Of a stretch of DNA of 64,000 nt, positions 1 to 64,000 are shown piece after piece. The DNA is from a virus. The stretch is taken from IMG/VR virus record IMGVR_UViG_3300042558_003926, positions 62,001 to 126,000 of that record; one strand, given 5' to 3'. How positions within the stretch are numbered: position 1 is the first letter of the stretch; each line of letters starts with the position of its first letter. The position numbers were made by a program, and so were the translations under genes. Under the pieces are notes generated by a model. The model worked only from the letters and a program-made list of their open reading frames with translations. It made no database searches and was not told the DNA's origin.

Positions 1-54
1 CTCATCTTTGCACCAGATGCTGGAGGCGGAGGATCTAATAAACCTTCTAACTAA
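1..54 (+). CDS. 3' end of an upstream gene (partial)
   Basis: Reading frame 1 is open from the window edge to a TAA at 52-54 and encodes a Gly/Asn/Ser-rich tail (LIFAPDAGGGGSNKPSN). It stops 8 bases before the next gene, the usual spacing in this operon, so it is probably the C-terminus of another virion gene. Nothing can be said about its function. Confidence 0.45.
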   Translation, partial: LIFAPDAGGGGSNKPSN

Positions 55-62
55 TTTTTTAA

Positions 63-1616
63 ATGACAGTAGATTCGACTAAAATAGTAACTCTGGCTCT
101 TAATAATATGAAGCTGGATGAGTTAGTTCAGAACGACAGGACTAATGGTTCTAATAACCCGGATACACAGAGAGAACTAGGCGCTGGTCAGGATAAATCA
201 ACTGGTCTCAATTCACCCTTCATGTCGATCAATGGGTATAGTGTATCTAAGTATCTGGATTCGTTTTCTTTGGATCTTAGCGGATTTCTACCAATAATAA
301 GATTTTCCTTTACGCCGACCGAAACTGTGTTCATATCAGTAAACTACCCTAAGGACGGTGACATAGTTTCCACTTATATGAGATCCCCTGGTGATTTCTA
401 TAATCCCCTGAGAATGGATTTCAAAGTTCTAAGTGTTTCTGGTGATGTTTCAAGTAAGTATTCACCAAGCGGAACAGATTCTAATGGCACTACGTTTAGA
501 TTTCACATAGTTGCCGAAGCTTATATTCCGGGGTTATATTCCCCGAAGATTAAGTCTTTCAGTAAAATGAATTCAGCAGATGTTTTATTAGACGTTTCTC
601 AGGAATTAAATCTTGGATTTGCAACAAACGAGAAAACAACTAATGACTCTATGACGTGGATATGTCCTAATTATTCATATTATGACTTTATCCAGGAGGT
701 TTGTCTTAGATCGTACAAGGACGACGAGCAAAGTTTTTTTGACTGCTGGATAGATCCATATTACAATCTGAACTTCGTAAACATGGGAAGTCAATTTGCT
801 TTCGAAGGTGACCCTAAGCAGGAGGTTCTTATTATTCCTGGATATGCAGACGGTGGTCTAAAAATGGATTCAGCTATTCCAGGAACTCCAACCCCAAGTC
901 CAGCTAAAGTACCATTAGTAATAACCAACGCAATAGGAGCCGGTGTTACCCCCTTTTTCATAAATGGATACACGCTAACCTCAAGAGCAGGGAATAATAC
1001 CAATGAGTTTGGCTACATAACGGAGGTTGGCTTTTATGACGAAGAATCAGAGGAGGGAGGTTTAGATGGCAAATATGTTAAATATGAGATAGAAACGCAA
1101 ACAACGGATAATGTAAGACCCGGAGCTATACTTCAAAAAGGAAGAGCTAGAGATAATGAATACAAAAACGAAACGAGAAGGGAATGGTTTGGTGTTCTGA
1201 ATTATTCCCCTGACTTAAACGATGGGGTTCATCAGAACTATTATCATGCTACTGTTCAGAATACTATAAATATTAGCGATGTTTCTAAAATGACTTTGGA
1301 AGTAGAGCTTTCCTCGTATTTTCCTGGAATTATAAGAGGAATGGTTTTACCTGTTTCTATTTATGTTTTCGACGGTGGATTAAGACAGCAGAATTCAGGG
1401 AATCTCTCCAATAAAGATAAGAATACAGGACTCAATCCAACCATCGATAACTTCCTATCTGGAAGTTATGTTGTTACCGGAATGGAGGTTTATTGGTCTA
1501 AGTTTTCAGGTGGAATGAAGCAGAAACTTTCTCTATCTAAAAGGACGTGGACTGCTAACTCTTCCGGAACTATTCCGAAGGCTTTCCCTATTTCTATTCA
1601 AACGGGACAATTCTAG
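63..1616 (+). CDS. Baseplate hub protein, gp27-like
   Basis: This 517-residue protein is probably the baseplate hub that joins the tail tube to the central spike. It has no signal peptide or membrane segment. The central part (about residues 190-250) has the layout of phage hub domains: a helix with LLDVSQELNL, then a W-x-CPNYSYYDFIQEV stretch and an FFDCWIDPYYNLNF strand pair, as in T4 gp27 and related VgrG/gpD hubs. T4 gp27 is shorter, at about 390 residues. The gp5-type OB-fold spike lies two genes downstream, which supports a hub role. The assignment rests on motif and position, not on full-length similarity. Confidence 0.55.
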   Translation: MTVDSTKIVTLALNNMKLDELVQNDRTNGSNNPDTQRELGAGQDKSTGLNSPFMSINGYSVSKYLDSFSLDLSGFLPIIRFSFTPTETVFISVNYPKDGDIVSTYMRSPGDFYNPLRMDFKVLSVSGDVSSKYSPSGTDSNGTTFRFHIVAEAYIPGLYSPKIKSFSKMNSADVLLDVSQELNLGFATNEKTTNDSMTWICPNYSYYDFIQEVCLRSYKDDEQSFFDCWIDPYYNLNFVNMGSQFAFEGDPKQEVLIIPGYADGGLKMDSAIPGTPTPSPAKVPLVITNAIGAGVTPFFINGYTLTSRAGNNTNEFGYITEVGFYDEESEEGGLDGKYVKYEIETQTTDNVRPGAILQKGRARDNEYKNETRREWFGVLNYSPDLNDGVHQNYYHATVQNTINISDVSKMTLEVELSSYFPGIIRGMVLPVSIYVFDGGLRQQNSGNLSNKDKNTGLNPTIDNFLSGSYVVTGMEVYWSKFSGGMKQKLSLSKRTWTANSSGTIPKAFPISIQTGQF

Positions 1617-1623
1617 AAATTAG

Positions 1624-1631
1624 GATAAATA
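1624..1631 (+). promoter_or_regulatory. Possible late-promoter element GATAAATA
   Basis: GATAAATA lies 19 bases before the start at 1651, the same spacing as the GATATATA motifs elsewhere in the window. It resembles the T4 late consensus TATAAATA. A single degenerate copy is weak evidence. Confidence 0.3.
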
Positions 1632-1650
1632 TGAAAAATAAAATAACCTT

Positions 1651-3963
1651 ATGTCTTTAGGAGCAACCGATAGGGAAAGGAGTTTATTTCTTAAGGGATT
1701 TAAATTATCTAAACAGGGAAATTACGAGGATCCAACATACCTTGGATTTAAGATAGTATTTGACTTCGGTACACTACCTATAAGTCCGGAAGATGGTATT
1801 CCTCCTAGTCCACTGTTTAAGGACAGAAGCTATTTTTTTGAATCTGGTGGAGCTTTCGCAGCTTCCAATCCATTCTCACAACCTCAATATGATTATAGAA
1901 ATCCATCTGCAGATGGTATGGTCCAATTTTATTCAGCAGCATCCTATTTAGAACAAAGGGAATTTGATTTCGATTATGGTCCTAAGAGAGCTGATATGTT
2001 AAGACAGTTTAAGAACACCTTAGATAACATATTATCTAACTCTCCTTGGTTTTTCCAATCAATTTCTGGACTAGATCAGTTAGCTAAAGTTGCTAGACCG
2101 GGATACCAAGCGGAAGAATCCGGGGGCTCGTTTAATCCACAAAGAACAGCTGGTAAGACTTTGGAGATAACTACTCTGGAATCTTTAAATTTAAGAATAT
2201 CAGCTCTAGCCGATCTTTATAGTCAGGCTACATTTGACTATGATAACATGAGGGAATTGCTCCCTAGAAATCTTAGAAGATTTACCATGTACATTTTTGT
2301 ATCAGAGATTAGAAATTTCTTTAAGACATCTAGGTTGATTGGTTCATCAGCAGCACTAACAGCAATAGATAATGTTTCTACCCTTTTAGCTTCTGGGAAT
2401 AATCCCGGAAGTAGTTTGGGTGTTGCTACTACTGTAGCGGGAGAACAAAACCAAAATTTCAACGGCGGATCTTCATCAACAAATCCAGCTAGTTCATTTA
2501 ACTCTTTTGTTGGAAATATAGCAAATCAATCGGGATTGGATAATGATTTTTCTCTACTTCAAAATCAACAAGACCAATCGGGTATAAAGCCTGTTATTGT
2601 TTTTGAATGCAAAAATTGTGAGTTTGATTTTACTGAAAGCACCCCCATACCTAGTGATCTTAATATAGGAACAAGTGCTAACGCATCTACGAATAAATTT
2701 AAGATTCACATTGGTAGGGTAAGAATGAGAAGCCAATATCCAAACATTAGACAAGACGGTAAACCCCTTGTTCTTGGTGATAGTTGGGATGCCGCTAGGT
2801 CTTCGGTACAAAGAAATCCTGGAAGTATTGATGGTGCTCTTTCTATAGGGGGAGAGCTATTAACCAACTTTGTAAGTAATTCTCTTAATGATTTAGTAAA
2901 TGAAGGGGTGGCCAACTTAGCAGGAAACCTAGGAGGACTCAATAAATTGGTATTGGGTAATGCTTACAGTTTTAATCCTTCTGAGATATTAGCGGATCTC
3001 TCGTTTAATAGTGCTCAGAATTTTATAAATGGTTTAGATGGAGTTAATGCAGGGATAAGGGAAACTACGCTACCTAATCCACAAACTACTGGACTAGGAG
3101 GCCCACCGCAAAGGGTTTATAATAAACCATCTGGAGATGCTTATAACAAAGTTCCCGGTGCTGACCTTGGCGTCACGGAGAGAGTTTATCCAGCCCCGGG
3201 AGGAGATGCTTATAATAATGTTCCCGGGCAAGATCTTGGATCGCCCGAAAGAGTCTATCCAGAGCCAGAAGGTGACGCTTATAATCAAGTCCCTGGCCAA
3301 GAATTAGGAGTTCCTGGTAGGGTTTATCCCGAACCTAATGGTGACGCTTATGACACTGTTCCCGGAGCAGATCTAGGAGTTCCCGATAGAGTTTACCCCT
3401 CACCGGGGGGTGACGTTTATGCGAACGTTCCTGGACAAGATTTAGGTGTCCCTGATCGGGTCTATCTAGATTTTAATGACGATGTATATTCAAATGTTCC
3501 TGGAGCCGACCTCGGTGTACCGGAGAGAGTTTACGGAAAGGGATTGGGTGAAGACGTATACACAGATTCTCCAGTTCCTCAAAACTTAGGTAATAATAAT
3601 AATGTTTATCCGGTAAATCCTATACAGTCATCCGGACTAGAGGAGAGTAAGGTTTATTCCGACGAGGTTTCAGCTTCTACTGAAAATTTAGGAGGACCAG
3701 TTTATCCGGAAGAAGTGTCAATATCGTCTAGAGGTGAATTGAGAAGTCCGTCTAATACCTTTGATAGCACTCCTACCCCAGTGTATCCTCCGACTAAAGC
3801 CCCTGTAAGTTCAAGGTCCAGGGGGGAAATAGGAAAGGTTTATCCTCCTGTTACTGATGATTTTAAAATGGAGGGACCTATAGATTTAGGAAACCTAAAA
3901 CCACCTACAAAATATAATGTTAGTTTAGGACAGTTTAACCCAGATCCTACTAATTATGATTAA
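1651..3963 (+). CDS. Virion protein with six 23-residue tandem repeats
   Basis: I do not recognise the family of this 770-residue protein. Residues 1-460 look globular, with an Asn/Ser-rich stretch near 265-300. From residue 488 there are six exact-length 23-residue repeats (consensus RVYPxPxGDAYxxVPG, then x-D-L-G-V-P-x), followed by degenerate copies in which VYP recurs to the C-terminus. Such a Pro/Gly/Tyr repeat tail is likely extended or fibrous. The gene sits between the hub gene and the spike gene, and its stop at 3963 is two bases before the spike ATG, so a tail or baseplate role is inferred. A tail-fibre or tape-measure-like accessory is possible but not shown. Confidence 0.6.
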   Translation: MSLGATDRERSLFLKGFKLSKQGNYEDPTYLGFKIVFDFGTLPISPEDGIPPSPLFKDRSYFFESGGAFAASNPFSQPQYDYRNPSADGMVQFYSAASYLEQREFDFDYGPKRADMLRQFKNTLDNILSNSPWFFQSISGLDQLAKVARPGYQAEESGGSFNPQRTAGKTLEITTLESLNLRISALADLYSQATFDYDNMRELLPRNLRRFTMYIFVSEIRNFFKTSRLIGSSAALTAIDNVSTLLASGNNPGSSLGVATTVAGEQNQNFNGGSSSTNPASSFNSFVGNIANQSGLDNDFSLLQNQQDQSGIKPVIVFECKNCEFDFTESTPIPSDLNIGTSANASTNKFKIHIGRVRMRSQYPNIRQDGKPLVLGDSWDAARSSVQRNPGSIDGALSIGGELLTNFVSNSLNDLVNEGVANLAGNLGGLNKLVLGNAYSFNPSEILADLSFNSAQNFINGLDGVNAGIRETTLPNPQTTGLGGPPQRVYNKPSGDAYNKVPGADLGVTERVYPAPGGDAYNNVPGQDLGSPERVYPEPEGDAYNQVPGQELGVPGRVYPEPNGDAYDTVPGADLGVPDRVYPSPGGDVYANVPGQDLGVPDRVYLDFNDDVYSNVPGADLGVPERVYGKGLGEDVYTDSPVPQNLGNNNNVYPVNPIQSSGLEESKVYSDEVSASTENLGGPVYPEEVSISSRGELRSPSNTFDSTPTPVYPPTKAPVSSRSRGEIGKVYPPVTDDFKMEGPIDLGNLKPPTKYNVSLGQFNPDPTNYD
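3112..3525 (+). repeat. Six in-frame 69-bp tandem repeats
   Basis: Units begin at 3112, 3181, 3250, 3319, 3388 and 3457, each exactly 69 bp, and a degenerate seventh begins at 3526. Each unit starts with a codon for Arg followed by Val-Tyr. DNA identity between units is moderate, with third positions varying, so selection acts on the protein. The period is a multiple of three and there are no unique spacers. Confidence 0.95.
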
Positions 3964-3965
3964 TT

Positions 3966-4667
3966 ATGGATAGCGAAAAGAGTTACCTCGGAAAAATAGT
4001 AGACATAAAAGATCCTCTTTACAGGGGAAGAGCCAAGATTACTGTCTTTGGAGTACTTGATGATATTCCAGTTGAGGATTTACCTTGGGCAGAGCAGATC
4101 TCTGGTCTCTCTTTCGGGGCAGATAGCGGGAGCGGTAACCTTTCTATACCTAGATTGGGATCTATAGTAGCCGTTCATTTTGAACAGAACAATTATTATA
4201 AAATGTACTTCCATTACCTTAAAGAGATTTCTCAGGATTTACTTGCTGAACTAAAGGAGGATAATTCTTACGATGGAACTCAATCTTTAGTTTATGATGG
4301 TGATGCACAACCTGGAACTCTTAAGTTAATATACACAAGGAAGAATGGCTTAGTATTTCAACTGGGAGACGCGACTATACAACTGGACACTCAAAATGGA
4401 GGAACTGATGCTGAAAAATTAAGGATAGTCCTCAAAATGAATGACGATGAGATAAGAATGGAAAAAAGCGGGGGTAAGCAAAAAGTTATCGTTAATTCAA
4501 GTAATATAGAATTAGGAGAAGCTGCCGTTGAAAAATTAGTTAAAGGTAATACATTCTTAACTCTATTTAATTCTCACACCCATCCAACTCCAGTGGGCCC
4601 ATCGGGAACACCAATTCCTACTATGGTTGATAACATTCACTTAAGTCAAGTTTCAAAAACTAAGTAA
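3966..4667 (+). CDS. Baseplate central spike, gp5-type OB-fold protein
   Basis: This 233-residue protein is the probable membrane-piercing spike. Residues 7-80 match the gp5/gpV OB-fold: G-K-I-V-D-I-K-D-P-L-Y-R-G-R-A-K-I-T-V-F-G, then DLPWAEQIS and a PRLGSIVAVHFEQ strand, as in T4 gp5 and phage spike proteins generally. Residues 110-190 alternate short beta-strands, consistent with a short beta-helix, and the tail contains NSHTHPTPVGPSGTPIPTM, typical of spike C-termini. T4 gp5 carries a lysozyme domain between the OB-fold and the beta-helix; none is present here. It is tightly packed with its neighbours (2-base gaps), implying one late operon. Confidence 0.8.
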   Translation: MDSEKSYLGKIVDIKDPLYRGRAKITVFGVLDDIPVEDLPWAEQISGLSFGADSGSGNLSIPRLGSIVAVHFEQNNYYKMYFHYLKEISQDLLAELKEDNSYDGTQSLVYDGDAQPGTLKLIYTRKNGLVFQLGDATIQLDTQNGGTDAEKLRIVLKMNDDEIRMEKSGGKQKVIVNSSNIELGEAAVEKLVKGNTFLTLFNSHTHPTPVGPSGTPIPTMVDNIHLSQVSKTK

Positions 4668-4669
4668 TT

Positions 4670-6094
4670 ATGCCGGCTGACTGGAAAGGTTTTATAGATA
4701 GTTTCTCTGATTATTTAACATCTAAGGTAGAAAAAACACCGCAGAAAAATGCTGACAAGCTAATAGAGCTTTATTTAGATGCACTATCAAATAGAGCTAG
4801 ACCTTTGCCTGGAACTGCTCTATTTAACAAGAATGATCCTAAAGTAATTTCAGCCAAAGGAGCTTTAAAGGAGTCTTTTGGTAAAGCAATGGAGATGATG
4901 CTGAAAGACCCGGATCAGCAAAAATTATCATTCACTAATAAGAAGAAAGATAAATCTTTTTTTGATCCTGCCACTTTTGAAGCAGAACAATCTATACCTA
5001 CTGAGCCACCTTCTAGCTCAGACCCACTCCCTCAGATAGATCCTAAGTATTATGATGAGATTATAGCTAACTCTAGTCAGACTTTCTTTATTAAACAAAA
5101 GGATGGACCGAAGTCAAATAGGATCTTTGATTACAAAACCAGGGTCGATCTAACATTACCCGAGGGATATGGAATTCCTTTGTCCATATTCGGGAGTACT
5201 ATAGATGAGATTATATCAACTCTGAAAGCATACACATATCTACCCGGATTGCTTAAATTAATATCATACAGGAATTCCGGATATGATCTTGTACCCGATA
5301 TAAACAAAAAAGGAGTTGCTACTACATATGGCGAGCTAATTAGAGATTTTGTTAAATTGTATGCTAGAGGAGGTGACTATAGACAAATAGGTGACGCGTA
5401 CAGATCCGTAACAGGATCGAGTGATGAAAACCTTAGTGCTACCATAAATTCAGAGCTAGGCATCCTTATAAAGCTCTATGCTGACTATGAGCTAAAGACT
5501 TGGTTAGAGATAGCAAGACCTTACATAGAAAAAACAGCTAAGGATAAAGCAATAGCAGAAATAAAGAAATCCCAAAATATACCGGAATCTCAAAAGATAG
5601 AGGGTGAAGATGACGTAGTAAATCCGAATATAACCGATCAGTTAGCTACTATGATGATAGATTCAGAGAAGGATCCATATAGTATAATGGCAAGATCCCT
5701 AGTTTTATTTTGGACAATAGTAGGAACAGGAACAACGACTCTTTTTTCCGGAGCAACTGGAGTTCCGCCTTCTACTATAGCTATTCCTAATACATATCAA
5801 ATAGTTTTTCCTGGACTTCCTTTTATAGTTGCTAAGGGGTTTAAAAAGGCTTTTAATGTCGGGGTAAATCCTAAATTTATTCCGGAAATAACATTTTTAC
5901 AATATCAAATAAATCCCTCTGCTGCAATTAAAAAAATAGACGATGCGGGTAAGCTTTCAGCAAAAGCAACGTCCGCTGCTATAGCTGCTGTTTTTGCGAC
6001 TCATCTTCTTACTGTAAAATTTATTTACTTCGGACAGATACCTGCTGCACCTTCTCCTATCCCAGCTCCTTCCTTTGTTTTTGCAGTCTTTTAG
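4670..6094 (+). CDS. Unknown virion/baseplate protein
   Basis: I do not recognise this 474-residue protein. The N-terminal half is charged and helical, with a Pro/Ser-rich linker near residues 108-125. The C-terminal third is hydrophobic and small-residue rich (for example KATSAAIAAVFATHLLTVKF near 430-450), and it ends in a Pro/Ala-rich stretch. This could be one or two membrane-active helices, as in proteins ejected with the tail tip, or a buried packing surface. It starts two bases after the spike gene stop, so it belongs to the baseplate operon. Function is not assigned. Confidence 0.6.
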   Translation: MPADWKGFIDSFSDYLTSKVEKTPQKNADKLIELYLDALSNRARPLPGTALFNKNDPKVISAKGALKESFGKAMEMMLKDPDQQKLSFTNKKKDKSFFDPATFEAEQSIPTEPPSSSDPLPQIDPKYYDEIIANSSQTFFIKQKDGPKSNRIFDYKTRVDLTLPEGYGIPLSIFGSTIDEIISTLKAYTYLPGLLKLISYRNSGYDLVPDINKKGVATTYGELIRDFVKLYARGGDYRQIGDAYRSVTGSSDENLSATINSELGILIKLYADYELKTWLEIARPYIEKTAKDKAIAEIKKSQNIPESQKIEGEDDVVNPNITDQLATMMIDSEKDPYSIMARSLVLFWTIVGTGTTTLFSGATGVPPSTIAIPNTYQIVFPGLPFIVAKGFKKAFNVGVNPKFIPEITFLQYQINPSAAIKKIDDAGKLSAKATSAAIAAVFATHLLTVKFIYFGQIPAAPSPIPAPSFVFAVF

Positions 6095-6133
6095 AAATAT
6101 TTCTAGGAGTACTTTTAAAGGAACTTAATGATG

Positions 6134-6141
6134 GATATATA
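6134..6141 (+). promoter_or_regulatory. Putative late promoter motif GATATATA
   Basis: GATATATA lies 44 bases before the S1-domain gene start at 6186, in a 91-base gap. The same octamer precedes nine other genes in the window. It is inferred to be the -10-like element of the phage late promoter (T4 consensus TATAAATA). Confidence 0.5.
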
Positions 6142-6185
6142 GTATAATTAACAGTATTTTTAATCACTTATAAACTAAAAAAAAT

Positions 6186-7346
6186 ATGAATTTTCCAAAT
6201 TCTGAAGAATTCGACTGGAACGTTTCCGGTAAATTTAAACCTAATGCTAGAATCAAAGCCCTAGATGGATCCAAAGTGTATTGTCATGAGCCTTACGCTG
6301 AGGAATTATATAAGAAATACGAATCAACCTATCACATGCTAGATGGCGGATCTAAGGACCTAGTTGAAGGATCGGTTTATAAATGTAAAGTCATGGACGT
6401 GTATTCTGACAAGGTACTTGCTCAGACTGGTTCAGGACAAACAATTTACATAGACCTTAAGAAGGAATTAAAAGATGCTATCAAATTAGGTATTGATGGC
6501 ATTACATTTAACATCGGTGAGGATGTTAATGCAAGAGTTAAAAAAGTCAACGGAGGTTTTAATGGATCCGTTGTTGAATATTACATCCACACGCTTCGAG
6601 CTGAATTATTTGACCAGATTAAGAAAGAAAGCAGTGCCTATCTTGTTAAGGTGGTTAGCGTAAATAAAGGAGGTTATATAGCCGATCTATCTGGAATTAA
6701 GTGTTTCCTACCAGGATCTCTTGCAGCAGCTAACAAGATAACAGATTTTGAATCCTATATTGGTAAGACACTTCACGTAATGATTGAAGGTTATGTCCCA
6801 GCTAAGGATATCTTCATTGTATCATATAAGAAGTATCTAAATAAGATAATGGATTCAAAGATCCAAGAGCTTGATCTGACTAAAAAATATAAAGGATATG
6901 TTACTGGTACATCTGACTTTGGTGTATTCGTTGAATGGGATAGCGTTTATACTGGACTTATCCATAAGACCGAGTTCCAAGACGAAAGCTATCTTTCCGA
7001 TCTTACTCCTGGTAGCGAGGTAGAATTCTACGTTAAGGAGATAAAGGAAAATAATAGATTAACTCTTACCCTGGATAAACCATTGGAAAGAAATATAATT
7101 CTACAGGATCTTGAAAATAGAATTAAAGAGGGAACATCTGATATCTATGAATCTAAAGTTAAGCATAAAAGAAAAAATGGTGCTTTAGTTGAAATAGAAT
7201 CTCTAGGTCTTATGGCTTTGGTTCCACAGGACAGATTAGGAAAAAAATCAGGAGCTGTTAAACCCGGTGATATATTGACCGTGACTCCGTACGAGGTTGA
7301 TCCTCTATCTGGAAAAATATTTGTTCAACTAGTAGATGTCGGATAA
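6186..7346 (+). CDS. Ribosomal protein S1-like RNA-binding protein
   Basis: This 386-residue protein contains about four S1-type OB-fold repeats: residues ~60-135, ~150-215, ~232-300 and ~318-384. The third is the clearest, with KKYKGYVTGTSDFGVFVEW, GLIHKTEF and a PGSEVEFYVKEI strand ending in LTLTLDK. Repeats 1, 2 and 4 are more divergent. S1 domains bind single-stranded RNA; cellular S1 recruits mRNA to the ribosome. The gene sits inside the baseplate region but has its own upstream GATATATA motif and a 91-base leader gap. It overlaps the next gene by 11 bases. An RNA-binding role is well supported; whether it acts on the ribosome, an RNase or phage mRNA is unknown. Confidence 0.75.
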   Translation: MNFPNSEEFDWNVSGKFKPNARIKALDGSKVYCHEPYAEELYKKYESTYHMLDGGSKDLVEGSVYKCKVMDVYSDKVLAQTGSGQTIYIDLKKELKDAIKLGIDGITFNIGEDVNARVKKVNGGFNGSVVEYYIHTLRAELFDQIKKESSAYLVKVVSVNKGGYIADLSGIKCFLPGSLAAANKITDFESYIGKTLHVMIEGYVPAKDIFIVSYKKYLNKIMDSKIQELDLTKKYKGYVTGTSDFGVFVEWDSVYTGLIHKTEFQDESYLSDLTPGSEVEFYVKEIKENNRLTLTLDKPLERNIILQDLENRIKEGTSDIYESKVKHKRKNGALVEIESLGLMALVPQDRLGKKSGAVKPGDILTVTPYEVDPLSGKIFVQLVDVG

Positions 7347-8742
7347 TAGAACACAGGTTGATAAACTGCATGCTCTTAGTTCTTCTGTTATAGGATTTGA
7401 GTTTGAGTTCTACACCAATCTTTTAAAAGGTAGGGCAGCAGAATCTTTATCTAAGCTTTTAAAGAAAAAAGTAGAGGTATCTGAAAAATACCATTCGAAT
7501 ATTCCGGTTGATGCTAACAATTTTAAGCTAGAACCGGATTATTCAGGTGGGAGTAAAATGATGGAGTTTATTACCGGTCCTTTGCCATATAACGAGGCAA
7601 TTACCATACTGATAAAGACTCTAAAATGGATAGATGAGAATGGATGGACCACCGATAGGTGTGCTTTCCAATTCTCCGTTAGTTTCGATAAGTTCAGAAG
7701 AGACGTTAAAGACAGAATGGAGAATCTCGATAAGCTTAAGTTTATATTAGGTTTGGATGAGCCATTCATATATTCTAAATTTGGTAATAGGGAAAGAAAC
7801 GTATATGCAAAATCTATAAAGAGAGTAGTTCCAATCAATAGATTTTCTATACTAGAGAATATAAGCACAATAGATCCTAAGATGTACAAAGTTCCTAACG
7901 ATAAGTACTACGGGGTTAATTTCACAAAGATTCCTCAGGGATATTTGGAATTTAGATATCTTGGAAATCGTGATTATCAGAAGAAAAGTAAGGACATTAG
8001 AGAAATCATCGACTATATTATCCTCTATCTTTATGATTTATTGAGTCATAGAATATCCGGATACAATAAGGAAGATTTAGCATCATTACAGAAGATGATG
8101 TCCAAATACTCTAAAGTTGTTAGATCCTTTAGTAATCCTGATTTTTTCTTTAAGGCATTCCCAGATTTTCACGTATTTATAGATCTTAAGGGATTTGATG
8201 AAAATGTTAAAACTTATTTTCCGGTAATAAGGGATAAGATATTCGATTTAATAGTTGAAGGAAATATAACTTCGTGTTATTTTAATTATGATACTACAAC
8301 TGGAAGATATCAAATAAAGGAAGCTAGATGTAGAAATTCATTTGAGTTATCCAATTTGGATCTGATCCTTTGTGATATAAAAAATGCGGTTATTAAAAAT
8401 TGTAATATCTACAATTGTGAGATTAAAAAATCATCTTTGGAGGATTCTTATATCTACAGTGGAACTAAAGTCATATCATCTAAGGTAAAATCTACGATAG
8501 TTGATTTTTCCAACGAACTTAAGGATTGCTTTATAGACTGCGAGGGGAAGAACATTAATTGTAAAATAATCGGTGGTGTTTTAAGAGCTGGTAATATTGG
8601 GGAGAATTCCGATATAAGCAAGGAAACAATGAAAGTTAAAAATCCGGCAGATCAGAGACTTGCTAGATTCGTTACGGATAAAAGATTAAAGGATCTCAAC
8701 GATAGATATAATAATCCGAAGTTCGGTAATATGAACTATTAA
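7336..8742 (+). CDS. Amidoligase-like protein with C-terminal beta-helix
   Basis: This 468-residue protein begins with an amidoligase-type signature: IGFEFEFYT at residues 19-27 and a later YSGGSKMMEFITGPLP at 69-84, matching the G-x-E-x-E and D-x-S-x-E-x-(V/I)-(S/T)-x-P-L pattern of amidoligase families (glutamine-synthetase/ATP-grasp-like fold). Such enzymes join an amine to a carboxylate. The Asp of the second motif may be Asp68. The usual His-x-His element is not obvious; the equivalent region reads CAFQFSVSFD. Residues about 345-430 form a pentapeptide-like series (CDIKNAVIKNCNIYNCEIKKSSL), suggesting a small right-handed beta-helix. The start overlaps the S1-like gene by 11 bases, so translation is probably coupled. 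The substrate is unknown. Confidence 0.55.
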   Translation: MSDNRTQVDKLHALSSSVIGFEFEFYTNLLKGRAAESLSKLLKKKVEVSEKYHSNIPVDANNFKLEPDYSGGSKMMEFITGPLPYNEAITILIKTLKWIDENGWTTDRCAFQFSVSFDKFRRDVKDRMENLDKLKFILGLDEPFIYSKFGNRERNVYAKSIKRVVPINRFSILENISTIDPKMYKVPNDKYYGVNFTKIPQGYLEFRYLGNRDYQKKSKDIREIIDYIILYLYDLLSHRISGYNKEDLASLQKMMSKYSKVVRSFSNPDFFFKAFPDFHVFIDLKGFDENVKTYFPVIRDKIFDLIVEGNITSCYFNYDTTTGRYQIKEARCRNSFELSNLDLILCDIKNAVIKNCNIYNCEIKKSSLEDSYIYSGTKVISSKVKSTIVDFSNELKDCFIDCEGKNINCKIIGGVLRAGNIGENSDISKETMKVKNPADQRLARFVTDKRLKDLNDRYNNPKFGNMNY

Positions 8743-8756
8743 AAAAATCTACTCAG

Positions 8757-9533
8757 ATGACCCAAGAAGAATTAGTACAGGAAATACAAGACGCTCTTTC
8801 TTTTAGTTGTGCTTTACCGTATCAGCTTAACGTGCAGGAAATTGAAAGAATTATAAACAGAGCCAAGGCTTGGTTTTATGATAATTACCAATATGCTGCA
8901 GAGGAAAGAGTTTTTGTTCTTTCGAATTCTTTATTTCAACACCCTGAGTTTAAAAGAACTAGACAGATCCAACTTCCTAAAGCCATAGTGGCTGTTTATG
9001 AAGTTAGAGAACTAGGTGGTTCTGGGATATCCGGAAACCCAGACAGGGATTTCAGCGATTCCAAGTTGCTTGGATCTGAACTCCTATTATCTCCATTTGT
9101 TGGAGATAATCTTGTTTATAGAACGGTAATGTATTCATACTTCGATTTAGCTAAGGCCTATCTATTGAATACCTATGCCTTTAAATATAATAAAAATACA
9201 AAATTCTTAACCATATTAGGTAGAGATCCAAATAGATCCGGAAAGGGACAATTAGCTCAAGGATTTGGAGTTGGTGGTATAGACGTTTCTGTTAGATGCT
9301 TCGTTGCAATACCGGATGAATATCTATATGACGATGAATTATTCGTAAGATACTGTATAGCTAAATGTAAAATAGCTCTTTCCCAAATGCTGGGCGTATT
9401 TTCTTATAATCTTCCGGGGGGAGTCCAGATTAATGCTGGAGAAATCGGAACTCAGGGAGCAACTGAACTCCAGGAAGTTATGGATATGATCAACGGAGAG
9501 AATACTCCTTCATATTTCTTGCAGTGGAACTAA
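8757..9533 (+). CDS. Unknown virion structural protein
   Basis: This 258-residue protein has no motif I can name. It is mixed alpha/beta, without signal peptide or membrane segment, and has Tyr-rich strands and a Gly-rich turn (GKGQLAQGFGVGG near 163-175). Its position directly before the gp25-like gene suggests a baseplate or neck component. It starts 14 bases after the amidoligase-like stop and is followed by a GATATATA motif that restarts transcription for the wedge genes. Confidence 0.6.
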   Translation: MTQEELVQEIQDALSFSCALPYQLNVQEIERIINRAKAWFYDNYQYAAEERVFVLSNSLFQHPEFKRTRQIQLPKAIVAVYEVRELGGSGISGNPDRDFSDSKLLGSELLLSPFVGDNLVYRTVMYSYFDLAKAYLLNTYAFKYNKNTKFLTILGRDPNRSGKGQLAQGFGVGGIDVSVRCFVAIPDEYLYDDELFVRYCIAKCKIALSQMLGVFSYNLPGGVQINAGEIGTQGATELQEVMDMINGENTPSYFLQWN

Positions 9534-9537
9534 TCTC

Positions 9538-9545
9538 GATATATA
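9538..9545 (+). promoter_or_regulatory. Putative late promoter motif GATATATA
   Basis: GATATATA sits 18 bases before the gp25-like start at 9564, in the 30-base gap after the previous gene. Spacing and sequence match the other copies in the window. Confidence 0.55.
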
Positions 9546-9563
9546 CATGGAAACACTTTTTCC

Positions 9564-9935
9564 ATGAGAGAGATTTATAATAGAGACCCCGAGGATCCGG
9601 AGTACAATCCTTATCAGTTAGAAACAACAGATCCTGTTGAAATCTGCATAGGTCAGATTAAAATGCTCTTGCTCACAAATAAGGGTGAAGTTCTAGGTGA
9701 TCCAAAATTTGGATTGAATATGGAGGATCTTGTTTTTAATCTAAATCTTTCTGAATCGAGTATTAAAAAAGAGATTGATTTATACCTTAATGTATATGTT
9801 CCTCTATTCAGAACTCTAGGCGGATCATATGAACTTAAATTTTTCGTTGGTAAGCTAAGAGATATTGCTACCCTTGATTTTAAATTACCTCAAAATGGGG
9901 GACTTAGTCCCGCAGTTACACTAAGATTAACATAA
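9564..9935 (+). CDS. Baseplate wedge protein gp25-like
   Basis: This 123-residue protein is of the size and layout of the GPW/gp25 family, a conserved piece of contractile-tail baseplates and T6SS (TssE) that ties the wedge to the sheath. It shows DPVEICIGQIKMLLLTNKGE at about 23-42, then GDPKFGLNMEDLVF, which is the family core (helix, then T-x-x-G-E-x-x-x-P-x-F-G). The gp6-like gene follows 7 bases later, the classic gp25-gp6 partnership. Confidence 0.85.
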   Translation: MREIYNRDPEDPEYNPYQLETTDPVEICIGQIKMLLLTNKGEVLGDPKFGLNMEDLVFNLNLSESSIKKEIDLYLNVYVPLFRTLGGSYELKFFVGKLRDIATLDFKLPQNGGLSPAVTLRLT

Positions 9936-9942
9936 GATAGAT

Positions 9943-11670
9943 ATGAACATTTTTAGAAAAAATAATATACTCATAAATGGACTCTTGGGAGATACGTTCA
10001 ACTTCCTACAGTCTACTTATAACCAGACCGCTAATGTTTTTACTGTTGCTTCAGCTTGGGGACAGATACTTTTTGTTTTACAGAACATTTCACAGTTGAT
10101 ACTTTATTTTATAGAAGATTCCATAACGGAACTAAATATACAGGAAGCTACAAGGGATTACTCGGTTAGAAGTTTAGCTAGAATTGCTGGGTATGATCCA
10201 GGAAGAGCCAGAGCAGCTCAAGGAGAAGTTTCCCTTAAGTGGAATGCAAGAGAAAGTGGAGTCGGCGGTGGAGCAGTTATTATAACAAGCAACTCGCAGA
10301 TTCGATGCGAACAGAACGGAAAGGTTTATTCTCTTAGATTCGCTAGTCCTGAGGTAACTATTCCTCTAGTTAGAGGAAATTCACTAAGGACTAAGATAGC
10401 CCAGGGTACTTTTAGTAATGCAATAGTTACTGGAACTGGATTAGCTCTGCAAAGTTTTAACTTGCCTTCTGTTTCCGGAGCTTATGTAGATCAATTTTAT
10501 GTTGATGTGTATGTTAATGAAGAGAAATGGAGAATGTATGATTCTCTATATGATATACCTCTAAATGGAAAGGGGTATTTGGTAAGAGGGGGGATCTCGG
10601 AAGGACTGGATGTTTATTTCGGGAACTCTAATTTCGGATTAATTCCTAGGAGGGGATCAAGAATAAGAATAGAATATCTCCAAGGCAGTGGTCTTTCAGG
10701 TAACGCATCATCTGCTCCTAACCGTCCTTTGACATATAAATTTGTTACCTCAGGAACGGACCTTTTTGGAAGTGAGGTAGATCTGAATCTTTATATAGAT
10801 ATAACTAATGAGATAGATCCTTCATTTGGATCTAATCCGGAAACAACTAATCTAATCAGGCTGGTGGCACCTAAGACGAGTAGATCTTTCGTTTTTGCTA
10901 ATGCTGACAATTATGAGATCTTCTTAAATAAACTAGGAATATTTTCTCAAATACAAGCTTTCTCTACATTTGATGATGAATATCTAGATGATGATAATGT
11001 TGTTTATCTTTATCTAGTTCCTGATATTACTTTAAACATATCAAGCAACGAGGATTACTTTAATGTTGCCACCTCAGAATTCCTACTAACTCAGGACCAA
11101 AAGATCGCCATATTGAATCTAATTGAGGATTCCGGATCTATGATAGCAACAACTGTTGTTAAGATAGTTGAGCCTGTAATAACCAAATTCGTAGCTAATG
11201 CGATAATAACAATTTTTGAAGGATCCGATCCAGCGACGATAAAACTTAATATCAGAAAGAAAATATCGGAGTATATGCTTAATCTAAAAAGAAGGGATCG
11301 CATACCAAAATCTGATATGATAGCTCTTATTGAATCTGTAGATGGTGTAGATTCCGTTTCTTTCTATTTTGTTGGCCAAGCAAACGAACAAAACCAAACC
11401 CTAATCCAGAATCTTCCTAATGTTTCACAAGATCAACTTGATGAAGTTATTGGGATGGATCAATTTGGTGATATAATCATAGGAAGGAATCAATTAGTTA
11501 TTCTAAGAGGTGGATGGAAGGACAGGAACGGTACCACATACACCGAAGGTATAGTTGAAGGGAGACCTGGTCCATTGAATATAACTATTTCTTCTATAGT
11601 ACCCAGAAGCTTTAGAATGGAACTTAATGCCAGCAACAAGGCGACAATAATAAAAGGAAATATAAACTAA
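9943..11670 (+). CDS. Baseplate wedge protein gp6-like (baseplate J family)
   Basis: This 575-residue protein is the probable wedge subunit that forms the inner baseplate ring. The N-terminus has long amphipathic helices followed by LNIQEATRDYSVRSLARIAGYDPGR split across about residues 63-88, the start typical of T4-like gp6 proteins. A beta-rich middle follows, then a C-terminal alpha/beta segment (residues ~370-490) with repeated acidic Ile-rich strands, as in baseplate J-like proteins. T4 gp6 is 660 residues, so size agrees. It lies 7 bases after gp25, as expected for partners in wedge assembly, and 1 base before the next gene. Confidence 0.7.
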   Translation: MNIFRKNNILINGLLGDTFNFLQSTYNQTANVFTVASAWGQILFVLQNISQLILYFIEDSITELNIQEATRDYSVRSLARIAGYDPGRARAAQGEVSLKWNARESGVGGGAVIITSNSQIRCEQNGKVYSLRFASPEVTIPLVRGNSLRTKIAQGTFSNAIVTGTGLALQSFNLPSVSGAYVDQFYVDVYVNEEKWRMYDSLYDIPLNGKGYLVRGGISEGLDVYFGNSNFGLIPRRGSRIRIEYLQGSGLSGNASSAPNRPLTYKFVTSGTDLFGSEVDLNLYIDITNEIDPSFGSNPETTNLIRLVAPKTSRSFVFANADNYEIFLNKLGIFSQIQAFSTFDDEYLDDDNVVYLYLVPDITLNISSNEDYFNVATSEFLLTQDQKIAILNLIEDSGSMIATTVVKIVEPVITKFVANAIITIFEGSDPATIKLNIRKKISEYMLNLKRRDRIPKSDMIALIESVDGVDSVSFYFVGQANEQNQTLIQNLPNVSQDQLDEVIGMDQFGDIIIGRNQLVILRGGWKDRNGTTYTEGIVEGRPGPLNITISSIVPRSFRMELNASNKATIIKGNIN

Positions 11671-11671
11671 G

Positions 11672-12202
11672 ATGCAAAGTTATTCACCTTTTTTCGGAGA
11701 AAAAGATAAGAGTGTAAATTATACAGTAAATGGGGTTAAACCAGTAACTACTAATACTACTTTTTATAACTCTAAAGATATTTACGATACACCAGAGCTA
11801 GCTTCCAGTAGATCTAATAGTATTGGATGCTCTGGCTATAGAACTGCGATAGTTAACGCTAACGGCCAATATAAATATTCACCTTGCTCAACAATGGAGG
11901 AATATAAAAAAATAATGAAAGAATTACCTAAAGTTACTGTAGAAAGAAGGTATTATGATTTTGATCCCGGTCAAAACATATATGATATTAGAGATACGCT
12001 GAATGATAATCTATACAATGGATTTGATTATCAGAATCAACTTATGAAAAAGAGTTTATCTAATGTTATTTACAGGGATCCAGTTAAAGCGGGAATTCTA
12101 GTTTATTTTGAAAGAGTAGTTTACGCACTCATAGAAACAACCAAACAAATTAGAAATTTTGCTAATTACACGGTAAATAAAAACAATAAAAGAGTTTTCT
12201 AA
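11672..12202 (+). CDS. Unknown small baseplate-region protein
   Basis: This 176-residue protein sits between the gp6-like and gp7-like wedge genes with gaps of 1 and 3 bases, so it is probably a baseplate component. It is polar, Tyr- and Asn-rich, with a predicted helix near the C-terminus (AGILVYFERVVYALIETTKQIRN split over ~140-165). T4 gp53 lies near gp5 and gp6, but I see no sequence resemblance to it. Function is not assigned. Confidence 0.55.
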   Translation: MQSYSPFFGEKDKSVNYTVNGVKPVTTNTTFYNSKDIYDTPELASSRSNSIGCSGYRTAIVNANGQYKYSPCSTMEEYKKIMKELPKVTVERRYYDFDPGQNIYDIRDTLNDNLYNGFDYQNQLMKKSLSNVIYRDPVKAGILVYFERVVYALIETTKQIRNFANYTVNKNNKRVF

Positions 12203-12205
12203 GTA

Positions 12206-15200
12206 ATGGCAGATTCTAGATTAAAATTTTTTAACAAGCAGGGAAATCCTTTAAATTTAGATTATATCGGACCAACCGGACCAACCCCGCTTGATGCTAA
12301 ATTTACATACATAACGAATTCATCAGGAGCACCAAATCCTGGTGATTTGGATATAACTGATTATACAACATACTACGAATTCCTCTTTAATGAGAATGAC
12401 CTTAATACATTCAATCTGGTTTCTTGGTACAATGAGATCGTAGACTACCTATCAAAGGGAGCGGAGGTATTTTTAAATGGAGATGTGATAGGAGCTAAAA
12501 GCTTTAGAGCTAAAATTTCTTCGATTAGCATCTCAGGTGGACAAATATCAGTTAATCTTCTAAAAGATTATTATCAGGGTCAAAGTATAATAAGTGTCGG
12601 TAATCAGATTTATTTCACGACGACATATAAAAATAGACCAGGAGGATATTTCAAGGGTAATATTTATTTCGATCCGGTTTCAACATCCCTATACGAGAAT
12701 GAGCAGATATTTATAGTCCAGGAGCTTTATAACGTCACAGCATCCCAGATGCAATATGGTCTTCCCCATGCTGGATTTACCGGTGCAACATCTGGTGCAA
12801 CGTGGAGAAGTCGATGGTATAATGATAACTACGGGGAAACCGATGTTACTGATATCATATTTACTTATTCTATTGAGGATCAATTAGAAGGCGGAGACGG
12901 AGAACCCCTTATTGTTAATTATCCCAATATGACCTTCTCTGTGGATTTATCCGCATCGGATTATTATGCTAATGGATATCTAAATACAACTAGTGTTAAT
13001 TCCTCAGCACTTGGAATAAACGTAGCTCTAAATGGGTCGGATGAAGCTGAAAGTGTTTATGAGAGAAAACTAATTATAGACGACATCTCTTCAGGAACAC
13101 CAGAGAAAGTTTTAGAGATAGATTTTTATGGTCAAATAATAGGAGAGGATGAGAGATTTAAAGTGATGCTCCAAAATTTCGGAAGAGCCTTCTACAAAAG
13201 CGATTCTGTTATTTTGAGAGATCACGATCCGGATGAACCTTTACCAAACTATCTGGAGATAAACGAAAAAAGAAAAGAGCTTCTTATTGCTGGAGATGAG
13301 ATATTCCCATATATGGGGAGTTATAAAGGACTTATAAATGCAATCAAATTCTTCGGGTACCAGGATTTAAGAATCAAGGAATATTGGTTAAATCTAAATT
13401 ACAATTCGATAAGTAGCGAATCTCCGATACAGCAGAACAAGCAATTTCTTGATGTAATAAGGGCTCAACAGAAAGGTGGCTATTCCATGTCTTACCAGGT
13501 TGGAGACATCTTAGATAACGAAAACTCTGGAAAATATAGGCTCGTACAGACTTATGGTCCTAATGCTAATGGTGAATATGTACTTGACGTTTCTTCTGAA
13601 GAAACACTAGTTCCGAGCAGAACCTACAAGAAAACATCATTATTTGGTCTTTATTATGATTTAAATAAGGTTACTCAAGAATTCGATGAATATGGATACC
13701 CTGTAGTTGTAGATGCTTTTAAATTTACACAGGAGGAGGTTCTCCTTAAAATATTCGCTCTCAAGGAAAGATTAAAAAGAGATTATCTTCCTTTAAATGC
13801 AAGAATAGTTGATATTACTGGAGAGGGAGTATATTTTACCGTCTATAATACTAGATCCTGGACTGATATCATGGAAAGATCCGATATTGAATCTGGATTT
13901 GCCTTTGATTTTTATCCGAATCCCGACTTTGGATTTTTGGAGGATCTTAGAAACTTTTCTCTTCGACCGCAGGTAGATGATTTACAATCACCAAGTTCAT
14001 ATAACAACTATTATACAGCGGATGTTAATTTCATAGGAGGAACCGGAAGTGCTATATCATTTACCGGAGATTTTCCGTATGGATTTACTGGACCTAATCC
14101 GACTATTACAATTAATGCAGGCAAGACCTACCAGTTCGATGTTATTGATAGTGGGGACTATGGATATGATTTTGTAATTACGACTAATCCTTCTTACACA
14201 CAAGTAGATCCATTAGGTATACAGAATAATGGCGCTACCGGCGGGGAATCTATTATTTGGTATGTTGATCCGGAACAGACCGGAACTATGTACTATTATT
14301 CTTCGGCTAATGGACCTTTGATGAGTGGAGAAATAAATATTCTACCCTCTACGATATCCGATTTGGGTAATATTGTGGATCCGCTAGATTCTCAACAAGT
14401 TCATACACCAGCTCAGAATGCATCGTTGGTAACCGCTATAGGAAATTTCTATGACTTAAAACAGAACGGTAAAATATTAGAACTGGGGGATGGTAAGTAT
14501 GATCCTCCAGCTTATATAGATCCGGACACCGGGGAGTTATATCAAACTCCTATAGGTATGCCTGTTATATTGGAGCTTATCCCCGATGTGTGGACATGGG
14601 ACGAGATGAACATCAGTTGGTCATCGGTTATTATTCCGGCTTTTAAGGTGGGAGATTCGGTTCAGGTTAAAGCAGCAGGAACTTATTTCGGAGTATTCGG
14701 TACGGTTACTCTAGTAAATTATTCGACGGGTCAATATAGCGTTTTCCTCGATCCACCATACAGCACTACTGTCATTTTTGATGAAGCGGATCTTTATTCA
14801 ACAAATCAACAATATTTACTCCTTACATGGGGTAATGTCGATTTCTCTAATATGATGGAGATAGAGTGGATATTAAACAAGAGCGCAACACAGAGTGGAA
14901 CCCCTTATTATTTTGAATTTAGAGGACCTATAGCGGACTTTTATAAGCTCGCTCACTTCATACCCCACACCGGAGAATATCGTGTAACGTGCAACGTTTA
15001 TGACGCATTCAATTTTAAGAATACCGTAATAAAGGATGCCATTATAAAGGTACAACCTAAGGTTATAGACATAGATACTTGGACTAGATACAGAGAGGTT
15101 GAGTTTTATGAATGGGAGAACGTAGACAGAAGCTGGAACGATTATTCTTCAATCTGGGAATATCCAGCAGAGGGTGAAAGTATTGAGGTATTAGAGAAAA

Positions 15201-16411
15201 AAATACCATCTGAGATTCTAAAATTTGCTGCATATGGAAACAAATCGGAGGAAGGACAGAGTGTTCTAGTAAAAACCGAGCTAGATCCTGTTGGCGCAAC
15301 TGGTGGAATTACATTTACCCAGAGCATCATAAACATTTCGGAGATTTATTCGTTACAAATTTTTGCTGGTCAATATGGATCAGCAACCATAGCGACATCA
15401 TCACCTCATGGTCTATCTGACGGAGATGAAGTAACGATAATTGGAAGTATTCCACAAATCAACGGTAGATGGGTTGCTGGGGTTACTGGATCCGCTAGTA
15501 CTTTTAAAATCCAGACGGTTCTCGAAAATTCGTGGAGTGGGGTTGTTTCTTTAACCTCACCTACTAGATATTCGGTAGACGGCACAATTTATACCGCTCA
15601 GAAAATGACTGGTGCGGGTTCGATTTCCATAGAAGTAGGTGGAAGAGAAATTGGATATAGTGAGTGTGGAGATTCATTATATCATAGCGCTAATTATATA
15701 ACTTCAGCAGTAAATAAGCTAGTAACATACCCTGACTATTATGCTTCTTGTACCGACCCCACCGCAGATCCTGTAACTATAACCATATATGCTCCTGATT
15801 CTCTAGGAGCGGACCAGAATGGGGTTTCTTTAAATCCTATACTCACCGGATCTCTCTCTTTGGTGTCATCCAGTACCGGATTAACCGGAGGAGTTAGTCC
15901 GGTGGAGACGTACGTTGAATGGTCTGAGAATAGCTCGACATACCCGAACGATAACCTGAAATACTGGGGAACTAAAAATCTGGACTGGCAGATATTTAAT
16001 GATGCTACATGGGAGGATGGATACGCACACAGCTGGTATGATTTTGAGTTCAATAATGATTGGTTAGGTGGATATGAAATACATTCGATCTTACCGGGTG
16101 ATTATTTAAAGGTAACGACGGGCAATACAACCTTCCCCTTCCCTACTGGTATAACTTTTTCATCCGGTGCCACTACATTGCAGGATGTTGCCGATGAACT
16201 AAATAATTCTGGAGAATCTCACATAAATAACTTCTGGTACAGACCAATACCATCGGATGCTGGATCTCTAAGTACACTAAATCCTCCGATTAATGTTTCA
16301 GTAGCAACCGTAGGAGTTTCTGGGAGTACTGCATCAGTTCCTCCTTCAGCTATAGGCGGAAGTTCGTTATTGATTCCTGGATTCGGATACACCGGACCAA
16401 CAGGACCATAA
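12206..16411 (+). CDS. Large baseplate wedge protein, probably gp7-like
   Basis: This 1401-residue protein is probably the wedge initiator. Residues ~310-395 include FKVMLQNFGRAFYKSD and FPYMGSYKGLINAIKFFGY followed by a KEYW motif, which I associate with the gp7-type wedge proteins of T4-like phages. Near residues 900-985 a PKD-like beta-sandwich is followed by WTRYREVEFYEWENV. It is longer than T4 gp7 (about 1030 residues), with beta-rich insertions. It begins with a GPTGPTP stretch near residue 22 and ends in GYTGPTGP, a collagen-like tip. The order gp25, gp6, unknown, gp7 fits a wedge operon. The gp7 name is an inference from position and motif. Confidence 0.55.
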   Translation: MADSRLKFFNKQGNPLNLDYIGPTGPTPLDAKFTYITNSSGAPNPGDLDITDYTTYYEFLFNENDLNTFNLVSWYNEIVDYLSKGAEVFLNGDVIGAKSFRAKISSISISGGQISVNLLKDYYQGQSIISVGNQIYFTTTYKNRPGGYFKGNIYFDPVSTSLYENEQIFIVQELYNVTASQMQYGLPHAGFTGATSGATWRSRWYNDNYGETDVTDIIFTYSIEDQLEGGDGEPLIVNYPNMTFSVDLSASDYYANGYLNTTSVNSSALGINVALNGSDEAESVYERKLIIDDISSGTPEKVLEIDFYGQIIGEDERFKVMLQNFGRAFYKSDSVILRDHDPDEPLPNYLEINEKRKELLIAGDEIFPYMGSYKGLINAIKFFGYQDLRIKEYWLNLNYNSISSESPIQQNKQFLDVIRAQQKGGYSMSYQVGDILDNENSGKYRLVQTYGPNANGEYVLDVSSEETLVPSRTYKKTSLFGLYYDLNKVTQEFDEYGYPVVVDAFKFTQEEVLLKIFALKERLKRDYLPLNARIVDITGEGVYFTVYNTRSWTDIMERSDIESGFAFDFYPNPDFGFLEDLRNFSLRPQVDDLQSPSSYNNYYTADVNFIGGTGSAISFTGDFPYGFTGPNPTITINAGKTYQFDVIDSGDYGYDFVITTNPSYTQVDPLGIQNNGATGGESIIWYVDPEQTGTMYYYSSANGPLMSGEINILPSTISDLGNIVDPLDSQQVHTPAQNASLVTAIGNFYDLKQNGKILELGDGKYDPPAYIDPDTGELYQTPIGMPVILELIPDVWTWDEMNISWSSVIIPAFKVGDSVQVKAAGTYFGVFGTVTLVNYSTGQYSVFLDPPYSTTVIFDEADLYSTNQQYLLLTWGNVDFSNMMEIEWILNKSATQSGTPYYFEFRGPIADFYKLAHFIPHTGEYRVTCNVYDAFNFKNTVIKDAIIKVQPKVIDIDTWTRYREVEFYEWENVDRSWNDYSSIWEYPAEGESIEVLEKKIPSEILKFAAYGNKSEEGQSVLVKTELDPVGATGGITFTQSIINISEIYSLQIFAGQYGSATIATSSPHGLSDGDEVTIIGSIPQINGRWVAGVTGSASTFKIQTVLENSWSGVVSLTSPTRYSVDGTIYTAQKMTGAGSISIEVGGREIGYSECGDSLYHSANYITSAVNKLVTYPDYYASCTDPTADPVTITIYAPDSLGADQNGVSLNPILTGSLSLVSSSTGLTGGVSPVETYVEWSENSSTYPNDNLKYWGTKNLDWQIFNDATWEDGYAHSWYDFEFNNDWLGGYEIHSILPGDYLKVTTGNTTFPFPTGITFSSGATTLQDVADELNNSGESHINNFWYRPIPSDAGSLSTLNPPINVSVATVGVSGSTASVPPSAIGGSSLLIPGFGYTGPTGP

Positions 16412-16437
16412 TTTATTTTCTTAAGCTTTTAAAGCTC

Positions 16438-16445
16438 GATATATA
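16438..16445 (+). promoter_or_regulatory. Putative late promoter motif GATATATA
   Basis: GATATATA lies 15 bases before the start at 16461, directly after a short inverted repeat (AGCTTT/AAAGCT, 16424-16436) in the gap following the gp7-like gene. Confidence 0.55.
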
Positions 16446-16460
16446 AGAAGATTAAATTTT

Positions 16461-18206
16461 ATGGCAGACGAAGTATTACCAATAAAACAGGGAGACACAA
16501 TTTATTTTTACGATACCACTGTCGGTGACGTGGCTTCATATTCATGGCAATTCACAGGGGGAACACCATCTACTTCTACAAGTCCAAATGAATATGTAAC
16601 ATTTAACGGAACTAACGAAGGTGGTTATTCAGTATCATTCAACGTTACCTCTTCTTCTGGTATTACTGTAGGAATTACGAAAGATAATATTATATCTGTT
16701 AGTCCAGAAACCATATCTTCCGCATTTACACTTGGGTCCAGTAGTAGATTAATGAGTCAACAGCAAACATACACATCCGGAGCAACAGCTAGTAGCGGCA
16801 TAGCAAATTATGCATGGACAATTCCTGGACTAGGATCAACTTCAGGGTCAAATAAGACATCGGTTTCATATACGGCGAATGATTGGTATAGCATATCTGG
16901 TACTTATTTAGGCGCGGTTAACAGTTCATATTTAGCAACATCAACTTTAAGCATTAGTAGTAATGTACCAAATACATCATCAACTAATCAGAATGTAACA
17001 TATTATAAAATGGGACCAGCTGAGATATACGATCTTGATGACGTCGGATTAACCGGTCCTTACTATACACCGACCATTTCTACTAGAAACTCGGGAGATT
17101 TGGGAATAGGCGGATCCTCTATAGTGGTAAAAATAGACCAATCCTCTAGTTGGAGCGGAATGAAATTTGATAATCAATACACGCATTCAAGTGATGAGGT
17201 TCTGTACTTCTACCCTAACACGGTGGATGTGTCTGGAGGAAGTTCGGCTACACCAATCAGAACACGGATTATACTTAACAAATCCCAATTAGATATCGAG
17301 GGAGCATCCTACACGGAAACCCCTACAGAATTTACATCAGGAAGCTACATTTTGCCTTCCGGTATATTAAATATATTTGATTATACTTTCTATATAACCG
17401 ACTACACTACCACCTCACCGAATGTTCTAACAAATTTAATAAACGTGAGAGGGTGGGATCAAGATTCTGTCGCTGAGCTACTGAAAAACACCTATTATAA
17501 ATCGGCTTCATCAAAATATATTGAGACCGTGAAGTCTTCATCAATATACGGACAGGAATTGCTCAAAAATGCAGAATACGGGTATGATTGGACTGGAGGA
17601 TATGATGCCTCATCTCCAACTTCACTAACTGGAGTTATAGTTCCATCGTCTAAATTCTTTGATGATTATTTGGGTAAAAGTGGTGAAGTATCAGTATCAC
17701 TATGCATTGACGTATATGATGAATCGGAATCACTATTAGATTCTCTTAAATCTGATATTTCAGTAGCTGGTGCTACCGGAAACTCTCCAGATGGATACTT
17801 AGTTACCTCTCAAGATAGTGTATATGGATCTCTTAGAGGAATAGCATGGCATCTTCAGTCAGCAATAAATCTTAGCAGTTTTTCAGATAATATCATAATA
17901 GAGAGTAGTACTAAATTTATCCCTGATTTTTCGAATAGCAATCTTAATTTTTATGGAATAAGGGTTTCTATAGTTGATCCTTATAGCTCAACTTATGATG
18001 CTAATATTGGATGGATAGAAATATATTGGGATCCTACATATGTCGACCAATTACTAGGTATAGGAGGGGATCGTTTAGTAGATGTTCCATTCAGTAATTC
18101 CACTCCTAATACCGACAGCTTTAGTGGTCTTCCCGAAAAAATAGGAAAATTTACAAGCCCACAAAGTACAAAAAGAGGGTGGAGTATAGGAGGAGCTGTT
18201 GCTTAA
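16461..18206 (+). CDS. PKD-domain virion protein
   Basis: This 581-residue protein opens with a PKD-like beta-sandwich: residues ~10-80 contain the strand YSWQFTGGTPSTSTSPNEYV and end in a VSFNVTSSSG strand, the W-x-F-G-D-G-type pattern with a degenerate turn. A second Ig-like unit around 95-170 contains NYAWTIPGLG. The rest is Ser/Thr/Gly/Tyr-rich beta structure. PKD domains mediate protein or carbohydrate contacts and are common in surface proteins of Bacteroidetes. It is likely a baseplate-attached or fibre protein. It contains one copy of the recurrent SGATAS motif at about residue 106. Confidence 0.6.
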   Translation: MADEVLPIKQGDTIYFYDTTVGDVASYSWQFTGGTPSTSTSPNEYVTFNGTNEGGYSVSFNVTSSSGITVGITKDNIISVSPETISSAFTLGSSSRLMSQQQTYTSGATASSGIANYAWTIPGLGSTSGSNKTSVSYTANDWYSISGTYLGAVNSSYLATSTLSISSNVPNTSSTNQNVTYYKMGPAEIYDLDDVGLTGPYYTPTISTRNSGDLGIGGSSIVVKIDQSSSWSGMKFDNQYTHSSDEVLYFYPNTVDVSGGSSATPIRTRIILNKSQLDIEGASYTETPTEFTSGSYILPSGILNIFDYTFYITDYTTTSPNVLTNLINVRGWDQDSVAELLKNTYYKSASSKYIETVKSSSIYGQELLKNAEYGYDWTGGYDASSPTSLTGVIVPSSKFFDDYLGKSGEVSVSLCIDVYDESESLLDSLKSDISVAGATGNSPDGYLVTSQDSVYGSLRGIAWHLQSAINLSSFSDNIIIESSTKFIPDFSNSNLNFYGIRVSIVDPYSSTYDANIGWIEIYWDPTYVDQLLGIGGDRLVDVPFSNSTPNTDSFSGLPEKIGKFTSPQSTKRGWSIGGAVA

Positions 18207-18218
18207 AATTAATAAAAT

Positions 18219-21200
18219 ATGCCAAGTTATAATATAGCCATAAATCAGATAGACACAGACAACGAATTCTTCGTTTGGGGATGTGGACAGGATCTAAGAA
18301 GATTCAACGGTTCATCTTGGGAGTATTATAATTATACAAACTCAGCAGTCCCAAGCTCGTCTCCCTATTATTTAGATACTAGATCGATTTCTATAGATCC
18401 GGAAGAAAAGGTTTGGTGTGGGGTTGCTCAAGGACCAACTGCCGGACTAAATGAAGTTGCAGTTTTTTATGTGAATTCAAATGATGTCTATGAAGGCCAA
18501 AGTTGGAATTTTTCTGATCTTGGAACTTTTAATGAACCTCAGGAGATTTCTCATATTTATGCTTCCCCATTTGGTGATGATATACTGGCTTTTTCTACTC
18601 CTTTGAATGGTGTAGGTGGAACAGGAGCATCCGGATACGTATCTAGTGAAATAACTGGGGTAACCGGGGGAAGGATGTTCTATCATTTAAAGGAAACAGA
18701 CGAATGGAAAGAAACTGCTCCCGATTACATATGGCCTCATGTTTATGACATAAAAGCTAAAGGATATGACGGTAAGGATTATTTTTATTATTTCGGAACA
18801 GCAGAGGGCCTTTTTATAATTCCACAGGGAACATTAGAATACGCTACTTTGATTGGTGGGGAAAAATATCTTGAACAGGTAACCGTCTATAACACTAAGA
18901 CTAGCGGTATTATCTCAGACTACATCTACAGCTTAGATTTAGACGAGGACGGTAATTTATGGATAGGAACCGATATAGGATTATCATTCTTTGATGGATA
19001 CCAATTCTGGAATTATCCAGTTTCCACCGGTCCGATAACAAAAGTTGTTTCTAGACCTAACGGTCATGTTTTTTATGCCTCGGGAGATGGAGAATTGTCG
19101 CAAGGAACTGGCATATGGCATTTTAATGGAACCACTCACACCCAATTCAACTCTTCGAATTCTAGCATACCCGATAATAATGTTCTTGATATTAAATTGG
19201 TTAATAGAAACATAACTCAAAGCGGACTAACCGTTTATGAGAATTCTCTTTGGGTTCTGAGTGTTAATGAAATATCTGCTTTTAATTATGACATTCCCCA
19301 CGTATATGGATCTTCTAAATATGAGGGTGCTACTGGATGGAATTTCACCTATTTTACAGGAACGGGAGGAACCGGTGCTCCTTTACCAAAAGTAGATAAG
19401 TACACTTGGCTATATCCAGATTGGAGGATATATCAGGATGATTATTTAGCTCTTAAATTTCCAGGATTGGATCCTAGAAATTTATTTTTAACTACCGAAT
19501 TAAAAGCAATAGCAGATGGAAGAGCCGGAAAGCAAGCATATTGGGATAATTGGCCAATAGCTTCTTATGAAGAATCCATTCTGGTAGAATCCATAACAGG
19601 TCCGGATTGGAATTCTGCTATACAAGTGGTTCAGCAATCTAGTGCGGGTGTTACTGGTTATGTAAACATCACCTCATCAACATCGATATCAACTAAAGAT
19701 GGAATTAAATACTACGTTGGTGGTTATATAACTGGTGATATTGTGGCTATTTTTGGGTATTATAATGATTCGGGATTAGCTACTCTTAGCCAAATAAATC
19801 CAACTATAGGAGGATCGACCGATCCCGGTATAGACGACTACAGTTCTTTAGACAACGGTAAAATGGGATTCATAGTTTCATATAACGAAAAAGGTAATGT
19901 CGATTCGATACTTCCTTTTAGAGGATATAAAACAGAAATTCAGGATCTTGCTCCATCACCAGATGGAGACTTTATAGTTGCTACTGGTATATTCGATAGA
20001 TTCATAGAAAGCGGTCCTTATGTTTGGGATTCCAAAGAGGGTGAGGTTGTTTTAAGGGGTGGACCCACTGGTGCTCCTTCGGGGGTTACCACGAGGAATG
20101 TTCAGGGCTTAACATCTGGTTCATATTCATGGATTTATCAGAGTTCAATTATAGTTACCGAAGATTGGGAGTATCTACCCGGAGACTTTGGACAGACTTC
20201 TACCAAATTTGATTTAGGATTTAATGGATCTTCTGAATGGGAAAACATATACCAGATATACGTAAATTACGATTCGCTGGGTTCGAATTTATCCGCTTTC
20301 ATGGATCAGGTAGTGACAGCTAATTCTATTTATTTAGATAATTATTCTTCAGACTTTGCTATTTATAGAATAAATTCTATTAGCACTTTACCAAATAATC
20401 CTACTGGGTTGCTTTTTAATGTCACATACTCTGATTTCCAAGCAGCTGGAGCCGTTTCTGGACCATTTTCTCAGATCAGCGGGGATACATTTTCTCTTCA
20501 ATTCTATGATTCGTCAATAAATTCATATCCTCTAGTAACGGATCTTTATTCCAGATCTACAGTTTGGAATGCTAATAATTACTTAGCTAATTCCATATTT
20601 GTTGCAAAAATAGGGTCTGACTTGGGTAACACCTTTACTTTTACTGATTTAGCAGCTACTGGGGATTATAATAGAAATATAAGGAGTTCTTATAGAGGAC
20701 TTTCGTTCAGAAATTTCCCAGGGAGATACTTTTTAAATTCTAATCTGGGGGATATAAAGGAATCTAAATTGGATGTTACGAAATACTCAGTTAATCTAGG
20801 TTTAAGATCTACTCCATATTTTACAATCGGGTCTTCTACTGCGGATCTTAGCACTCTAAGAAATGAATGGAACAGAACGAATGACTATACAACAGCTCCT
20901 AGCCTTATTTTAGGATCGACTACCGACATTTCGCAGAACTGGACGTATGATTCCATATTATCTTATGTTAGATTATCAGCGGATGATCTAGCGTTAATAT
21001 CAGCATCAACTTCCCAAAGCGTATATCCTGGAATCGGTCCGACCTCTGCAGATAGAGAGATTAAATCTGTCAGATCTATACAAGATAATAACTCGACACT
21101 AATAACCGGTGTTTCAAATAAGAACTTTAATTTTGGCGGAATCGGGATAACTGGAACAACCAATGTGTATACACCTTTTTATGAGATATTGTCCCCTGAT

Positions 21201-22295
21201 GGATATGGGGTAACCGGAGGATTTTTAAACGGAACTACCGGATCTGGTTCCTATCCAGTTGCAGCAAAAGATGAATCTGCATATTATGTTACTTCGATTT
21301 TTGGAACTGCTGGTACTTATTTTGGAAACAATTTCTCGTCTGGTCTAACATCTGGAACTAATTTTTTAACTGCAAAGATAACAGATCAAGGTACAACATT
21401 AGAATCCTTTAATAATTACATCGGATTGGATCCTAGCGGTATATCTCTGGAAAACTCATGGGCCCTACCAAATGATAATTATCTGATAAACTACAGAGAA
21501 ACTACTGGTGCTACCTCATATTCTGTTGGGTTACTTAAAACAAACAGACTCAATAAAAATCTAGATTTACAAAAAATCAGCATAGAAGAAGATAATTCCG
21601 TAGATCAGAATATTAGTCTCACATCAACAGTGGACGATTCCGGAAATATATTCATGTCAGGTTTTAATTACGGAGTAACCGGATCTGGTTTTATCTCAAC
21701 AAATCAGAACAGCGGATTTTCTTTCATTGCTAAACAATACGTTCCTGAGTTGGGAATAAATTTAGGAAATATTATATCTAGACCCGGATCTGGAGCATGG
21801 ACATGGTGTGACGTTCATTCTACAGATAAGGGAATGCAGATACCCCTTCTTTCTACTGTTATTTTTAATAATTATGCTTCAGACATTTATGGGAAGCAGA
21901 ACAACAAGTGGATATTATCAAATTCGCAAACTGGAGAGGAAATACTAAACGTAAAAAGTACCCCTTATTTTATATTCACATTCTCTGAGGCAGGAAACTA
22001 CACTATCTATAATCAGGTAGAAGATTCTTTCGGAAACGTTTATGCAATTACTAAACCCGGATTTATAGAGGTAGTTAATCATAAGATTAAAAAACCTGAA
22101 GATAAGAATCCGGACTATGTTGATTCGTTTGATTATGGTCAGCCTGAGCCTTTTGCTGGAAGAGATAGCCAGGCATTAAAATTATCTAAGGATCTAGCAG
22201 AAGAGCAAAGAAAAATAATGGAGGGTAATAACCCTCCAATAGGAACTGGATTGGTGATACCAAATAATCCTGATGCTACTTTTAGAGAAGACTAA
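18219..22295 (+). CDS. Beta-propeller fibre-type protein with C-terminal PKD-like domain
   Basis: This 1358-residue protein contains blades of the Reg_prop/two-component-regulator propeller type in residues ~5-350. The clearest are YSLDLDEDGNLWIGTDIGLS with a following FFDGYQFWNY, and an earlier copy with IDPEEKVWCGV and FNGSSWEYYNY. Reg_prop propellers are typical of Bacteroidetes sensor proteins and surface proteins. A middle region is beta-rich and unassigned. Near 1190-1300 a PKD-like domain ends in GNYTIYNQVEDSFGNVYAI. The C-terminus is charged. It is likely a tail-associated adhesin or fibre; the propeller suggests glycan or protein binding. It ends 2 bases from the convergent phoH stop, with no obvious terminator between. 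Confidence 0.6.
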   Translation: MPSYNIAINQIDTDNEFFVWGCGQDLRRFNGSSWEYYNYTNSAVPSSSPYYLDTRSISIDPEEKVWCGVAQGPTAGLNEVAVFYVNSNDVYEGQSWNFSDLGTFNEPQEISHIYASPFGDDILAFSTPLNGVGGTGASGYVSSEITGVTGGRMFYHLKETDEWKETAPDYIWPHVYDIKAKGYDGKDYFYYFGTAEGLFIIPQGTLEYATLIGGEKYLEQVTVYNTKTSGIISDYIYSLDLDEDGNLWIGTDIGLSFFDGYQFWNYPVSTGPITKVVSRPNGHVFYASGDGELSQGTGIWHFNGTTHTQFNSSNSSIPDNNVLDIKLVNRNITQSGLTVYENSLWVLSVNEISAFNYDIPHVYGSSKYEGATGWNFTYFTGTGGTGAPLPKVDKYTWLYPDWRIYQDDYLALKFPGLDPRNLFLTTELKAIADGRAGKQAYWDNWPIASYEESILVESITGPDWNSAIQVVQQSSAGVTGYVNITSSTSISTKDGIKYYVGGYITGDIVAIFGYYNDSGLATLSQINPTIGGSTDPGIDDYSSLDNGKMGFIVSYNEKGNVDSILPFRGYKTEIQDLAPSPDGDFIVATGIFDRFIESGPYVWDSKEGEVVLRGGPTGAPSGVTTRNVQGLTSGSYSWIYQSSIIVTEDWEYLPGDFGQTSTKFDLGFNGSSEWENIYQIYVNYDSLGSNLSAFMDQVVTANSIYLDNYSSDFAIYRINSISTLPNNPTGLLFNVTYSDFQAAGAVSGPFSQISGDTFSLQFYDSSINSYPLVTDLYSRSTVWNANNYLANSIFVAKIGSDLGNTFTFTDLAATGDYNRNIRSSYRGLSFRNFPGRYFLNSNLGDIKESKLDVTKYSVNLGLRSTPYFTIGSSTADLSTLRNEWNRTNDYTTAPSLILGSTTDISQNWTYDSILSYVRLSADDLALISASTSQSVYPGIGPTSADREIKSVRSIQDNNSTLITGVSNKNFNFGGIGITGTTNVYTPFYEILSPDGYGVTGGFLNGTTGSGSYPVAAKDESAYYVTSIFGTAGTYFGNNFSSGLTSGTNFLTAKITDQGTTLESFNNYIGLDPSGISLENSWALPNDNYLINYRETTGATSYSVGLLKTNRLNKNLDLQKISIEEDNSVDQNISLTSTVDDSGNIFMSGFNYGVTGSGFISTNQNSGFSFIAKQYVPELGINLGNIISRPGSGAWTWCDVHSTDKGMQIPLLSTVIFNNYASDIYGKQNNKWILSNSQTGEEILNVKSTPYFIFTFSEAGNYTIYNQVEDSFGNVYAITKPGFIEVVNHKIKKPEDKNPDYVDSFDYGQPEPFAGRDSQALKLSKDLAEEQRKIMEGNNPPIGTGLVIPNNPDATFRED

Positions 22296-22297
22296 AT

Positions 22298-23053
22298 TTA
22301 AGATCCCGGATTTTTCTCCTCCCAATCATCAAACGTTTCCTCAATAATTTTAACTATCGGATCTCTTACTATATCAGAAACATCGAATTTCATTGTACCG
22401 ATATCTGGCTTATTCTCAAATAATCTAACTACTAGATCGAGTGATGAAAGTTTAGAGTTTTTCATATCGATCTGTTTAGTGTCTCCTGTGATGATCATTT
22501 TAGTATCCGTACCGATTCTTGTCATGGTGGATCTCATATTCTTCCTGGTAATGTTTTGAGCCTCATCCACTATAATAATAGCATTATCGATCGATCTTCC
22601 TCTAATGTATGCTAGTGGAAGTACCTCTATAAACCCTTGATCTAGCATTATTTGCGTTGTACCTTCGCCTATTAATTTATAGAAGTTATCTAGGAATGAT
22701 ATAGTAAAAGGAAACATTTTTTCTTTTAGATCTCCCTTTAAGAATCCAACCTCTTCTCCCTCTAAAACTGTTACACTTTTTACAAGTATTATTTTTTTAA
22801 ATCTGGGATCACTTTTTAGAAGTTTTAAAGCCTGAGCGCACGCTACATACGTTTTACCAGTTCCTGCTGGTCCAGCAGCTATGGTTATCTTGTTATTGTT
22901 AATTAAGCTGATTAAATTTTTCTGGTTCTCGTTTTTATACTTATACTCAACCTTAATTTTCTGAACATCAAATCTAGATGAACTTTGTGGTTGATATCCA
23001 GGAGGAAATGTCTCATAGAATTCGTCGTCTGTTATTCTTCTCTTTCTAGCCAT
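22298..23053 (-). CDS. phoH: PhoH-like ATPase
   Basis: This 251-residue P-loop ATPase shows Walker A GPAGTGKT at residues 61-68, Walker B IIIVDEAQN at ~159-167 and sensor ITGDTKQID at ~188-196, the PhoH signature set. PhoH-like proteins are widespread in T4-like and other large phages; their phage role is unsettled, with RNA helicase/nuclease-linked activity proposed. The N-terminal 40 residues are a basic, disordered extension. It is the only reverse-strand gene in the 45-kb structural block, transcribed toward the propeller gene and divergently from the gene at 23277, so it must have its own promoter in 23054-23276. Confidence 0.88.
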   Translation of the reverse strand: MARKRRITDDEFYETFPPGYQPQSSSRFDVQKIKVEYKYKNENQKNLISLINNNKITIAAGPAGTGKTYVACAQALKLLKSDPRFKKIILVKSVTVLEGEEVGFLKGDLKEKMFPFTISFLDNFYKLIGEGTTQIMLDQGFIEVLPLAYIRGRSIDNAIIIVDEAQNITRKNMRSTMTRIGTDTKMIITGDTKQIDMKNSKLSSLDLVVRLFENKPDIGTMKFDVSDIVRDPIVKIIEETFDDWEEKNPGS

Positions 23054-23238
23054 TCGGTTTTTATTTTTTATTTTTTAGTTAACATCAACCCATAATAATT
23101 TGGACTGAAAAAATCGTAAATATTTTAGTGATTTCGGGAAATAAAACATCTTTTTTGCAGTTAAAGATATGTCTTTAAGATATTTATTAAGGAGTTTAGA
23201 TATTTGTCCCGTCATATTTAAGTGTTGTCTGTGACAAG

Positions 23239-23246
23239 GATATATA
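23239..23246 (+). promoter_or_regulatory. Putative late promoter motif GATATATA
   Basis: GATATATA ends 30 bases before the start at 23277, in the 223-base divergent gap between phoH and the fibre genes. No other gene is seen in this gap; a 21-codon ATG frame at 23170 is not convincing. Confidence 0.5.
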
Positions 23247-23276
23247 TTTCGCTTTTAAAACAAACAACTAACAAAA

Positions 23277-24182
23277 ATGGCAACTGTAAACATTAATGAA
23301 ATTTTAGGCTCGGATTCGATTTCCGGATCGAGAGTAACCATTAACTCCAATTTCTTGACTCTTCAAAACTGGATAAATGGATATGTTAACGTATTTGGGA
23401 TCGATACTGTTAATGGAATTTTAGATCTCACTGGTGCTTCCACCGGTAGGGTTTCAGCTAAGATTGGTAAATTCGATTCTGTGTCTTTACCTTCAACCGG
23501 GGTTTCTACCGCATCGATTAATAATCTAGGACAGGCATCATTTGCAAGCGTTCAGACAACAACATTAACCGCATCCGGAGCTGTTACCGCTTCTTCGTCT
23601 ATTACATTTGGTACTTCATCGGTTTTTGTTGCCGGCGGAACCTCAAGCTTTAATGGACCTTTAAATGCAAATGCAGCTTTGTATTTAGGAACACAAGGAC
23701 ACGTAGTTAGTCAAAATACAACTTATGCAAGTGGTGCAACCGCAGGAACAGCATTCCCGATTAACACTGCCGGTGGAGGTGGACGATACACATCAGTAAA
23801 CTCTCCTTATGCTATAACTGGTCTAGAGGATGTTATTTATGCTGAGTGTGGTCCAACCGGATTCTATATGAAAGTTGTGGATGGTACATCTCCAGTAGGT
23901 GGTACTCTCCCTAACTTACCACAGGGGACTAGAGTTACTATAGTAAACACTTCTGCAGCTACTGGATATATTCGTACAGGGGTAACAGGATCTAGTAGCT
24001 ATTACACTGGATTTAATACCGCTTCTACTTATGGGGGATTTTCTACTACTGGTATAGTTATACCGCAGAGTAAAGCTTATAGATCTTCTATTACTTTACA
24101 ATGGGAACCTAGAGTTGCTCAAGGACAGGCTACTCAAAATGGATCTTGGGTGGTTATCGGATCAGCTAATATGACGGTGTAA
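23277..24182 (+). CDS. Virion protein, short fibre-like
   Basis: This 301-residue protein is small-residue and Thr/Ser/Gly-rich. The N-terminus (SGSRVTINSNFLTLQNWING near 17-36) resembles the anchor of the three collagen-like fibres downstream, which also carry an N-x-NF helix. Residues 50-140 look like repeated short beta-turns, as in fibre shafts, and the C-terminal half is a beta-rich globular head. It carries one SGATAG motif at about residue 154. It probably decorates the capsid or the baseplate. It is the first gene of a rightward block after phoH. Confidence 0.5.
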   Translation: MATVNINEILGSDSISGSRVTINSNFLTLQNWINGYVNVFGIDTVNGILDLTGASTGRVSAKIGKFDSVSLPSTGVSTASINNLGQASFASVQTTTLTASGAVTASSSITFGTSSVFVAGGTSSFNGPLNANAALYLGTQGHVVSQNTTYASGATAGTAFPINTAGGGGRYTSVNSPYAITGLEDVIYAECGPTGFYMKVVDGTSPVGGTLPNLPQGTRVTIVNTSAATGYIRTGVTGSSSYYTGFNTASTYGGFSTTGIVIPQSKAYRSSITLQWEPRVAQGQATQNGSWVVIGSANMTV

Positions 24183-24203
24183 TTATAAAATTATAAAAAA
24201 TAA

Positions 24204-26402
24204 ATGGCAAAGACACCTTTTATAAGGCCTTTACAGATACAAGGAGGAACATTTTATACATTCTCTTCATCAGCGGAGGATCTATCATTTACGTTTAATA
24301 ATTCGGTAAATAAATTTAGATTTTCTAAGTTTGCTCTACTGAATATTCCAGATATAGATAACAGCGCTAGCTCTTATGATAATATCATCAGATTAAATGG
24401 ACCGGACAGCGCATTCTTAGATTGGGCTAACAACACACAGCAGATCATAACAGGAAATGCAAACGTTGATTTTTCCCAAAGTTTTCAGAGCTACTGTTTA
24501 AACCTAGAGAGCACAGTTATTAGTACTGATGATTACAACTCAGATTTAAAGCAGAATGTTTCCGAGAGAGTATTTTTTAAATGGCTTAGAGAAATTGGAG
24601 CCATTAGATTTAGAGCTGCTAATAGCAGTGAAGTAGTTCCCACGTTAGACCAGAACACAGTAACCACAGTAAATGGATTACCAGTTACTGAAAAAAGATA
24701 TGTAGAAGGAGACGCAACAGCAGGAACTACCGGAGCATATGGTATGACTGGTGCTTCTTATAACAGAGTCATTCAGTATGTGGGTAACCTTGATATAGTT
24801 AATTCCGTAAAGAATTCAACAAATACATATTCGGAGGTCTATGTTTATATTCCTACTAAGGACGGTAATACACCTTATGTTTTATTCAAGAACATAGTTG
24901 ACCAGAACTATTATCCAGATTATCAATGGTCGAATGACCCTAGTAATCCTTTGAATGATGAATATCTTTTTGGTAGAAATTATGATGAGGTTAATCCTAG
25001 CGGGTTAACAACATTAGCTATATTTGATGATGATGTTTTAGGATCTCCGGTTTCTACTTATTTTGATACTGGTGTTAGCGGTGCAACAGCTTCGGGTAAT
25101 TGGTACTCGCCAAGAGACACGGCCAATACATATTTTACAGATCCTTCATTCGTAGATCCATCTAACTACGTTCTTACAAAGAGTGATAACTCACAGAGTC
25201 TTACGTATGTTAGAAGTAAACTTGACTCAGTAGGTATAGATTTCGATCCGAACTCATACCAAGAGATATTGTCTGATCCTAATATCTCTACTCTGGAGGA
25301 ATTTAATTCAACTTCAGCTGCTGCAGATTTTGAATTTAATGCGGTTCTGATATACTACGATGTCTACGATCCGGCTAATCCTAATGACGTTGCTACCAAT
25401 CTTTATGGTGTACTATTTTTAGATGATGTTAATACATCGAGTGGTGATATTTTTATACCACGCTTACAAAAGAATAGACCTAATCCGGTAACCAAATTAA
25501 ATGGGAATTCATATGGATTTAAGATAAATCTTAAATTCGATACAGATGTAGATCAAACCGGGGTAGAACAGGCTATCAACGATTATTCTCCATTCTCATT
25601 GTCCATGTTTATGGACTCGATGAATGTTCTACAGGATGCGAGCTCGACATTAAATAATACTGTAGTTCAGTTTATAGATGTAAGTGAGAGAGTTTCTAAT
25701 TTAGAGACTCTAGTTCTTTCGACTGAGACATCTTTAGACTTAAGCGCAAGGATACTTTCTTTAGAGCAAACAATAGCTGCTAATCAGGCTCTTTTCAATA
25801 ACACGCAGGCTGTTATGGGTCTGATTAATCAAAATTATGACCTTGTAAGAGCTTTAATAAATAACCAAACTAGCATAGAGGTATCATACAATTTAGATCT
25901 TCTAAAGCAAGGTACTGGTATACTTCTAGATAGAAGCGTTCCTAATGAGGTTACGGTTAAAAATGCTAGTCAGGATTTTAATATAGGAGCAAATTCAGGA
26001 AGGGGTACTTTGACACAAACCGGAAACAATGAAATTTCTCTCTTAGAATTTTCCAATTATTTTAAGCATGTGAATAACGGGAATCCTATTACTCTTACCC
26101 AGGACATGACTATACGGATCAAGGATACCAATAAATGGAAAACTGGACAGAGATTTAGACTCTCGTTCGGAGATCCAATATATCCTGGCAATTTTCTAAT
26201 AAAGATATTGACAGATTATCAGGGGCTTTATCCTGTATCTAGTCCTAGCGGAATAGCTTATTCCACTAATATCATCACTTTAGATGATACAATTTTATCG
26301 GGTGAATCCTATATACCGGTATTGGATATAGTTTGTATTGACGACCAGAATTTGAAATTTCAGGTTGATATAATAGGAAAAAGCTTGACAAATAACAATT
26401 AA
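24204..26402 (+). CDS. Virion protein with central coiled coil
   Basis: I do not recognise the family of this 732-residue protein. The N-terminal ~440 residues are beta-rich. Residues ~485-570 form a likely coiled coil (VSERVSNLETLVLSTETSLD, then ILSLEQTIAANQALF), consistent with a trimeric shaft. The C-terminal 150 residues are again beta-rich. This beta, coiled-coil, beta layout is typical of trimeric baseplate or fibre proteins. It includes a TTGAYGMTGASY loop and a SGATAS motif. Gaps to its neighbours are about 20 bases. Confidence 0.55.
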   Translation: MAKTPFIRPLQIQGGTFYTFSSSAEDLSFTFNNSVNKFRFSKFALLNIPDIDNSASSYDNIIRLNGPDSAFLDWANNTQQIITGNANVDFSQSFQSYCLNLESTVISTDDYNSDLKQNVSERVFFKWLREIGAIRFRAANSSEVVPTLDQNTVTTVNGLPVTEKRYVEGDATAGTTGAYGMTGASYNRVIQYVGNLDIVNSVKNSTNTYSEVYVYIPTKDGNTPYVLFKNIVDQNYYPDYQWSNDPSNPLNDEYLFGRNYDEVNPSGLTTLAIFDDDVLGSPVSTYFDTGVSGATASGNWYSPRDTANTYFTDPSFVDPSNYVLTKSDNSQSLTYVRSKLDSVGIDFDPNSYQEILSDPNISTLEEFNSTSAAADFEFNAVLIYYDVYDPANPNDVATNLYGVLFLDDVNTSSGDIFIPRLQKNRPNPVTKLNGNSYGFKINLKFDTDVDQTGVEQAINDYSPFSLSMFMDSMNVLQDASSTLNNTVVQFIDVSERVSNLETLVLSTETSLDLSARILSLEQTIAANQALFNNTQAVMGLINQNYDLVRALINNQTSIEVSYNLDLLKQGTGILLDRSVPNEVTVKNASQDFNIGANSGRGTLTQTGNNEISLLEFSNYFKHVNNGNPITLTQDMTIRIKDTNKWKTGQRFRLSFGDPIYPGNFLIKILTDYQGLYPVSSPSGIAYSTNIITLDDTILSGESYIPVLDIVCIDDQNLKFQVDIIGKSLTNNN

Positions 26403-26419
26403 AAACAAAGTTACCTAAA

Positions 26420-29400
26420 ATGGCAGGAACACAAAATAGTATTAGCTCTTTATTAGCTCAATTCCTAAGACTCCAGAAGAACTCTCTTGAAATAATGAAC
26501 GGTCTTACTGAGGCTACTGTTTCCACAAACGAGACTGTTAGCATAGAGGTTCTTGACGAACAGGGACTTCCTAAAAATGCTAATGTTCCATCTTACGGAT
26601 ATCTAAAAAGCCAAATTGATCGATTGGATAATAATGTTAAAGCATTAGCCGGGATAGGAGAAACATCAGCAACAGTTAGAAACCCCGACGGGACATATTC
26701 ACAGGTTTTCAAATCCGCTACTTTAAAAGAACCGCCAAGAATAACTAATCTGACAGTACCTAGTACTTTCAGCGTTAAAGATAATTGGTTTTTCGAGAGC
26801 TTTCTTAATCCACTTCTTTATATTAACGTTAATGTAACTGGACAGGTTCAGGATCTTGCTGATAGAATAGTAGTAAAAAGAATTATAGCAAACACAGAAA
26901 CAGATGAACAGAAGCAATATTTCGATCTTCAGCTTAAGGGAAGGAATGATCTATCTTACGATCAATTCATTTCATTATTGGGAGATAATGGCATTGGTTA
27001 TTTCGTTGATGAGGATATAATTCCTCTCCCTCTAAGAACTATCAGATACATCGGTGGTTTTTCGGTACTGGGTTACTATGATGACACTCTGACAACAACC
27101 GATCAGTTTGGAAACCAGGTCCAACAATTAAGAAGAAACTATAAATTGGATAAGTTAACTTATACTGATACCGTTTCTGGAGTACCTGACGGAAAAACAT
27201 TGGATATTAGGGACGTAATAACAACGGAGGACGGGAGTAGATACCAGGTAACCTCGGTTGATTCTAATCAGTCTTCTATCCAAGTTAAAAGAGTATCCGG
27301 TTATCAGCCAATACAGATTGGAGCTAACGTTTTAACCATATCTTCTCCTGATTTTGGGGCTAGAAACGTCCAGGTAAATGTTGGATTTAACGAGAGACAA
27401 GGGGTTTTCTTTAAAGGAATAGATGATAACTTCAATATTGTAAGTGCTATATGGTCGACCGGTATAATTTTCTGGAGCAACGAACTTAGAACAAAAAATT
27501 CCAACGGTGAGGTATTAACCCTGGAGAACTACTACCTTAATGAGGTTTCTGACTTTGGTAAGATATTTCTAGGTGCTGCTAAGGAAAAACCAATTCCTGC
27601 AATCCAGGGATTAACTCCGGATGCTCCTTTAGTCACAGCTAATAGTTTTAAAGTAGTTCAAATAAACAAACAGCTAACCCAATCTGTTTCAGCTCAAACT
27701 GTAGAAAGCAAGCTTAATGCTAAAAGCTCTTTAAAAAGTGAGATTTCAGCATTAGATGCTGCTATAAATGATGCACAGGCACAACTAAATATTGGACTTA
27801 GCCAAACAACAACTACTTCTAATACTTCGGGATCAACTACAAATAAATCAATTGCAGCTAGTGTTACTACATCTCCTCCTGGAGTAAATAGTGATTCAGT
27901 AAAGGCAAATCTTAACAACCTAGTAAATGAGAGAACAAAGAAGGTTCAGCTCTACTCTTCTCTGGTTGAGGAGGTCAGTACTTTAACTAAGGACGTTCCG
28001 CAAGTAGTAACTGCACCTAAGTATAGAGTTAGAGGATTCTGGCCAATGCCTGCTGCAAAAGAGGATCCAAATACAGGTAGTCAGAGTGTAATCCAATTTT
28101 CCGTTAGATATAGATATCTAAGCGATAGTGGATCAGCACAGCCATCCGATCAGATAGAATTTGTTGATAACGACGGACAGAAAAAAAGCGCATCTTTTTC
28201 TAACTGGACCGAATATAAGACGGACATCAGAAAAAAGGTCTATAATACAAATAAGGGTATTTACGTTTGGGCAGACGAGATCACCTCAGATTCTGACGTT
28301 CAGAACATAAACCAGTTGGATATTCCAATTACCAAAGGTGAAAGATTAGAGATACAGATAGCATCGATATCCGAAGCTGGATGGCCATCTAATTCTCTAG
28401 CTTCAGGATATTCGGAGTCAGTAATTATATCATTCCCAGACGACCTTAGTGTGAATGGTATTTCTGATACTGTTGTCAAAAACAACCAGGATGTTGCTGT
28501 GGTTGAAGTACAGAAATCTTTGGATGCTCAGGGTCTTCCGATTCACCTTTCACAACAGTTTACAGAAAATGGTAAAACATATGTTCATGATTCAACTAGT
28601 ATAGCCAGTGGATTTTATAATTCAAGCGGACTGGTAGTTAGTTTATTTGATAAAATGCAGGAGATGCAAAATCAGATACTTCTACTAACAGCTCAGCTTA
28701 ACAATGCTAAAGGGGTACTGGAAGTTTATGTTGTTGATTCCACTAATAATAAGATTAAGGTATCTAAAGGATCTTTAGTTAAGATTAATGCTGGTTATTA
28801 TAGCGATATATTTACTAACCCATTAACTACAGATGCTGGTAAAATATCATCGTTTACATACAATGTTCAACTCTATAACGCACAAGCTTCATTAGTAGAA
28901 CTAGCTTCTTTAATTCCAGGAGGACTTGCTGTTAAGGCTCCTTCTACTGTTTCTCCTAACACATATCCTGTAGGGTATGATGATAATTTAAGATATGGAG
29001 ATTGTCCTATATCTATAACATCGCTTACCCTTAGTGACAGCTCTATAGAAGATAATACTTATTTTAGACAAGCACCACCTTTTGCTTCATCTAGTGCATA
29101 TTCTCAATACGTCTATCCGAGATTTAAAAGTGTTGGTTATGATCAGGATCTTTATAACGGAGGAACAACCAACTCTTCCAGCTTTACAGCCATTTATGAC
29201 ACTAACTACGCATACGATGGATCAATATCTGGAACTATAAATTTTGGTATTAGCGGAACATATCCGCAAAACGGTACGATCATGATACCATATGATCCAA
29301 CTGCTACGCCTGGAATAGTTTCGGGTGCTACTGCTTCTAATATATGGATAGGAACATTTAGCGGAACTACAGGTGGAACTCCAAATGGTGGTGGACCTAT

Positions 29401-30028
29401 CTCTGAATTTTGTATAGATATAAACCATCCTTATCTTGTATCTATAGGAGAAAGTTATTCTTTTGTTAATTACGGAGATCTAGCTAAGCCCTACGCTGCT
29501 AATACTAAGGTGTATCCACCCTTTAGACACACACAAACATTCTGGGGTGATACCACATTAGATTACTACTGGGCTCAGCAATCATACAGAGTACCTTCAG
29601 CATTTGCTACAGGAGCTACTGCTTCAAGAGATGATAGAATGTATGCAGATAAGCTAGGATTTACCTCAAATGACGAATATTTGATAGGTAAATTCTCCTG
29701 CGGGGCATATTTGTATTTAGGTCCAACCACATCTTCTTCTGTTCAAGTAGATGGCAGTACATCCTTATCTACGAGAGCTCTTGCAGACGGTGAAACTAAT
29801 GCCATAAATATACCTCTAATTTTCCAATTTAGAGCGGTTGATAAAGCGGGTTTCATTGGAGGATGGAGAAAATCGGGTACACTATCCAATATTACTTATA
29901 CTAAAAAACTAGGTATTGATATACAGGTTAAAAACGAGGACATATTCTCATTTGATGTTCAAATAAGCGGATCATATAAGAATGATACCCTCGTTGCTCC
30001 TAATTTCGATAGTGGAACTACTAGTTAA
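26420..30028 (+). CDS. Large virion protein (1202 aa), fibre or baseplate type
   Basis: The family is not recognised. The N-terminus is helical (residues 1-50, leucine-rich), followed by beta-rich domains. There is a predicted coiled coil with an Ala/Gln-rich face near 425-465 (KSEISALDAAINDAQAQLNI), a Ser/Thr-rich linker, a fibronectin-like region near 530-670, and a second helical segment near 745-770 (LFDKMQEMQNQILLLTAQLN). The C-terminal third is Tyr/Gly/Ser-rich. Two (S/T)GATAS motifs occur near residues 970 and 1065. The layout suggests an elongated multimeric tail component. It lies 17 bases after the previous gene and 18 before the next. Confidence 0.5.
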   Translation: MAGTQNSISSLLAQFLRLQKNSLEIMNGLTEATVSTNETVSIEVLDEQGLPKNANVPSYGYLKSQIDRLDNNVKALAGIGETSATVRNPDGTYSQVFKSATLKEPPRITNLTVPSTFSVKDNWFFESFLNPLLYINVNVTGQVQDLADRIVVKRIIANTETDEQKQYFDLQLKGRNDLSYDQFISLLGDNGIGYFVDEDIIPLPLRTIRYIGGFSVLGYYDDTLTTTDQFGNQVQQLRRNYKLDKLTYTDTVSGVPDGKTLDIRDVITTEDGSRYQVTSVDSNQSSIQVKRVSGYQPIQIGANVLTISSPDFGARNVQVNVGFNERQGVFFKGIDDNFNIVSAIWSTGIIFWSNELRTKNSNGEVLTLENYYLNEVSDFGKIFLGAAKEKPIPAIQGLTPDAPLVTANSFKVVQINKQLTQSVSAQTVESKLNAKSSLKSEISALDAAINDAQAQLNIGLSQTTTTSNTSGSTTNKSIAASVTTSPPGVNSDSVKANLNNLVNERTKKVQLYSSLVEEVSTLTKDVPQVVTAPKYRVRGFWPMPAAKEDPNTGSQSVIQFSVRYRYLSDSGSAQPSDQIEFVDNDGQKKSASFSNWTEYKTDIRKKVYNTNKGIYVWADEITSDSDVQNINQLDIPITKGERLEIQIASISEAGWPSNSLASGYSESVIISFPDDLSVNGISDTVVKNNQDVAVVEVQKSLDAQGLPIHLSQQFTENGKTYVHDSTSIASGFYNSSGLVVSLFDKMQEMQNQILLLTAQLNNAKGVLEVYVVDSTNNKIKVSKGSLVKINAGYYSDIFTNPLTTDAGKISSFTYNVQLYNAQASLVELASLIPGGLAVKAPSTVSPNTYPVGYDDNLRYGDCPISITSLTLSDSSIEDNTYFRQAPPFASSSAYSQYVYPRFKSVGYDQDLYNGGTTNSSSFTAIYDTNYAYDGSISGTINFGISGTYPQNGTIMIPYDPTATPGIVSGATASNIWIGTFSGTTGGTPNGGGPISEFCIDINHPYLVSIGESYSFVNYGDLAKPYAANTKVYPPFRHTQTFWGDTTLDYYWAQQSYRVPSAFATGATASRDDRMYADKLGFTSNDEYLIGKFSCGAYLYLGPTTSSSVQVDGSTSLSTRALADGETNAINIPLIFQFRAVDKAGFIGGWRKSGTLSNITYTKKLGIDIQVKNEDIFSFDVQISGSYKNDTLVAPNFDSGTTS

Positions 30029-30046
30029 TAAACTAAAAAATGATTT

Positions 30047-33000
30047 ATGTCCGGAGCTAAACTTTTTGATTTTAACTCTTCTTTTTCTGTAACTAGAACA
30101 AATCCGAGACTGACTGGGAATTTTAAAATAACCCTGGATTCAGCTGGAAATATTGCATTCAATTCAATGAATGCTAACGGTATATTAAGTAATGACAGAT
30201 ATAAGAAATTTAATATAACAGGGCAAAATACCTTTGCCCAGGACATATACCAGTATTTTAACGAGGGAAATCTTTCTAACGAAATAGTTTTTCAAATCGG
30301 TAGATTTACGAACGGGCAAGCTCAGGCAGCTACGAAATTTGATGAACAGTATGATTTCTTTTATGCGAGCGGGGCTTCTGCTTTACCAGATAAAAATTAC
30401 TCCGAGAGTTTTAGCTACTTTGCCCCTCTCTGGATAAAAAACGAAATACCAGATTACTTTGTAATATTAAAGGTTCCTGGACCTATGAACTACCCATATT
30501 CAACCAATCAGACTTCTATATCTCCTGGAGTTAAATATAAGGTAGTCCAAAACTATACAAGCAGTACTGATTTTACTATATCATATGGAGTAGATCAATC
30601 AGGTAATCCTGTAGAATATGCGGATGGTGATATCTTTACTGGGACAAATCAGGCAACATCATATAGCATTCTTGGAGGCACTGGATCGGTTGTTATTTTT
30701 AGTGAACTAGCTAATCTAAATTTTGTTAATGACGTAGAGACAACATTTAAGGAAAAAATACTTCCTAATTGTTCGGTAGTTCAGACTTATGACTTATCTG
30801 AAAATAGCAGGATTGGAAAATACATCAGAAAGATATTTAATGACCCTAATTTTTCCAATTCTCCTATAGAGATAAGTTGGGGACCTAATTCATATAGCTA
30901 TTATAGGGGGATTTCCGTTGCTGATGGAGTTTTTACTAAAAAGGGAGAGATACTTTCCCCATACCTTTCTAAGGATGATTCGGATTCTATGATAGACTTT
31001 GAATCCTATATTACTAATGGATTTTACAGAAATAATATTATATGCCCAAATCTTTTAAATCTTGAGTTTGCCTTTAATGATTTAGATTCAGATGAGTATA
31101 CCATTAATAGGTATATGGGATTTTATGTTTCAAGAAACGATATAGCAAGCCTCAGATTAAACGGAGATTTCTTTTATGAGTATCGAGATCTTAGCGGAAA
31201 TAATGATTTACCTAAGCCAACGAGAAATGCCTTCGGTTATTACTACGATACAACATCATACGGGGTAACCTCAGATAGTGGAATAAGACTATTTTATGAG
31301 AACGCATCTGGGTTTGTTCCTGGATCCAATGACGTAAATTTATATGATCCGAGTAAGCTTTATTATCTAACCGATAAGAATTCTAATTTCTATAGTCTTA
31401 AAAGAGACGAGGGATACACTAGTCCTGGTGGAAATTCGCCGGATTATAGCTATGGTCCTTTTGATTATACGACTGGACAATTCTCAGCAACTGGATCAAC
31501 GGGTGCAACTGCTGGATCATTAGTTATTCAGAATAAGAAAACAGACCTATTAAATTTTACCGGAATTAGTGATAAAGTTGCAAGCATACCCGGATCTATT
31601 CCCACTGTCCCTGGCAGATCTTCTTTAGAGGTTGAATTTCTAAAATCTTATGATTTATCTGGACAGATAACATTTAAAATATACTGGCCTAATGGATACT
31701 ATAAGGAAGGACCAAGAAGATATGATATAGCTCAATCTACGGATCTTTCTTCGATTATACAATGGATAGATGGGTCATATTACAGTAGCGGAAATACACA
31801 CTTTTTTAATGCAGTTGCTTCGGAAACATCATCTATTGCATTATCTCTTTCCAATTTAGCAGATGCAATCAATTCTGCAACATGGGATGCTGGAACTAAT
31901 CTATCGTCTGCTGTCATTAGACTTAAGGATTATGGAACATACGGTAATACATCATACAGCGTTAGTGTTTTTGATAATTACTCTTACTTCGAATCAAACT
32001 TCCAGAAAGAATGGAATAATACATCAGCATATTCTATAGATGGTATAGTTATCTACAATGGATACTATTATCAAGCAAACACGGCAGTTTCCGTTCCTTC
32101 TCCTGGCAATTTTAACGATTCCCCTGATGTATCCAACGATTGGGATAATTATATCACTTTTTCCAACTCGGGATATCTTAAGATTAACGGACAGGACGCA
32201 TCAACTATAAATGGTCTGGTTTATTTTGAAGGCGGAACTAGTTTACCTAATAATAGAATTCTATTCCCTTCAACTTATGAAGGGTTTGTTAGTGAGGGTG
32301 ATTTTGTTTTAACTAAGACCGGTAAAACTAAAATCTCCAGCATTAGCAAATATGTCGATGATCCAATAATAGACGCTGACACCAAAAAGATTACTGGGTT
32401 TAATAATTATTCATACCTTAGAGTTGCTGTTCTGGAGGATGAAGATTCTATAGTAGATCTTGGGTCCGATAAGTCTTTTAACGTTTATAAATCCTCTATT
32501 TTATATTTGGGAGTGTTTAGTTTTTTTGATACTAAGGAATTTGATTTTGATTTTCTTAGTTCAAATTATGGATACACTCCAACATCCGAGACCTATAAAT
32601 ACTTCCAAATCCAACCGGGAGCATCGGGGTCAATACTACCTAATATACCCTATATAATAAAGCAGGGGCAAATATCATACGCTAATTCCCTTTATTCGCA
32701 AGGGAGTATTTTCTATGGCGCTACTGGATATGGATTCTTTGATAATGCAAATCCTAACCAAAATGACCCGGTTGTTGTGTTCCCCGCGGAATATTCAAAG
32801 ATAGCATATAGTTCTATCCCAACTACATATTCTACAATCGACTATAACGACGATTTAAACGCATTTAATGGATTTATTGGAATACAAGGGATAGATACTA
32901 ATCCACTTCCAAGTACGGCAACTAAGATACAGGTATTCAATAAGGGAAAATTAAATACCGAATATGAATATCTTAATGAAAACTATACGCCCACTAGGGC

Positions 33001-35533
33001 AAATTTATCTAGAATAGTTCCTTTTATTAACAAATGGGGATACTCATCAGGAACAGATGCCAGAGGGAATCTATATAGACTTAATTCGAGTCCAGCATTT
33101 ACTCCAACTAATTTTTCACCAAGTTTGGATAGGGATTCTGCAGATCCAAGATACGTAACTCATGAGTGGTTTTTACTGGAATCCCCACCTAGACAATTCC
33201 CTGTCGATAATATGCAGGATCAGAATAGCTATCTTCCGCAGAAAATAGATTTGAATAAAGCGAGGAGCGCAGACCCGAATGATTATCTTTATCTTTCGTC
33301 ATTTTTTACGGTTGAACCTTCCGACTATGCCTCCAATTTTAGGGACCTTACCTCTTATACAAAAGAGCTATTTACTCCATTCGTTTATAATGAATCTTCA
33401 GGGTTTTATGAAACCCTATTTAGAGGAATTAAAGTTGTTCTTAAGAAGAGATCTTCTTTAACTAACACCGAAGCAAATTCTCTTGATAAATACATTCCTT
33501 CCTATAGAGGATATGAAAAATATAAGTTTGCAGCTGTAATTAGGGTGGTAGAGGAAGACGATACACTAATACAGGAACCAGTTTCATATGAGATAATAGA
33601 AAACACACAGCAACAATTCATTTTATTTGTGTGTTATGTTTTGATGGATGATTATAGATCATTCACATTGGGTCACACTGGTTCAACCGGAGGAAATCCT
33701 ATTTTAGACTATACCCTACTTTATTCTCTTAGCAACAAGGAAAAATTAAATTATCCGATAGCTAATGGTGATAGTTATTATTCAATAGATGATATTAAAC
33801 TAAGCTGTGGATTAGATTTATCTCTAGCATCCGGTAGTATAGTAAATCAGACATTATATCCAGGAATAATATATTCCATAGAGAATCCGCTTTATGATAC
33901 AGATCTAAGAGAGGAGATTGGTGTTTATTATCAAGAAAATTCACCAGGTGCAACATCAGGTCCATCCCCCACAGGGAAAGGCAGTTTTTATGTAACCGAC
34001 ATTGCTACTACCTATCCTTGGCCTACCGGTGTAGCCAAAAACTTTCTTGAATTCGGAAAGGTTGCTACAGGATCTGCTCCTTATACGTTTACCGTACCGT
34101 TCTCCACGTCTAATCCAGTAACCGTCCCAGTAGGACCATCATCGCTATATAAAGGGGAGCCGGTTTTCCAAGTAGAGGGGGGAGAAGGATATTATGACTT
34201 TATAATGAGAAGAACTTCAGCTTCCGATGTAGCAAAAAGAGTTAATAGTGGATCGCCTTACGTTTCATATAAAACCTACATTTGGGATTCTGAAACTTCA
34301 ACTACAACCGTATCTGATAATTCATTTGAACTGTACTTACAAAAACCTACGAGAGTAATAAAAGGCAGGGGATCAAGAGCGGTTAAATTTTTTGGAGGTC
34401 CTATGACAATAGGAGATTACAATCCAACGTCATATATTATAGAGAAAAACCAGAATTTGCCTTCTACTCTTTTAAGGTATTCCGGAGGCTATTCGCCTCT
34501 ATTTAGAAAGATAATTCACTTTGATAAGGATAAAACCGATACTTTATATGGGGATTCTACGATAGATCTTTCTTTTAGAAACTGTAACTTTGCTCCAAAT
34601 AAACAATACTTTGGAATCTCTAGAAATCTTTCTTTTACTAAGGTTTCTCTAAATAATAATATATTAAATCCGACAGAGAAACTTCCCGAAGGAGCAGTTT
34701 ATCCTCTGGTTGGACAAACCCCAATATCTACTAAGAACTTTAATGTATTCTCGTCATCATGGGATCCTGGATATTATCAGAGGTTCCTAAATTCAACTAA
34801 TTTCACTTCAGTTGCGGGAACTAGATCGATGAAAGAATATAAGACTTTTCTTGGGTCCAAAATAATGAAGACCCCGGATATCATATCTTTAGGAAACTAT
34901 ATAACTCTCCAAATATCTAGGGATTCCGGTAATGTTAATTCAAATGCAATTAACCAGAACATATCGAGTTATATAAAATCAATCCAGTCCATAACTCCAA
35001 CAAATTCAACTCAGGGAATAGGTTCAGTTGGTCCTTATCTTTCTGGGGTTGATTATGATAAGATAGATCCAGGGATATTTAAAGACGCAGAGATAATTTG
35101 GCAATATTTCCCTTTATCTAAACAAATAAAGGGAACAATAAGATTAGATAGAATGTTAAGGAGATATCTTCTTAATTCTGGGATAAAGCAAGTTTTTATT
35201 GATAATATGATATCCGAATTTGGTGTTGGAGATCCAGATTCAATAAATGACGATGTTAATAATTATATAGATATTAACGTACTTCCTCTATATCAAGGAA
35301 ATTCATTCGATCTATTTGTTAGTAAAAGCTCATCAAACGATGACGGATTTTATACGAACGATCTTATACTGAGGGGTGATATAGTTTCTTCCGATAAATT
35401 TAAACTCGGATATTACCCAGAGCCAAATTATAAACTAACTAAACAGACTAGTCTAATTTATAACTTTGAGTACAACTTAGAAGGAAACTATAACTATTCT
35501 ATGCTGTTTAATCTAGGAATAAATAAAATATAA
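30047..35533 (+). CDS. Giant virion protein (1828 aa)
   Basis: This is the longest gene in the window and I do not recognise it. It is almost entirely beta-rich with many Tyr, Ser, Asn and Gly residues, no signal peptide, no membrane segment and no long coiled coil. Residues ~95-150 (FSYFAPLWIKNEIPDYFVIL region) look like a folded core; the rest may be a string of beta-sandwich domains. A GSTGATAG loop occurs near residue 485. It sits between a large fibre-type gene and three collagen-like fibre genes (3-base gap), so it is probably a structural tail or fibre scaffold protein. Confidence 0.5.
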   Translation: MSGAKLFDFNSSFSVTRTNPRLTGNFKITLDSAGNIAFNSMNANGILSNDRYKKFNITGQNTFAQDIYQYFNEGNLSNEIVFQIGRFTNGQAQAATKFDEQYDFFYASGASALPDKNYSESFSYFAPLWIKNEIPDYFVILKVPGPMNYPYSTNQTSISPGVKYKVVQNYTSSTDFTISYGVDQSGNPVEYADGDIFTGTNQATSYSILGGTGSVVIFSELANLNFVNDVETTFKEKILPNCSVVQTYDLSENSRIGKYIRKIFNDPNFSNSPIEISWGPNSYSYYRGISVADGVFTKKGEILSPYLSKDDSDSMIDFESYITNGFYRNNIICPNLLNLEFAFNDLDSDEYTINRYMGFYVSRNDIASLRLNGDFFYEYRDLSGNNDLPKPTRNAFGYYYDTTSYGVTSDSGIRLFYENASGFVPGSNDVNLYDPSKLYYLTDKNSNFYSLKRDEGYTSPGGNSPDYSYGPFDYTTGQFSATGSTGATAGSLVIQNKKTDLLNFTGISDKVASIPGSIPTVPGRSSLEVEFLKSYDLSGQITFKIYWPNGYYKEGPRRYDIAQSTDLSSIIQWIDGSYYSSGNTHFFNAVASETSSIALSLSNLADAINSATWDAGTNLSSAVIRLKDYGTYGNTSYSVSVFDNYSYFESNFQKEWNNTSAYSIDGIVIYNGYYYQANTAVSVPSPGNFNDSPDVSNDWDNYITFSNSGYLKINGQDASTINGLVYFEGGTSLPNNRILFPSTYEGFVSEGDFVLTKTGKTKISSISKYVDDPIIDADTKKITGFNNYSYLRVAVLEDEDSIVDLGSDKSFNVYKSSILYLGVFSFFDTKEFDFDFLSSNYGYTPTSETYKYFQIQPGASGSILPNIPYIIKQGQISYANSLYSQGSIFYGATGYGFFDNANPNQNDPVVVFPAEYSKIAYSSIPTTYSTIDYNDDLNAFNGFIGIQGIDTNPLPSTATKIQVFNKGKLNTEYEYLNENYTPTRANLSRIVPFINKWGYSSGTDARGNLYRLNSSPAFTPTNFSPSLDRDSADPRYVTHEWFLLESPPRQFPVDNMQDQNSYLPQKIDLNKARSADPNDYLYLSSFFTVEPSDYASNFRDLTSYTKELFTPFVYNESSGFYETLFRGIKVVLKKRSSLTNTEANSLDKYIPSYRGYEKYKFAAVIRVVEEDDTLIQEPVSYEIIENTQQQFILFVCYVLMDDYRSFTLGHTGSTGGNPILDYTLLYSLSNKEKLNYPIANGDSYYSIDDIKLSCGLDLSLASGSIVNQTLYPGIIYSIENPLYDTDLREEIGVYYQENSPGATSGPSPTGKGSFYVTDIATTYPWPTGVAKNFLEFGKVATGSAPYTFTVPFSTSNPVTVPVGPSSLYKGEPVFQVEGGEGYYDFIMRRTSASDVAKRVNSGSPYVSYKTYIWDSETSTTTVSDNSFELYLQKPTRVIKGRGSRAVKFFGGPMTIGDYNPTSYIIEKNQNLPSTLLRYSGGYSPLFRKIIHFDKDKTDTLYGDSTIDLSFRNCNFAPNKQYFGISRNLSFTKVSLNNNILNPTEKLPEGAVYPLVGQTPISTKNFNVFSSSWDPGYYQRFLNSTNFTSVAGTRSMKEYKTFLGSKIMKTPDIISLGNYITLQISRDSGNVNSNAINQNISSYIKSIQSITPTNSTQGIGSVGPYLSGVDYDKIDPGIFKDAEIIWQYFPLSKQIKGTIRLDRMLRRYLLNSGIKQVFIDNMISEFGVGDPDSINDDVNNYIDINVLPLYQGNSFDLFVSKSSSNDDGFYTNDLILRGDIVSSDKFKLGYYPEPNYKLTKQTSLIYNFEYNLEGNYNYSMLFNLGINKI

Positions 35534-35536
35534 GGA

Positions 35537-37108
35537 ATGCCAATAACTAATATCCAGTACATAAACAGCGGAGACGATGAATCGGAATTTATAGATAAGG
35601 TAAATCATAATTTCGATGAAATTATAGAAGCCCACGGAGGATCACAGGGTATCGTAGGTCCGACAGGTTCTATAGGAGCATTTGGCGATTCTGGTATAGG
35701 TGGACCTACGGGTGTATCTGGTCCTAGAGGCACCAGATGGTTTGCTCAATCAACACAACCTTCGGGGAGTGGTAACACTGTAATTGAAGGTGATTTTTGG
35801 GTAGAGACCTCATCGGGTGACATCTATGAGTTTACTGAAAGTGGGTGGACAGATACTGGATATTCAATATCCTCGGGATCTTCCATTTTTACCACCGTAC
35901 AATCATCCCAAATTGCTGGTGGCACGGGTAACTCTGTTTTATTAAATCAGGTCCTTCCTGAAAATTATGTCTTTATTCTGGCAGACGTAATACCAAGCTC
36001 GGGTGTTTTAAATGAAGGTCTTTCTAAATTTGTCATATCATCAGATACTACTGTAAATGATTCTCCACTCCTTGAATTTTCTAGAACTGATTTAGAAAAT
36101 GGTACGATATCGGATTACTCCTTACATCCAACTTTTGAGTGGCTAAATTTTTCATCCACTAATAGAGGAATGCTATTACAGATCCCCGGAGGAGCTTTTT
36201 ATATTGGAGCTTCGGGTGGATTCCAATCTATAGCTAATGCTCTAACAATAACATCTTCTACTAGCAGATTTGAGGTTAACTATGGTACAACTTCGGGATC
36301 TGGAATATATTCAACCGGTGGAATCAATATAAATTCACCTGCTGGTACTTTCGAATTTATTAGTCCATATTTTAATGTAACTGGACCTTCTGGCTCAATG
36401 AACGGACCGGTTATTTCATCTATGCCCTCATCTCCTTCTTCGAGTCTTCCTTATTCGGTATATCTTTACTCCGGAGGTTTATCGGCAACTGGGGATTCTT
36501 TAGTTACTAGTAGATTGGGCGATACTTTTGATAAGCTATCACATAACGTATATCATATTTCTTTAGAAAATTCACAAGGGAAGGAATTTTATATAGATAC
36601 CAAGGGAAAAATTCTGACGAGGAAGATATATTCTCCCATAACATATGGCAGTGTGTATTCTTCAGCTACTGGGACAGTTGGATCTAATCTGGTTAACTGG
36701 TATACTATTACTCCCCCGTTTTCATTAACTGGAATAAGATTGACAAGTGGAAACACCATGGTTCTTACACCTTATTCCATACCAACAAGTAGCTATATTG
36801 GAATAGGGATTTCTAATATAGTTTCGAATGGGCTGGGTACTACTGGAGGAATACAAAACAACGAGTCTATAGATGTTAGTGTTTATTTTTCCCCAAATTC
36901 AACTCAGACGAATTATTCCGATGGAATAAAATACATCGGAAAAAACACATCAGCTATAGCGAGTACCACTAATGTGGTTACCCTTCCTTTTAATGCTAGA
37001 TCTATAGATTTTACTATATCTAGAGGTGTTACTGGATCTTCCACAACTAGCGTATATTATAGGGCTTATGGTCCTACCGGAGGAAGTGGAGGATCTTTTG
37101 TTCTTTGA
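35537..37108 (+). CDS. Collagen-like tail fibre protein, paralogue 1
   Basis: This 523-residue fibre protein has three parts: an N-terminal helix with DKVNHNFDEIIEAHGG (about 21-36), a short collagen-like Gly-X-Y segment (GPTGSIGAFGDSGIGGPTGV and on to about residue 70), and a long Ser/Thr/Gly-rich beta region. A conserved block after the collagen segment reads RWFAQSTQPSGSG then EGDFWVET. The next two genes repeat the same layout with divergent C-termini, so this is a tandem paralogue family. By position and composition these are receptor-contacting or decoration fibres; that role is inferred. Confidence 0.65.
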   Translation: MPITNIQYINSGDDESEFIDKVNHNFDEIIEAHGGSQGIVGPTGSIGAFGDSGIGGPTGVSGPRGTRWFAQSTQPSGSGNTVIEGDFWVETSSGDIYEFTESGWTDTGYSISSGSSIFTTVQSSQIAGGTGNSVLLNQVLPENYVFILADVIPSSGVLNEGLSKFVISSDTTVNDSPLLEFSRTDLENGTISDYSLHPTFEWLNFSSTNRGMLLQIPGGAFYIGASGGFQSIANALTITSSTSRFEVNYGTTSGSGIYSTGGININSPAGTFEFISPYFNVTGPSGSMNGPVISSMPSSPSSSLPYSVYLYSGGLSATGDSLVTSRLGDTFDKLSHNVYHISLENSQGKEFYIDTKGKILTRKIYSPITYGSVYSSATGTVGSNLVNWYTITPPFSLTGIRLTSGNTMVLTPYSIPTSSYIGIGISNIVSNGLGTTGGIQNNESIDVSVYFSPNSTQTNYSDGIKYIGKNTSAIASTTNVVTLPFNARSIDFTISRGVTGSSTTSVYYRAYGPTGGSGGSFVL

Positions 37109-37114
37109 TATATA
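37107..37114 (+). promoter_or_regulatory. Putative late promoter motif GATATATA
   Basis: GATATATA begins in the last codons of the first collagen-like gene (the stop TGA is inside the motif region) and ends 21 bases before the start at 37136. This would allow separate transcription of the second and third fibre paralogues. Confidence 0.5.
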
Positions 37115-37135
37115 ATGTAGTAAAAAAAATAAGAA

Positions 37136-38803
37136 ATGTCTGAGCTAAAACTTCTAAGGATAGAGGACGGGGATTCTCAAAAAAATATCTCTGATAAGGT
37201 GAATTACAATTTCCAGGAAATTGTAGCTTATGGCGGAGGTCCATATGGGAGGATAGGCTCTGAAGGACCTCAGGGATTTAAGGGATCAGTGGGTCCTACT
37301 GGATCATATGGTGATCCCGGATTAAGAGGATCTATATGGACAATTGGTCCATGTCAACCTAGTTCAGGAATTAATGGAGATTACTGGATGGACACTGATG
37401 ATAGCAATGCGGTTTATGTCTTTTCTAGCGGTGGGTGGTCTTTATATGGTGTATATGCTTCATCGAATGATCTATTTGATGTCATAGGGCCAATAAGTAC
37501 TTCGTCAGGTTTATCCACAAAATATGGATATTTCCTATCTTCGGGTTCTCCTATATCATACACTATGGTTCTAAGTGATGCCACTATATCCAGTGGATCT
37601 TCAACTTCACCTAATCCTGTACCAAATCCACAATATTCTAAAATGGTATTGTCTATTTATGGCAATGATTCTAGTAAGAATATTATGGAGTTTAACAAGG
37701 GATTGTACCAATCATCAGTTTCATATAGTTCTAGTACTCCAAAATTTTACTGGCTACAGGGTGCTACTGCGGAAAGAGGATCATACGGGTTAGGATTTAA
37801 AAACGGGGGAAAAACTGGATTCAGAACTACTGCAGATACCCTAATACAATCTACATCAGGAGCGGTGGAGTTCAGCTCTACCGGTATAAACATAAATTCA
37901 TCTTCTACTAACGATCAGCTTGTATTTAACCTATCTAACGGGATAACATTTAATACCGGTACTGGAACAGCGTATTTTTCCGCTAGTAATTTTTCTTATG
38001 ATGGAAGTAAATTTACCCTTCCCCTTCAACTTAGATTACAAACAAATTCTAATTTACCGTCCCTTACCATACAATGTGATAAGTTTTATGACAGTGGTAT
38101 TAGATATTATTACGCAGGTCCCAGCACATCTCTTGCAACCTTAATGAGTGTGAGACAAACTCAGAGTATTATAAACTTATTTTGGGTCTACGGGAATGGA
38201 TTAACGTATCTTTACAGGAGGGTAAACTCAATTCAAAACACACAATCGTTGGTCTCTACGGTTAATTCCACCGTTAGCGGAGTTACTATAGACTGGATAA
38301 CTCTAATACCTACTGTTGCCACTTCGGTCGGGACGGGTAATTACGTTTGGGTTAATAGAGGAACCGATATCTCTACTGCCAGATCAACCTCAACGGGTAA
38401 TCAGAGAGGAGTTTGTCTATGGACTCCAGCAACAGGAGGAACCGCTGGAATATACAATAAAGGTTGGCTTAACCTATTAGAGAATGGGGAGGCTATAAAT
38501 TTAAGAGTTCATGCTAACAACCCATCTTCTACAGGGGAGCTTTTCCGATATGTTGGCTTAAACACATCGGAGAATCAGGCTCTTGCACCCAATAACACCG
38601 CAGCATCTAATTACTCTTATGCAGATTTAACCGGAACTAGTTTTGTTGGCGCATCAACAATAGATTTTACAATAGTTAATATACAAGGGACGGGAGGAAC
38701 ATCGGGAGCAAGGAGATGGTTTAAGGTTTATTATTCAGCATGGGGAGGTGGATTAACAGGAGCCAAATGTGGAGTTTTATCAACATATAATGCTACAGCT
38801 TAG
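37136..38803 (+). CDS. Collagen-like tail fibre protein, paralogue 2
   Basis: This 555-residue protein has the same architecture as its neighbours: an N-terminal SDKVNYNFQEIVAYGGG anchor, a Gly-X-Y stretch (GPQGFKGSVGPTGSYGDPG, about 44-62), the block PCQPSSGINGDYWMDTDDSN, and then a long beta-rich C-terminus that differs from those of paralogues 1 and 3. The C-terminal ~200 residues contain GTGGTSGARRW and end in an Ala-rich tail. The pattern of a conserved anchor with variable tips is what is expected of fibres adapting to different receptors. One LQGATAE loop resembles the recurrent GATA motif. Confidence 0.65.
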   Translation: MSELKLLRIEDGDSQKNISDKVNYNFQEIVAYGGGPYGRIGSEGPQGFKGSVGPTGSYGDPGLRGSIWTIGPCQPSSGINGDYWMDTDDSNAVYVFSSGGWSLYGVYASSNDLFDVIGPISTSSGLSTKYGYFLSSGSPISYTMVLSDATISSGSSTSPNPVPNPQYSKMVLSIYGNDSSKNIMEFNKGLYQSSVSYSSSTPKFYWLQGATAERGSYGLGFKNGGKTGFRTTADTLIQSTSGAVEFSSTGININSSSTNDQLVFNLSNGITFNTGTGTAYFSASNFSYDGSKFTLPLQLRLQTNSNLPSLTIQCDKFYDSGIRYYYAGPSTSLATLMSVRQTQSIINLFWVYGNGLTYLYRRVNSIQNTQSLVSTVNSTVSGVTIDWITLIPTVATSVGTGNYVWVNRGTDISTARSTSTGNQRGVCLWTPATGGTAGIYNKGWLNLLENGEAINLRVHANNPSSTGELFRYVGLNTSENQALAPNNTAASNYSYADLTGTSFVGASTIDFTIVNIQGTGGTSGARRWFKVYYSAWGGGLTGAKCGVLSTYNATA

Positions 38804-38805
38804 AT

Positions 38806-40473
38806 ATGAAATTTAATACTAAACAAATATTCCAGGGAGATTCTAAGAATGACGTAGTTGACAAGATTAATTATAATTTTGATCAAATACTTTCATTCGG
38901 GGTTGGCCCGGATGGACACGGAGGACCTAGGGGAGCTACCGGCATATTTGGACCTGCGGGTAAAAAAGGAGCAACGGGATTGAGCGGTTCTAGAGCTAAT
39001 AGATGGGATTCTGGTAGCAATCAGCCTTCCAATTCTACACAATACGATCTGTGGATAAATGACAATGGAGATCTTGATTCGTATAGTGCAACAGGTTCTT
39101 GGAATTTTACTGGATTTAACTTTTATAATTCCCTATACTTTAAATTATATAATTGGATTCAAGGACCAGCTGGTGTTACTGATAAGTATGTTATTGGATT
39201 TAAAGATACACTAACCGCTTCTAGCTATTCTTTTGTTGTAGGCGACAGCTCCTTATCTACATCAGATTCTAATCCGAATAAATCTAAGCTAATAGTTTCT
39301 ACAGGGGATCAAATAACTAGACCGATATTTTCTTTTGAAAAATCCGGATCATCTGCTACTGGATTTCCTTCATTCTATTGGGAGTCATTGGGCAATTCAA
39401 ATAATTTAATCCTAGATTCATACGGGAATTTGAACATTGTCTCATATCTTTCCCTCCGTGTTACTACTGCAACTAGCGGAAGAATACTATTGGATTCAAC
39501 TAAGACAGTGATTAATTCGCAGAGCAGATCATATTTTACCGGGAATGGGGATTTAAGTTTTAATACAAATACGACTGTTGGGTCGGGGTCACCTTTTTTG
39601 GTAAGTGCAAGTGGGTTTGATATCACCAGTACGGAATTTTTATCATTCCCTAATTTTTATATAAGAACATATAACTTTGGATCCACCGGTGGATATGCTC
39701 TAAACTCCTCTCCTTCGACCGTCATCAATGACGGCGGTATAAGATTAGAGGTTTTGGATTCTAAGGCAGATAGGGTTTTTCAATTTAAGGATCTTTCTGG
39801 ATCTTCAGTTTTATCTGCTAGACCGGTATCAACACTTTCCACTGCAGGGGATATGGGACAGATCATATTTGGTTCAACTGGATCATCTGCTGGAGCAACT
39901 GCTGGACCTTATTCATATCACGTATCCAAAGCTAAACTTCTAAGGTATGCAACAACAAATACAAGTGCAAGAAGCTATCTTTCTTCTTGTTCGGCCACAT
40001 CTACTAATGTTAGAAACGTATTTGAACTTACATCAACTGCTTTTGATAGTAGTGTTATAGTCATAACTCCTACCTCATTTAGCGCTTTAACTAATTTTGT
40101 TTACATAGGAATACCAACTGCACCGGGAAGCACTCTTAGTAACGTGACTATATCATCCCATGTTAACACATATAGGATAATTCTAGATGACATTAGTTCT
40201 ACTTCACTTCAATATTACTTAAGAGGGATTGTATATTACTACTGGACATCTAACAATACGGGTTGCTATAAATTTGCTGACTTTAACACCGACGAGACTT
40301 GTCGATTTGTTGATCTTACATACATACCCCCCGCTAATTCTTATAATGCAAATCCCAGGATTTTTTATAAGACATGCTCCGGAACAAGCGGATATTTAGA
40401 TCTGGGAGAAGTATATGCGATAACTTCACCACCGGCATCAACAACGGGTTCAGGAGGATCCTCATCATCTTAA
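38806..40473 (+). CDS. Collagen-like tail fibre protein, paralogue 3
   Basis: This 555-residue protein follows paralogue 2 by two bases. The anchor DKINYNFDQILSFGVGPDG leads into Gly-X-Y repeats (GPRGATGIFGPAGKKGATGL, about 43-62) and the block GSNQPSNSTQYDLWINDNG, matching the other two paralogues. The C-terminal region is beta-rich, with a Cys-containing portion late in the chain (CYKFADFNTDETC, then KTCSG) that the others lack. It ends in a Gly/Ser tail. It contains an AGATAG motif near residue 364. Confidence 0.65.
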   Translation: MKFNTKQIFQGDSKNDVVDKINYNFDQILSFGVGPDGHGGPRGATGIFGPAGKKGATGLSGSRANRWDSGSNQPSNSTQYDLWINDNGDLDSYSATGSWNFTGFNFYNSLYFKLYNWIQGPAGVTDKYVIGFKDTLTASSYSFVVGDSSLSTSDSNPNKSKLIVSTGDQITRPIFSFEKSGSSATGFPSFYWESLGNSNNLILDSYGNLNIVSYLSLRVTTATSGRILLDSTKTVINSQSRSYFTGNGDLSFNTNTTVGSGSPFLVSASGFDITSTEFLSFPNFYIRTYNFGSTGGYALNSSPSTVINDGGIRLEVLDSKADRVFQFKDLSGSSVLSARPVSTLSTAGDMGQIIFGSTGSSAGATAGPYSYHVSKAKLLRYATTNTSARSYLSSCSATSTNVRNVFELTSTAFDSSVIVITPTSFSALTNFVYIGIPTAPGSTLSNVTISSHVNTYRIILDDISSTSLQYYLRGIVYYYWTSNNTGCYKFADFNTDETCRFVDLTYIPPANSYNANPRIFYKTCSGTSGYLDLGEVYAITSPPASTTGSGGSSSS

Positions 40474-40496
40474 AAATAAAATAAATTATATCGAGC

Positions 40497-40760
40497 ATGA
40501 CAAATTTAACCAACAAAGAGAGAGAAGAAATTCTCAATATATCTAAAAATTTTGTGGAGATACATCAGAGAATAATGAAAATAGAGGAGAGGATTAAGGA
40601 GCTAGAATCGGAATCCTCGGTTCTTATAGGAGAGTTGGAATCTTGCAGGGATAGGGAATTTCGTTTCGTTTCGGAACTCTCTGATAAATACGGAGAAGGG
40701 ACATTAGATCCTCTGACTTTAAGGTGGGAGATTGCCACTGAAAAAAAAGAAATAGTTTAA
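40497..40760 (+). CDS. Small coiled-coil protein
   Basis: This 87-residue protein is almost entirely a charged helix (KNFVEIHQRIMKIEERIKEL and onward, residues 16-50) with heptad-like spacing, followed by a short C-terminal tail. It has no membrane segment. It ends one base before the membrane-anchored gene at 40762, so the two are probably co-translated and may form a pair. Function unknown. Confidence 0.55.
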   Translation: MTNLTNKEREEILNISKNFVEIHQRIMKIEERIKELESESSVLIGELESCRDREFRFVSELSDKYGEGTLDPLTLRWEIATEKKEIV

Positions 40761-40761
40761 A

Positions 40762-41595
40762 ATGGAAAAGATTAAAAAAGTTCTAGATTTTGTAACATCT
40801 AGAGGATTTATGCTAATAGCAATAGTAGTTTTGATTCTGCTTTTTTTAAGACAGTGCGGAGTTGCTAACGATGCAGAGAAAGAGGCCAAAAGGGAACATA
40901 ATAATTATTTAGCTTCGATAGATTCTGTTAGAACAATCAAAAAAGAAAGGGATCATGCAATATACGAGAAATCAGCTTTCCAGTTAAAAGTTAGCGAGCT
41001 TACTCAGGAGCAAACTGATCTAATTAAAGATCTAGGTCTTAAGAGTAACGGAAGAGGAACAACACCCAAGACTGTTATCCAATATGTTGTTGAATACAGG
41101 GAGGTTGTTAAAAATATACCTTCCACGGTGGATAAAGATCCTGACGGTAGCGAATCGATTACTTTTTTACATAATCCTGAACTAAAGGGGAAGAATAAAT
41201 TAAAGATAGCGGGTAAAGTTCCATATTCGGTTAATATATTGAGAGATTCAACAGATTCAACAAAATATTTCGCGGAAATAATACCCGGAGGAACAACTCT
41301 GGATATAGAGCAAAGTATTGATATAGTTACTGGGGTTTATATGGAGCCAAAGTCTAAAAGAATAATGACAAGGGTAAGTACAACATTTCCTAATTTAACT
41401 TTTAGTGAGATCAATTCTTTTGATATTACAGACAGTCCGGAAACAAGACAGCTAATGAAATCTGCTAGAAAACAATTTGGTCTGGGATTAAATCTTGGAT
41501 ATGGTCTTAACATGGGTACTAATGGAATAAATCCGGGTGTTTATGTTGGGATTGGTCTTCATTACTCTCCTAGATTTTTGCAATTTGGAAAATAA
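40762..41595 (+). CDS. Membrane-anchored coiled-coil protein, possible spanin-like
   Basis: This 277-residue protein has one N-terminal transmembrane helix (residues ~15-31, GFMLIAIVVLILLFL) followed by a Cys at 33, then a charged coiled-coil region (~36-90), a beta-rich middle and a C-terminal Gly/aromatic stretch (GLGLNLGYGLNMGT, then VYVGIGLHY) resembling the last strands of an outer-membrane beta-hairpin. An inner-membrane anchor, a periplasmic coil and an outer-membrane-like end could bridge the envelope as spanins do, but no lysis partner (holin) was identified. Similar membrane-anchored proteins are common in phages of Bacteroidetes. The function is tentative. Confidence 0.5.
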   Translation: MEKIKKVLDFVTSRGFMLIAIVVLILLFLRQCGVANDAEKEAKREHNNYLASIDSVRTIKKERDHAIYEKSAFQLKVSELTQEQTDLIKDLGLKSNGRGTTPKTVIQYVVEYREVVKNIPSTVDKDPDGSESITFLHNPELKGKNKLKIAGKVPYSVNILRDSTDSTKYFAEIIPGGTTLDIEQSIDIVTGVYMEPKSKRIMTRVSTTFPNLTFSEINSFDITDSPETRQLMKSARKQFGLGLNLGYGLNMGTNGINPGVYVGIGLHYSPRFLQFGK

Positions 41596-41603
41596 ATTAA
41601 AAA

Positions 41604-43916
41604 ATGGCTTTTACTACAACATCTAAATTTGTTCAGATTACTCCCTTTCTACTAATGGAGTACATGTATGCTGATGAGCCTACCCCTGAATCCTATTTCG
41701 TAAATACAGGATCAACCACGGTGGGCTATGAAAAACTTGTGAATGGATATCTAAGTAATGACATCCAGATTTTCAACCCTGGTGTTGATTATTCAATCAC
41801 TCATAATACTTCAGATGATAGTGTTGTTAGAATAAGCGAATCCTCTTTTGTTACCCTGGATTCAAATCTCATAATACCTTTTAACGATTATAGTGACGAG
41901 CTAACTAATACATCAAGTCTTCCGGTAACATTTCCCTCGAACTTATTAGTTGTTTATGATTCGGTAAGGTACCACATCAGAGCGGGATATAATTTGAATA
42001 ATATAGACGGCGTTGTCATGTCTATAGAATACCAGGATCAGGATCTATCATATGTTACTGTTTCTCAAATAGTAATTAAGAAAGGGACACAACAATTCTA
42101 TGTTTTAAATCCAAATCCTATAAACATAGGAGCAAATATTTACGACAAATACTTCGAGATTAAAATCCCTAATCTGAAAGATATGGGGGATAAATATCTA
42201 GCTGCTTCATCTACTTTTAAACCGCAGACTCTGGCTTCTTTAATAAGTAAAAGCGGGGATGGATTTGTATATGGTGCTCCTATTAGAATTAGTGCATGGC
42301 AGATTCAGAACACTGTCGATTTCAACGGATACGAAAGATATAACACCGCTAAAATATCTACTCTATCTTTAGAGCAGGAAGATCCTTTCGCTAATATAGG
42401 AGCAACAATAAAGGAATCTGATCAGGGACAATTCTTTGAATATTATGCAACTGATAACGAGGGATTTGTTGAGGATTTCATTCTTTTTCAAAACTCAATA
42501 GGGAATGGTTACTATATAAGCCACGAAATAGAGGTTCTTGAGCAAATTGGAGCAGCTTTGATAAAAACTTCACAGTTTCAGTCAATCCAGACCACAGCAT
42601 ATGACTCACCTAATTATTATAGGCCAATCGTTAAAAATGCCGGAGTTGCTGTTAGCTTTATGCTAAGATATACTATGTCCTTAATAAACAGTGTGGATCA
42701 ATCTAGAATTACCAGAATCTCCACTTACACTTCAAATAGTCCTTCTCAGTGGGGTACAACTATAACTCCTTTACAACTTAGCAATTTCCCGCAGGTTCAG
42801 AAGATATACAATAGAGTTTATGATCAGCCTCAAATTAATGTTTCAGGAGGATCTATGAACATTAGACCTAAGGAGATAGTTAAATACGTAAACGTTTTTG
42901 TCGATCAGAATTTTGTTACCGCAACAGTGAGCAATCTAAAATTTGCAAACAATAAATTAAGTTCAGAAAAAGGTGCTGGAGAAACTATAGCGTACGGAAC
43001 CGGTAAATTGACATTCTCTATATCTCCATTTGATAACTTCTATAAGTTCTCGTTTGTAAAAAGCGGACCGTCGGGAGACCCTGTTCAAATAGACCTTAGT
43101 AATTCGGGTAAATTTAATATCTCATTTGTCAATTCAAATGGGAATAAGATACAGGTTCCCGCACTAGATGATAAAAATTTAGCGGATCCGGTTAAGGGAG
43201 AATTAGCTTTCAAAATAGATGAATCTACATCAACACAGATTCTCCAACTGACAGATAGAAGATTCTTTGTTACCAACGGAACTACAGTAAACCCGGGGGT
43301 TAAAAGTGTTACTGATAGTACCAAAAAGAAAGTTGCAGCAGGAAAGAATGCTCTAGAAAATACAATTCAGGCTGTGGTACAAGCAAGGAGAGCACAGGCT
43401 AATGCTATAAAGGGCTCAAATGTAGTAGTTTCCCCTTCTACCGATAGTGTGCTTGGATCTGTTAATAACACAAATTCTGTTATGTATTGGGGCTATTGGA
43501 AGAAGGAAGGTGAGGAGGATTTTGTAACCGGAGCAACCGGAGATGCTTCGGTTTCTACGTTTACCTCAGGAACTAGTGGTAGCGGATTCATAGGAACTCT
43601 AGAATCACCAGCTACACCTTCGGTTAAATCTATTAAGCCTGCTTCAGGAACATCAGGAACTGCTTCGGTTGGAACACCTACTTCGGCTCAAACAAATCAA
43701 GTTCTAACTGGGGCTGCACTCATAGCAGCTCTAAGCGCTGAAATGGCAGGATATAAAGCTATTGGATGGAAGGATGCCATGATTGTTGATTACTTCTTAA
43801 TCCCAGGAAAGGCTGGAAGGATCAAATATCCAAATATAACTGTTGATGCTGTTATCAAGGCGGGTGACGGCATACTTGCTCCAGGAACAATTGACGACTT
43901 GAAAACAAGAAAATAA
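41604..43916 (+). CDS. Unknown virion protein (770 aa)
   Basis: The family is not recognised. The N-terminal 560 residues are mixed beta with Asn/Tyr-rich loops, including a conserved-looking YYRPIVKNAGVAVSFMLRYT segment near 346-365. Residues ~575-605 form a basic, Ala/Gln-rich helix, followed by a Ser/Thr/Gly/Ala-rich linker (~640-700) and a small C-terminal alpha/beta unit. It stops 3 bases before the tube-like gene, so it may be a tail or neck component. I compared it mentally with T4 gp18 (sheath) and saw no support for that. Confidence 0.5.
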   Translation: MAFTTTSKFVQITPFLLMEYMYADEPTPESYFVNTGSTTVGYEKLVNGYLSNDIQIFNPGVDYSITHNTSDDSVVRISESSFVTLDSNLIIPFNDYSDELTNTSSLPVTFPSNLLVVYDSVRYHIRAGYNLNNIDGVVMSIEYQDQDLSYVTVSQIVIKKGTQQFYVLNPNPINIGANIYDKYFEIKIPNLKDMGDKYLAASSTFKPQTLASLISKSGDGFVYGAPIRISAWQIQNTVDFNGYERYNTAKISTLSLEQEDPFANIGATIKESDQGQFFEYYATDNEGFVEDFILFQNSIGNGYYISHEIEVLEQIGAALIKTSQFQSIQTTAYDSPNYYRPIVKNAGVAVSFMLRYTMSLINSVDQSRITRISTYTSNSPSQWGTTITPLQLSNFPQVQKIYNRVYDQPQINVSGGSMNIRPKEIVKYVNVFVDQNFVTATVSNLKFANNKLSSEKGAGETIAYGTGKLTFSISPFDNFYKFSFVKSGPSGDPVQIDLSNSGKFNISFVNSNGNKIQVPALDDKNLADPVKGELAFKIDESTSTQILQLTDRRFFVTNGTTVNPGVKSVTDSTKKKVAAGKNALENTIQAVVQARRAQANAIKGSNVVVSPSTDSVLGSVNNTNSVMYWGYWKKEGEEDFVTGATGDASVSTFTSGTSGSGFIGTLESPATPSVKSIKPASGTSGTASVGTPTSAQTNQVLTGAALIAALSAEMAGYKAIGWKDAMIVDYFLIPGKAGRIKYPNITVDAVIKAGDGILAPGTIDDLKTRK

Positions 43917-43919
43917 GAT

Positions 43920-44468
43920 ATGTTATTAAATCCGAAACAAAATAGTTTTTTCTTTCAGTTTCCCAAAGGATTCTTTCCGGAAATCATAGTTGAGAAGTAC
44001 TTACCTTATCTTAAAAAACAACCGATTCCGTACGACAGCCTTTCTCAGTATGTTAATAGCACTATTCAGACTATAAGCTTTCCTAGTTTACAATTGGATT
44101 CTGTAGAGCAGGTTAGACCGCTAGGTAAAAAGATCACTTATAAAGGATCTACACCGATACAGGATCTATTTAGTAAGGATCTTACGGTTCAGTTTAGATT
44201 AGTGGATGGCTTCATCAATTATTTTATATTACTAGATACGATTCTGTGGTATGTTAATTTTGCACAAGAGCAAGTTTTTATCCAGAATTTACCTTTAAGA
44301 ATTATGGATAGTGAGGGAAATATAGTTGTATCCGCTACTTTTCAACAAGCTATAATATCATCATTCTCGGAACTTCAATTTGCTTATACCGCTAATGCAG
44401 CTCAGGATGCTAATTTTACCATGGGATTTAAGTTCAACTACTTAGATGTAAAATTAGAAGCTAAGTAA
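43920..44468 (+). CDS. Tail-tube or tube-initiator-like protein (gp19/gp54 type)
   Basis: This 182-residue protein is close in size to T4 gp19 (163 residues). The C-terminal half shows the tube-fold pattern: DLTVQFRLVDGFINYFILLD, a Trp-containing helix, then LPLRIMDSEGNIVVSATFQ and a final pair of strands ending FTMGFKFNYLDV. The N-terminal half (INSTIQTISFPSLQLDSV region) fits the tube sandwich. It could be the tail tube, the tube initiator or a baseplate tube-like cap. It is the last gene of the structural block; a GATATATA motif follows immediately. Confidence 0.5.
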   Translation: MLLNPKQNSFFFQFPKGFFPEIIVEKYLPYLKKQPIPYDSLSQYVNSTIQTISFPSLQLDSVEQVRPLGKKITYKGSTPIQDLFSKDLTVQFRLVDGFINYFILLDTILWYVNFAQEQVFIQNLPLRIMDSEGNIVVSATFQQAIISSFSELQFAYTANAAQDANFTMGFKFNYLDVKLEAK

Positions 44469-44476
44469 GATATATA
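44469..44476 (+). promoter_or_regulatory. Putative late promoter motif GATATATA
   Basis: GATATATA begins right after the tube-like stop codon and ends 18 bases before the start at 44495, the standard spacing of this motif. Confidence 0.55.
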
Positions 44477-44494
44477 GATCAAATAAGGAAAGAA

Positions 44495-44734
44495 ATGAAA
44501 AAGTATTCAGAATTACAGGAACTAAACGAGATGAAATACGGTCAGCCACTTTTCACAGAAAAGGATCGTATGAAAAATCTATTGGTAGCAGCATCAGGGA
44601 ATGACCAAAGAGTTTTAAATGATCTAGTTAACTGTTTAACTGACGAGCAGATGAAGAAGTGCTACGATAAGCTTTCCCAAGTATATGGTTATACTGGAAG
44701 CACTGGTCAAAAAATAGTTCCACCTAGTCTATAA
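44495..44734 (+). CDS. Small protein of unknown function
   Basis: This 79-residue charged, mostly helical protein has two Cys residues (about 47 and 56) and a short Gly/Thr tail. It has no membrane segment. It is the first gene after a GATATATA motif and stops 5 bases before the RuvC-like gene, so the two are probably co-transcribed. T4 has small late-transcription and replication factors near gene 32, but I see no sequence basis to name it. Confidence 0.5.
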   Translation: MKKYSELQELNEMKYGQPLFTEKDRMKNLLVAASGNDQRVLNDLVNCLTDEQMKKCYDKLSQVYGYTGSTGQKIVPPSL

Positions 44735-44739
44735 TTTTA

Positions 44740-45450
44740 ATGAATTTAGTCGGAATAGATTTTTCGATCAACTCGCCAGCTTTCTGTTGTCTTAAAGATG
44801 GTGTATACACATGGGGTTCTGTGACCAGATCCGAGCGATCCAAAGAATCCCTAATCAAGAACACAAAGAAGCCATATTACTGGTTAGACTGTGACCCAAA
44901 TTTTACTCTGGATTTTATAGAGAAACAAGATTTACCTGAAGACTATAGCGGAAGAGAAAGAATGAAGATAGGGTACTTTTTAAGCATCGTAGATGGACTT
45001 TGGGACAGCATTAAGGGTATAATGGGTAATTCAGATTTTAGTGTGGCTATGGAGGGTTTAAGCTTCTCTTCGAACGGAAACGCACTAATAGATATTTCGA
45101 TGGCAACATCTTTGCTAAGAGAAAGAATAATCAGAGAGGTTGGTGTGGATTCGTTTTACGTTTTCTCTCCAACCAGTATAAAAAAGTTTGCATTAAAGGG
45201 CAATGCTAAAAAAGATGAGCTTTACGAAGCTCTATGTAATTTTAAAGAGGACGAAACAAATTTAGAGGTATTTACTAGAATGTTAGCAACCAACAAGGAA
45301 GAATGGGTAACTAAAGCCAAACAGGTCAATAAACCCATTGATGATATTGTTGATGCAACTTGGATTAATTTGTATTTAAAAAAGGAATTAGAGGGAATTT
45401 ATGAAATTAAGAGAAAATTGGAAACCGAAAAAGCTTCTCCTACGATCTGA
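44740..45450 (+). CDS. RuvC-like Holliday-junction nuclease
   Basis: This 236-residue protein has the RuvC/RNase-H-fold catalytic set: Asp7 in GIDFSINSP, Glu105 in VAMEGLSF, and the C-terminal acidic pair in PIDDIVDATWI (Asp201/202 and Asp205). Between them lies the FSPTSIKKFALKG strand-helix (about 142-154), where RuvC proteins carry a P-x-x-V/I-K-x-x-x-x-G motif. RuvC-type enzymes cut four-way junctions. T4 itself uses endonuclease VII (gp49), which has a different fold, so this would be a replacement. Its place next to gp32, UvsY and UvsW fits recombination-dependent replication and DNA packaging. Confidence 0.75.
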   Translation: MNLVGIDFSINSPAFCCLKDGVYTWGSVTRSERSKESLIKNTKKPYYWLDCDPNFTLDFIEKQDLPEDYSGRERMKIGYFLSIVDGLWDSIKGIMGNSDFSVAMEGLSFSSNGNALIDISMATSLLRERIIREVGVDSFYVFSPTSIKKFALKGNAKKDELYEALCNFKEDETNLEVFTRMLATNKEEWVTKAKQVNKPIDDIVDATWINLYLKKELEGIYEIKRKLETEKASPTI

Positions 45451-45465
45451 TATCTTCGGAATCGT

Positions 45466-45473
45466 TATAAATA
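45466..45473 (+). promoter_or_regulatory. TATAAATA, exact T4 late-promoter consensus
   Basis: TATAAATA lies within the first copy of a CGTTATAAAT direct repeat (45463-45472). It is 134 bases before the gp32 start, so a transcript starting just downstream would carry the whole structured leader. Confidence 0.5.
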
Positions 45474-45486
45474 AAAAATCACGCAA

Positions 45487-45496
45487 CGTTATAAAT
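45487..45496 (+). repeat. Second copy of CGTTATAAAT direct repeat
   Basis: CGTTATAAAT occurs at 45463-45472 and again here, 24 bp apart. It may be a second, weaker late promoter (TATAAATC) for gp32. It abuts the hairpin that starts at 45497. Confidence 0.5.
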
Positions 45497-45607
45497 CTTA
45501 GGGATGGACCATAGATCCAATCCCTCTTATTGTGGGCTATCCAATCGTCCTAAGAATTGGAACAAAAATAAAAATTTAAATAAAAACTAAAATTAATTTA
45601 AAAAATC
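45497..45607 (+). promoter_or_regulatory. Structured gp32 leader with pseudoknot potential
   Basis: Hairpin A pairs GGGATGGA (45501-45508) with TCCAATCCC (45516-45524), eight pairs with one bulged A. Hairpin B pairs CCAAT (45541-45545) with ATTGG (45556-45560). The loop of B contains CCTAAG (45549-45554), complementary to CTTAGG (45497-45502), so a pseudoknot can form that partly competes with A. From 45561 to the ATG at 45608 the leader is almost only A and T and unstructured. T4 gene 32 mRNA is autoregulated by a pseudoknot followed by an A/U-rich stretch bound by gp32. The same layout here suggests the same control, by analogy. Confidence 0.55.
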
Positions 45608-46582
45608 ATGAGCAATTTAGACATTTTTAATTTGGACGCAGAGTCATTTGTAACAAAGACTAACCAAGCAGGAGGATCGAAAGATCTTGAATTTTACAAG
45701 CCTTATCCAGAAGATGGAAAGGATGGAGTTTATAAATCATTAATCAGATTTATCCCTAATTCAGAAAACCCAGCAAAATCCAAAATCCACAAATACTATG
45801 TGTATTTGAACGACCCAGTAAGTGGAAATGGATTTGCAGTAGATTGTCCTTCAACAGTTGGTAAAAAATCTATTCTTAAGGACCTTTTCTGGAAATTGAA
45901 AAATTCACATTCAGCAGCTGATCAAGAATTGGCAAAGAGTTTTTCTAGAAAGGAAGATTTCTATTCACTAGTTCAAATCGTACAAGATAAGAACAACCCA
46001 GATTTAGAGGGAAAAATTATGATCTTTAAGTTTGGAAAGAAAATAAATGAAATGATTGAGGCACAGCTTCAGCCAGAGTATGGCGATGCTTGTAATCCTT
46101 ACGATCTTTTCGAAGGTAGAGAATTTGCTATCAGTGTAAGAAAAGTTGGTGAGTGGAATAACTACGACCTATGTTCATTCGTAGGTGAAAGAACACCAAT
46201 TAAAATCGAGGGATCACAAATGAAGAAAAACCAAGAGGATATGAATAAAATCTTGGAATACTTAAAGACAGGTCCTAGAAATCTATCATCTTTCGATTAC
46301 AAAGATTGGGATGACGAGGTAAACGATAAAGTTATGGCGGTAATCAGAAATACTGTACCAGAGCAAAGAATCGTAAACGAGATAGTAGGAGCTGTTTCTT
46401 CCGCACCTTCTAAACCAAATCCGGTTCAGCAGCCGCCAGTATCTACCCCTAGCTCATCTTCGCAAATGTTAGAAGAAGTTTCTAACACTAAAGTCGGAGG
46501 ACAAACACCGAAAGAGACCTCGTATGAAGCTCCTTCTACGTCGTCTTCTACATCATTAGATGATCTTTACGCAGATCTTTAA
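45608..46582 (+). CDS. 32: Single-stranded DNA-binding protein gp32
   Basis: This 324-residue protein coats single-stranded DNA in replication and recombination. It matches T4 gp32 over the OB-fold core: VYKSLIRFIPNSENPA, the QIVQDKNNPDLEGKIMIFKFGKKI block (about 128-150) and RVGEWNNYD-type strand near 185 (here RKVGEWNNYDLCSF). The C-terminus is Ser-rich and ends SLDDLYADL, equivalent to the acidic tail of T4 gp32 that recruits partners. Of the four T4 zinc ligands only one (Cys80) seems to remain; the CPxC pair is replaced by PSTVGKKS-type sequence. A strong terminator follows directly, making a monocistronic unit as in T4. Confidence 0.92.
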   Translation: MSNLDIFNLDAESFVTKTNQAGGSKDLEFYKPYPEDGKDGVYKSLIRFIPNSENPAKSKIHKYYVYLNDPVSGNGFAVDCPSTVGKKSILKDLFWKLKNSHSAADQELAKSFSRKEDFYSLVQIVQDKNNPDLEGKIMIFKFGKKINEMIEAQLQPEYGDACNPYDLFEGREFAISVRKVGEWNNYDLCSFVGERTPIKIEGSQMKKNQEDMNKILEYLKTGPRNLSSFDYKDWDDEVNDKVMAVIRNTVPEQRIVNEIVGAVSSAPSKPNPVQQPPVSTPSSSSQMLEEVSNTKVGGQTPKETSYEAPSTSSSTSLDDLYADL

Positions 46583-46597
46583 TTAAAATTATAAATT

Positions 46598-46630
46598 GGG
46601 GGCAAGTCTCTGGGCTGCCCCCATTTTTTA
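46598..46630 (+). terminator. Rho-independent terminator after gp32
   Basis: GGGGGCA (46598-46604) pairs with TGCCCCC (46616-46622) around an 11-base loop, followed by A and six T. It is the most GC-rich hairpin in the window and ends the gp32 unit. It ends four bases before the primase ATG at 46635. Confidence 0.9.
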
Positions 46631-46634
46631 TATT

Positions 46635-47699
46635 ATGGAGATATCAAAGGTAGAATCTTTAGTAAGAGAAGTTCTTACTAGACAATTTCCAGGTAATCCC
46701 GGAAAGCAGATAGTTTACAAAGCTGGAAACAGACTTAATGTATCCTGTCCGTATTGTGGGGATTCTAATGACTCCAGAAAGAAAAGGGGTAATTTTTACC
46801 TAGATACGTTAGCTTATAAGTGCTATAATGGTGGATGTGGTATCTATAAGGATTCTATAAGTTTCTTTAAGGATTTCTCCGTATATTCAAAATTATCCAG
46901 CAACGAAAAAAGTGAGATTAGATCAATACTAGATGAGAATAGAGGGAAGAGAAGAAGCGTGTATGGTAATATCGACATTTCTCTATTTTTCGAGAATGAT
47001 ATAAACGAAATTCTGATCAGCAGATCTGATTTTATGGAAAAGCTAGGTCTTCGTAATGTTTTCGGATCTACCATACAAAGATACATCCAGAGGAGACATC
47101 AGAAAATGGATAATCGATTTGCTTGGGATGCCAAGAAAGAAAAGATATTTTTATTCAATCTTACACCTGATGATAAGATAATTGGTCTACAGGTAAGAAA
47201 TATGCAATCAGTTAAAGGAAGTTCAAAGTATCTAACATATAAGCTGAGCGGAATATATGAAAAACTTCTTAGAGTTACCGACGAGGAAACTTTAAACCGT
47301 GCTAGAGAGGTTGATCCAATCTCCCATGTTTTTAATATAGGGACCCTGGATTTCAGCTCCCCTATTACTGTTTTTGAAGGACCAATGGATTCCTGGTTTT
47401 GGAACAATTCAGTAGGACTATGCTCCATAGAAAATAAGTTTCCGTTTGAGGTTGAAGGAGTTAGATATTGGTACGATTGGGATAGAGCTGGCATAGAAAA
47501 AAGCATGGACTTACTAAGTAAGGGGGTTTCTGTTTTTAATTGGGGAAAATTCTTAGAGGAAAATAACATAACAAAAAATAGAAAATGGGATTTGAATGAC
47601 TTGGTCGTTCATCTCAGATCAACCGGAAAAAAGATAAAGAGATTGGAAGGTTATTTTACTGATGATATATTAGACTTAAGATATTTTATCAATGAGTGA
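46635..47699 (+). CDS. 61: DNA primase gp61-type
   Basis: This 354-residue primase makes RNA primers for lagging-strand synthesis. The zinc module is at the N-terminus: Cys38 and Cys41 in CPYCGDS, Cys63 and Cys68 in YKCYNGGCG. The TOPRIM core follows with Glu248 in VFEGPMDS and Asp281/Asp283 in YWYDWDRAG, then GVSVFNW. T4 gp61 is 342 residues. An upstream GTG at 46596 would add 13 residues encoded inside the terminator hairpin, so the ATG at 46635 is chosen. It overlaps the next gene by 8 bases. A gp41-type helicase is not in this window. Confidence 0.85.
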   Translation: MEISKVESLVREVLTRQFPGNPGKQIVYKAGNRLNVSCPYCGDSNDSRKKRGNFYLDTLAYKCYNGGCGIYKDSISFFKDFSVYSKLSSNEKSEIRSILDENRGKRRSVYGNIDISLFFENDINEILISRSDFMEKLGLRNVFGSTIQRYIQRRHQKMDNRFAWDAKKEKIFLFNLTPDDKIIGLQVRNMQSVKGSSKYLTYKLSGIYEKLLRVTDEETLNRAREVDPISHVFNIGTLDFSSPITVFEGPMDSWFWNNSVGLCSIENKFPFEVEGVRYWYDWDRAGIEKSMDLLSKGVSVFNWGKFLEENNITKNRKWDLNDLVVHLRSTGKKIKRLEGYFTDDILDLRYFINE

Positions 47700-47931
47700 G
47701 GATGAAATAAATAAAAGAATAGAGGAATGGGAATCTAGCATAAATGTAGAGCTAAAGCCCAAACTTAAATACCCGCTCAAAATAATAGAATCGAATATTC
47801 TAAACGTGGATGTTGAATTTGTAGAACCCTCAATAGATCCACCTAAGGAAAAGACTAAGAAATCTTCCACCCAATCTTTTAAAGTGGTGGACATTTCAAA
47901 AAGAAAAAACAAAAACAAAAAACTATTCTAA
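47692..47931 (+). CDS. Small charged protein between primase and UvsY-like gene
   Basis: This 79-residue Lys/Glu-rich protein starts inside the primase gene (8-base overlap) and its stop overlaps the next ATG by one base, so it is translationally coupled on both sides. The C-terminus is strongly basic (SKRKNKNKKLF). It has no recognised domain. The tight context suggests an accessory to primase or the recombination mediator. Confidence 0.6.
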   Translation: MSEDEINKRIEEWESSINVELKPKLKYPLKIIESNILNVDVEFVEPSIDPPKEKTKKSSTQSFKVVDISKRKNKNKKLF

Positions 47932-48377
47932 TGTCAAGTTCAGAGAAAGCAGATTTTAATAAGTTATTCGAGATCGAAAGGTCCGAATGGAGGGAGAAAG
48001 TACAGGTCCTAGCGTTGGAGATGAAGGACATTAGGACTCTTGCTAAAGCACAGGTTGACTTATTCAGTCAAAGACAGGTACTTTTAGAGTACAGCTATAA
48101 GCTGGCTTCAATAGTTTCTAAATTAAATTCCAAATACAGAACGGAAAAATCTAGAAAATTAAAGGAGTACTCAGAGAAAAGTGACATTAGATACGGTGCA
48201 AATGAAAAAACGGTTCTGATCGAGGGAGACATTAGCGAGATAACAGAGAAGATTGAGCTAGTTGAGGGTCACCGAAAATTTATCGATCAAACAGTACAAA
48301 CATTAGATCATATGCTTTATGGTATTAAATCCAGAATATCTCTGGAAGAATATCTACGAGGATCTACTGTAAAATAA
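47931..48377 (+). CDS. uvsY: UvsY-like recombination mediator (probable)
   Basis: This 148-residue all-helical protein lies directly upstream of UvsW, as uvsY does in T4 (137 residues). It has an N-terminal charged helix, a central segment with YSYKLASIVSKLNSKYRTEK (about 55-74), a YGANEKTVLIEGDISE strand-turn and a C-terminal helix with TLDHMLYGIKSRISLEEYL. The T4 protein has a similar helix, a K-x-V-L-x-x-D-x-x strand and an I-K-S-R helix. UvsY loads UvsX recombinase onto gp32-coated DNA. The call rests on size, layout, the short motif and position. Confidence 0.55.
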   Translation: MSSSEKADFNKLFEIERSEWREKVQVLALEMKDIRTLAKAQVDLFSQRQVLLEYSYKLASIVSKLNSKYRTEKSRKLKEYSEKSDIRYGANEKTVLIEGDISEITEKIELVEGHRKFIDQTVQTLDHMLYGIKSRISLEEYLRGSTVK

Positions 48378-48386
48378 AATATATTT

Positions 48387-49925
48387 ATGTTAAGATTTCA
48401 AGTTTCGGAGGATCAGCAATGGATGATATTAGTAGAGGCTCTTGACGAGGTAGAGAAAAAGCAGATAGACATTTCATTAACACAAAAAATTCATAACTTC
48501 TATTTCCATCCTCTCGTTAAGAAGAAGATATGGGACGGAAGCATATGCTTCATAGAGAAAAAAGGAGGCATGTGGAAAATCCCGATAGGATTATGGAGGG
48601 AAGTACTAGAAATAGGTGAAAGATATCAAATAGAGATATCGATTAAAGGTCTAGAGGATATTATACTCAATAGCATTTCATTAGAGGATTTTACACAATG
48701 GGTTAATGATTTCTTCAAGGATGGGATAGGAGGGGATATTAATAAAAAACCAAGAGACTATCAAATAGAGACAGCCTGGAAGATTATTAGGTATAGATAT
48801 TCAGTTTCCGAGGTGGCAACATCATCAGGAAAGACCTTAATATCATTTATGATCTTTGCATACTTGAAATCTAAAGGGCTGATTCGAAAGTTTCTAATGA
48901 TTGTTCCTAATACAAATCTTGTTTTCCAAGGTAGCGACGATTTCGTAGATTATGGATTAGATAGGCTCGGAGTAAAAATTCAGCAGATAGGGGGAGGAAG
49001 CAAAATAAGAGAAGGGTGCGATCTAATAATAGGAACCTTCCAATCTCTGGTTAAGCAGGAATCTGATTTTTATGAGGGCATAGATGCAGTTTTTGTTGAC
49101 GAGGCACATCACACTAACAGTATGTCCATAAAGAAAATTGTAGCACATTGCATGGGATCTAAGTGGAGATTCGGTTTAACTGGAACACTAACGAAAAAAG
49201 GAACCGCTGATTATCTCACTATACAGCAATTTTTAGGTCCTCTGGTTGTAGAAATTCCACCGAGCTTCCTTTTTGATAACAATTATGCTACCCCGGTTTC
49301 GATTCGTGTTATTATTATGGACTGGCTTGAACCCGAATATAAGGATAAGCTAGCCGAACTTAAAACAAACTCAAATAATATTGAGGGGAATGAAATATAC
49401 AATATAGAGAGAAAACTTGTTGTTGAGAGCAAGAAAAGATTGAATTATATTGTTGATTTTATAAGTAAAGGATCTAAGAATTCCCTGGTCCTTTTTCAAT
49501 CAGTTAAAGACGAGTACGGAAAACAGATATGGAATCATCTGAGAGAAAAAAACAGGGACAAGGAGGTTTTTTATGTTGACGGTGACACCAGTGAGAATTT
49601 AAGGGAAGAATATAAGTCAAGAATGTCAGCAGGGGAGAATAAGGTTCTGGTAGCAACATATGGCACATTTTCTACGGGGATATCAATAAATAACATCCAT
49701 AATATTTTCCTAGTGGAGTCATACAAAAGTGAAATCCTGATCAAGCAGAGTTTAGGTAGGGGTATGAGAAAAATGGAGGGGAAAGAAAAGGTAAATGTCA
49801 TCGATTTCGTTGATGATTTTTCTACCGGAAAATACCAGAATTACCTTCTAAAGCACAGCAGGGAGAGAATCGAGATCTATAAAAGAGAATTATTTGAATA
49901 TAAGATCTACAATATAAAACTCTAA
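48387..49925 (+). CDS. uvsW: UvsW-type helicase/translocase
   Basis: This 512-residue superfamily 2 helicase unwinds branched DNA and R-loops in T4. It has a UvsW-like N-terminal DNA-binding part (1-110), then RDYQIETAW (Q-like motif), Walker A TSSGKT at 145-150, DEAHH at 238-242, FGLTGTL at ~262-268 and, in the second RecA lobe, LVLFQSVKDEYG, VATYGTFSTGISI and QSLGRGMRK (motif VI, two Arg). Full length compared with T4 UvsW (about 503 residues). It follows the UvsY-like gene by 9 bases. With gp32 and the RuvC-like nuclease it forms a recombination cluster. Confidence 0.9.
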   Translation: MLRFQVSEDQQWMILVEALDEVEKKQIDISLTQKIHNFYFHPLVKKKIWDGSICFIEKKGGMWKIPIGLWREVLEIGERYQIEISIKGLEDIILNSISLEDFTQWVNDFFKDGIGGDINKKPRDYQIETAWKIIRYRYSVSEVATSSGKTLISFMIFAYLKSKGLIRKFLMIVPNTNLVFQGSDDFVDYGLDRLGVKIQQIGGGSKIREGCDLIIGTFQSLVKQESDFYEGIDAVFVDEAHHTNSMSIKKIVAHCMGSKWRFGLTGTLTKKGTADYLTIQQFLGPLVVEIPPSFLFDNNYATPVSIRVIIMDWLEPEYKDKLAELKTNSNNIEGNEIYNIERKLVVESKKRLNYIVDFISKGSKNSLVLFQSVKDEYGKQIWNHLREKNRDKEVFYVDGDTSENLREEYKSRMSAGENKVLVATYGTFSTGISINNIHNIFLVESYKSEILIKQSLGRGMRKMEGKEKVNVIDFVDDFSTGKYQNYLLKHSRERIEIYKRELFEYKIYNIKL

Positions 49926-49935
49926 TTTAAACGGG

Positions 49936-49943
49936 GATATATA
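49936..49943 (+). promoter_or_regulatory. Putative late promoter motif GATATATA
   Basis: GATATATA lies 18 bases before the start at 49962. It separates the recombination cluster from the first gene with a capsid-targeting-like N-terminus. Confidence 0.55.
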
Positions 49944-49961
49944 CATAAAAAGTTTTGTCTG

Positions 49962-50507
49962 ATGAAAATTAAGAAATTTGATTCCTTTGTATCCGAAAGT
50001 TTAAATGAAGACTCGTCACATTACGAGGGCAAAAACAAATTTAGCAAATGGCTAAGGGGAGTAAATGATAGGATTAAGTCCGAAGTGGACGATTCCAAAT
50101 TTTATTCTAGATATACAGACCCAAATACTGATAAATTTGTAGCTGCAAACAAGGCCACGGCTTTAATACCCGGAGCTTTTAGATTAATCATAGGAGCAGG
50201 TGCTGCTATATCAGACTTCTTTACAAAAGGGGATAATAAGGACACAGTATCAAAATACTCCAAAGAAGATCTTAGTAATAAAAAGGAAGAGATCATAAAT
50301 AAATGGGAGCAGGACAATATTAAATCAGATACAACAGAAGCTGACGCAGAAAAATTTTATAAATCTGGTGTTATCAAGGGTAAAAAATTCTTTGGACCCG
50401 ATTATGACCCGGTAAAACCCAAAAACAAGGACGAAGAAATCTACACTGATTATATAGATGGTGTGATGGAAAGATATTACAAAAGAACATCCAAATATGC
50501 CAAATAA
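49962..50507 (+). CDS. Putative internal capsid protein with targeting peptide
   Basis: This 181-residue basic protein begins MKIKKFDSFVSES. This resembles the capsid-targeting peptide of T4 internal proteins (MKTYQEFIAEA) and has a V-S-E site at residues 10-12 that could be cut by the prohead protease. The rest is charged and helical, with an Ala/Ile-rich segment (ALIPGAFRLIIGAGAAISDF, about 67-86) that may be membrane-active. No enzymatic motif is seen. A late-promoter-like GATATATA precedes it. The packaged-protein role is inferred. Confidence 0.5.
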   Translation: MKIKKFDSFVSESLNEDSSHYEGKNKFSKWLRGVNDRIKSEVDDSKFYSRYTDPNTDKFVAANKATALIPGAFRLIIGAGAAISDFFTKGDNKDTVSKYSKEDLSNKKEEIINKWEQDNIKSDTTEADAEKFYKSGVIKGKKFFGPDYDPVKPKNKDEEIYTDYIDGVMERYYKRTSKYAK

Positions 50508-51426
50508 ACTGATGGATTTCTCAGGATTCTCCAGAGTGTTTGAAGGCGGAGCAGCTATAAAATCATCTAGGAGTATTAGAGAGGACGAGTTTCCTAAAAC
50601 ACTGGATAGCATAAAATCTATTTTATTTCCCATCCTAGGTATAAATCCAACCAAGGAGGGATCTCAATATCTTGTAATCGGTAGTATTGGGAAAAAGAAA
50701 AATCCGGAGGATACATCAGGAGATCTTGATATAGGATATGACAGCAGCTGGTTTTCTAGAGAACATGGGATCACTGCTAAGGAGTGTTCATCTGAGGTTT
50801 ATAAATTGGTCTCTCAGGATCTTCCTGAAAAATTAGGATTCGACCCGGAAATAAATCATATGAAGGGATTAAGCATAGTTAGTTTAGGCTGGCCAATCCA
50901 GGGTGATTTTAGTAAAGGGATAGTTCAGTTAGATTTAATCCCTGTATCCAGCATGGATTGGGCTAAATTTATTTATTATTCACCTAATTATAAAATAGCG
51001 GAGAGCAAATATAAATCGGCTCATAGAAATTGGTTATTGACAGCAATACTAGCATCAAGAAGAAGAATAATTAAGGTAGACCCGGATGGACAGGTATTGG
51101 ATTATGATTCTCCTGTTCTAATGCTCAGCGATGGTTTATTCTGGCACACAAAGTCATATGCAGGAAAAATTAAGTCCAGGTTAAAGAACCCTAAAAAAAT
51201 AGAGGGAAGCGAGAGATTTGTTACCAGGAATCCACAAGAATTTATAGATTTTACACTGGGGCCAGGGTATACTCCGGAGGAGGTAAAAACATTCGAGCAA
51301 GTATTTTCTATAATTAGCGATCCTTCTTTTGAATTATATGGTAATCTGGAGGAGATTAAGGATAAATTTAAGGAATATCTAGAAAGAACCGGTTTAGAGG
51401 TTCCGTCCGAAATAAATAGAATTTAA
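50497..51426 (+). CDS. Pol-beta-type nucleotidyltransferase
   Basis: This 309-residue protein has the nucleotidyltransferase signature: Gly62-Ser63 in VIGSIGKKK, the metal pair Asp76/Asp78 in SGDLDIGYD, and a third Asp146 in GIVQLDLIPV. Enzymes of this fold add nucleotides to RNA, DNA, proteins or small molecules. The N-terminus (LMDFSGFSRVFEGG) resembles the targeting peptides of neighbouring genes, with V-F-E at 14-16. The chosen ATG overlaps the previous stop by 11 bases; an in-frame ATG at 50512 is an alternative. The next gene is a nucleic-acid-ligase fusion, which suggests a joint role in RNA or nucleotide metabolism. The substrate is unknown. Confidence 0.7.
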   Translation: MPNKLMDFSGFSRVFEGGAAIKSSRSIREDEFPKTLDSIKSILFPILGINPTKEGSQYLVIGSIGKKKNPEDTSGDLDIGYDSSWFSREHGITAKECSSEVYKLVSQDLPEKLGFDPEINHMKGLSIVSLGWPIQGDFSKGIVQLDLIPVSSMDWAKFIYYSPNYKIAESKYKSAHRNWLLTAILASRRRIIKVDPDGQVLDYDSPVLMLSDGLFWHTKSYAGKIKSRLKNPKKIEGSERFVTRNPQEFIDFTLGPGYTPEEVKTFEQVFSIISDPSFELYGNLEEIKDKFKEYLERTGLEVPSEINRI

Positions 51427-51459
51427 TAGATATAATATACATTACTAAAAGAAGAAGAT

Positions 51460-53466
51460 ATGTCAGGAATAAGTCATCTATACGACATCTATAATAAGAA
51501 GGGGAAGGATTTTGTAGAAAAGCTTTTCAATTCTTATGTGACCGTTAATGAAAAAATGGACGGGTCAGCATTTGTGTTCGAGAGAGACGTAGAGACTGGC
51601 AAATTTATTTTTTATAAAAGAGATCAAAGAAATCCTATTACTATGGTGGATAGGACTTTAATGAAGTACTACGAAAAACCTATATTGTATATAGAAGCTC
51701 TACCTGCACATATTATTAAGGAAATTCCTAGAGGATGGAGATTTGGCTTGGAATACTTTTCAAATTCCAGTCCGGTAGAGATTGCTTACGATAGAGTTCC
51801 GAAGAATAATCTGATACTCTCCTATGTTAAGCCTAAAGGTGATTCGGACGCTGAGCAGATTACCGATAAAGAAAATCTTGATATGTGGGCTGATTTGATA
51901 GGAGTCGAAAGACCCCCTATAATTTTTCAGGGTATTCTATCTAAGGAGCAGAAAGATAAGATTCTAGATTTCCTTAGAACTCCATTTGATGAGCTTGTTA
52001 ATGAATATAAAACCAAGAGTTTTGTTAGGTTCATACTTAGTGTTCTTAATCCAGAGATAGAGAGCAGCGCACTAAACGACGATCTAGATAAGCCGATAGA
52101 GGGAATAGTATTTAGATTTAGCTCCGATGCAGATAAGGATAATGGAGGCGAGATTCTACTTTCTAAAATGGTGGATCCGGTATTTACAGAGATGGCCAAA
52201 TCTAAATCTAGTAAAAAATCAGAACAAAAACCTAGTGATTTTCTAGGAATCACAATCCTAGATGTGATGAATTTCATTCTGGACAAGGGAATAGAAAGCT
52301 TTAGAGTTAATGGAGATTCAGAGGATGAAAGATACATCTCCTTCATATCAGATGTTTTTTCTAAATTCTTAGAAGAATATGGATACAAATATAAAGGATC
52401 AGACTTTCAAGAGCCAGACTATCTAAAGAAAGATGAATTTAGGTTAAACCGTGATATGATCCGGGATCCTAGAGTTATGAAATGGATCGAAGAGGATGAT
52501 TCTTACGAATCGCTATTTAAGCTCATTTTGAATTCATTCAGGAAGATTAAGAAAAGGGCCGGCGGAATTATAACTCCCGGTATAATCGACCAATTTAATA
52601 TGCTGGTTTCTGATATAGATGGTGTTGTCAGAAAAAAGAAATTAGTTAAGGCTAATGAATCTGATATACCTTCATTCTTAGACTTTAAAAAGAATAATCT
52701 ATCGGCTGGAAATCTCGATCACCTAACTCTAGAAGGTGATGAAGCTGATGAAAATTTCGATGACCACTTTTATTCTTACAATGACTTCATCACTGCTTTA
52801 GAAACTATTGATTCTGTAGATAAGCCTAAAGTTGAAACCAAGCCGATAGACGATGAATCATTTAAGAGTGATCAGAAAGTTAAAAAGGGAGATTTACAGA
52901 AAGTAAATCTTATAGTTGGTAGATTCCAGCCTTTCCACAACGGACACATGAAAATGGTGGATGTTCTGATGGATAAGAACGGACTTCCATCGATAGTGGC
53001 AGTGGTTCATCCCGGGCATAACAAATCTGGTAATTCTCCATTCGATTCAACATTGGTTTCCAAGTATATGGAAAGCTTAATAAATGAAGCACCTCAAAAA
53101 ATACAGGGATATTTTATTGTCAATAGAGGACTTTTGGGTCCAATATGCAGTCGTGCTAAAGAACTTGGATATCTTCCAGTTTCCATTGGAAGCGGAGAGG
53201 ATAGATCGGAGGATTACAATAAACAATTTGACTTCCTAAAGAAATTAGGATCAGACTTCCCTGAATCTATAGAATTAGTAGAAACCCCAAGAAAAAATAG
53301 CGGGAGTGAAATAAGAGGATACTTAGATAACGAGGACTTTTTAGCATTTAAGAAATCAGTTCCTCAGTCAGTATCTTCTTTCTATCAGCAAATGGTTTCT
53401 TCTAAGAAAGGAAGAGGTATTTCAGAGAGCTTGGAAGTGGAAGACCTAGAAAAGAAAAATAAATAA
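51460..53466 (+). CDS. Nucleic-acid ligase fused to NMNAT-like adenylyltransferase
   Basis: This 668-residue protein joins two nucleotidyl-transfer domains. Residues ~1-250 have the covalent ligase motifs: EKMDGSAF with nucleophile Lys32, RFGLEYF with Glu98 (motif III), EGIVFRF at 214-220 (motif IV) and LLSKMVD with Lys236 (motif V). Residues ~480-645 form an HxGH-type domain: GRFQPFHNGH at 487-496 and SGSEIRG at 614-620, as in NMN adenylyltransferases and NadR. The middle is helical and unassigned. The ligase part resembles Rnl2-type RNA ligases more than DNA ligases. A degenerate GATATAAT (51429-51436) precedes it. Confidence 0.75.
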   Translation: MSGISHLYDIYNKKGKDFVEKLFNSYVTVNEKMDGSAFVFERDVETGKFIFYKRDQRNPITMVDRTLMKYYEKPILYIEALPAHIIKEIPRGWRFGLEYFSNSSPVEIAYDRVPKNNLILSYVKPKGDSDAEQITDKENLDMWADLIGVERPPIIFQGILSKEQKDKILDFLRTPFDELVNEYKTKSFVRFILSVLNPEIESSALNDDLDKPIEGIVFRFSSDADKDNGGEILLSKMVDPVFTEMAKSKSSKKSEQKPSDFLGITILDVMNFILDKGIESFRVNGDSEDERYISFISDVFSKFLEEYGYKYKGSDFQEPDYLKKDEFRLNRDMIRDPRVMKWIEEDDSYESLFKLILNSFRKIKKRAGGIITPGIIDQFNMLVSDIDGVVRKKKLVKANESDIPSFLDFKKNNLSAGNLDHLTLEGDEADENFDDHFYSYNDFITALETIDSVDKPKVETKPIDDESFKSDQKVKKGDLQKVNLIVGRFQPFHNGHMKMVDVLMDKNGLPSIVAVVHPGHNKSGNSPFDSTLVSKYMESLINEAPQKIQGYFIVNRGLLGPICSRAKELGYLPVSIGSGEDRSEDYNKQFDFLKKLGSDFPESIELVETPRKNSGSEIRGYLDNEDFLAFKKSVPQSVSSFYQQMVSSKKGRGISESLEVEDLEKKNK

Positions 53467-53472
53467 ACAGAA

Positions 53473-54015
53473 ATGAATAAATTCGTAACCAAATTTAGCG
53501 ATTTTAGTTTTCATATGAACGAGAGCGACGGATTCGGTACTTCTCCATTCTTAATGAAAAAGGAATCCGATATCTACCATTATTTCTTTAATCTAGATAA
53601 AGAAAGCGGAGAGACAGACGCATACCATTTAATTATCGGTAAGTATTCTGATCGTGAAGTAATCGAAGGGCCTAAAAATTCTTATTGCGTTCTAACGATA
53701 AATGAGATATCACCAGAAATCCTGGAAGACATTGCAGCTGATAAGGAAGATATTCCTAAGATGAATTCACAGAAATTTAAAATGGGATCTGGCGAACTAT
53801 CAAGATTGATGAAGTATGTTTACAAGTGTGTAAATGATTATCTCCAGATTAATCCAAAAGTTATTAGAATATATGATGAGGTTCAGGATAACTTAGTCTA
53901 TGACGGAAAGGGCTCATACCTAGAATATATGAAATCGATATCTCTTTCTGAACTTGGTACCAATTGGGCAGTACAAGAGGGATCGTCAAAAATGACCTTA
54001 ATTATCAGCAGATAA
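53473..54015 (+). CDS. Unknown protein with targeting-like N-terminus
   Basis: This 180-residue acidic protein begins MNKFVTKFSDFSFHMNESDG. The FSDF-x-F element and the M-N-E site are a weaker match to the capsid-targeting pattern seen in neighbouring genes. The body is alpha/beta with a conserved-looking GKYSDREVIEGPKNSYCVLT segment near 56-75. It starts 6 bases after the ligase fusion stop, so it is co-transcribed with it. No enzyme motif is seen. Confidence 0.5.
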   Translation: MNKFVTKFSDFSFHMNESDGFGTSPFLMKKESDIYHYFFNLDKESGETDAYHLIIGKYSDREVIEGPKNSYCVLTINEISPEILEDIAADKEDIPKMNSQKFKMGSGELSRLMKYVYKCVNDYLQINPKVIRIYDEVQDNLVYDGKGSYLEYMKSISLSELGTNWAVQEGSSKMTLIISR

Positions 54016-54024
54016 GAAACTTTT

Positions 54025-54032
54025 TATAAATA
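54025..54032 (+). promoter_or_regulatory. TATAAATA, exact T4 late-promoter consensus
   Basis: TATAAATA lies 34 bases before the histone-like gene start at 54067, in a 51-base gap. With the gp32 copy it is one of two exact matches to the T4 late consensus in the window. Confidence 0.5.
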
Positions 54033-54066
54033 CATAGGTATAATTACAAATTAAAAATAAAACAAA

Positions 54067-54243
54067 ATGGAAAAATTCGAACAGATTAAAGCTCTAATCG
54101 AGCAAACACAAGGAGACGTTGAGAAATTCTCAGCTAAAGGAAATTCAACTGCAGGAACTAGAGTAAGAAAAGCTATGCAGGAGTTAAAAAACTTAGCTCA
54201 AGAATTAAGAGTTGAAATCCAGGAGGCAAAAAATAAAGCTTAA
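54067..54243 (+). CDS. Histone H1 (Hc1)-like DNA-binding protein
   Basis: This 58-residue protein runs from MEKFEQIKALIEQTQ to a Lys/Ala-rich end, and contains KGNSTAGTRVRKAMQELKNL at residues 24-43. That block (K-G-N-x-x-A-G-T-R-x-R-K-x-x-x-x-L-K) is the core of the small histone H1-like (Hc1) proteins of Bacteroidetes and Chlamydiae. Such proteins bind and compact DNA. Either it condenses phage DNA, or it mimics and displaces host nucleoid protein. It is a strong pointer to a Bacteroidetes host. A TATAAATA motif lies 34 bases upstream. Confidence 0.8.
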   Translation: MEKFEQIKALIEQTQGDVEKFSAKGNSTAGTRVRKAMQELKNLAQELRVEIQEAKNKA

Positions 54244-54261
54244 TCACTAAAAAATTATCAA

Positions 54262-54498
54262 ATGAGCTATTGGGTAGTTAAAACCAAATTCGAATCTGGA
54301 GAGGTAAAAAAGAATGGGGATCCAGTTTATAAAAAAGCAGAATTTCTAGTTGCGGGTGACTCTGTCATCGAAGTAGAAAAGAAAGTTGCAGAGTATATGG
54401 ACGGCACCATCGGAGGCTACGAATCTTTCCAGGTTACAAAAACCAAAATCGAAGCCGTTATATACGACAAAAACAAATATGAAGAACAACTCCTCTAA
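54262..54498 (+). CDS. DUF4494-like small protein
   Basis: This 78-residue protein begins MSYWVVKTKFESGE, followed by KKAEFLVAGDSVIEVEKKVAEY. The W-x-x-K-x-x-x, L-V-x-A-x-S-x-x-E-A/V-E layout matches the small DUF4494 family, common in Bacteroidetes and their phages; function unknown. It follows the histone-like gene by 18 bases and its 3' end overlaps the next gene by 20 bases in another frame. Confidence 0.6.
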   Translation: MSYWVVKTKFESGEVKKNGDPVYKKAEFLVAGDSVIEVEKKVAEYMDGTIGGYESFQVTKTKIEAVIYDKNKYEEQLL

Positions 54499-54730
54499 AT
54501 CCGCTGAAACCAGTTTCTATGCTCCACCACAATCTCCAATTGCAATACAGCCCGGTGATACCGGATTCAAAACTGTAGGTAAGGGATATAATAGATTTAT
54601 CTGGACATTTGCGGACTGGCAGAAGGGGAAGAAGAAGATTATAGATCCTGATACCAATTGGGATCTGGCTTCAAAACCAATCACCCAGAAAGAATGGGAC
54701 AAAAAACAAAAAGACCTATATTTAAAATAG
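54479..54730 (+). CDS. Small unknown protein before a terminator
   Basis: This 83-residue protein begins MKNNSSKSAETSFYAPPQSP and has a Trp/Tyr-containing core (YNRFIWTFADWQKGKKKI). The ATG at 54479 is preferred over the upstream in-frame ATG at 54386, which would place 31 more codons inside the DUF4494-like gene. The stop codon is inside the terminator hairpin. Function unknown. Confidence 0.55.
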   Translation: MKNNSSKSAETSFYAPPQSPIAIQPGDTGFKTVGKGYNRFIWTFADWQKGKKKIIDPDTNWDLASKPITQKEWDKKQKDLYLK

Positions 54731-54741
54731 GTCTTTTTTTT
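54711..54741 (+). terminator. Rho-independent terminator
   Basis: AAGACCTAT (54711-54719) pairs with ATAGGTCTT (54727-54735) around a 7-base loop, then a run of T to 54741. It overlaps the end of the preceding gene and directly precedes a GATATATA promoter motif. Confidence 0.88.
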
Positions 54742-54749
54742 GATATATA
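54742..54749 (+). promoter_or_regulatory. Putative late promoter motif GATATATA
   Basis: GATATATA immediately follows the T-run of a terminator and lies 15 bases before the GTG start at 54765. A terminator then a promoter is good evidence for a new transcription unit. Confidence 0.6.
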
Positions 54750-54764
54750 GAATAAAGAAATTCT

Positions 54765-55535
54765 GTGGTTAAAATATTATCATTTAGCGAATATTTATTT
54801 GAAAGCTCGTCTCAGACGAGCAATGATTTAATTAATAGTTTTAAAAATGCCATAAAAACTACTCAGGCAGAAGAATCACCACGAGGGAGTAATAAAGGTC
54901 CTAAAGTCGAACCTTTACTGAAAGGAGTTGGTGCTGCCCCAGGTGCACCCTGGTGTGTAGCTTTTGTTCATGGTGTTCTAAATAAAACCAAATTTAGCCA
55001 GGATATTAAAAGCCAGATACCTAAAGATGCGGCGGTTAAATACCACTGGGAAAGAACCAAGGCTAAAAAAATCACATATAAACCAGGGATGGATCCTAAA
55101 AACATTCTGCCTGGTATGGTTTTTTGTTATCTAAGTAAGGATAAAAAAACTGGTACATATCCGGGACACGGTCACACTGGAATAGTTTTAAGTGTGGATA
55201 AGGAGAAAAGAGAATGGACTGGAATAGAAGGTAATACTAATCCACTTGATGGCGGTAGAGAGGGATATGGAACTTTTATAGTTACCAGAAAAATTGATGA
55301 TCCCAGTATATCCAAGGACAAAAAGGATCACCCATCTAAACCACTCGGATTTATTGATTATTTTTCCTCTCATAGAAAAAATCCGGAGTTTACTAAAACA
55401 TTCTCAGAAAACCTAAAGAGATTAAGAGACGATCTTCGACCAAAAACAAATAAAGAGATAGCTTATCTTAAGGCTAATCCAGGAGTATTAAAGGATTACG
55501 AGAATAACTATAATAACAGAAATAAAAGCAAATAA
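54765..55535 (+). CDS. CHAP/NlpC-type peptidoglycan hydrolase with targeting peptide
   Basis: This 256-residue protein carries a papain-like cell-wall hydrolase domain: Cys64 in APWCVAFVHG, His135/His137 in PGHGHTGIVLSV and a polar residue in GIEGNTNP (Glu155/Asn157), the Cys-His-polar triad of CHAP amidases/endopeptidases. The N-terminus MVKILSFSEYLFESS matches the capsid-targeting pattern with an L-F-E cleavage site at 11-13. There is no secretion signal or membrane helix. A GTG start at 54765 is chosen because it includes this peptide. Either it is the lysis endolysin or a packaged enzyme. No wall-binding domain is obvious; the C-terminus is basic. Confidence 0.75.
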   Translation: MVKILSFSEYLFESSSQTSNDLINSFKNAIKTTQAEESPRGSNKGPKVEPLLKGVGAAPGAPWCVAFVHGVLNKTKFSQDIKSQIPKDAAVKYHWERTKAKKITYKPGMDPKNILPGMVFCYLSKDKKTGTYPGHGHTGIVLSVDKEKREWTGIEGNTNPLDGGREGYGTFIVTRKIDDPSISKDKKDHPSKPLGFIDYFSSHRKNPEFTKTFSENLKRLRDDLRPKTNKEIAYLKANPGVLKDYENNYNNRNKSK

Positions 55536-55536
55536 A

Positions 55537-55905
55537 ATGCCAGCAAGAAGCACAGCACAGCAGAGATTAATGGGTCAGGCATACGCTATAAAAATAGGAG
55601 CAATGGAACCTGAAGATTTAAATCCTAGATACCGAGCAGAGATTTTAAAGATTGCTAAAGGTATGACTAAAGATGAGCTTAAAAAATACGCTGAAACTAG
55701 ACAAAAAGGGCTTCCCCACTATGTTGACGAGTCGGAAATGAGTACATCATTGGAACCTATTCCATCTGACACCATGCCCAAATTTAATCCACATGGCCCG
55801 GGAAAAATAGTTCCATTCCTAGATCCCGATGCTAAACAAAAGAAGAAGGGGAGGGGTAACCTACAAAACCTTAAGGATTATAGAGATTGGATCAATCAGA
55901 AATAA
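55537..55905 (+). CDS. DUF3008-like small basic protein
   Basis: This 122-residue basic protein begins MPARSTAQQRLMGQAYAIK, close to the P-A-x-S-x-x-Q-Q-R-x-M-G start of the DUF3008 family found in T4-like phages and cyanophages. Residues 20-60 are a charged helix with MTKDELKKYAETRQKGLP. The C-terminus is Lys/Gly-rich. It starts one base after the CHAP gene stop, so they are co-transcribed. Function unknown; DNA or capsid binding would fit its charge. Confidence 0.6.
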   Translation: MPARSTAQQRLMGQAYAIKIGAMEPEDLNPRYRAEILKIAKGMTKDELKKYAETRQKGLPHYVDESEMSTSLEPIPSDTMPKFNPHGPGKIVPFLDPDAKQKKKGRGNLQNLKDYRDWINQK

Positions 55906-55908
55906 TTC

Positions 55909-56496
55909 ATGTCTAGATTTCCCTCAAATCCAAAGATAGGGCAGGCCTTCCTTCCAAATCAGACTAATTTATATGTTTGGGGTGGACATCAATGGGTTCC
56001 AGGAACGGGAGTTTATGGATCTTTCTATGATATCCAGGACCAAACAGCCTCGGCTAGTACCGCAACCCCTATGATATTCAGGACTACTGATTTTTCTTAT
56101 GGTGTTTCTATTAAAGCTGACACTAGCGGGAATTTAACAAGAATATCTCCAGAGCACCCAGGAAGATATAATATTCAATTTTCTGCACAATTAGATAGGG
56201 TATCCGGATCTGGATTGGTCCAGGTTGACATATGGCTTAGAAAAAATGATGTTGATGTTCCATGGACAGGTACTAAAGTAACTCTTTCCGGTAATTCTAA
56301 TGCTTCCAAAATTGTTGCTGCTTGGAATTTCTTCGCCCAAACCCAATATGATTCGGACTACTTCCAGCTGATGTGGAGAACGACAGATGTCAACATACAT
56401 ATAATCTCGGAACCTGCAAACTCTGCACAACCCAATCCCGCAGCGTATCCTGGTATTCCTTCGATCATTCTCACCGTAAATCAAGTAGGATTCTAA
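55909..56496 (+). CDS. Jelly-roll (C1q-like) virion decoration or fibre-tip protein
   Basis: This 195-residue protein starts MSRFPSNPKIGQAFLP with a YVWGGHQWVPG turn. The body has the pattern of small phage jelly-roll proteins: YGSFYDIQDQ, then GRYNIQFSAQLDRVSGSG, VDIWLRKNDVDVPWT, AAWNFF and YFQLMW (residues ~36-165), ending in PSIILTVNQVGF. Similar domains occur in T4-like phage virion proteins and in C1q/TNF-like folds. It probably forms trimers on the capsid or fibres. Confidence 0.6.
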   Translation: MSRFPSNPKIGQAFLPNQTNLYVWGGHQWVPGTGVYGSFYDIQDQTASASTATPMIFRTTDFSYGVSIKADTSGNLTRISPEHPGRYNIQFSAQLDRVSGSGLVQVDIWLRKNDVDVPWTGTKVTLSGNSNASKIVAAWNFFAQTQYDSDYFQLMWRTTDVNIHIISEPANSAQPNPAAYPGIPSIILTVNQVGF

Positions 56497-56509
56497 GAAT
56501 ATATAGATT

Positions 56510-56923
56510 GTGAAACACGTTGTAAACTTTGAGGAATACGATCCAGCTGACGAGTATAAATTAGATTCTCGTAGATCGATTAATTTGGATAGAATAAGAA
56601 AATCCAGAGAATATAAAAGGATCATAGATCTTGGTTTTGAAGAGGAGACATCACATCAGCAGGATCTAAATAACACCATGAAGTTTATTAGAACCGAGAA
56701 CAAGCAAAGAGAGAAAGGACATGGTGATGTTTTTTATACAATACACCCGACCGGAACAGTTAGAAGATATAACCCTATAAGATCTAAAGAGACACCAGAG
56801 GGAAGCGGAAATGATATCAAGAAATTCATCGAACCGTTTAAGAGCATAGCAGATTACAAAAAAGGTTTGAACTATCTCTGGCAATATCTTAAGAGAAAAG
56901 AAGATAGAGGAGATTATAGATAA
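56510..56923 (+). CDS. Unknown basic protein with weak targeting-like N-terminus
   Basis: This 137-residue Lys/Arg-rich protein starts with GTG; the first residues MKHVVNFEEYDPADEY loosely resemble the targeting peptides nearby but lack the hydrophobic-x-E site. The core has several charged helices. An AT-rich GAATATATAG (56497-56506) sits only a few bases before the GTG, too close for a promoter with this start. Function unknown. Confidence 0.5.
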   Translation: MKHVVNFEEYDPADEYKLDSRRSINLDRIRKSREYKRIIDLGFEEETSHQQDLNNTMKFIRTENKQREKGHGDVFYTIHPTGTVRRYNPIRSKETPEGSGNDIKKFIEPFKSIADYKKGLNYLWQYLKRKEDRGDYR

Positions 56924-56928
56924 TAAAT

Positions 56929-57159
56929 ATGTGTGATTGTGGAGGATATAGCGTTACTGAACCTCTAAATCCCAGAAGGGGAGCAAAGGAGGTTAGCCAA
57001 ATAGACAACAAGTGGATTCTGGATAATCTAAACAGGAAACTTTTGGTTCAAGGTCCCATCTACGATATATACAATGATATTATAGGTTACATAACAAAGA
57101 ATGAGGATGGTAACACGGTTAGAATCTTCACCCATAATATCAAACAAATATTAGATTAA
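56929..57159 (+). CDS. Small unknown protein
   Basis: This 76-residue protein starts MCDCGGYSV, so two Cys lie at residues 2 and 4. A likely compact alpha/beta fold follows (KWILDNLNRKLLVQGPIYDI, then IIGYITKNEDG). It begins 5 bases after the previous gene and stops 4 bases before the next. No family is recognised. Confidence 0.5.
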   Translation: MCDCGGYSVTEPLNPRRGAKEVSQIDNKWILDNLNRKLLVQGPIYDIYNDIIGYITKNEDGNTVRIFTHNIKQILD

Positions 57160-57163
57160 ACTT

Positions 57164-57634
57164 ATGTTTTATCCAACAGGAAATACAACCAAAGGAAGAT
57201 GCCTAGTCTGCATGGAGGACGAGAAACCAGAAATTGCAGAAGCACTAAACGAGTGCAACGAATCTTGCGTGACCGAGTGCATGGGAAAATGGTTAGAAGA
57301 GAAAAACTACTGCGTTGAAAAATGGCAGCTTAAGGAGTATCTTAAAGAAATGGGATGCAACGAGGATAAGATCATGGAGGATATGGGTGCTGCTCCAGCT
57401 CCTACCGCTGCTCCAGCCCCAGGACTTGCAACATTAGGTAATGTCCCAGGTATGGGTAATCCAACTCCTCCTTCCAATGATGGAACTAATGCTGGTTTTT
57501 ATGATTCAAGCAAAACAGGAAGCGGTGATAAATTTACCACATTAACTGCAGGGACTGCAGCTGCTAAGAAGAAAGGCAAAAAGGGTAAGAATCTTATATC
57601 TTATATGGATTTTATAAGGAATAGAAAAAAATAA
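57164..57634 (+). CDS. Cysteine-rich protein with Ala/Pro linker
   Basis: This 156-residue protein has seven Cys in its first 65 residues (13, 16, 31, 35, 39, 50, 65), including CLVC and C-x3-C-x3-C, suggesting a metal-binding helical domain. An Ala/Pro/Gly linker (residues ~76-105) and a Lys-rich C-terminus (KKKGKKGKN near 137-145) follow, ending ISYMDFIRNRKK. No known family. A terminator follows the gene. Confidence 0.55.
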   Translation: MFYPTGNTTKGRCLVCMEDEKPEIAEALNECNESCVTECMGKWLEEKNYCVEKWQLKEYLKEMGCNEDKIMEDMGAAPAPTAAPAPGLATLGNVPGMGNPTPPSNDGTNAGFYDSSKTGSGDKFTTLTAGTAAAKKKGKKGKNLISYMDFIRNRKK

Positions 57635-57678
57635 ATCAGGGTGTCATTTTGACAATTCAATTTATAAAAAACACGGGG

Positions 57679-57705
57679 AAAGAAGACATTTAGTCTTCTT
57701 TTTTT
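57679..57705 (+). terminator. Rho-independent terminator
   Basis: AAGAAGAC (57680-57687) pairs with GTCTTCTT (57693-57700) around ATTTA, followed by five T. It ends the 54.7-57.6 kb transcription unit before hsp20. Confidence 0.88.
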
Positions 57706-57750
57706 GTGTGGAACTGTTTTTGTACTAAGATGAATAAAAAATAAAAAATC

Positions 57751-58131
57751 ATGAACACAAAAGAATTTAGAAACATGTTTCCAACAATTTTATCATCTAC
57801 ACTAAACGATTCCATTTTAGATAGCATCATATCTTTAAAATCTGGGGTATCTAAGAACTCATACAAGACGGAGGTAATAGATGGAAACCTTAGAATAGAA
57901 TTTCCTTTGCCTGGTTTATCTAAGGATGACATCTCGGTTTCTTTTGAAAGCGGTAAGCTTATCCTAGAGGTCAAGAAATCAGGGAATTGGTCGCTGGAGG
58001 GTAAGAGCACCTATTTGGTGTCGGAGTCATTCGACCCGGAAGGAGCTTCAGCGGAAATGAAGAATGGTGTTCTTGAGGTAAAAATTCCGGAAAGATCTAA
58101 AACTGGATCAAAAAAGATAACGATCATCTAA
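57751..58131 (+). CDS. Small heat-shock protein Hsp20
   Basis: This 126-residue chaperone has the alpha-crystallin domain: RIEFPLPGLSKDDISVSFES near 45-64, then a loop, SESFDPEGASAEMKNGVLEV (A-x-x-x-N-G-V-L-x-V-x-I-P motif) and KIPERSKTGSKKITI at the end. Small Hsp20 proteins hold unfolding proteins and are known in T4-like cyanophages. It is preceded by a terminator and has its own upstream region (57706-57750). A role in virion assembly or in stabilising phage proteins is plausible. Confidence 0.88.
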   Translation: MNTKEFRNMFPTILSSTLNDSILDSIISLKSGVSKNSYKTEVIDGNLRIEFPLPGLSKDDISVSFESGKLILEVKKSGNWSLEGKSTYLVSESFDPEGASAEMKNGVLEVKIPERSKTGSKKITII

Positions 58132-58165
58132 TTTATTAAATTCCGAAATTTTTTAGTTTTTCCGT

Positions 58166-58173
58166 GATATATA
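58166..58173 (+). promoter_or_regulatory. Putative late promoter motif GATATATA
   Basis: GATATATA (followed by AATG) ends 35 bases before the start at 58209, in the gap after hsp20. Confidence 0.55.
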
Positions 58174-58208
58174 AATGACAATTTTAAAACTAAAATAAAA
58201 TAATTATC

Positions 58209-59498
58209 ATGGCAAGACCAGTATTAAATTTCGCAGATTTCTTGATCGAGTCTGCAAGAATGATCAACGAGGGATATAGCTTTTCTGAAGCTATGGAATC
58301 ACTAAACGCATTTACCCAAACTAAGGGAATGAGTCTTTCAAGCGGAAACCAGAAAACTTATGTGAAGGAAGCTCTAGCAAATATTGAATTAATGGCTAAA
58401 CAAAACTCGGTAAGTCCTGAGACTGTAGTTACTGCTTTAGGTGATGCTTTGGGATCAATAATTTCAGATTCTATTGAAACTAAGAATCTAAAACTTTATT
58501 TAGACAATTGTGGAGTAGTTTCCAATAAATTAAAAATTACAGGGGTAACGGCAGGATCTGTAAAATGTGATGCTATACCATCAACTTCAGTGGAAGCTGC
58601 TAAGAAAAATGGAAACAAGGTACTTTTAACTGATCTTCTAACATCAATTAATTTAGCTAATGCAGAGGCAAGAAAATCTAAGACTTATGCTAAACAGAAA
58701 AAAGCTGGTAAACCTTTCGAACTTAACGTAGATAAGGAAGGTAATCTGATTGATGGAAGTTATGACAAACAGATATTTATAACTAATACATCTGGGTCTA
58801 CAAAATTCGAATGGAAGCTAAATACATTCTCTAATCCAGTAACACCGGCACAGGATGATTTTTCTTACGGGTCTGATTCTGTTGAACTGAACACCGCCGA
58901 TAATGGAATAGCTAATGATGTTGGATATGTAAATCTTGTACTCTATTCAGTAGAGAGTATTGCTGATGGTAAAACATCCTATAATGTTACTGACGTTGTG
59001 CCTGTAACAATTCCAACTAAAGCACCAGATAGCGAGAAGAAAATTGAGATCACAGACTATAACGGTGCATATTTTTCTCAGGGTAAATATGAATTAACCG
59101 AAACTGGTAAAAAAGCAATCTATGCTGCTATCCAGCAAAACTTTACCTCAATCAAAGAAGTAACGATAAATGGTTATGCTTCTAAAGAGGGAACAGTAGA
59201 GGTTAACACGCAACTATGTAAAGATAGAGCAGCCGAAGCAGCAAAATTCATTAAAACTTTATCTAAGGATGCAACAGTTACTGCTTCGGAAACTGCAAAT
59301 ATCCAGCCAGCTGATAACACGGACAAAAAGGAAGCTTGGAGAAAAATATCATTAGATATAAAAGGTACATCCGTAATTCCGGGTGATGTTAAAGATGTCA
59401 TAAAATTCATAAGTCAGGACGATACGATTTATTCAGAAGATTATACTCTTCGTCAGACGATATTCCAGTTTGCTATTGAGATAGACACTGAAGGTTAA
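58209..59498 (+). CDS. OmpA-domain protein with capsid-targeting-like N-terminus
   Basis: This 429-residue protein begins MARPVLNFADFLIES, the clearest match in the window to the T4 capsid-targeting peptide, with a possible prohead-protease site L-I-E at 12-14. There is no secretion signal. Residues 20-270 are mixed helix and beta-sandwich. Residues ~283-388 form an OmpA-like domain: AYFSQGKYELTETGKKAI, NGYASKEGTVEVNTQL (319-336), DRAAEAAKFI and WRKISLDI. OmpA domains bind peptidoglycan. A domain for the cell wall on a cytoplasmically made, possibly packaged protein is unusual. A terminator follows at 59517. Confidence 0.75.
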   Translation: MARPVLNFADFLIESARMINEGYSFSEAMESLNAFTQTKGMSLSSGNQKTYVKEALANIELMAKQNSVSPETVVTALGDALGSIISDSIETKNLKLYLDNCGVVSNKLKITGVTAGSVKCDAIPSTSVEAAKKNGNKVLLTDLLTSINLANAEARKSKTYAKQKKAGKPFELNVDKEGNLIDGSYDKQIFITNTSGSTKFEWKLNTFSNPVTPAQDDFSYGSDSVELNTADNGIANDVGYVNLVLYSVESIADGKTSYNVTDVVPVTIPTKAPDSEKKIEITDYNGAYFSQGKYELTETGKKAIYAAIQQNFTSIKEVTINGYASKEGTVEVNTQLCKDRAAEAAKFIKTLSKDATVTASETANIQPADNTDKKEAWRKISLDIKGTSVIPGDVKDVIKFISQDDTIYSEDYTLRQTIFQFAIEIDTEG

Positions 59499-59516
59499 AA
59501 TAATAAAACCCACAAA

Positions 59517-59547
59517 AAAGGGAATCCTTAAAGATTCCCTTTTTTTT
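59517..59547. terminator. Bidirectional rho-independent terminator
   Basis: AAAGGGAATC (59517-59526) pairs with GATTCCCTTT (59533-59542) around a 6-base loop, flanked by an A-run and a T-run. It lies between two convergent genes and can serve both strands. Confidence 0.88.
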
Positions 59548-59561
59548 GTGAGAGATTGTTT

Positions 59562-60005
59562 TTATTCGATGGTGATTACAACGTAGTATGTTTCCCCGAT
59601 TTTAACCTGTTCTACCCAGAAATTTTTAGGAGTTCCGTATAATTCGAAGTAGTTCCCAAATTCGGGTCTTTGAATTGTTTTAATGGCACTTCCTGAGAAA
59701 AAGCTTGCTTCCAAGGAATTAACCAAATCGAAATCTCCATAAAGACGGCTGTTGATGTGGCCTTGTCCTTTAATGAATTCCTGACCCTTTGCGTAATTGA
59801 TGGCTCCTTCTTTTAGAGATGGATCTAATGTGAAATTAGTTCCGTAGTGGTTTTCCAAAGCAATCTCTACCGAGTCTTGGATCTGTTTCATTTTGTCAGC
59901 TGGTTTATTATTACCTGTACCGTTACCTGCAAAAGCAGTGCTGAAGAAAAAAGTAAGAGCGATTACCAATCCTGTTACTTTGCTGAAGATGTTTTTTGTT
60001 TTCAT
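59562..60005 (-). CDS. Small secreted protein
   Basis: This 147-residue protein has a typical signal peptide: MKTKNIFSK, a hydrophobic core VTGLVIALTFFFSTAF and an A-x-A-like cleavage site near FAG (about residue 26). The mature part is acidic and compact with GQGHINSRLYGDFDLVNS and a C-terminal beta-hairpin (YYVVITIE). It reads like a periplasmic or secreted accessory protein of Flavobacteria. It faces the other genes and has its own host-type promoter, so it is probably a separately acquired gene. No enzymatic motif is seen. Confidence 0.7.
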   Translation of the reverse strand: MKTKNIFSKVTGLVIALTFFFSTAFAGNGTGNNKPADKMKQIQDSVEIALENHYGTNFTLDPSLKEGAINYAKGQEFIKGQGHINSRLYGDFDLVNSLEASFFSGSAIKTIQRPEFGNYFELYGTPKNFWVEQVKIGETYYVVITIE

Positions 60006-60036
60006 AATTTCTATTTTTTTTAATTGATTTACATTT

Positions 60037-60044
60037 CAAATATA
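60037..60044 (-). promoter_or_regulatory. Bacteroidetes-type promoter element TATATTTG
   Basis: On the reverse strand TATATTTG fits the Bacteroidetes sigma -7 box TAnnTTTG, 31 bases upstream of the secreted-protein ATG. The -33 TTTG box is only partly matched by a T-rich stretch about 20 bases further upstream. Confidence 0.5.
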
Positions 60045-60155
60045 GAACACTAATACGAGGGAAAAAAGAAAAACTGTAATTTTTTTTAAAAAAATCCTCT
60101 ATACGTGCGTGCGCTTTTATTTTTAATATACGCATCGGTTTATTATCTTTATAAT

Positions 60156-60554
60156 ATGGAAATTAAACGAAGAGAGATCCTTATACAGGAAGAGTACATT
60201 AGCTCCCCGTGGAAAATGCTTGTTTGTTGCATTCTTCTAAATCAAACTAGCAATAAGCAAGTTAGACCGATTTTAAGCTCCGTATTTGAACTTATTCCAA
60301 ATCCCATATCTGCATCTGGGGTTGATCTTAAAGTCTTAGCAGAGGTCATAAAAACAACCGGATTTCAGAACATTAAAGCATCCAGAATAAAGAATCTCAG
60401 CCAAAAATGGAATGCTGGTTTTTCCGACGTATCAGAGCTCCCGGGAATAGGAAGATATGGGAAAGATTCATGGGAGATATTCGTAAATGGGAGAAGAGAC
60501 ATTTCTCCTACAGACAAGAAGCTTATTAAATATCTAGAAGATACTACTTTTTAG
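60156..60554 (+). CDS. MBD4-like mismatch DNA glycosylase
   Basis: This 132-residue HhH-GPD-fold protein resembles the glycosylase domain of mammalian MBD4: SPWKMLVCCILLNQTSNKQ (residues 17-35) matches the MBD4 segment DPWKLLIATIFLNRTSGK, and ELPGIGRYGKDSWEIF (94-109) with SPTDKKLIKYL (117-127) matches its HhH and catalytic Asp region; the Asp is residue 120. MBD4-type enzymes remove T or U from mismatches with G. The ATG at 60156 is preferred over 60105, which would add 17 hydrophobic residues. It lies next to the dUTPase/RNR genes and meets the next gene tail-to-tail with an 11-base overlap. Confidence 0.75.
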   Translation: MEIKRREILIQEEYISSPWKMLVCCILLNQTSNKQVRPILSSVFELIPNPISASGVDLKVLAEVIKTTGFQNIKASRIKNLSQKWNAGFSDVSELPGIGRYGKDSWEIFVNGRRDISPTDKKLIKYLEDTTF

Positions 60555-60846
60555 GTTTTGCCTTTTCTCTGAAGGAACCCTTGATGTAATCTGTTACCTC
60601 TGACCCAGATCTTGTCTTTTCTTTTAGAAACTTGTTGAAAGCTTCGGATTTCCCCTCTTTATCCAGAAACATATTTACCTCCGCTGCTTCATACATTGCA
60701 TCAATAACTTCTGGCATTTGCGGATTTGCTGATGTGTAGTTTCTGGAATTTACCTTCACTTCACTGGCCTGACCTGGAACATCAACGCTTCCGGGTGAAT
60801 CTATCCACTCAAATAGGAAATTGTCGAAATTTTTTAAATTTTTCAT
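60544..60846 (-). CDS. Small protein with targeting-like N-terminus
   Basis: This 100-residue charged protein begins MKNLKNFDNFLFEWIDSPG, again with F-D-N-F-L-F-E and a possible L-F-E cleavage at 11-13. The body is helical and acidic/basic, with a Lys-rich end. It is the only reverse-strand member of the set. An AT-rich GAATATATA lies just upstream on its strand (60854-60862) but is very close to the start. Function unknown. Confidence 0.55.
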   Translation of the reverse strand: MKNLKNFDNFLFEWIDSPGSVDVPGQASEVKVNSRNYTSANPQMPEVIDAMYEAAEVNMFLDKEGKSEAFNKFLKEKTRSGSEVTDYIKGSFREKAKPKK

Positions 60847-60917
60847 CTAATAGTATATATTCACCCGGAACATAAGAAAGATAGATGAATAGAACAAATA
60901 AGAAAATCGCTTTTTAA

Positions 60918-62324
60918 ATGATCATAGACATAGAAAATAAGGGAAGTTATCTAAAAGTATCCCACTTTAACGAAGAGGGAGAATTGGCTTTTTTAGAAGT
61001 TCCCATTAAGGAGGAGGACAGATTTATTTGGGAGAAGTGCAGTCCTAATGATCCAAAAAGGGACAAAGAATGGACGAATTGGACAGGAGAGGCGGTAAAG
61101 AAAACGAAGACCGAGAAATACAATAAGTATAGAATGGCTCAGATACTTATAGATTCTCCCGAAGAATTGACCAAACCCCTTTGGGAGTACCAGACCCCTA
61201 GAAAATACTTTGTCGATATCGAGGTTGAGATAACGGAGGATATGGCAGCAGCTTTAGATACAGAGAATGCAAGAAATCGGGTTCTTTCTATAGGGATTGC
61301 TACAGACAAGAATAAGATAATAGTTCTTGGTCTTGATCCGCTAACACCAGAACAGCAAGCTAGTATCTACAAGAAGATAAATTCATACTTTGAAAGAACC
61401 GGTGACGAATGGTCGTTTAAATACAAACAGTTTCCATCAGAGTATGATATGCTCTACACATTTTTTAGAGAGCTTGGTCCTCGTATGCCAGTAATAACCG
61501 GTTGGAACTGGTTAGGGTATGACTGGCCTTATTTATTAAATAGAGCTAAAAGAATAGGAGTTGACCCTAAGATGATTTCCCCTGGAAATTATCTGATAGG
61601 GAAAGCACAGTTACCTATGCACTTACTCATGGTCGATTACCTTGAGATCTATAAAAAATGGGACAGAGTTATTAAGATTAAGGAAAGTAATAGATTAGAT
61701 TATGTTGCCGATAAGGCTGTTGGATTCAAAAAGATAGAATACAATGGAACTCTTAGAGATCTATACCAATCGAATTTTGAGGACTTTATTTATTATAACG
61801 CAGTTGACTGTGCGTTGGTTCATTATATTGACACCAAGCTTAAAACCATGCAAACTTTCTTTAAGATCGCAATGATCTCGGGAGTGGAAATAAACCGTGC
61901 TCTTTCCCCTGTATGGTCTACCGAAATTATGATGCTTAGAAAATTCTTGGATCGGAAGCAAGTTTTTACCGACGAAAGGAAGGAAGAAGTACACGTTAAA
62001 TTTGCGGGAGGTTACGTAAAGGAACCAACCAAAGGATTACATGAATGGATAGCTTGTTATGACTTTGCTTCTCTTTATCCAAACACCATGGTTCAATGGG
62101 GAATCTCTCCAGAAGTTTACAAGGGAAAGAATCCAGCAAATCCAAAAGAAACCTGGTCTAAAACAGCATCTGGAGCATATTTTGGCGGTGAAGACGAGAA
62201 CCCGATATTAAGAACAATCATTAAAGATCTTTATTCCAGAAGGAGGAAAACTAAAGACCGAATGCTAGAGCTACAGATCGAAATTGACAAGCTAGAAAAG
62301 TTATTAGAAAAAGAAAAAAATTAA
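60918..62324 (+). CDS. 43: DNA polymerase family B, N-terminal part (split gp43)
   Basis: This 468-residue protein is the exonuclease half plus the start of the polymerase of a T4-type replicative polymerase. Exo I is FVDIEVEIT (Asp100, Glu102), Exo II is TGWNWLGYD (Asp202), Exo III is YYNAVD (Asp297), and polymerase motif A is CYDFASLYPN with the metal Asp382. It then ends in a Lys/Glu-rich helix; polymerase motifs B and C are absent. T4 gp43 is 898 residues in one chain. The C-terminal half must be encoded elsewhere, as in the split gp43 of some Aeromonas phages. Neither frameshifted frame continues the protein. Confidence 0.85.
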   Translation: MIIDIENKGSYLKVSHFNEEGELAFLEVPIKEEDRFIWEKCSPNDPKRDKEWTNWTGEAVKKTKTEKYNKYRMAQILIDSPEELTKPLWEYQTPRKYFVDIEVEITEDMAAALDTENARNRVLSIGIATDKNKIIVLGLDPLTPEQQASIYKKINSYFERTGDEWSFKYKQFPSEYDMLYTFFRELGPRMPVITGWNWLGYDWPYLLNRAKRIGVDPKMISPGNYLIGKAQLPMHLLMVDYLEIYKKWDRVIKIKESNRLDYVADKAVGFKKIEYNGTLRDLYQSNFEDFIYYNAVDCALVHYIDTKLKTMQTFFKIAMISGVEINRALSPVWSTEIMMLRKFLDRKQVFTDERKEEVHVKFAGGYVKEPTKGLHEWIACYDFASLYPNTMVQWGISPEVYKGKNPANPKETWSKTASGAYFGGEDENPILRTIIKDLYSRRRKTKDRMLELQIEIDKLEKLLEKEKN

Positions 62325-62356
62325 CGCTCTAAAGCCTCCGATCTCCAGGGTCTTTT

Positions 62357-62364
62357 GATATATA
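62357..62364 (+). promoter_or_regulatory. Putative late promoter motif GATATATA
   Basis: GATATATA lies 52 bases before the dUTPase start at 62417, in the 92-base gap after the polymerase gene. The spacing is longer than usual, and a late promoter before nucleotide-metabolism genes would be unexpected, so this copy is less certain. Confidence 0.35.
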
Positions 62365-62416
62365 AAAAACCCGGTGGATTTAGGCCTAGACACAAACCTA
62401 GTCAAAAATCACAATT

Positions 62417-62896
62417 ATGGCAAATATAGACAACCAATGTAAAGATCTTCTCGTTGAGAATGACTACGTAACGTCCACACACCACCTGGAGAAGTTGATG
62501 TCCCTTCAGAAAAACACCCAAGAGAGGGTTTATGGTTACAAGTTTGATGACCTTACCCTCGGAGAAATTAAAGACTTTTGGCTTTGGAACACCAGAGCTA
62601 TCGAAGACGAAATATCGGAGGCATATGATGCCTTAGGTGGAGTATCTAACAATGGCGAGACATCTATAGGCAACGCAGTATGGAAACCATGGAAAAGCAA
62701 CCATAAGAAGGCTTATGAAATGAAAATATCGGATTTATCCGATGACGATGTAAAAGAATTAAAAATGGAGTTAGTAGACATTCAACATTTCATATTCAAC
62801 ATGATGGCTTCCGTTGGCATGACCGCTGAGGAGCTTTATAATTATTACCTCTCCAAAAACAAGGAGAACATCAGAAGACAAGAAAACAATTATTAA
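62417..62896 (+). CDS. Dimeric dUTPase (all-alpha type)
   Basis: This 159-residue protein is the all-alpha NTP-pyrophosphatase type of dUTPase, which makes dUMP and keeps uracil out of DNA. It shows IEDEISEAYDAL (Glu65 and Glu68), MELVDIQHFIFN (Glu118, Asp121) and YYLSKNKENIRRQENNY at the C-terminus, the usual E-x-x-E, E-x-x-D and K-N-x-x-N-x-R-Q signatures. It precedes nrdB by 19 bases, fitting a deoxynucleotide supply operon. Confidence 0.82.
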   Translation: MANIDNQCKDLLVENDYVTSTHHLEKLMSLQKNTQERVYGYKFDDLTLGEIKDFWLWNTRAIEDEISEAYDALGGVSNNGETSIGNAVWKPWKSNHKKAYEMKISDLSDDDVKELKMELVDIQHFIFNMMASVGMTAEELYNYYLSKNKENIRRQENNY

Positions 62897-62915
62897 TTAA
62901 AATTAAAAGTTAACT

Positions 62916-63899
62916 ATGGAGGAATTATATTCTTTACCTGAGCCTATTTTACAGGAAAACAAAAATCGTTTCGTTTTATTTCCTATCGAACATCATGACA
63001 TCTGGGAAATGTATAAGAAACAACAGGCTTGCATCTGGACTGCAGAAGAGATCGATTTAGCTCAGGATTTGAATGACTGGAGAAATAAGTTAACTGACGA
63101 TGAGAGATACTTCATCAAAAATGTTTTAGCCTTCTTTGCTGCTTCTGATGGTATAGTAAATGAAAACCTAGCTGAGAATTTTGTTTCCGAAGTTCAATAC
63201 ACCGAGGCTAAGTTTTTCTATGGATTCCAAATTATGATGGAAAACATACATTCGGAAACATACTCATTACTCATAGATACGTACATCAATGACCAGGAGG
63301 AGAAAGCCAGATTATTCAATGCTATAGAAACAATTCCCGCGGTGAGAAAAAAAGCGGAATGGGCTCTTAAATGGGTAGATTCACCAAACTTCCAAGAAAG
63401 ATTAGTTGCTTTTGCTGCTGTGGAGGGTATATTTTTTAGTGGATCTTTCTGTTCTATTTTCTGGCTTAAAAAGAGAGGACTTATGCCTGGTCTTTCGTTC
63501 TCCAACGAGCTAATTTCAAGAGACGAAGGTATGCACTGCGATTTTGCAGTTATGCTACACAACAATCATCTTGTAAATAAAGTTAGCGAAGCTAGAATCC
63601 GTGAAATCATAATAAGTGCTCTTGAGATAGAGAAGGAATTTATTATCGAGTCTTTGCCTATTAGATTGATTGGGATGAATTCGGAGTTAATGAAGCAGTA
63701 TCTGGAATTCGTTGCAGACAGACTCTTAGTTGATCTAGGATGTTCTAAAATGTACAACTCTGAAAATCCATTTGATTTCATGATGAATATTTCACTTCAG
63801 GGAAAGACTAATTTCTTCGAGAAAAGAGTTGGTGAATATCAAAAAGCTGGTGTAATGAACAAGTCAGAGGACGCTTTCGATTTCGATGCTGAATTTTAA
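62916..63899 (+). CDS. nrdB: Ribonucleotide reductase small subunit NrdB
   Basis: This 327-residue protein is the class Ia diiron subunit that supplies the radical for dNTP synthesis. It shows the conserved blocks [34 protein letters not shown] (Glu and His iron ligands), [11 protein letters not shown] and [17 protein letters not shown] (Glu/His ligands). It is near full length for the family. In T4 nrdA comes first; here nrdB precedes nrdA by 19 bases. Confidence 0.93.
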
Positions 63900-63918
63900 A
63901 AATAATAATCTAAATTAA

Positions 63919-64000
63919 ATGTTTGTAATAAAAAGAGACGGTTCTAAGGAACCCGTTAGGTTTGAAAAAGTTTCTAATAGAATTAAAAAAATGACTTATG
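63919..64000 (+). CDS. nrdA: Ribonucleotide reductase large subunit NrdA (partial)
   Basis: The frame from ATG at 63919 runs to the window end. Its first residues, MFVIKRDGSKEPVRFEKVSN, are the start of an ATP-cone allosteric domain, typical of NrdA. The gene continues beyond the window. Confidence 0.85.
   Translation, partial: MFVIKRDGSKEPVRFEKVSNRIKKMTY

Follow-up and report, generated by a model that had tools for sequence, protein, structure and literature searches.

A short two-part N-terminal leader resembling the T4 capsid-targeting peptide on unrelated proteins of a huge phage

About one sixth of the proteins predicted from a 289,651-base virus record (289.7 kb; G000) begin with a short leader made of two parts, an aromatic pair F/Y-x-x-F/Y and, behind it, a hydrophobic-x-E site (h-x-E below) ahead of a small residue. 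In a list curated by eye over the whole record, 68 of 364 genes carry this leader, and their products fall into 55 families among which no similarity is detectable outside the leader (families were grouped at E < 1e-3 after removal of the first 22 residues). The shared N-terminus is very probably a capsid-targeting peptide of the T4 type, which would serve for docking on the head core, be cut off by the head protease and leave the mature protein to be ejected with the DNA.

The phage and its record

The DNA analysed in detail, called here the window, is a stretch of 64,000 nucleotides covering positions 62001 to 126000 of the record, so that adding 62000 to a window coordinate gives the record coordinate. 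The 364 open reading frames were called over the whole record with a simple codon-usage filter, and the gene starts are those predicted. A head of the T4 type is indicated by two neighbouring genes of the portal family together with those for a head maturation protease and a gp23-type capsid protein, and the record also encodes a sigma factor like T4 gp55. Matches of the baseplate gene and of the nucleotidyltransferase gene come from huge or jumbo phages (the LR7565xx records, Lak phages, and Tenacibaculum and Flavobacterium phages). Since the NrdB protein is 74-77% identical to proteins of Tenacibaculum phages, the host is probably a member of the Bacteroidota. Both adjoining portal-family proteins belong to phrog_213 (L003:10170-11843 and L003:11866-13476; record 29170-32476) and may be two different subunits or the outcome of a duplication. 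Within the tail gene block of the window a PhoH-like ATPase, assigned from motifs read by eye, lies in reverse orientation (22298-23053, minus strand).

The leader and its frequency

The initial annotation had drawn attention to four N-termini of this kind in the window, all of which are present: MKIKKFDSFVSES at 49962, MVKILSFSEYLFES at 54765, MARPVLNFADFLIES at 58209 and, in reverse, MKNLKNFDNFLFE at 60846. Its two weaker cases, MPNKLMDFSGFSRVFEGG at 50497 and MNKFVTKFSDFSFHMNES at 53473, proved real as well, and a seventh was found at 56510 (Table 1). The claim that the leader sits on otherwise unrelated proteins holds on a larger scale than had been proposed, as the leader is genome-wide and conserved in relatives.

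Table 1. Genes with a leader and upstream boxes. Coordinates are those of the window unless stated otherwise; a slash marks the predicted cut.
Feature	Coordinates	Strand	Leader and remarks
181-aa protein	49962..50507	+	MKIKKFDSFVSE/S (49962-49997); strict motif
309-aa nucleotidyltransferase-like protein	50497..51426	+	MPNKLMDFSGFSRVFE/GG (50497-50544)
180-aa protein	53473..54015	+	MNKFVTKFSDFSFHMNE/S (53473-53523)
256-aa CHAP-domain protein	54765..55535	+	MVKILSFSEYLFE/S (54765-54803); Pfam CHAP E 1.1e-6 from residue 60
137-aa protein	56510..56923	+	weaker leader MKHVVNFEEYDPADE; aromatic pair, no clear cleavage site
429-aa protein, C-terminal OmpA domain	58209..59498	+	MARPVLNFADFLIE/S (58209-58250); strict motif
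100-aa protein	60544..60846	-	MKNLKNFDNFLFE/W (60846-60808); strict motif
79-aa protein	44495..44734	+	doubtful leader MKKYSELQELNE/M; GATATATA upstream, at 44469
GATATATA box, putative late promoter element	49936..49943	+	upstream of 49962
GATATATA box	54742..54749	+	upstream of 54765
GATATATA box	58166..58173	+	upstream of 58209
Ten paralogous leucine-rich-repeat-like tagged proteins, several in tandem	record 225923, 234424-239281, 273173-274696, 278283		MKNLKTYxxFES...ELTPEQIEWLDK

Fixed rules, each with a control, show the excess of the motif at protein starts. Within the first 20 residues, 18 of the 364 genes have the strict form [FY]..[FY][LIVMF].E. When residues 2-20 of each protein were shuffled 1000 times, the mean count was 1.1 (maximum 6), and internal segments gave 1-3. 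A loose form, h..[FY]..[FYM], was met in 66 of 364 genes (shuffle mean 16.6, maximum 29). The pattern [ILV]..[FY]..[FY] is present in the first 20 residues of 54 of the 364 and in only 5-9 of the later 20-residue segments; the site alone, written as [LMIV][FY]E followed by S/N/A/D/G/H/T, appears at 32 N-termini against 2-4 in later segments. A position-specific matrix, whose training set was two relatives only and included some orthologs of the record's genes, found 63 genes at a score of at least 6, 52 at 8 and 39 at 10, where 5.7, 2.7 and 0.5 were expected from internal segments. These rules and the matrix were used in place of free motif discovery by expectation-maximisation, which overfitted, in that high motif fractions came from shuffled sequences as well.

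Where the aromatic pair could be located, the h-x-E site follows within 16 residues in 48 of 59 leaders, the commonest forms being LFE, LNE, MFE and VNE; the other 11 have no clear site within that distance, which counts against packaging. None of the leaders inspected by eye holds the core of a secretory signal peptide (about seven or more uninterrupted hydrophobic residues), a charged or polar residue standing at every second or third position. The sites also depart from the phiKZ type, A/S/T-x-E behind long propeptides, being mostly L/V/M/I-x-E after 10-20 residues. At the opposite end of a protein, the C-terminus KNLISYMDFIRNRKK encoded at window 57164-57634 resembles the leader motif.

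Conservation of the leader

The two elements are kept in relatives while the linkers between them differ in length and sequence. In the nucleotidyltransferase the aromatic pair (F-x-x-F, F-x-x-[FY] or Y) and E/GG are retained in all 12 distinct ortholog N-termini, examples being FSGFSRVFE/GG, FSGFAILLE/GG, FEGFKKMFE/GG, FVEFKNVSE/GG and FNQFMRLNE/GG. This protein was named after a GS...DxD motif read by eye and has no Pfam match. Relatives of the 53473 protein read FSDFSFHMNE/SDGFGT, FDQFISNLSE/SDGFGT, FNEFNSGLYE/SDGFGT and YTDFLSKNLNE/ADGFGT; in the alignment of 13 sequences F11 and E17 are invariant and the rest of the leader varies. Its structure model has residues 1-23 disordered with a folded domain behind them, and a fold search returned no match at E <= 0.001. 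Relatives of the 49962 protein likewise keep F-x-x-F and the h-x-E site (FDDFNSPLNE/SR, FESFTSKIQE/SD), and the leader of the CHAP protein, whose start codon is GTG, is retained across relatives. For the reverse-strand protein the G007 ortholog begins MKNLKKFEGFINEWLDSPGS. The 56510 protein scores 12.0 with the matrix and has a G007 counterpart with the N-terminus MKHLLDFKSYSPEYEY, and the 44495 protein, at 5.0, is borderline.

The initial annotation held that its reading would fall if early enzymes carried the pattern equally often. In the neighbouring gp32, primase, UvsW-like helicase and ligase/NMNAT proteins, aligned with their relatives, the motif is absent, an outcome that favours the reading; the one exception among early enzymes is a tagged adenylate kinase. 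Its alignment with adenylate kinases in the PDB begins only at about residue 21-24, and the leader is absent from the latter. Similarly, the nucleotidyltransferase homolog of Lak-B5 begins MSGMAIKGSQPI and aligns immediately behind the predicted cut, in GGAAIKSSRSI. Judging from these alignments, the leader is an add-on extension missing from the untagged homologs of both proteins. The untagged gene at window 51460-53466, flanked by tagged genes, fuses an RNA-ligase-like domain with a cytidylyltransferase/NMNAT-like one.

Head protease, capsid protein and repeats

A head protease of the gp21 type is encoded at record 43277-45307. Its N-terminal part is an S77 domain (phrog_207, E 9.5e-39; S77, E 2.6e-9), with a weak match to the structure of T4 gp21 (5jbl). 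In the gp23-type capsid protein the predicted propeptide ends YCHYHSLNE/SAGAY, identical in all relatives displayed. The C-terminal half of the protease ORF consists of 14 tandem copies of a 14-residue repeat (YSEYLAENLDxxI; for instance KYSEYLAENLDNAI), each holding Y-x-x-Y-[LIV]-A-E or a near variant. The ORF is probably a protease-scaffold fusion, and from the likeness of the motifs we hypothesise that the cargo leaders imitate one of its repeats. An AlphaFold model of the polyprotein, with long helices over the repeats and a mean pLDDT of 47, was too weak for use.

The repeat array is kept in relatives and in LR745206, LR756501, LR756502 and LR756504 (634-735 kb). It is absent from Lak, and the joint lack of repeats and tags in Lak-B5 favours a link between the two. 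In LR756500, however, the array is degenerate, with only three recognisable repeats, yet tags are many; given this exception, we do not put forward a strict link between repeats and the abundance of tags.

The upstream box

The initial annotation had also placed GATATATA ahead of its three best cases, and the box indeed starts 26 nt ahead of 49962, 23 nt ahead of 54765 and 43 nt ahead of 58209. Of its 58 occurrences in the record, 48 lie no more than 110 nt ahead of a gene start, and it precedes virion genes (portal, protease, baseplate, fibre) as well as tagged genes. Beyond 126 kb, it lies within 60 nt upstream of 21 of 54 tagged and 6 of 194 other genes (p = 4e-11). With an automatic tag rule instead of the curated list the figures are 17/48 and 10/200 (p = 1e-7), and with matched intergenic gaps 17/33 and 5/99 (p = 1e-8); the reversed control ATATATAG is enriched too, more weakly. 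The association of box and tag recurs with GATATATA in the relatives G007 (p = 0.003) and G008 (p = 3e-5), and with an ATATATA box in LR756501 (p = 7e-6) and LR756502 (p = 1e-6). By analogy with T4, GATATATA would be a late promoter.

Occurrence in other phages

Other genomes were scanned with one DNA pattern of fixed length and its reversed control; it replaced a gapped pattern that was too strict, admitting ATGAAA starts only. Pattern and control gave 28 and 3 hits in the record itself, 32 and 1 in G003, and 34 and 4 in G004; among the larger phages, 82 and 14 in LR756502, 59 and 12 in LR756504, 57 and 11 in LR745206, and 49 and 12 in LR756500. No excess was seen in Lak-B5 (14 vs 15) or T4 (3 vs 3). 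Counts were also low in G008 (1 vs 3) and LR756501 (17 vs 11), but a census of open reading frames was not: it found 33 of 285 genes in G008 (5-13 in internal segments) and 65 of 298 in the first 235 kb of the 735-kb LR756501 (7-12). The same census gave 54 of 314 genes (8-16) in the examined part of LR756502, and little excess in Lak-B5 (18 of 228 vs 7-13; strict rule, 1 vs 0-2).

Among 282 ORFs of T4 the strict rule matches only IPII, IPIII and gp61.1, and the loose rule gives little or no excess. The gp61.1 protein (NC_000866, 18966-19130, minus strand; 54 aa, hypothetical) begins MKTFKEFIKE and may be an unrecognised internal protein. In the cultured Sphingomonas phage PAU (JQ362498) many genes begin MKxLxxLYExKLNEA (h[FY]E, 34 vs 8-16), a lineage-specific form found on the annotated internal capsid proteins gp142 and gp154. 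Together with the scaffolding protein gp152 these resemble the present case in having short shared leaders, MKSLTNLYENKLNE/A and MKTISKLYEAKLNE/A, beside a related protease, and differ from it in their consensus, which is without the F-x-x-F pair.

The tagged proteins

Domains recognisable behind the leader are adenylate kinase, RimK-type ATP-grasp, GDPD, phosphoribosyltransferase, nucleotidyltransferase, CHAP (two), SLT, a cell-wall hydrolase (Hydrolase_2), peptidoglycan binding (PG_binding), OmpA (Pfam E 5.5e-7, residues 288-374 of the 58209 protein) and leucine-rich repeats, the last forming the biggest tagged family with its ten members. Some of these sit uneasily with packaging and injection. 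The adenylate kinase gene adjoins nrd genes and has no late box, and for the several peptidoglycan-acting domains (both CHAP, SLT, Hydrolase_2, PG_binding) a use in the cytoplasm is not obvious. From the T4 precedents Alt and IPI, roles of the cargo in host takeover or counter-defence are suggested.

Discussion

The capsid-targeting signal of T4 has been known since the 1990s. Internal proteins of T4 enter the head via the ten-residue leader MKTYQEFIAE/A, in which suppressor genetics assigned targeting mainly to residues 4 and 7 and processing to residues 8 and 10 (PMC9026906). The leaders described here are like those of IPI, IPII, IPIII and Alt, which are cut by gp21, in their length of about 10-20 residues, their aromatic pair three apart and their predicted cut after hydrophobic-x-E; the protease and the major capsid protein are related, and the tagged genes of the record may also be expressed late. 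A long gap between the two elements is seen in T4 IPI (MKTFKEFTSTTTPVSTITEA) and likewise in many of these leaders. T4 differs in having about four such proteins where the record has about 60-68, in a less variable linker length, and in a separate scaffold protein, gp22, in place of a long array of same-motif repeats in the protease ORF. As far as sequences tell, the system is a greatly expanded variant of the one in T4, what is new being its scale, its spread among huge phages and the tandem repetition of the motif within the protease polyprotein. The T4 reading first offered by the initial annotation is supported by the protease, the capsid-protein site, the conservation of two elements, the leader-free homologs, the upstream box shared with virion genes and the lack of the motif in the replication genes aligned.

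On this capsid-targeting reading, the aromatic pair would dock late-made proteins on the core inside the head as it assembles, the gp21-type protease would then cut behind the h-x-E site, and the mature protein would stay in the capsid and be ejected together with the DNA. The core would probably be the C-terminal part of the protease polyprotein, a single Y-x-x-Y-[LIV]-A-E repeat of which the cargo leaders would mimic. A bolder version, which we hold tentatively, is that the protease-borne repeats build the head core and that any late protein gaining a repeat-like leader of about 12 residues may be packaged, cut and injected; this would amount to an open delivery system used by roughly 15-20% of the genes, including in some of the largest phages.

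Other explanations fare less well. The leaders could be elements that bind the scaffold or core, on proteins whose main part is in head building and which maturation destroys or expels, with only a minority delivered to the host. Tagged genes next to the capsid gene, at record 47125, 48335 and 49218, whose products look helical and resemble scaffold proteins, would fit this, as would the cutting up of the T4 core proteins gp22, gp67 and gp68 by gp21 (PMC5694885). Most tagged genes, however, are located well away from the head genes, and a good number encode enzyme domains (adenylate kinase, RimK-type ATP-grasp, GDPD, phosphoribosyltransferase) that a single site behind the leader would spare, which makes this account unlikely. 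It is quite improbable that the leader sends late proteins elsewhere, to a membrane, an assembly site or a phage-made compartment: such a role would leave unexplained both the conserved h-x-E/small site, matching the capsid protein and T4, and the repetition of the leader pattern within the head protease polyprotein, even though short aromatic helices are in general able to bind membranes or partner proteins and the tagged peptidoglycan-acting domains suit an envelope location.

That there is no signal, the likeness coming from common ancestry or from the AT-rich composition of gene starts, is hardly credible. Many leaders do start with MK in A-rich codons and one paralogous family has ten members, but little of the signal survives when residues 2-20 are shuffled (66 vs 16.6; strict, 18 vs 1.1), the 68 genes resolve into 55 families past the leader, and T4 and Lak-B5 have little or no excess.

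Several known systems share features with the capsid-targeting proposed here. DarB of phage P1 has an N-terminal signal that takes it into the head and can bring a reporter there as well; it is a single protein and not a genome-wide set, and its authors found no consensus among Dar proteins (PMC9024508). The large heads of phiKZ and SPN3US hold many proteins, some processed by a T4-related protease (PMC5694885), but the cleavage motif is A-x-E (S/T/A-x-E in phiKZ), several of the propeptides are longer than 100 residues, and there is no shared short leader of this kind. For bS21-encoding huge phages of freshwater Bacteroidetes, packaging of a protein into virions has been hypothesised, and a leader peptide is not described in the passages on those phages (PMC9723584); no bS21 gene was seen in the 64,000-nt window. 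In the literature searched, most subscription journals lying outside it, nothing earlier was found on capsid-targeting leaders spread over the whole genome of a huge phage.

A sequence rule makes dozens of uncharacterised proteins of huge phages predicted head cargo and gives most of them a predicted new N-terminus. The likeness between leader and protease repeat offers a testable docking mechanism for targeting signals of the T4 type, and the leaders might serve as tags with which to load proteins into phage heads of very large size. If the capsid-targeting reading is true, huge phages would carry a large kit of proteins into the cell alongside their DNA, which would bear on host takeover, on resistance to defence and on the purpose of very large genomes and capsids.
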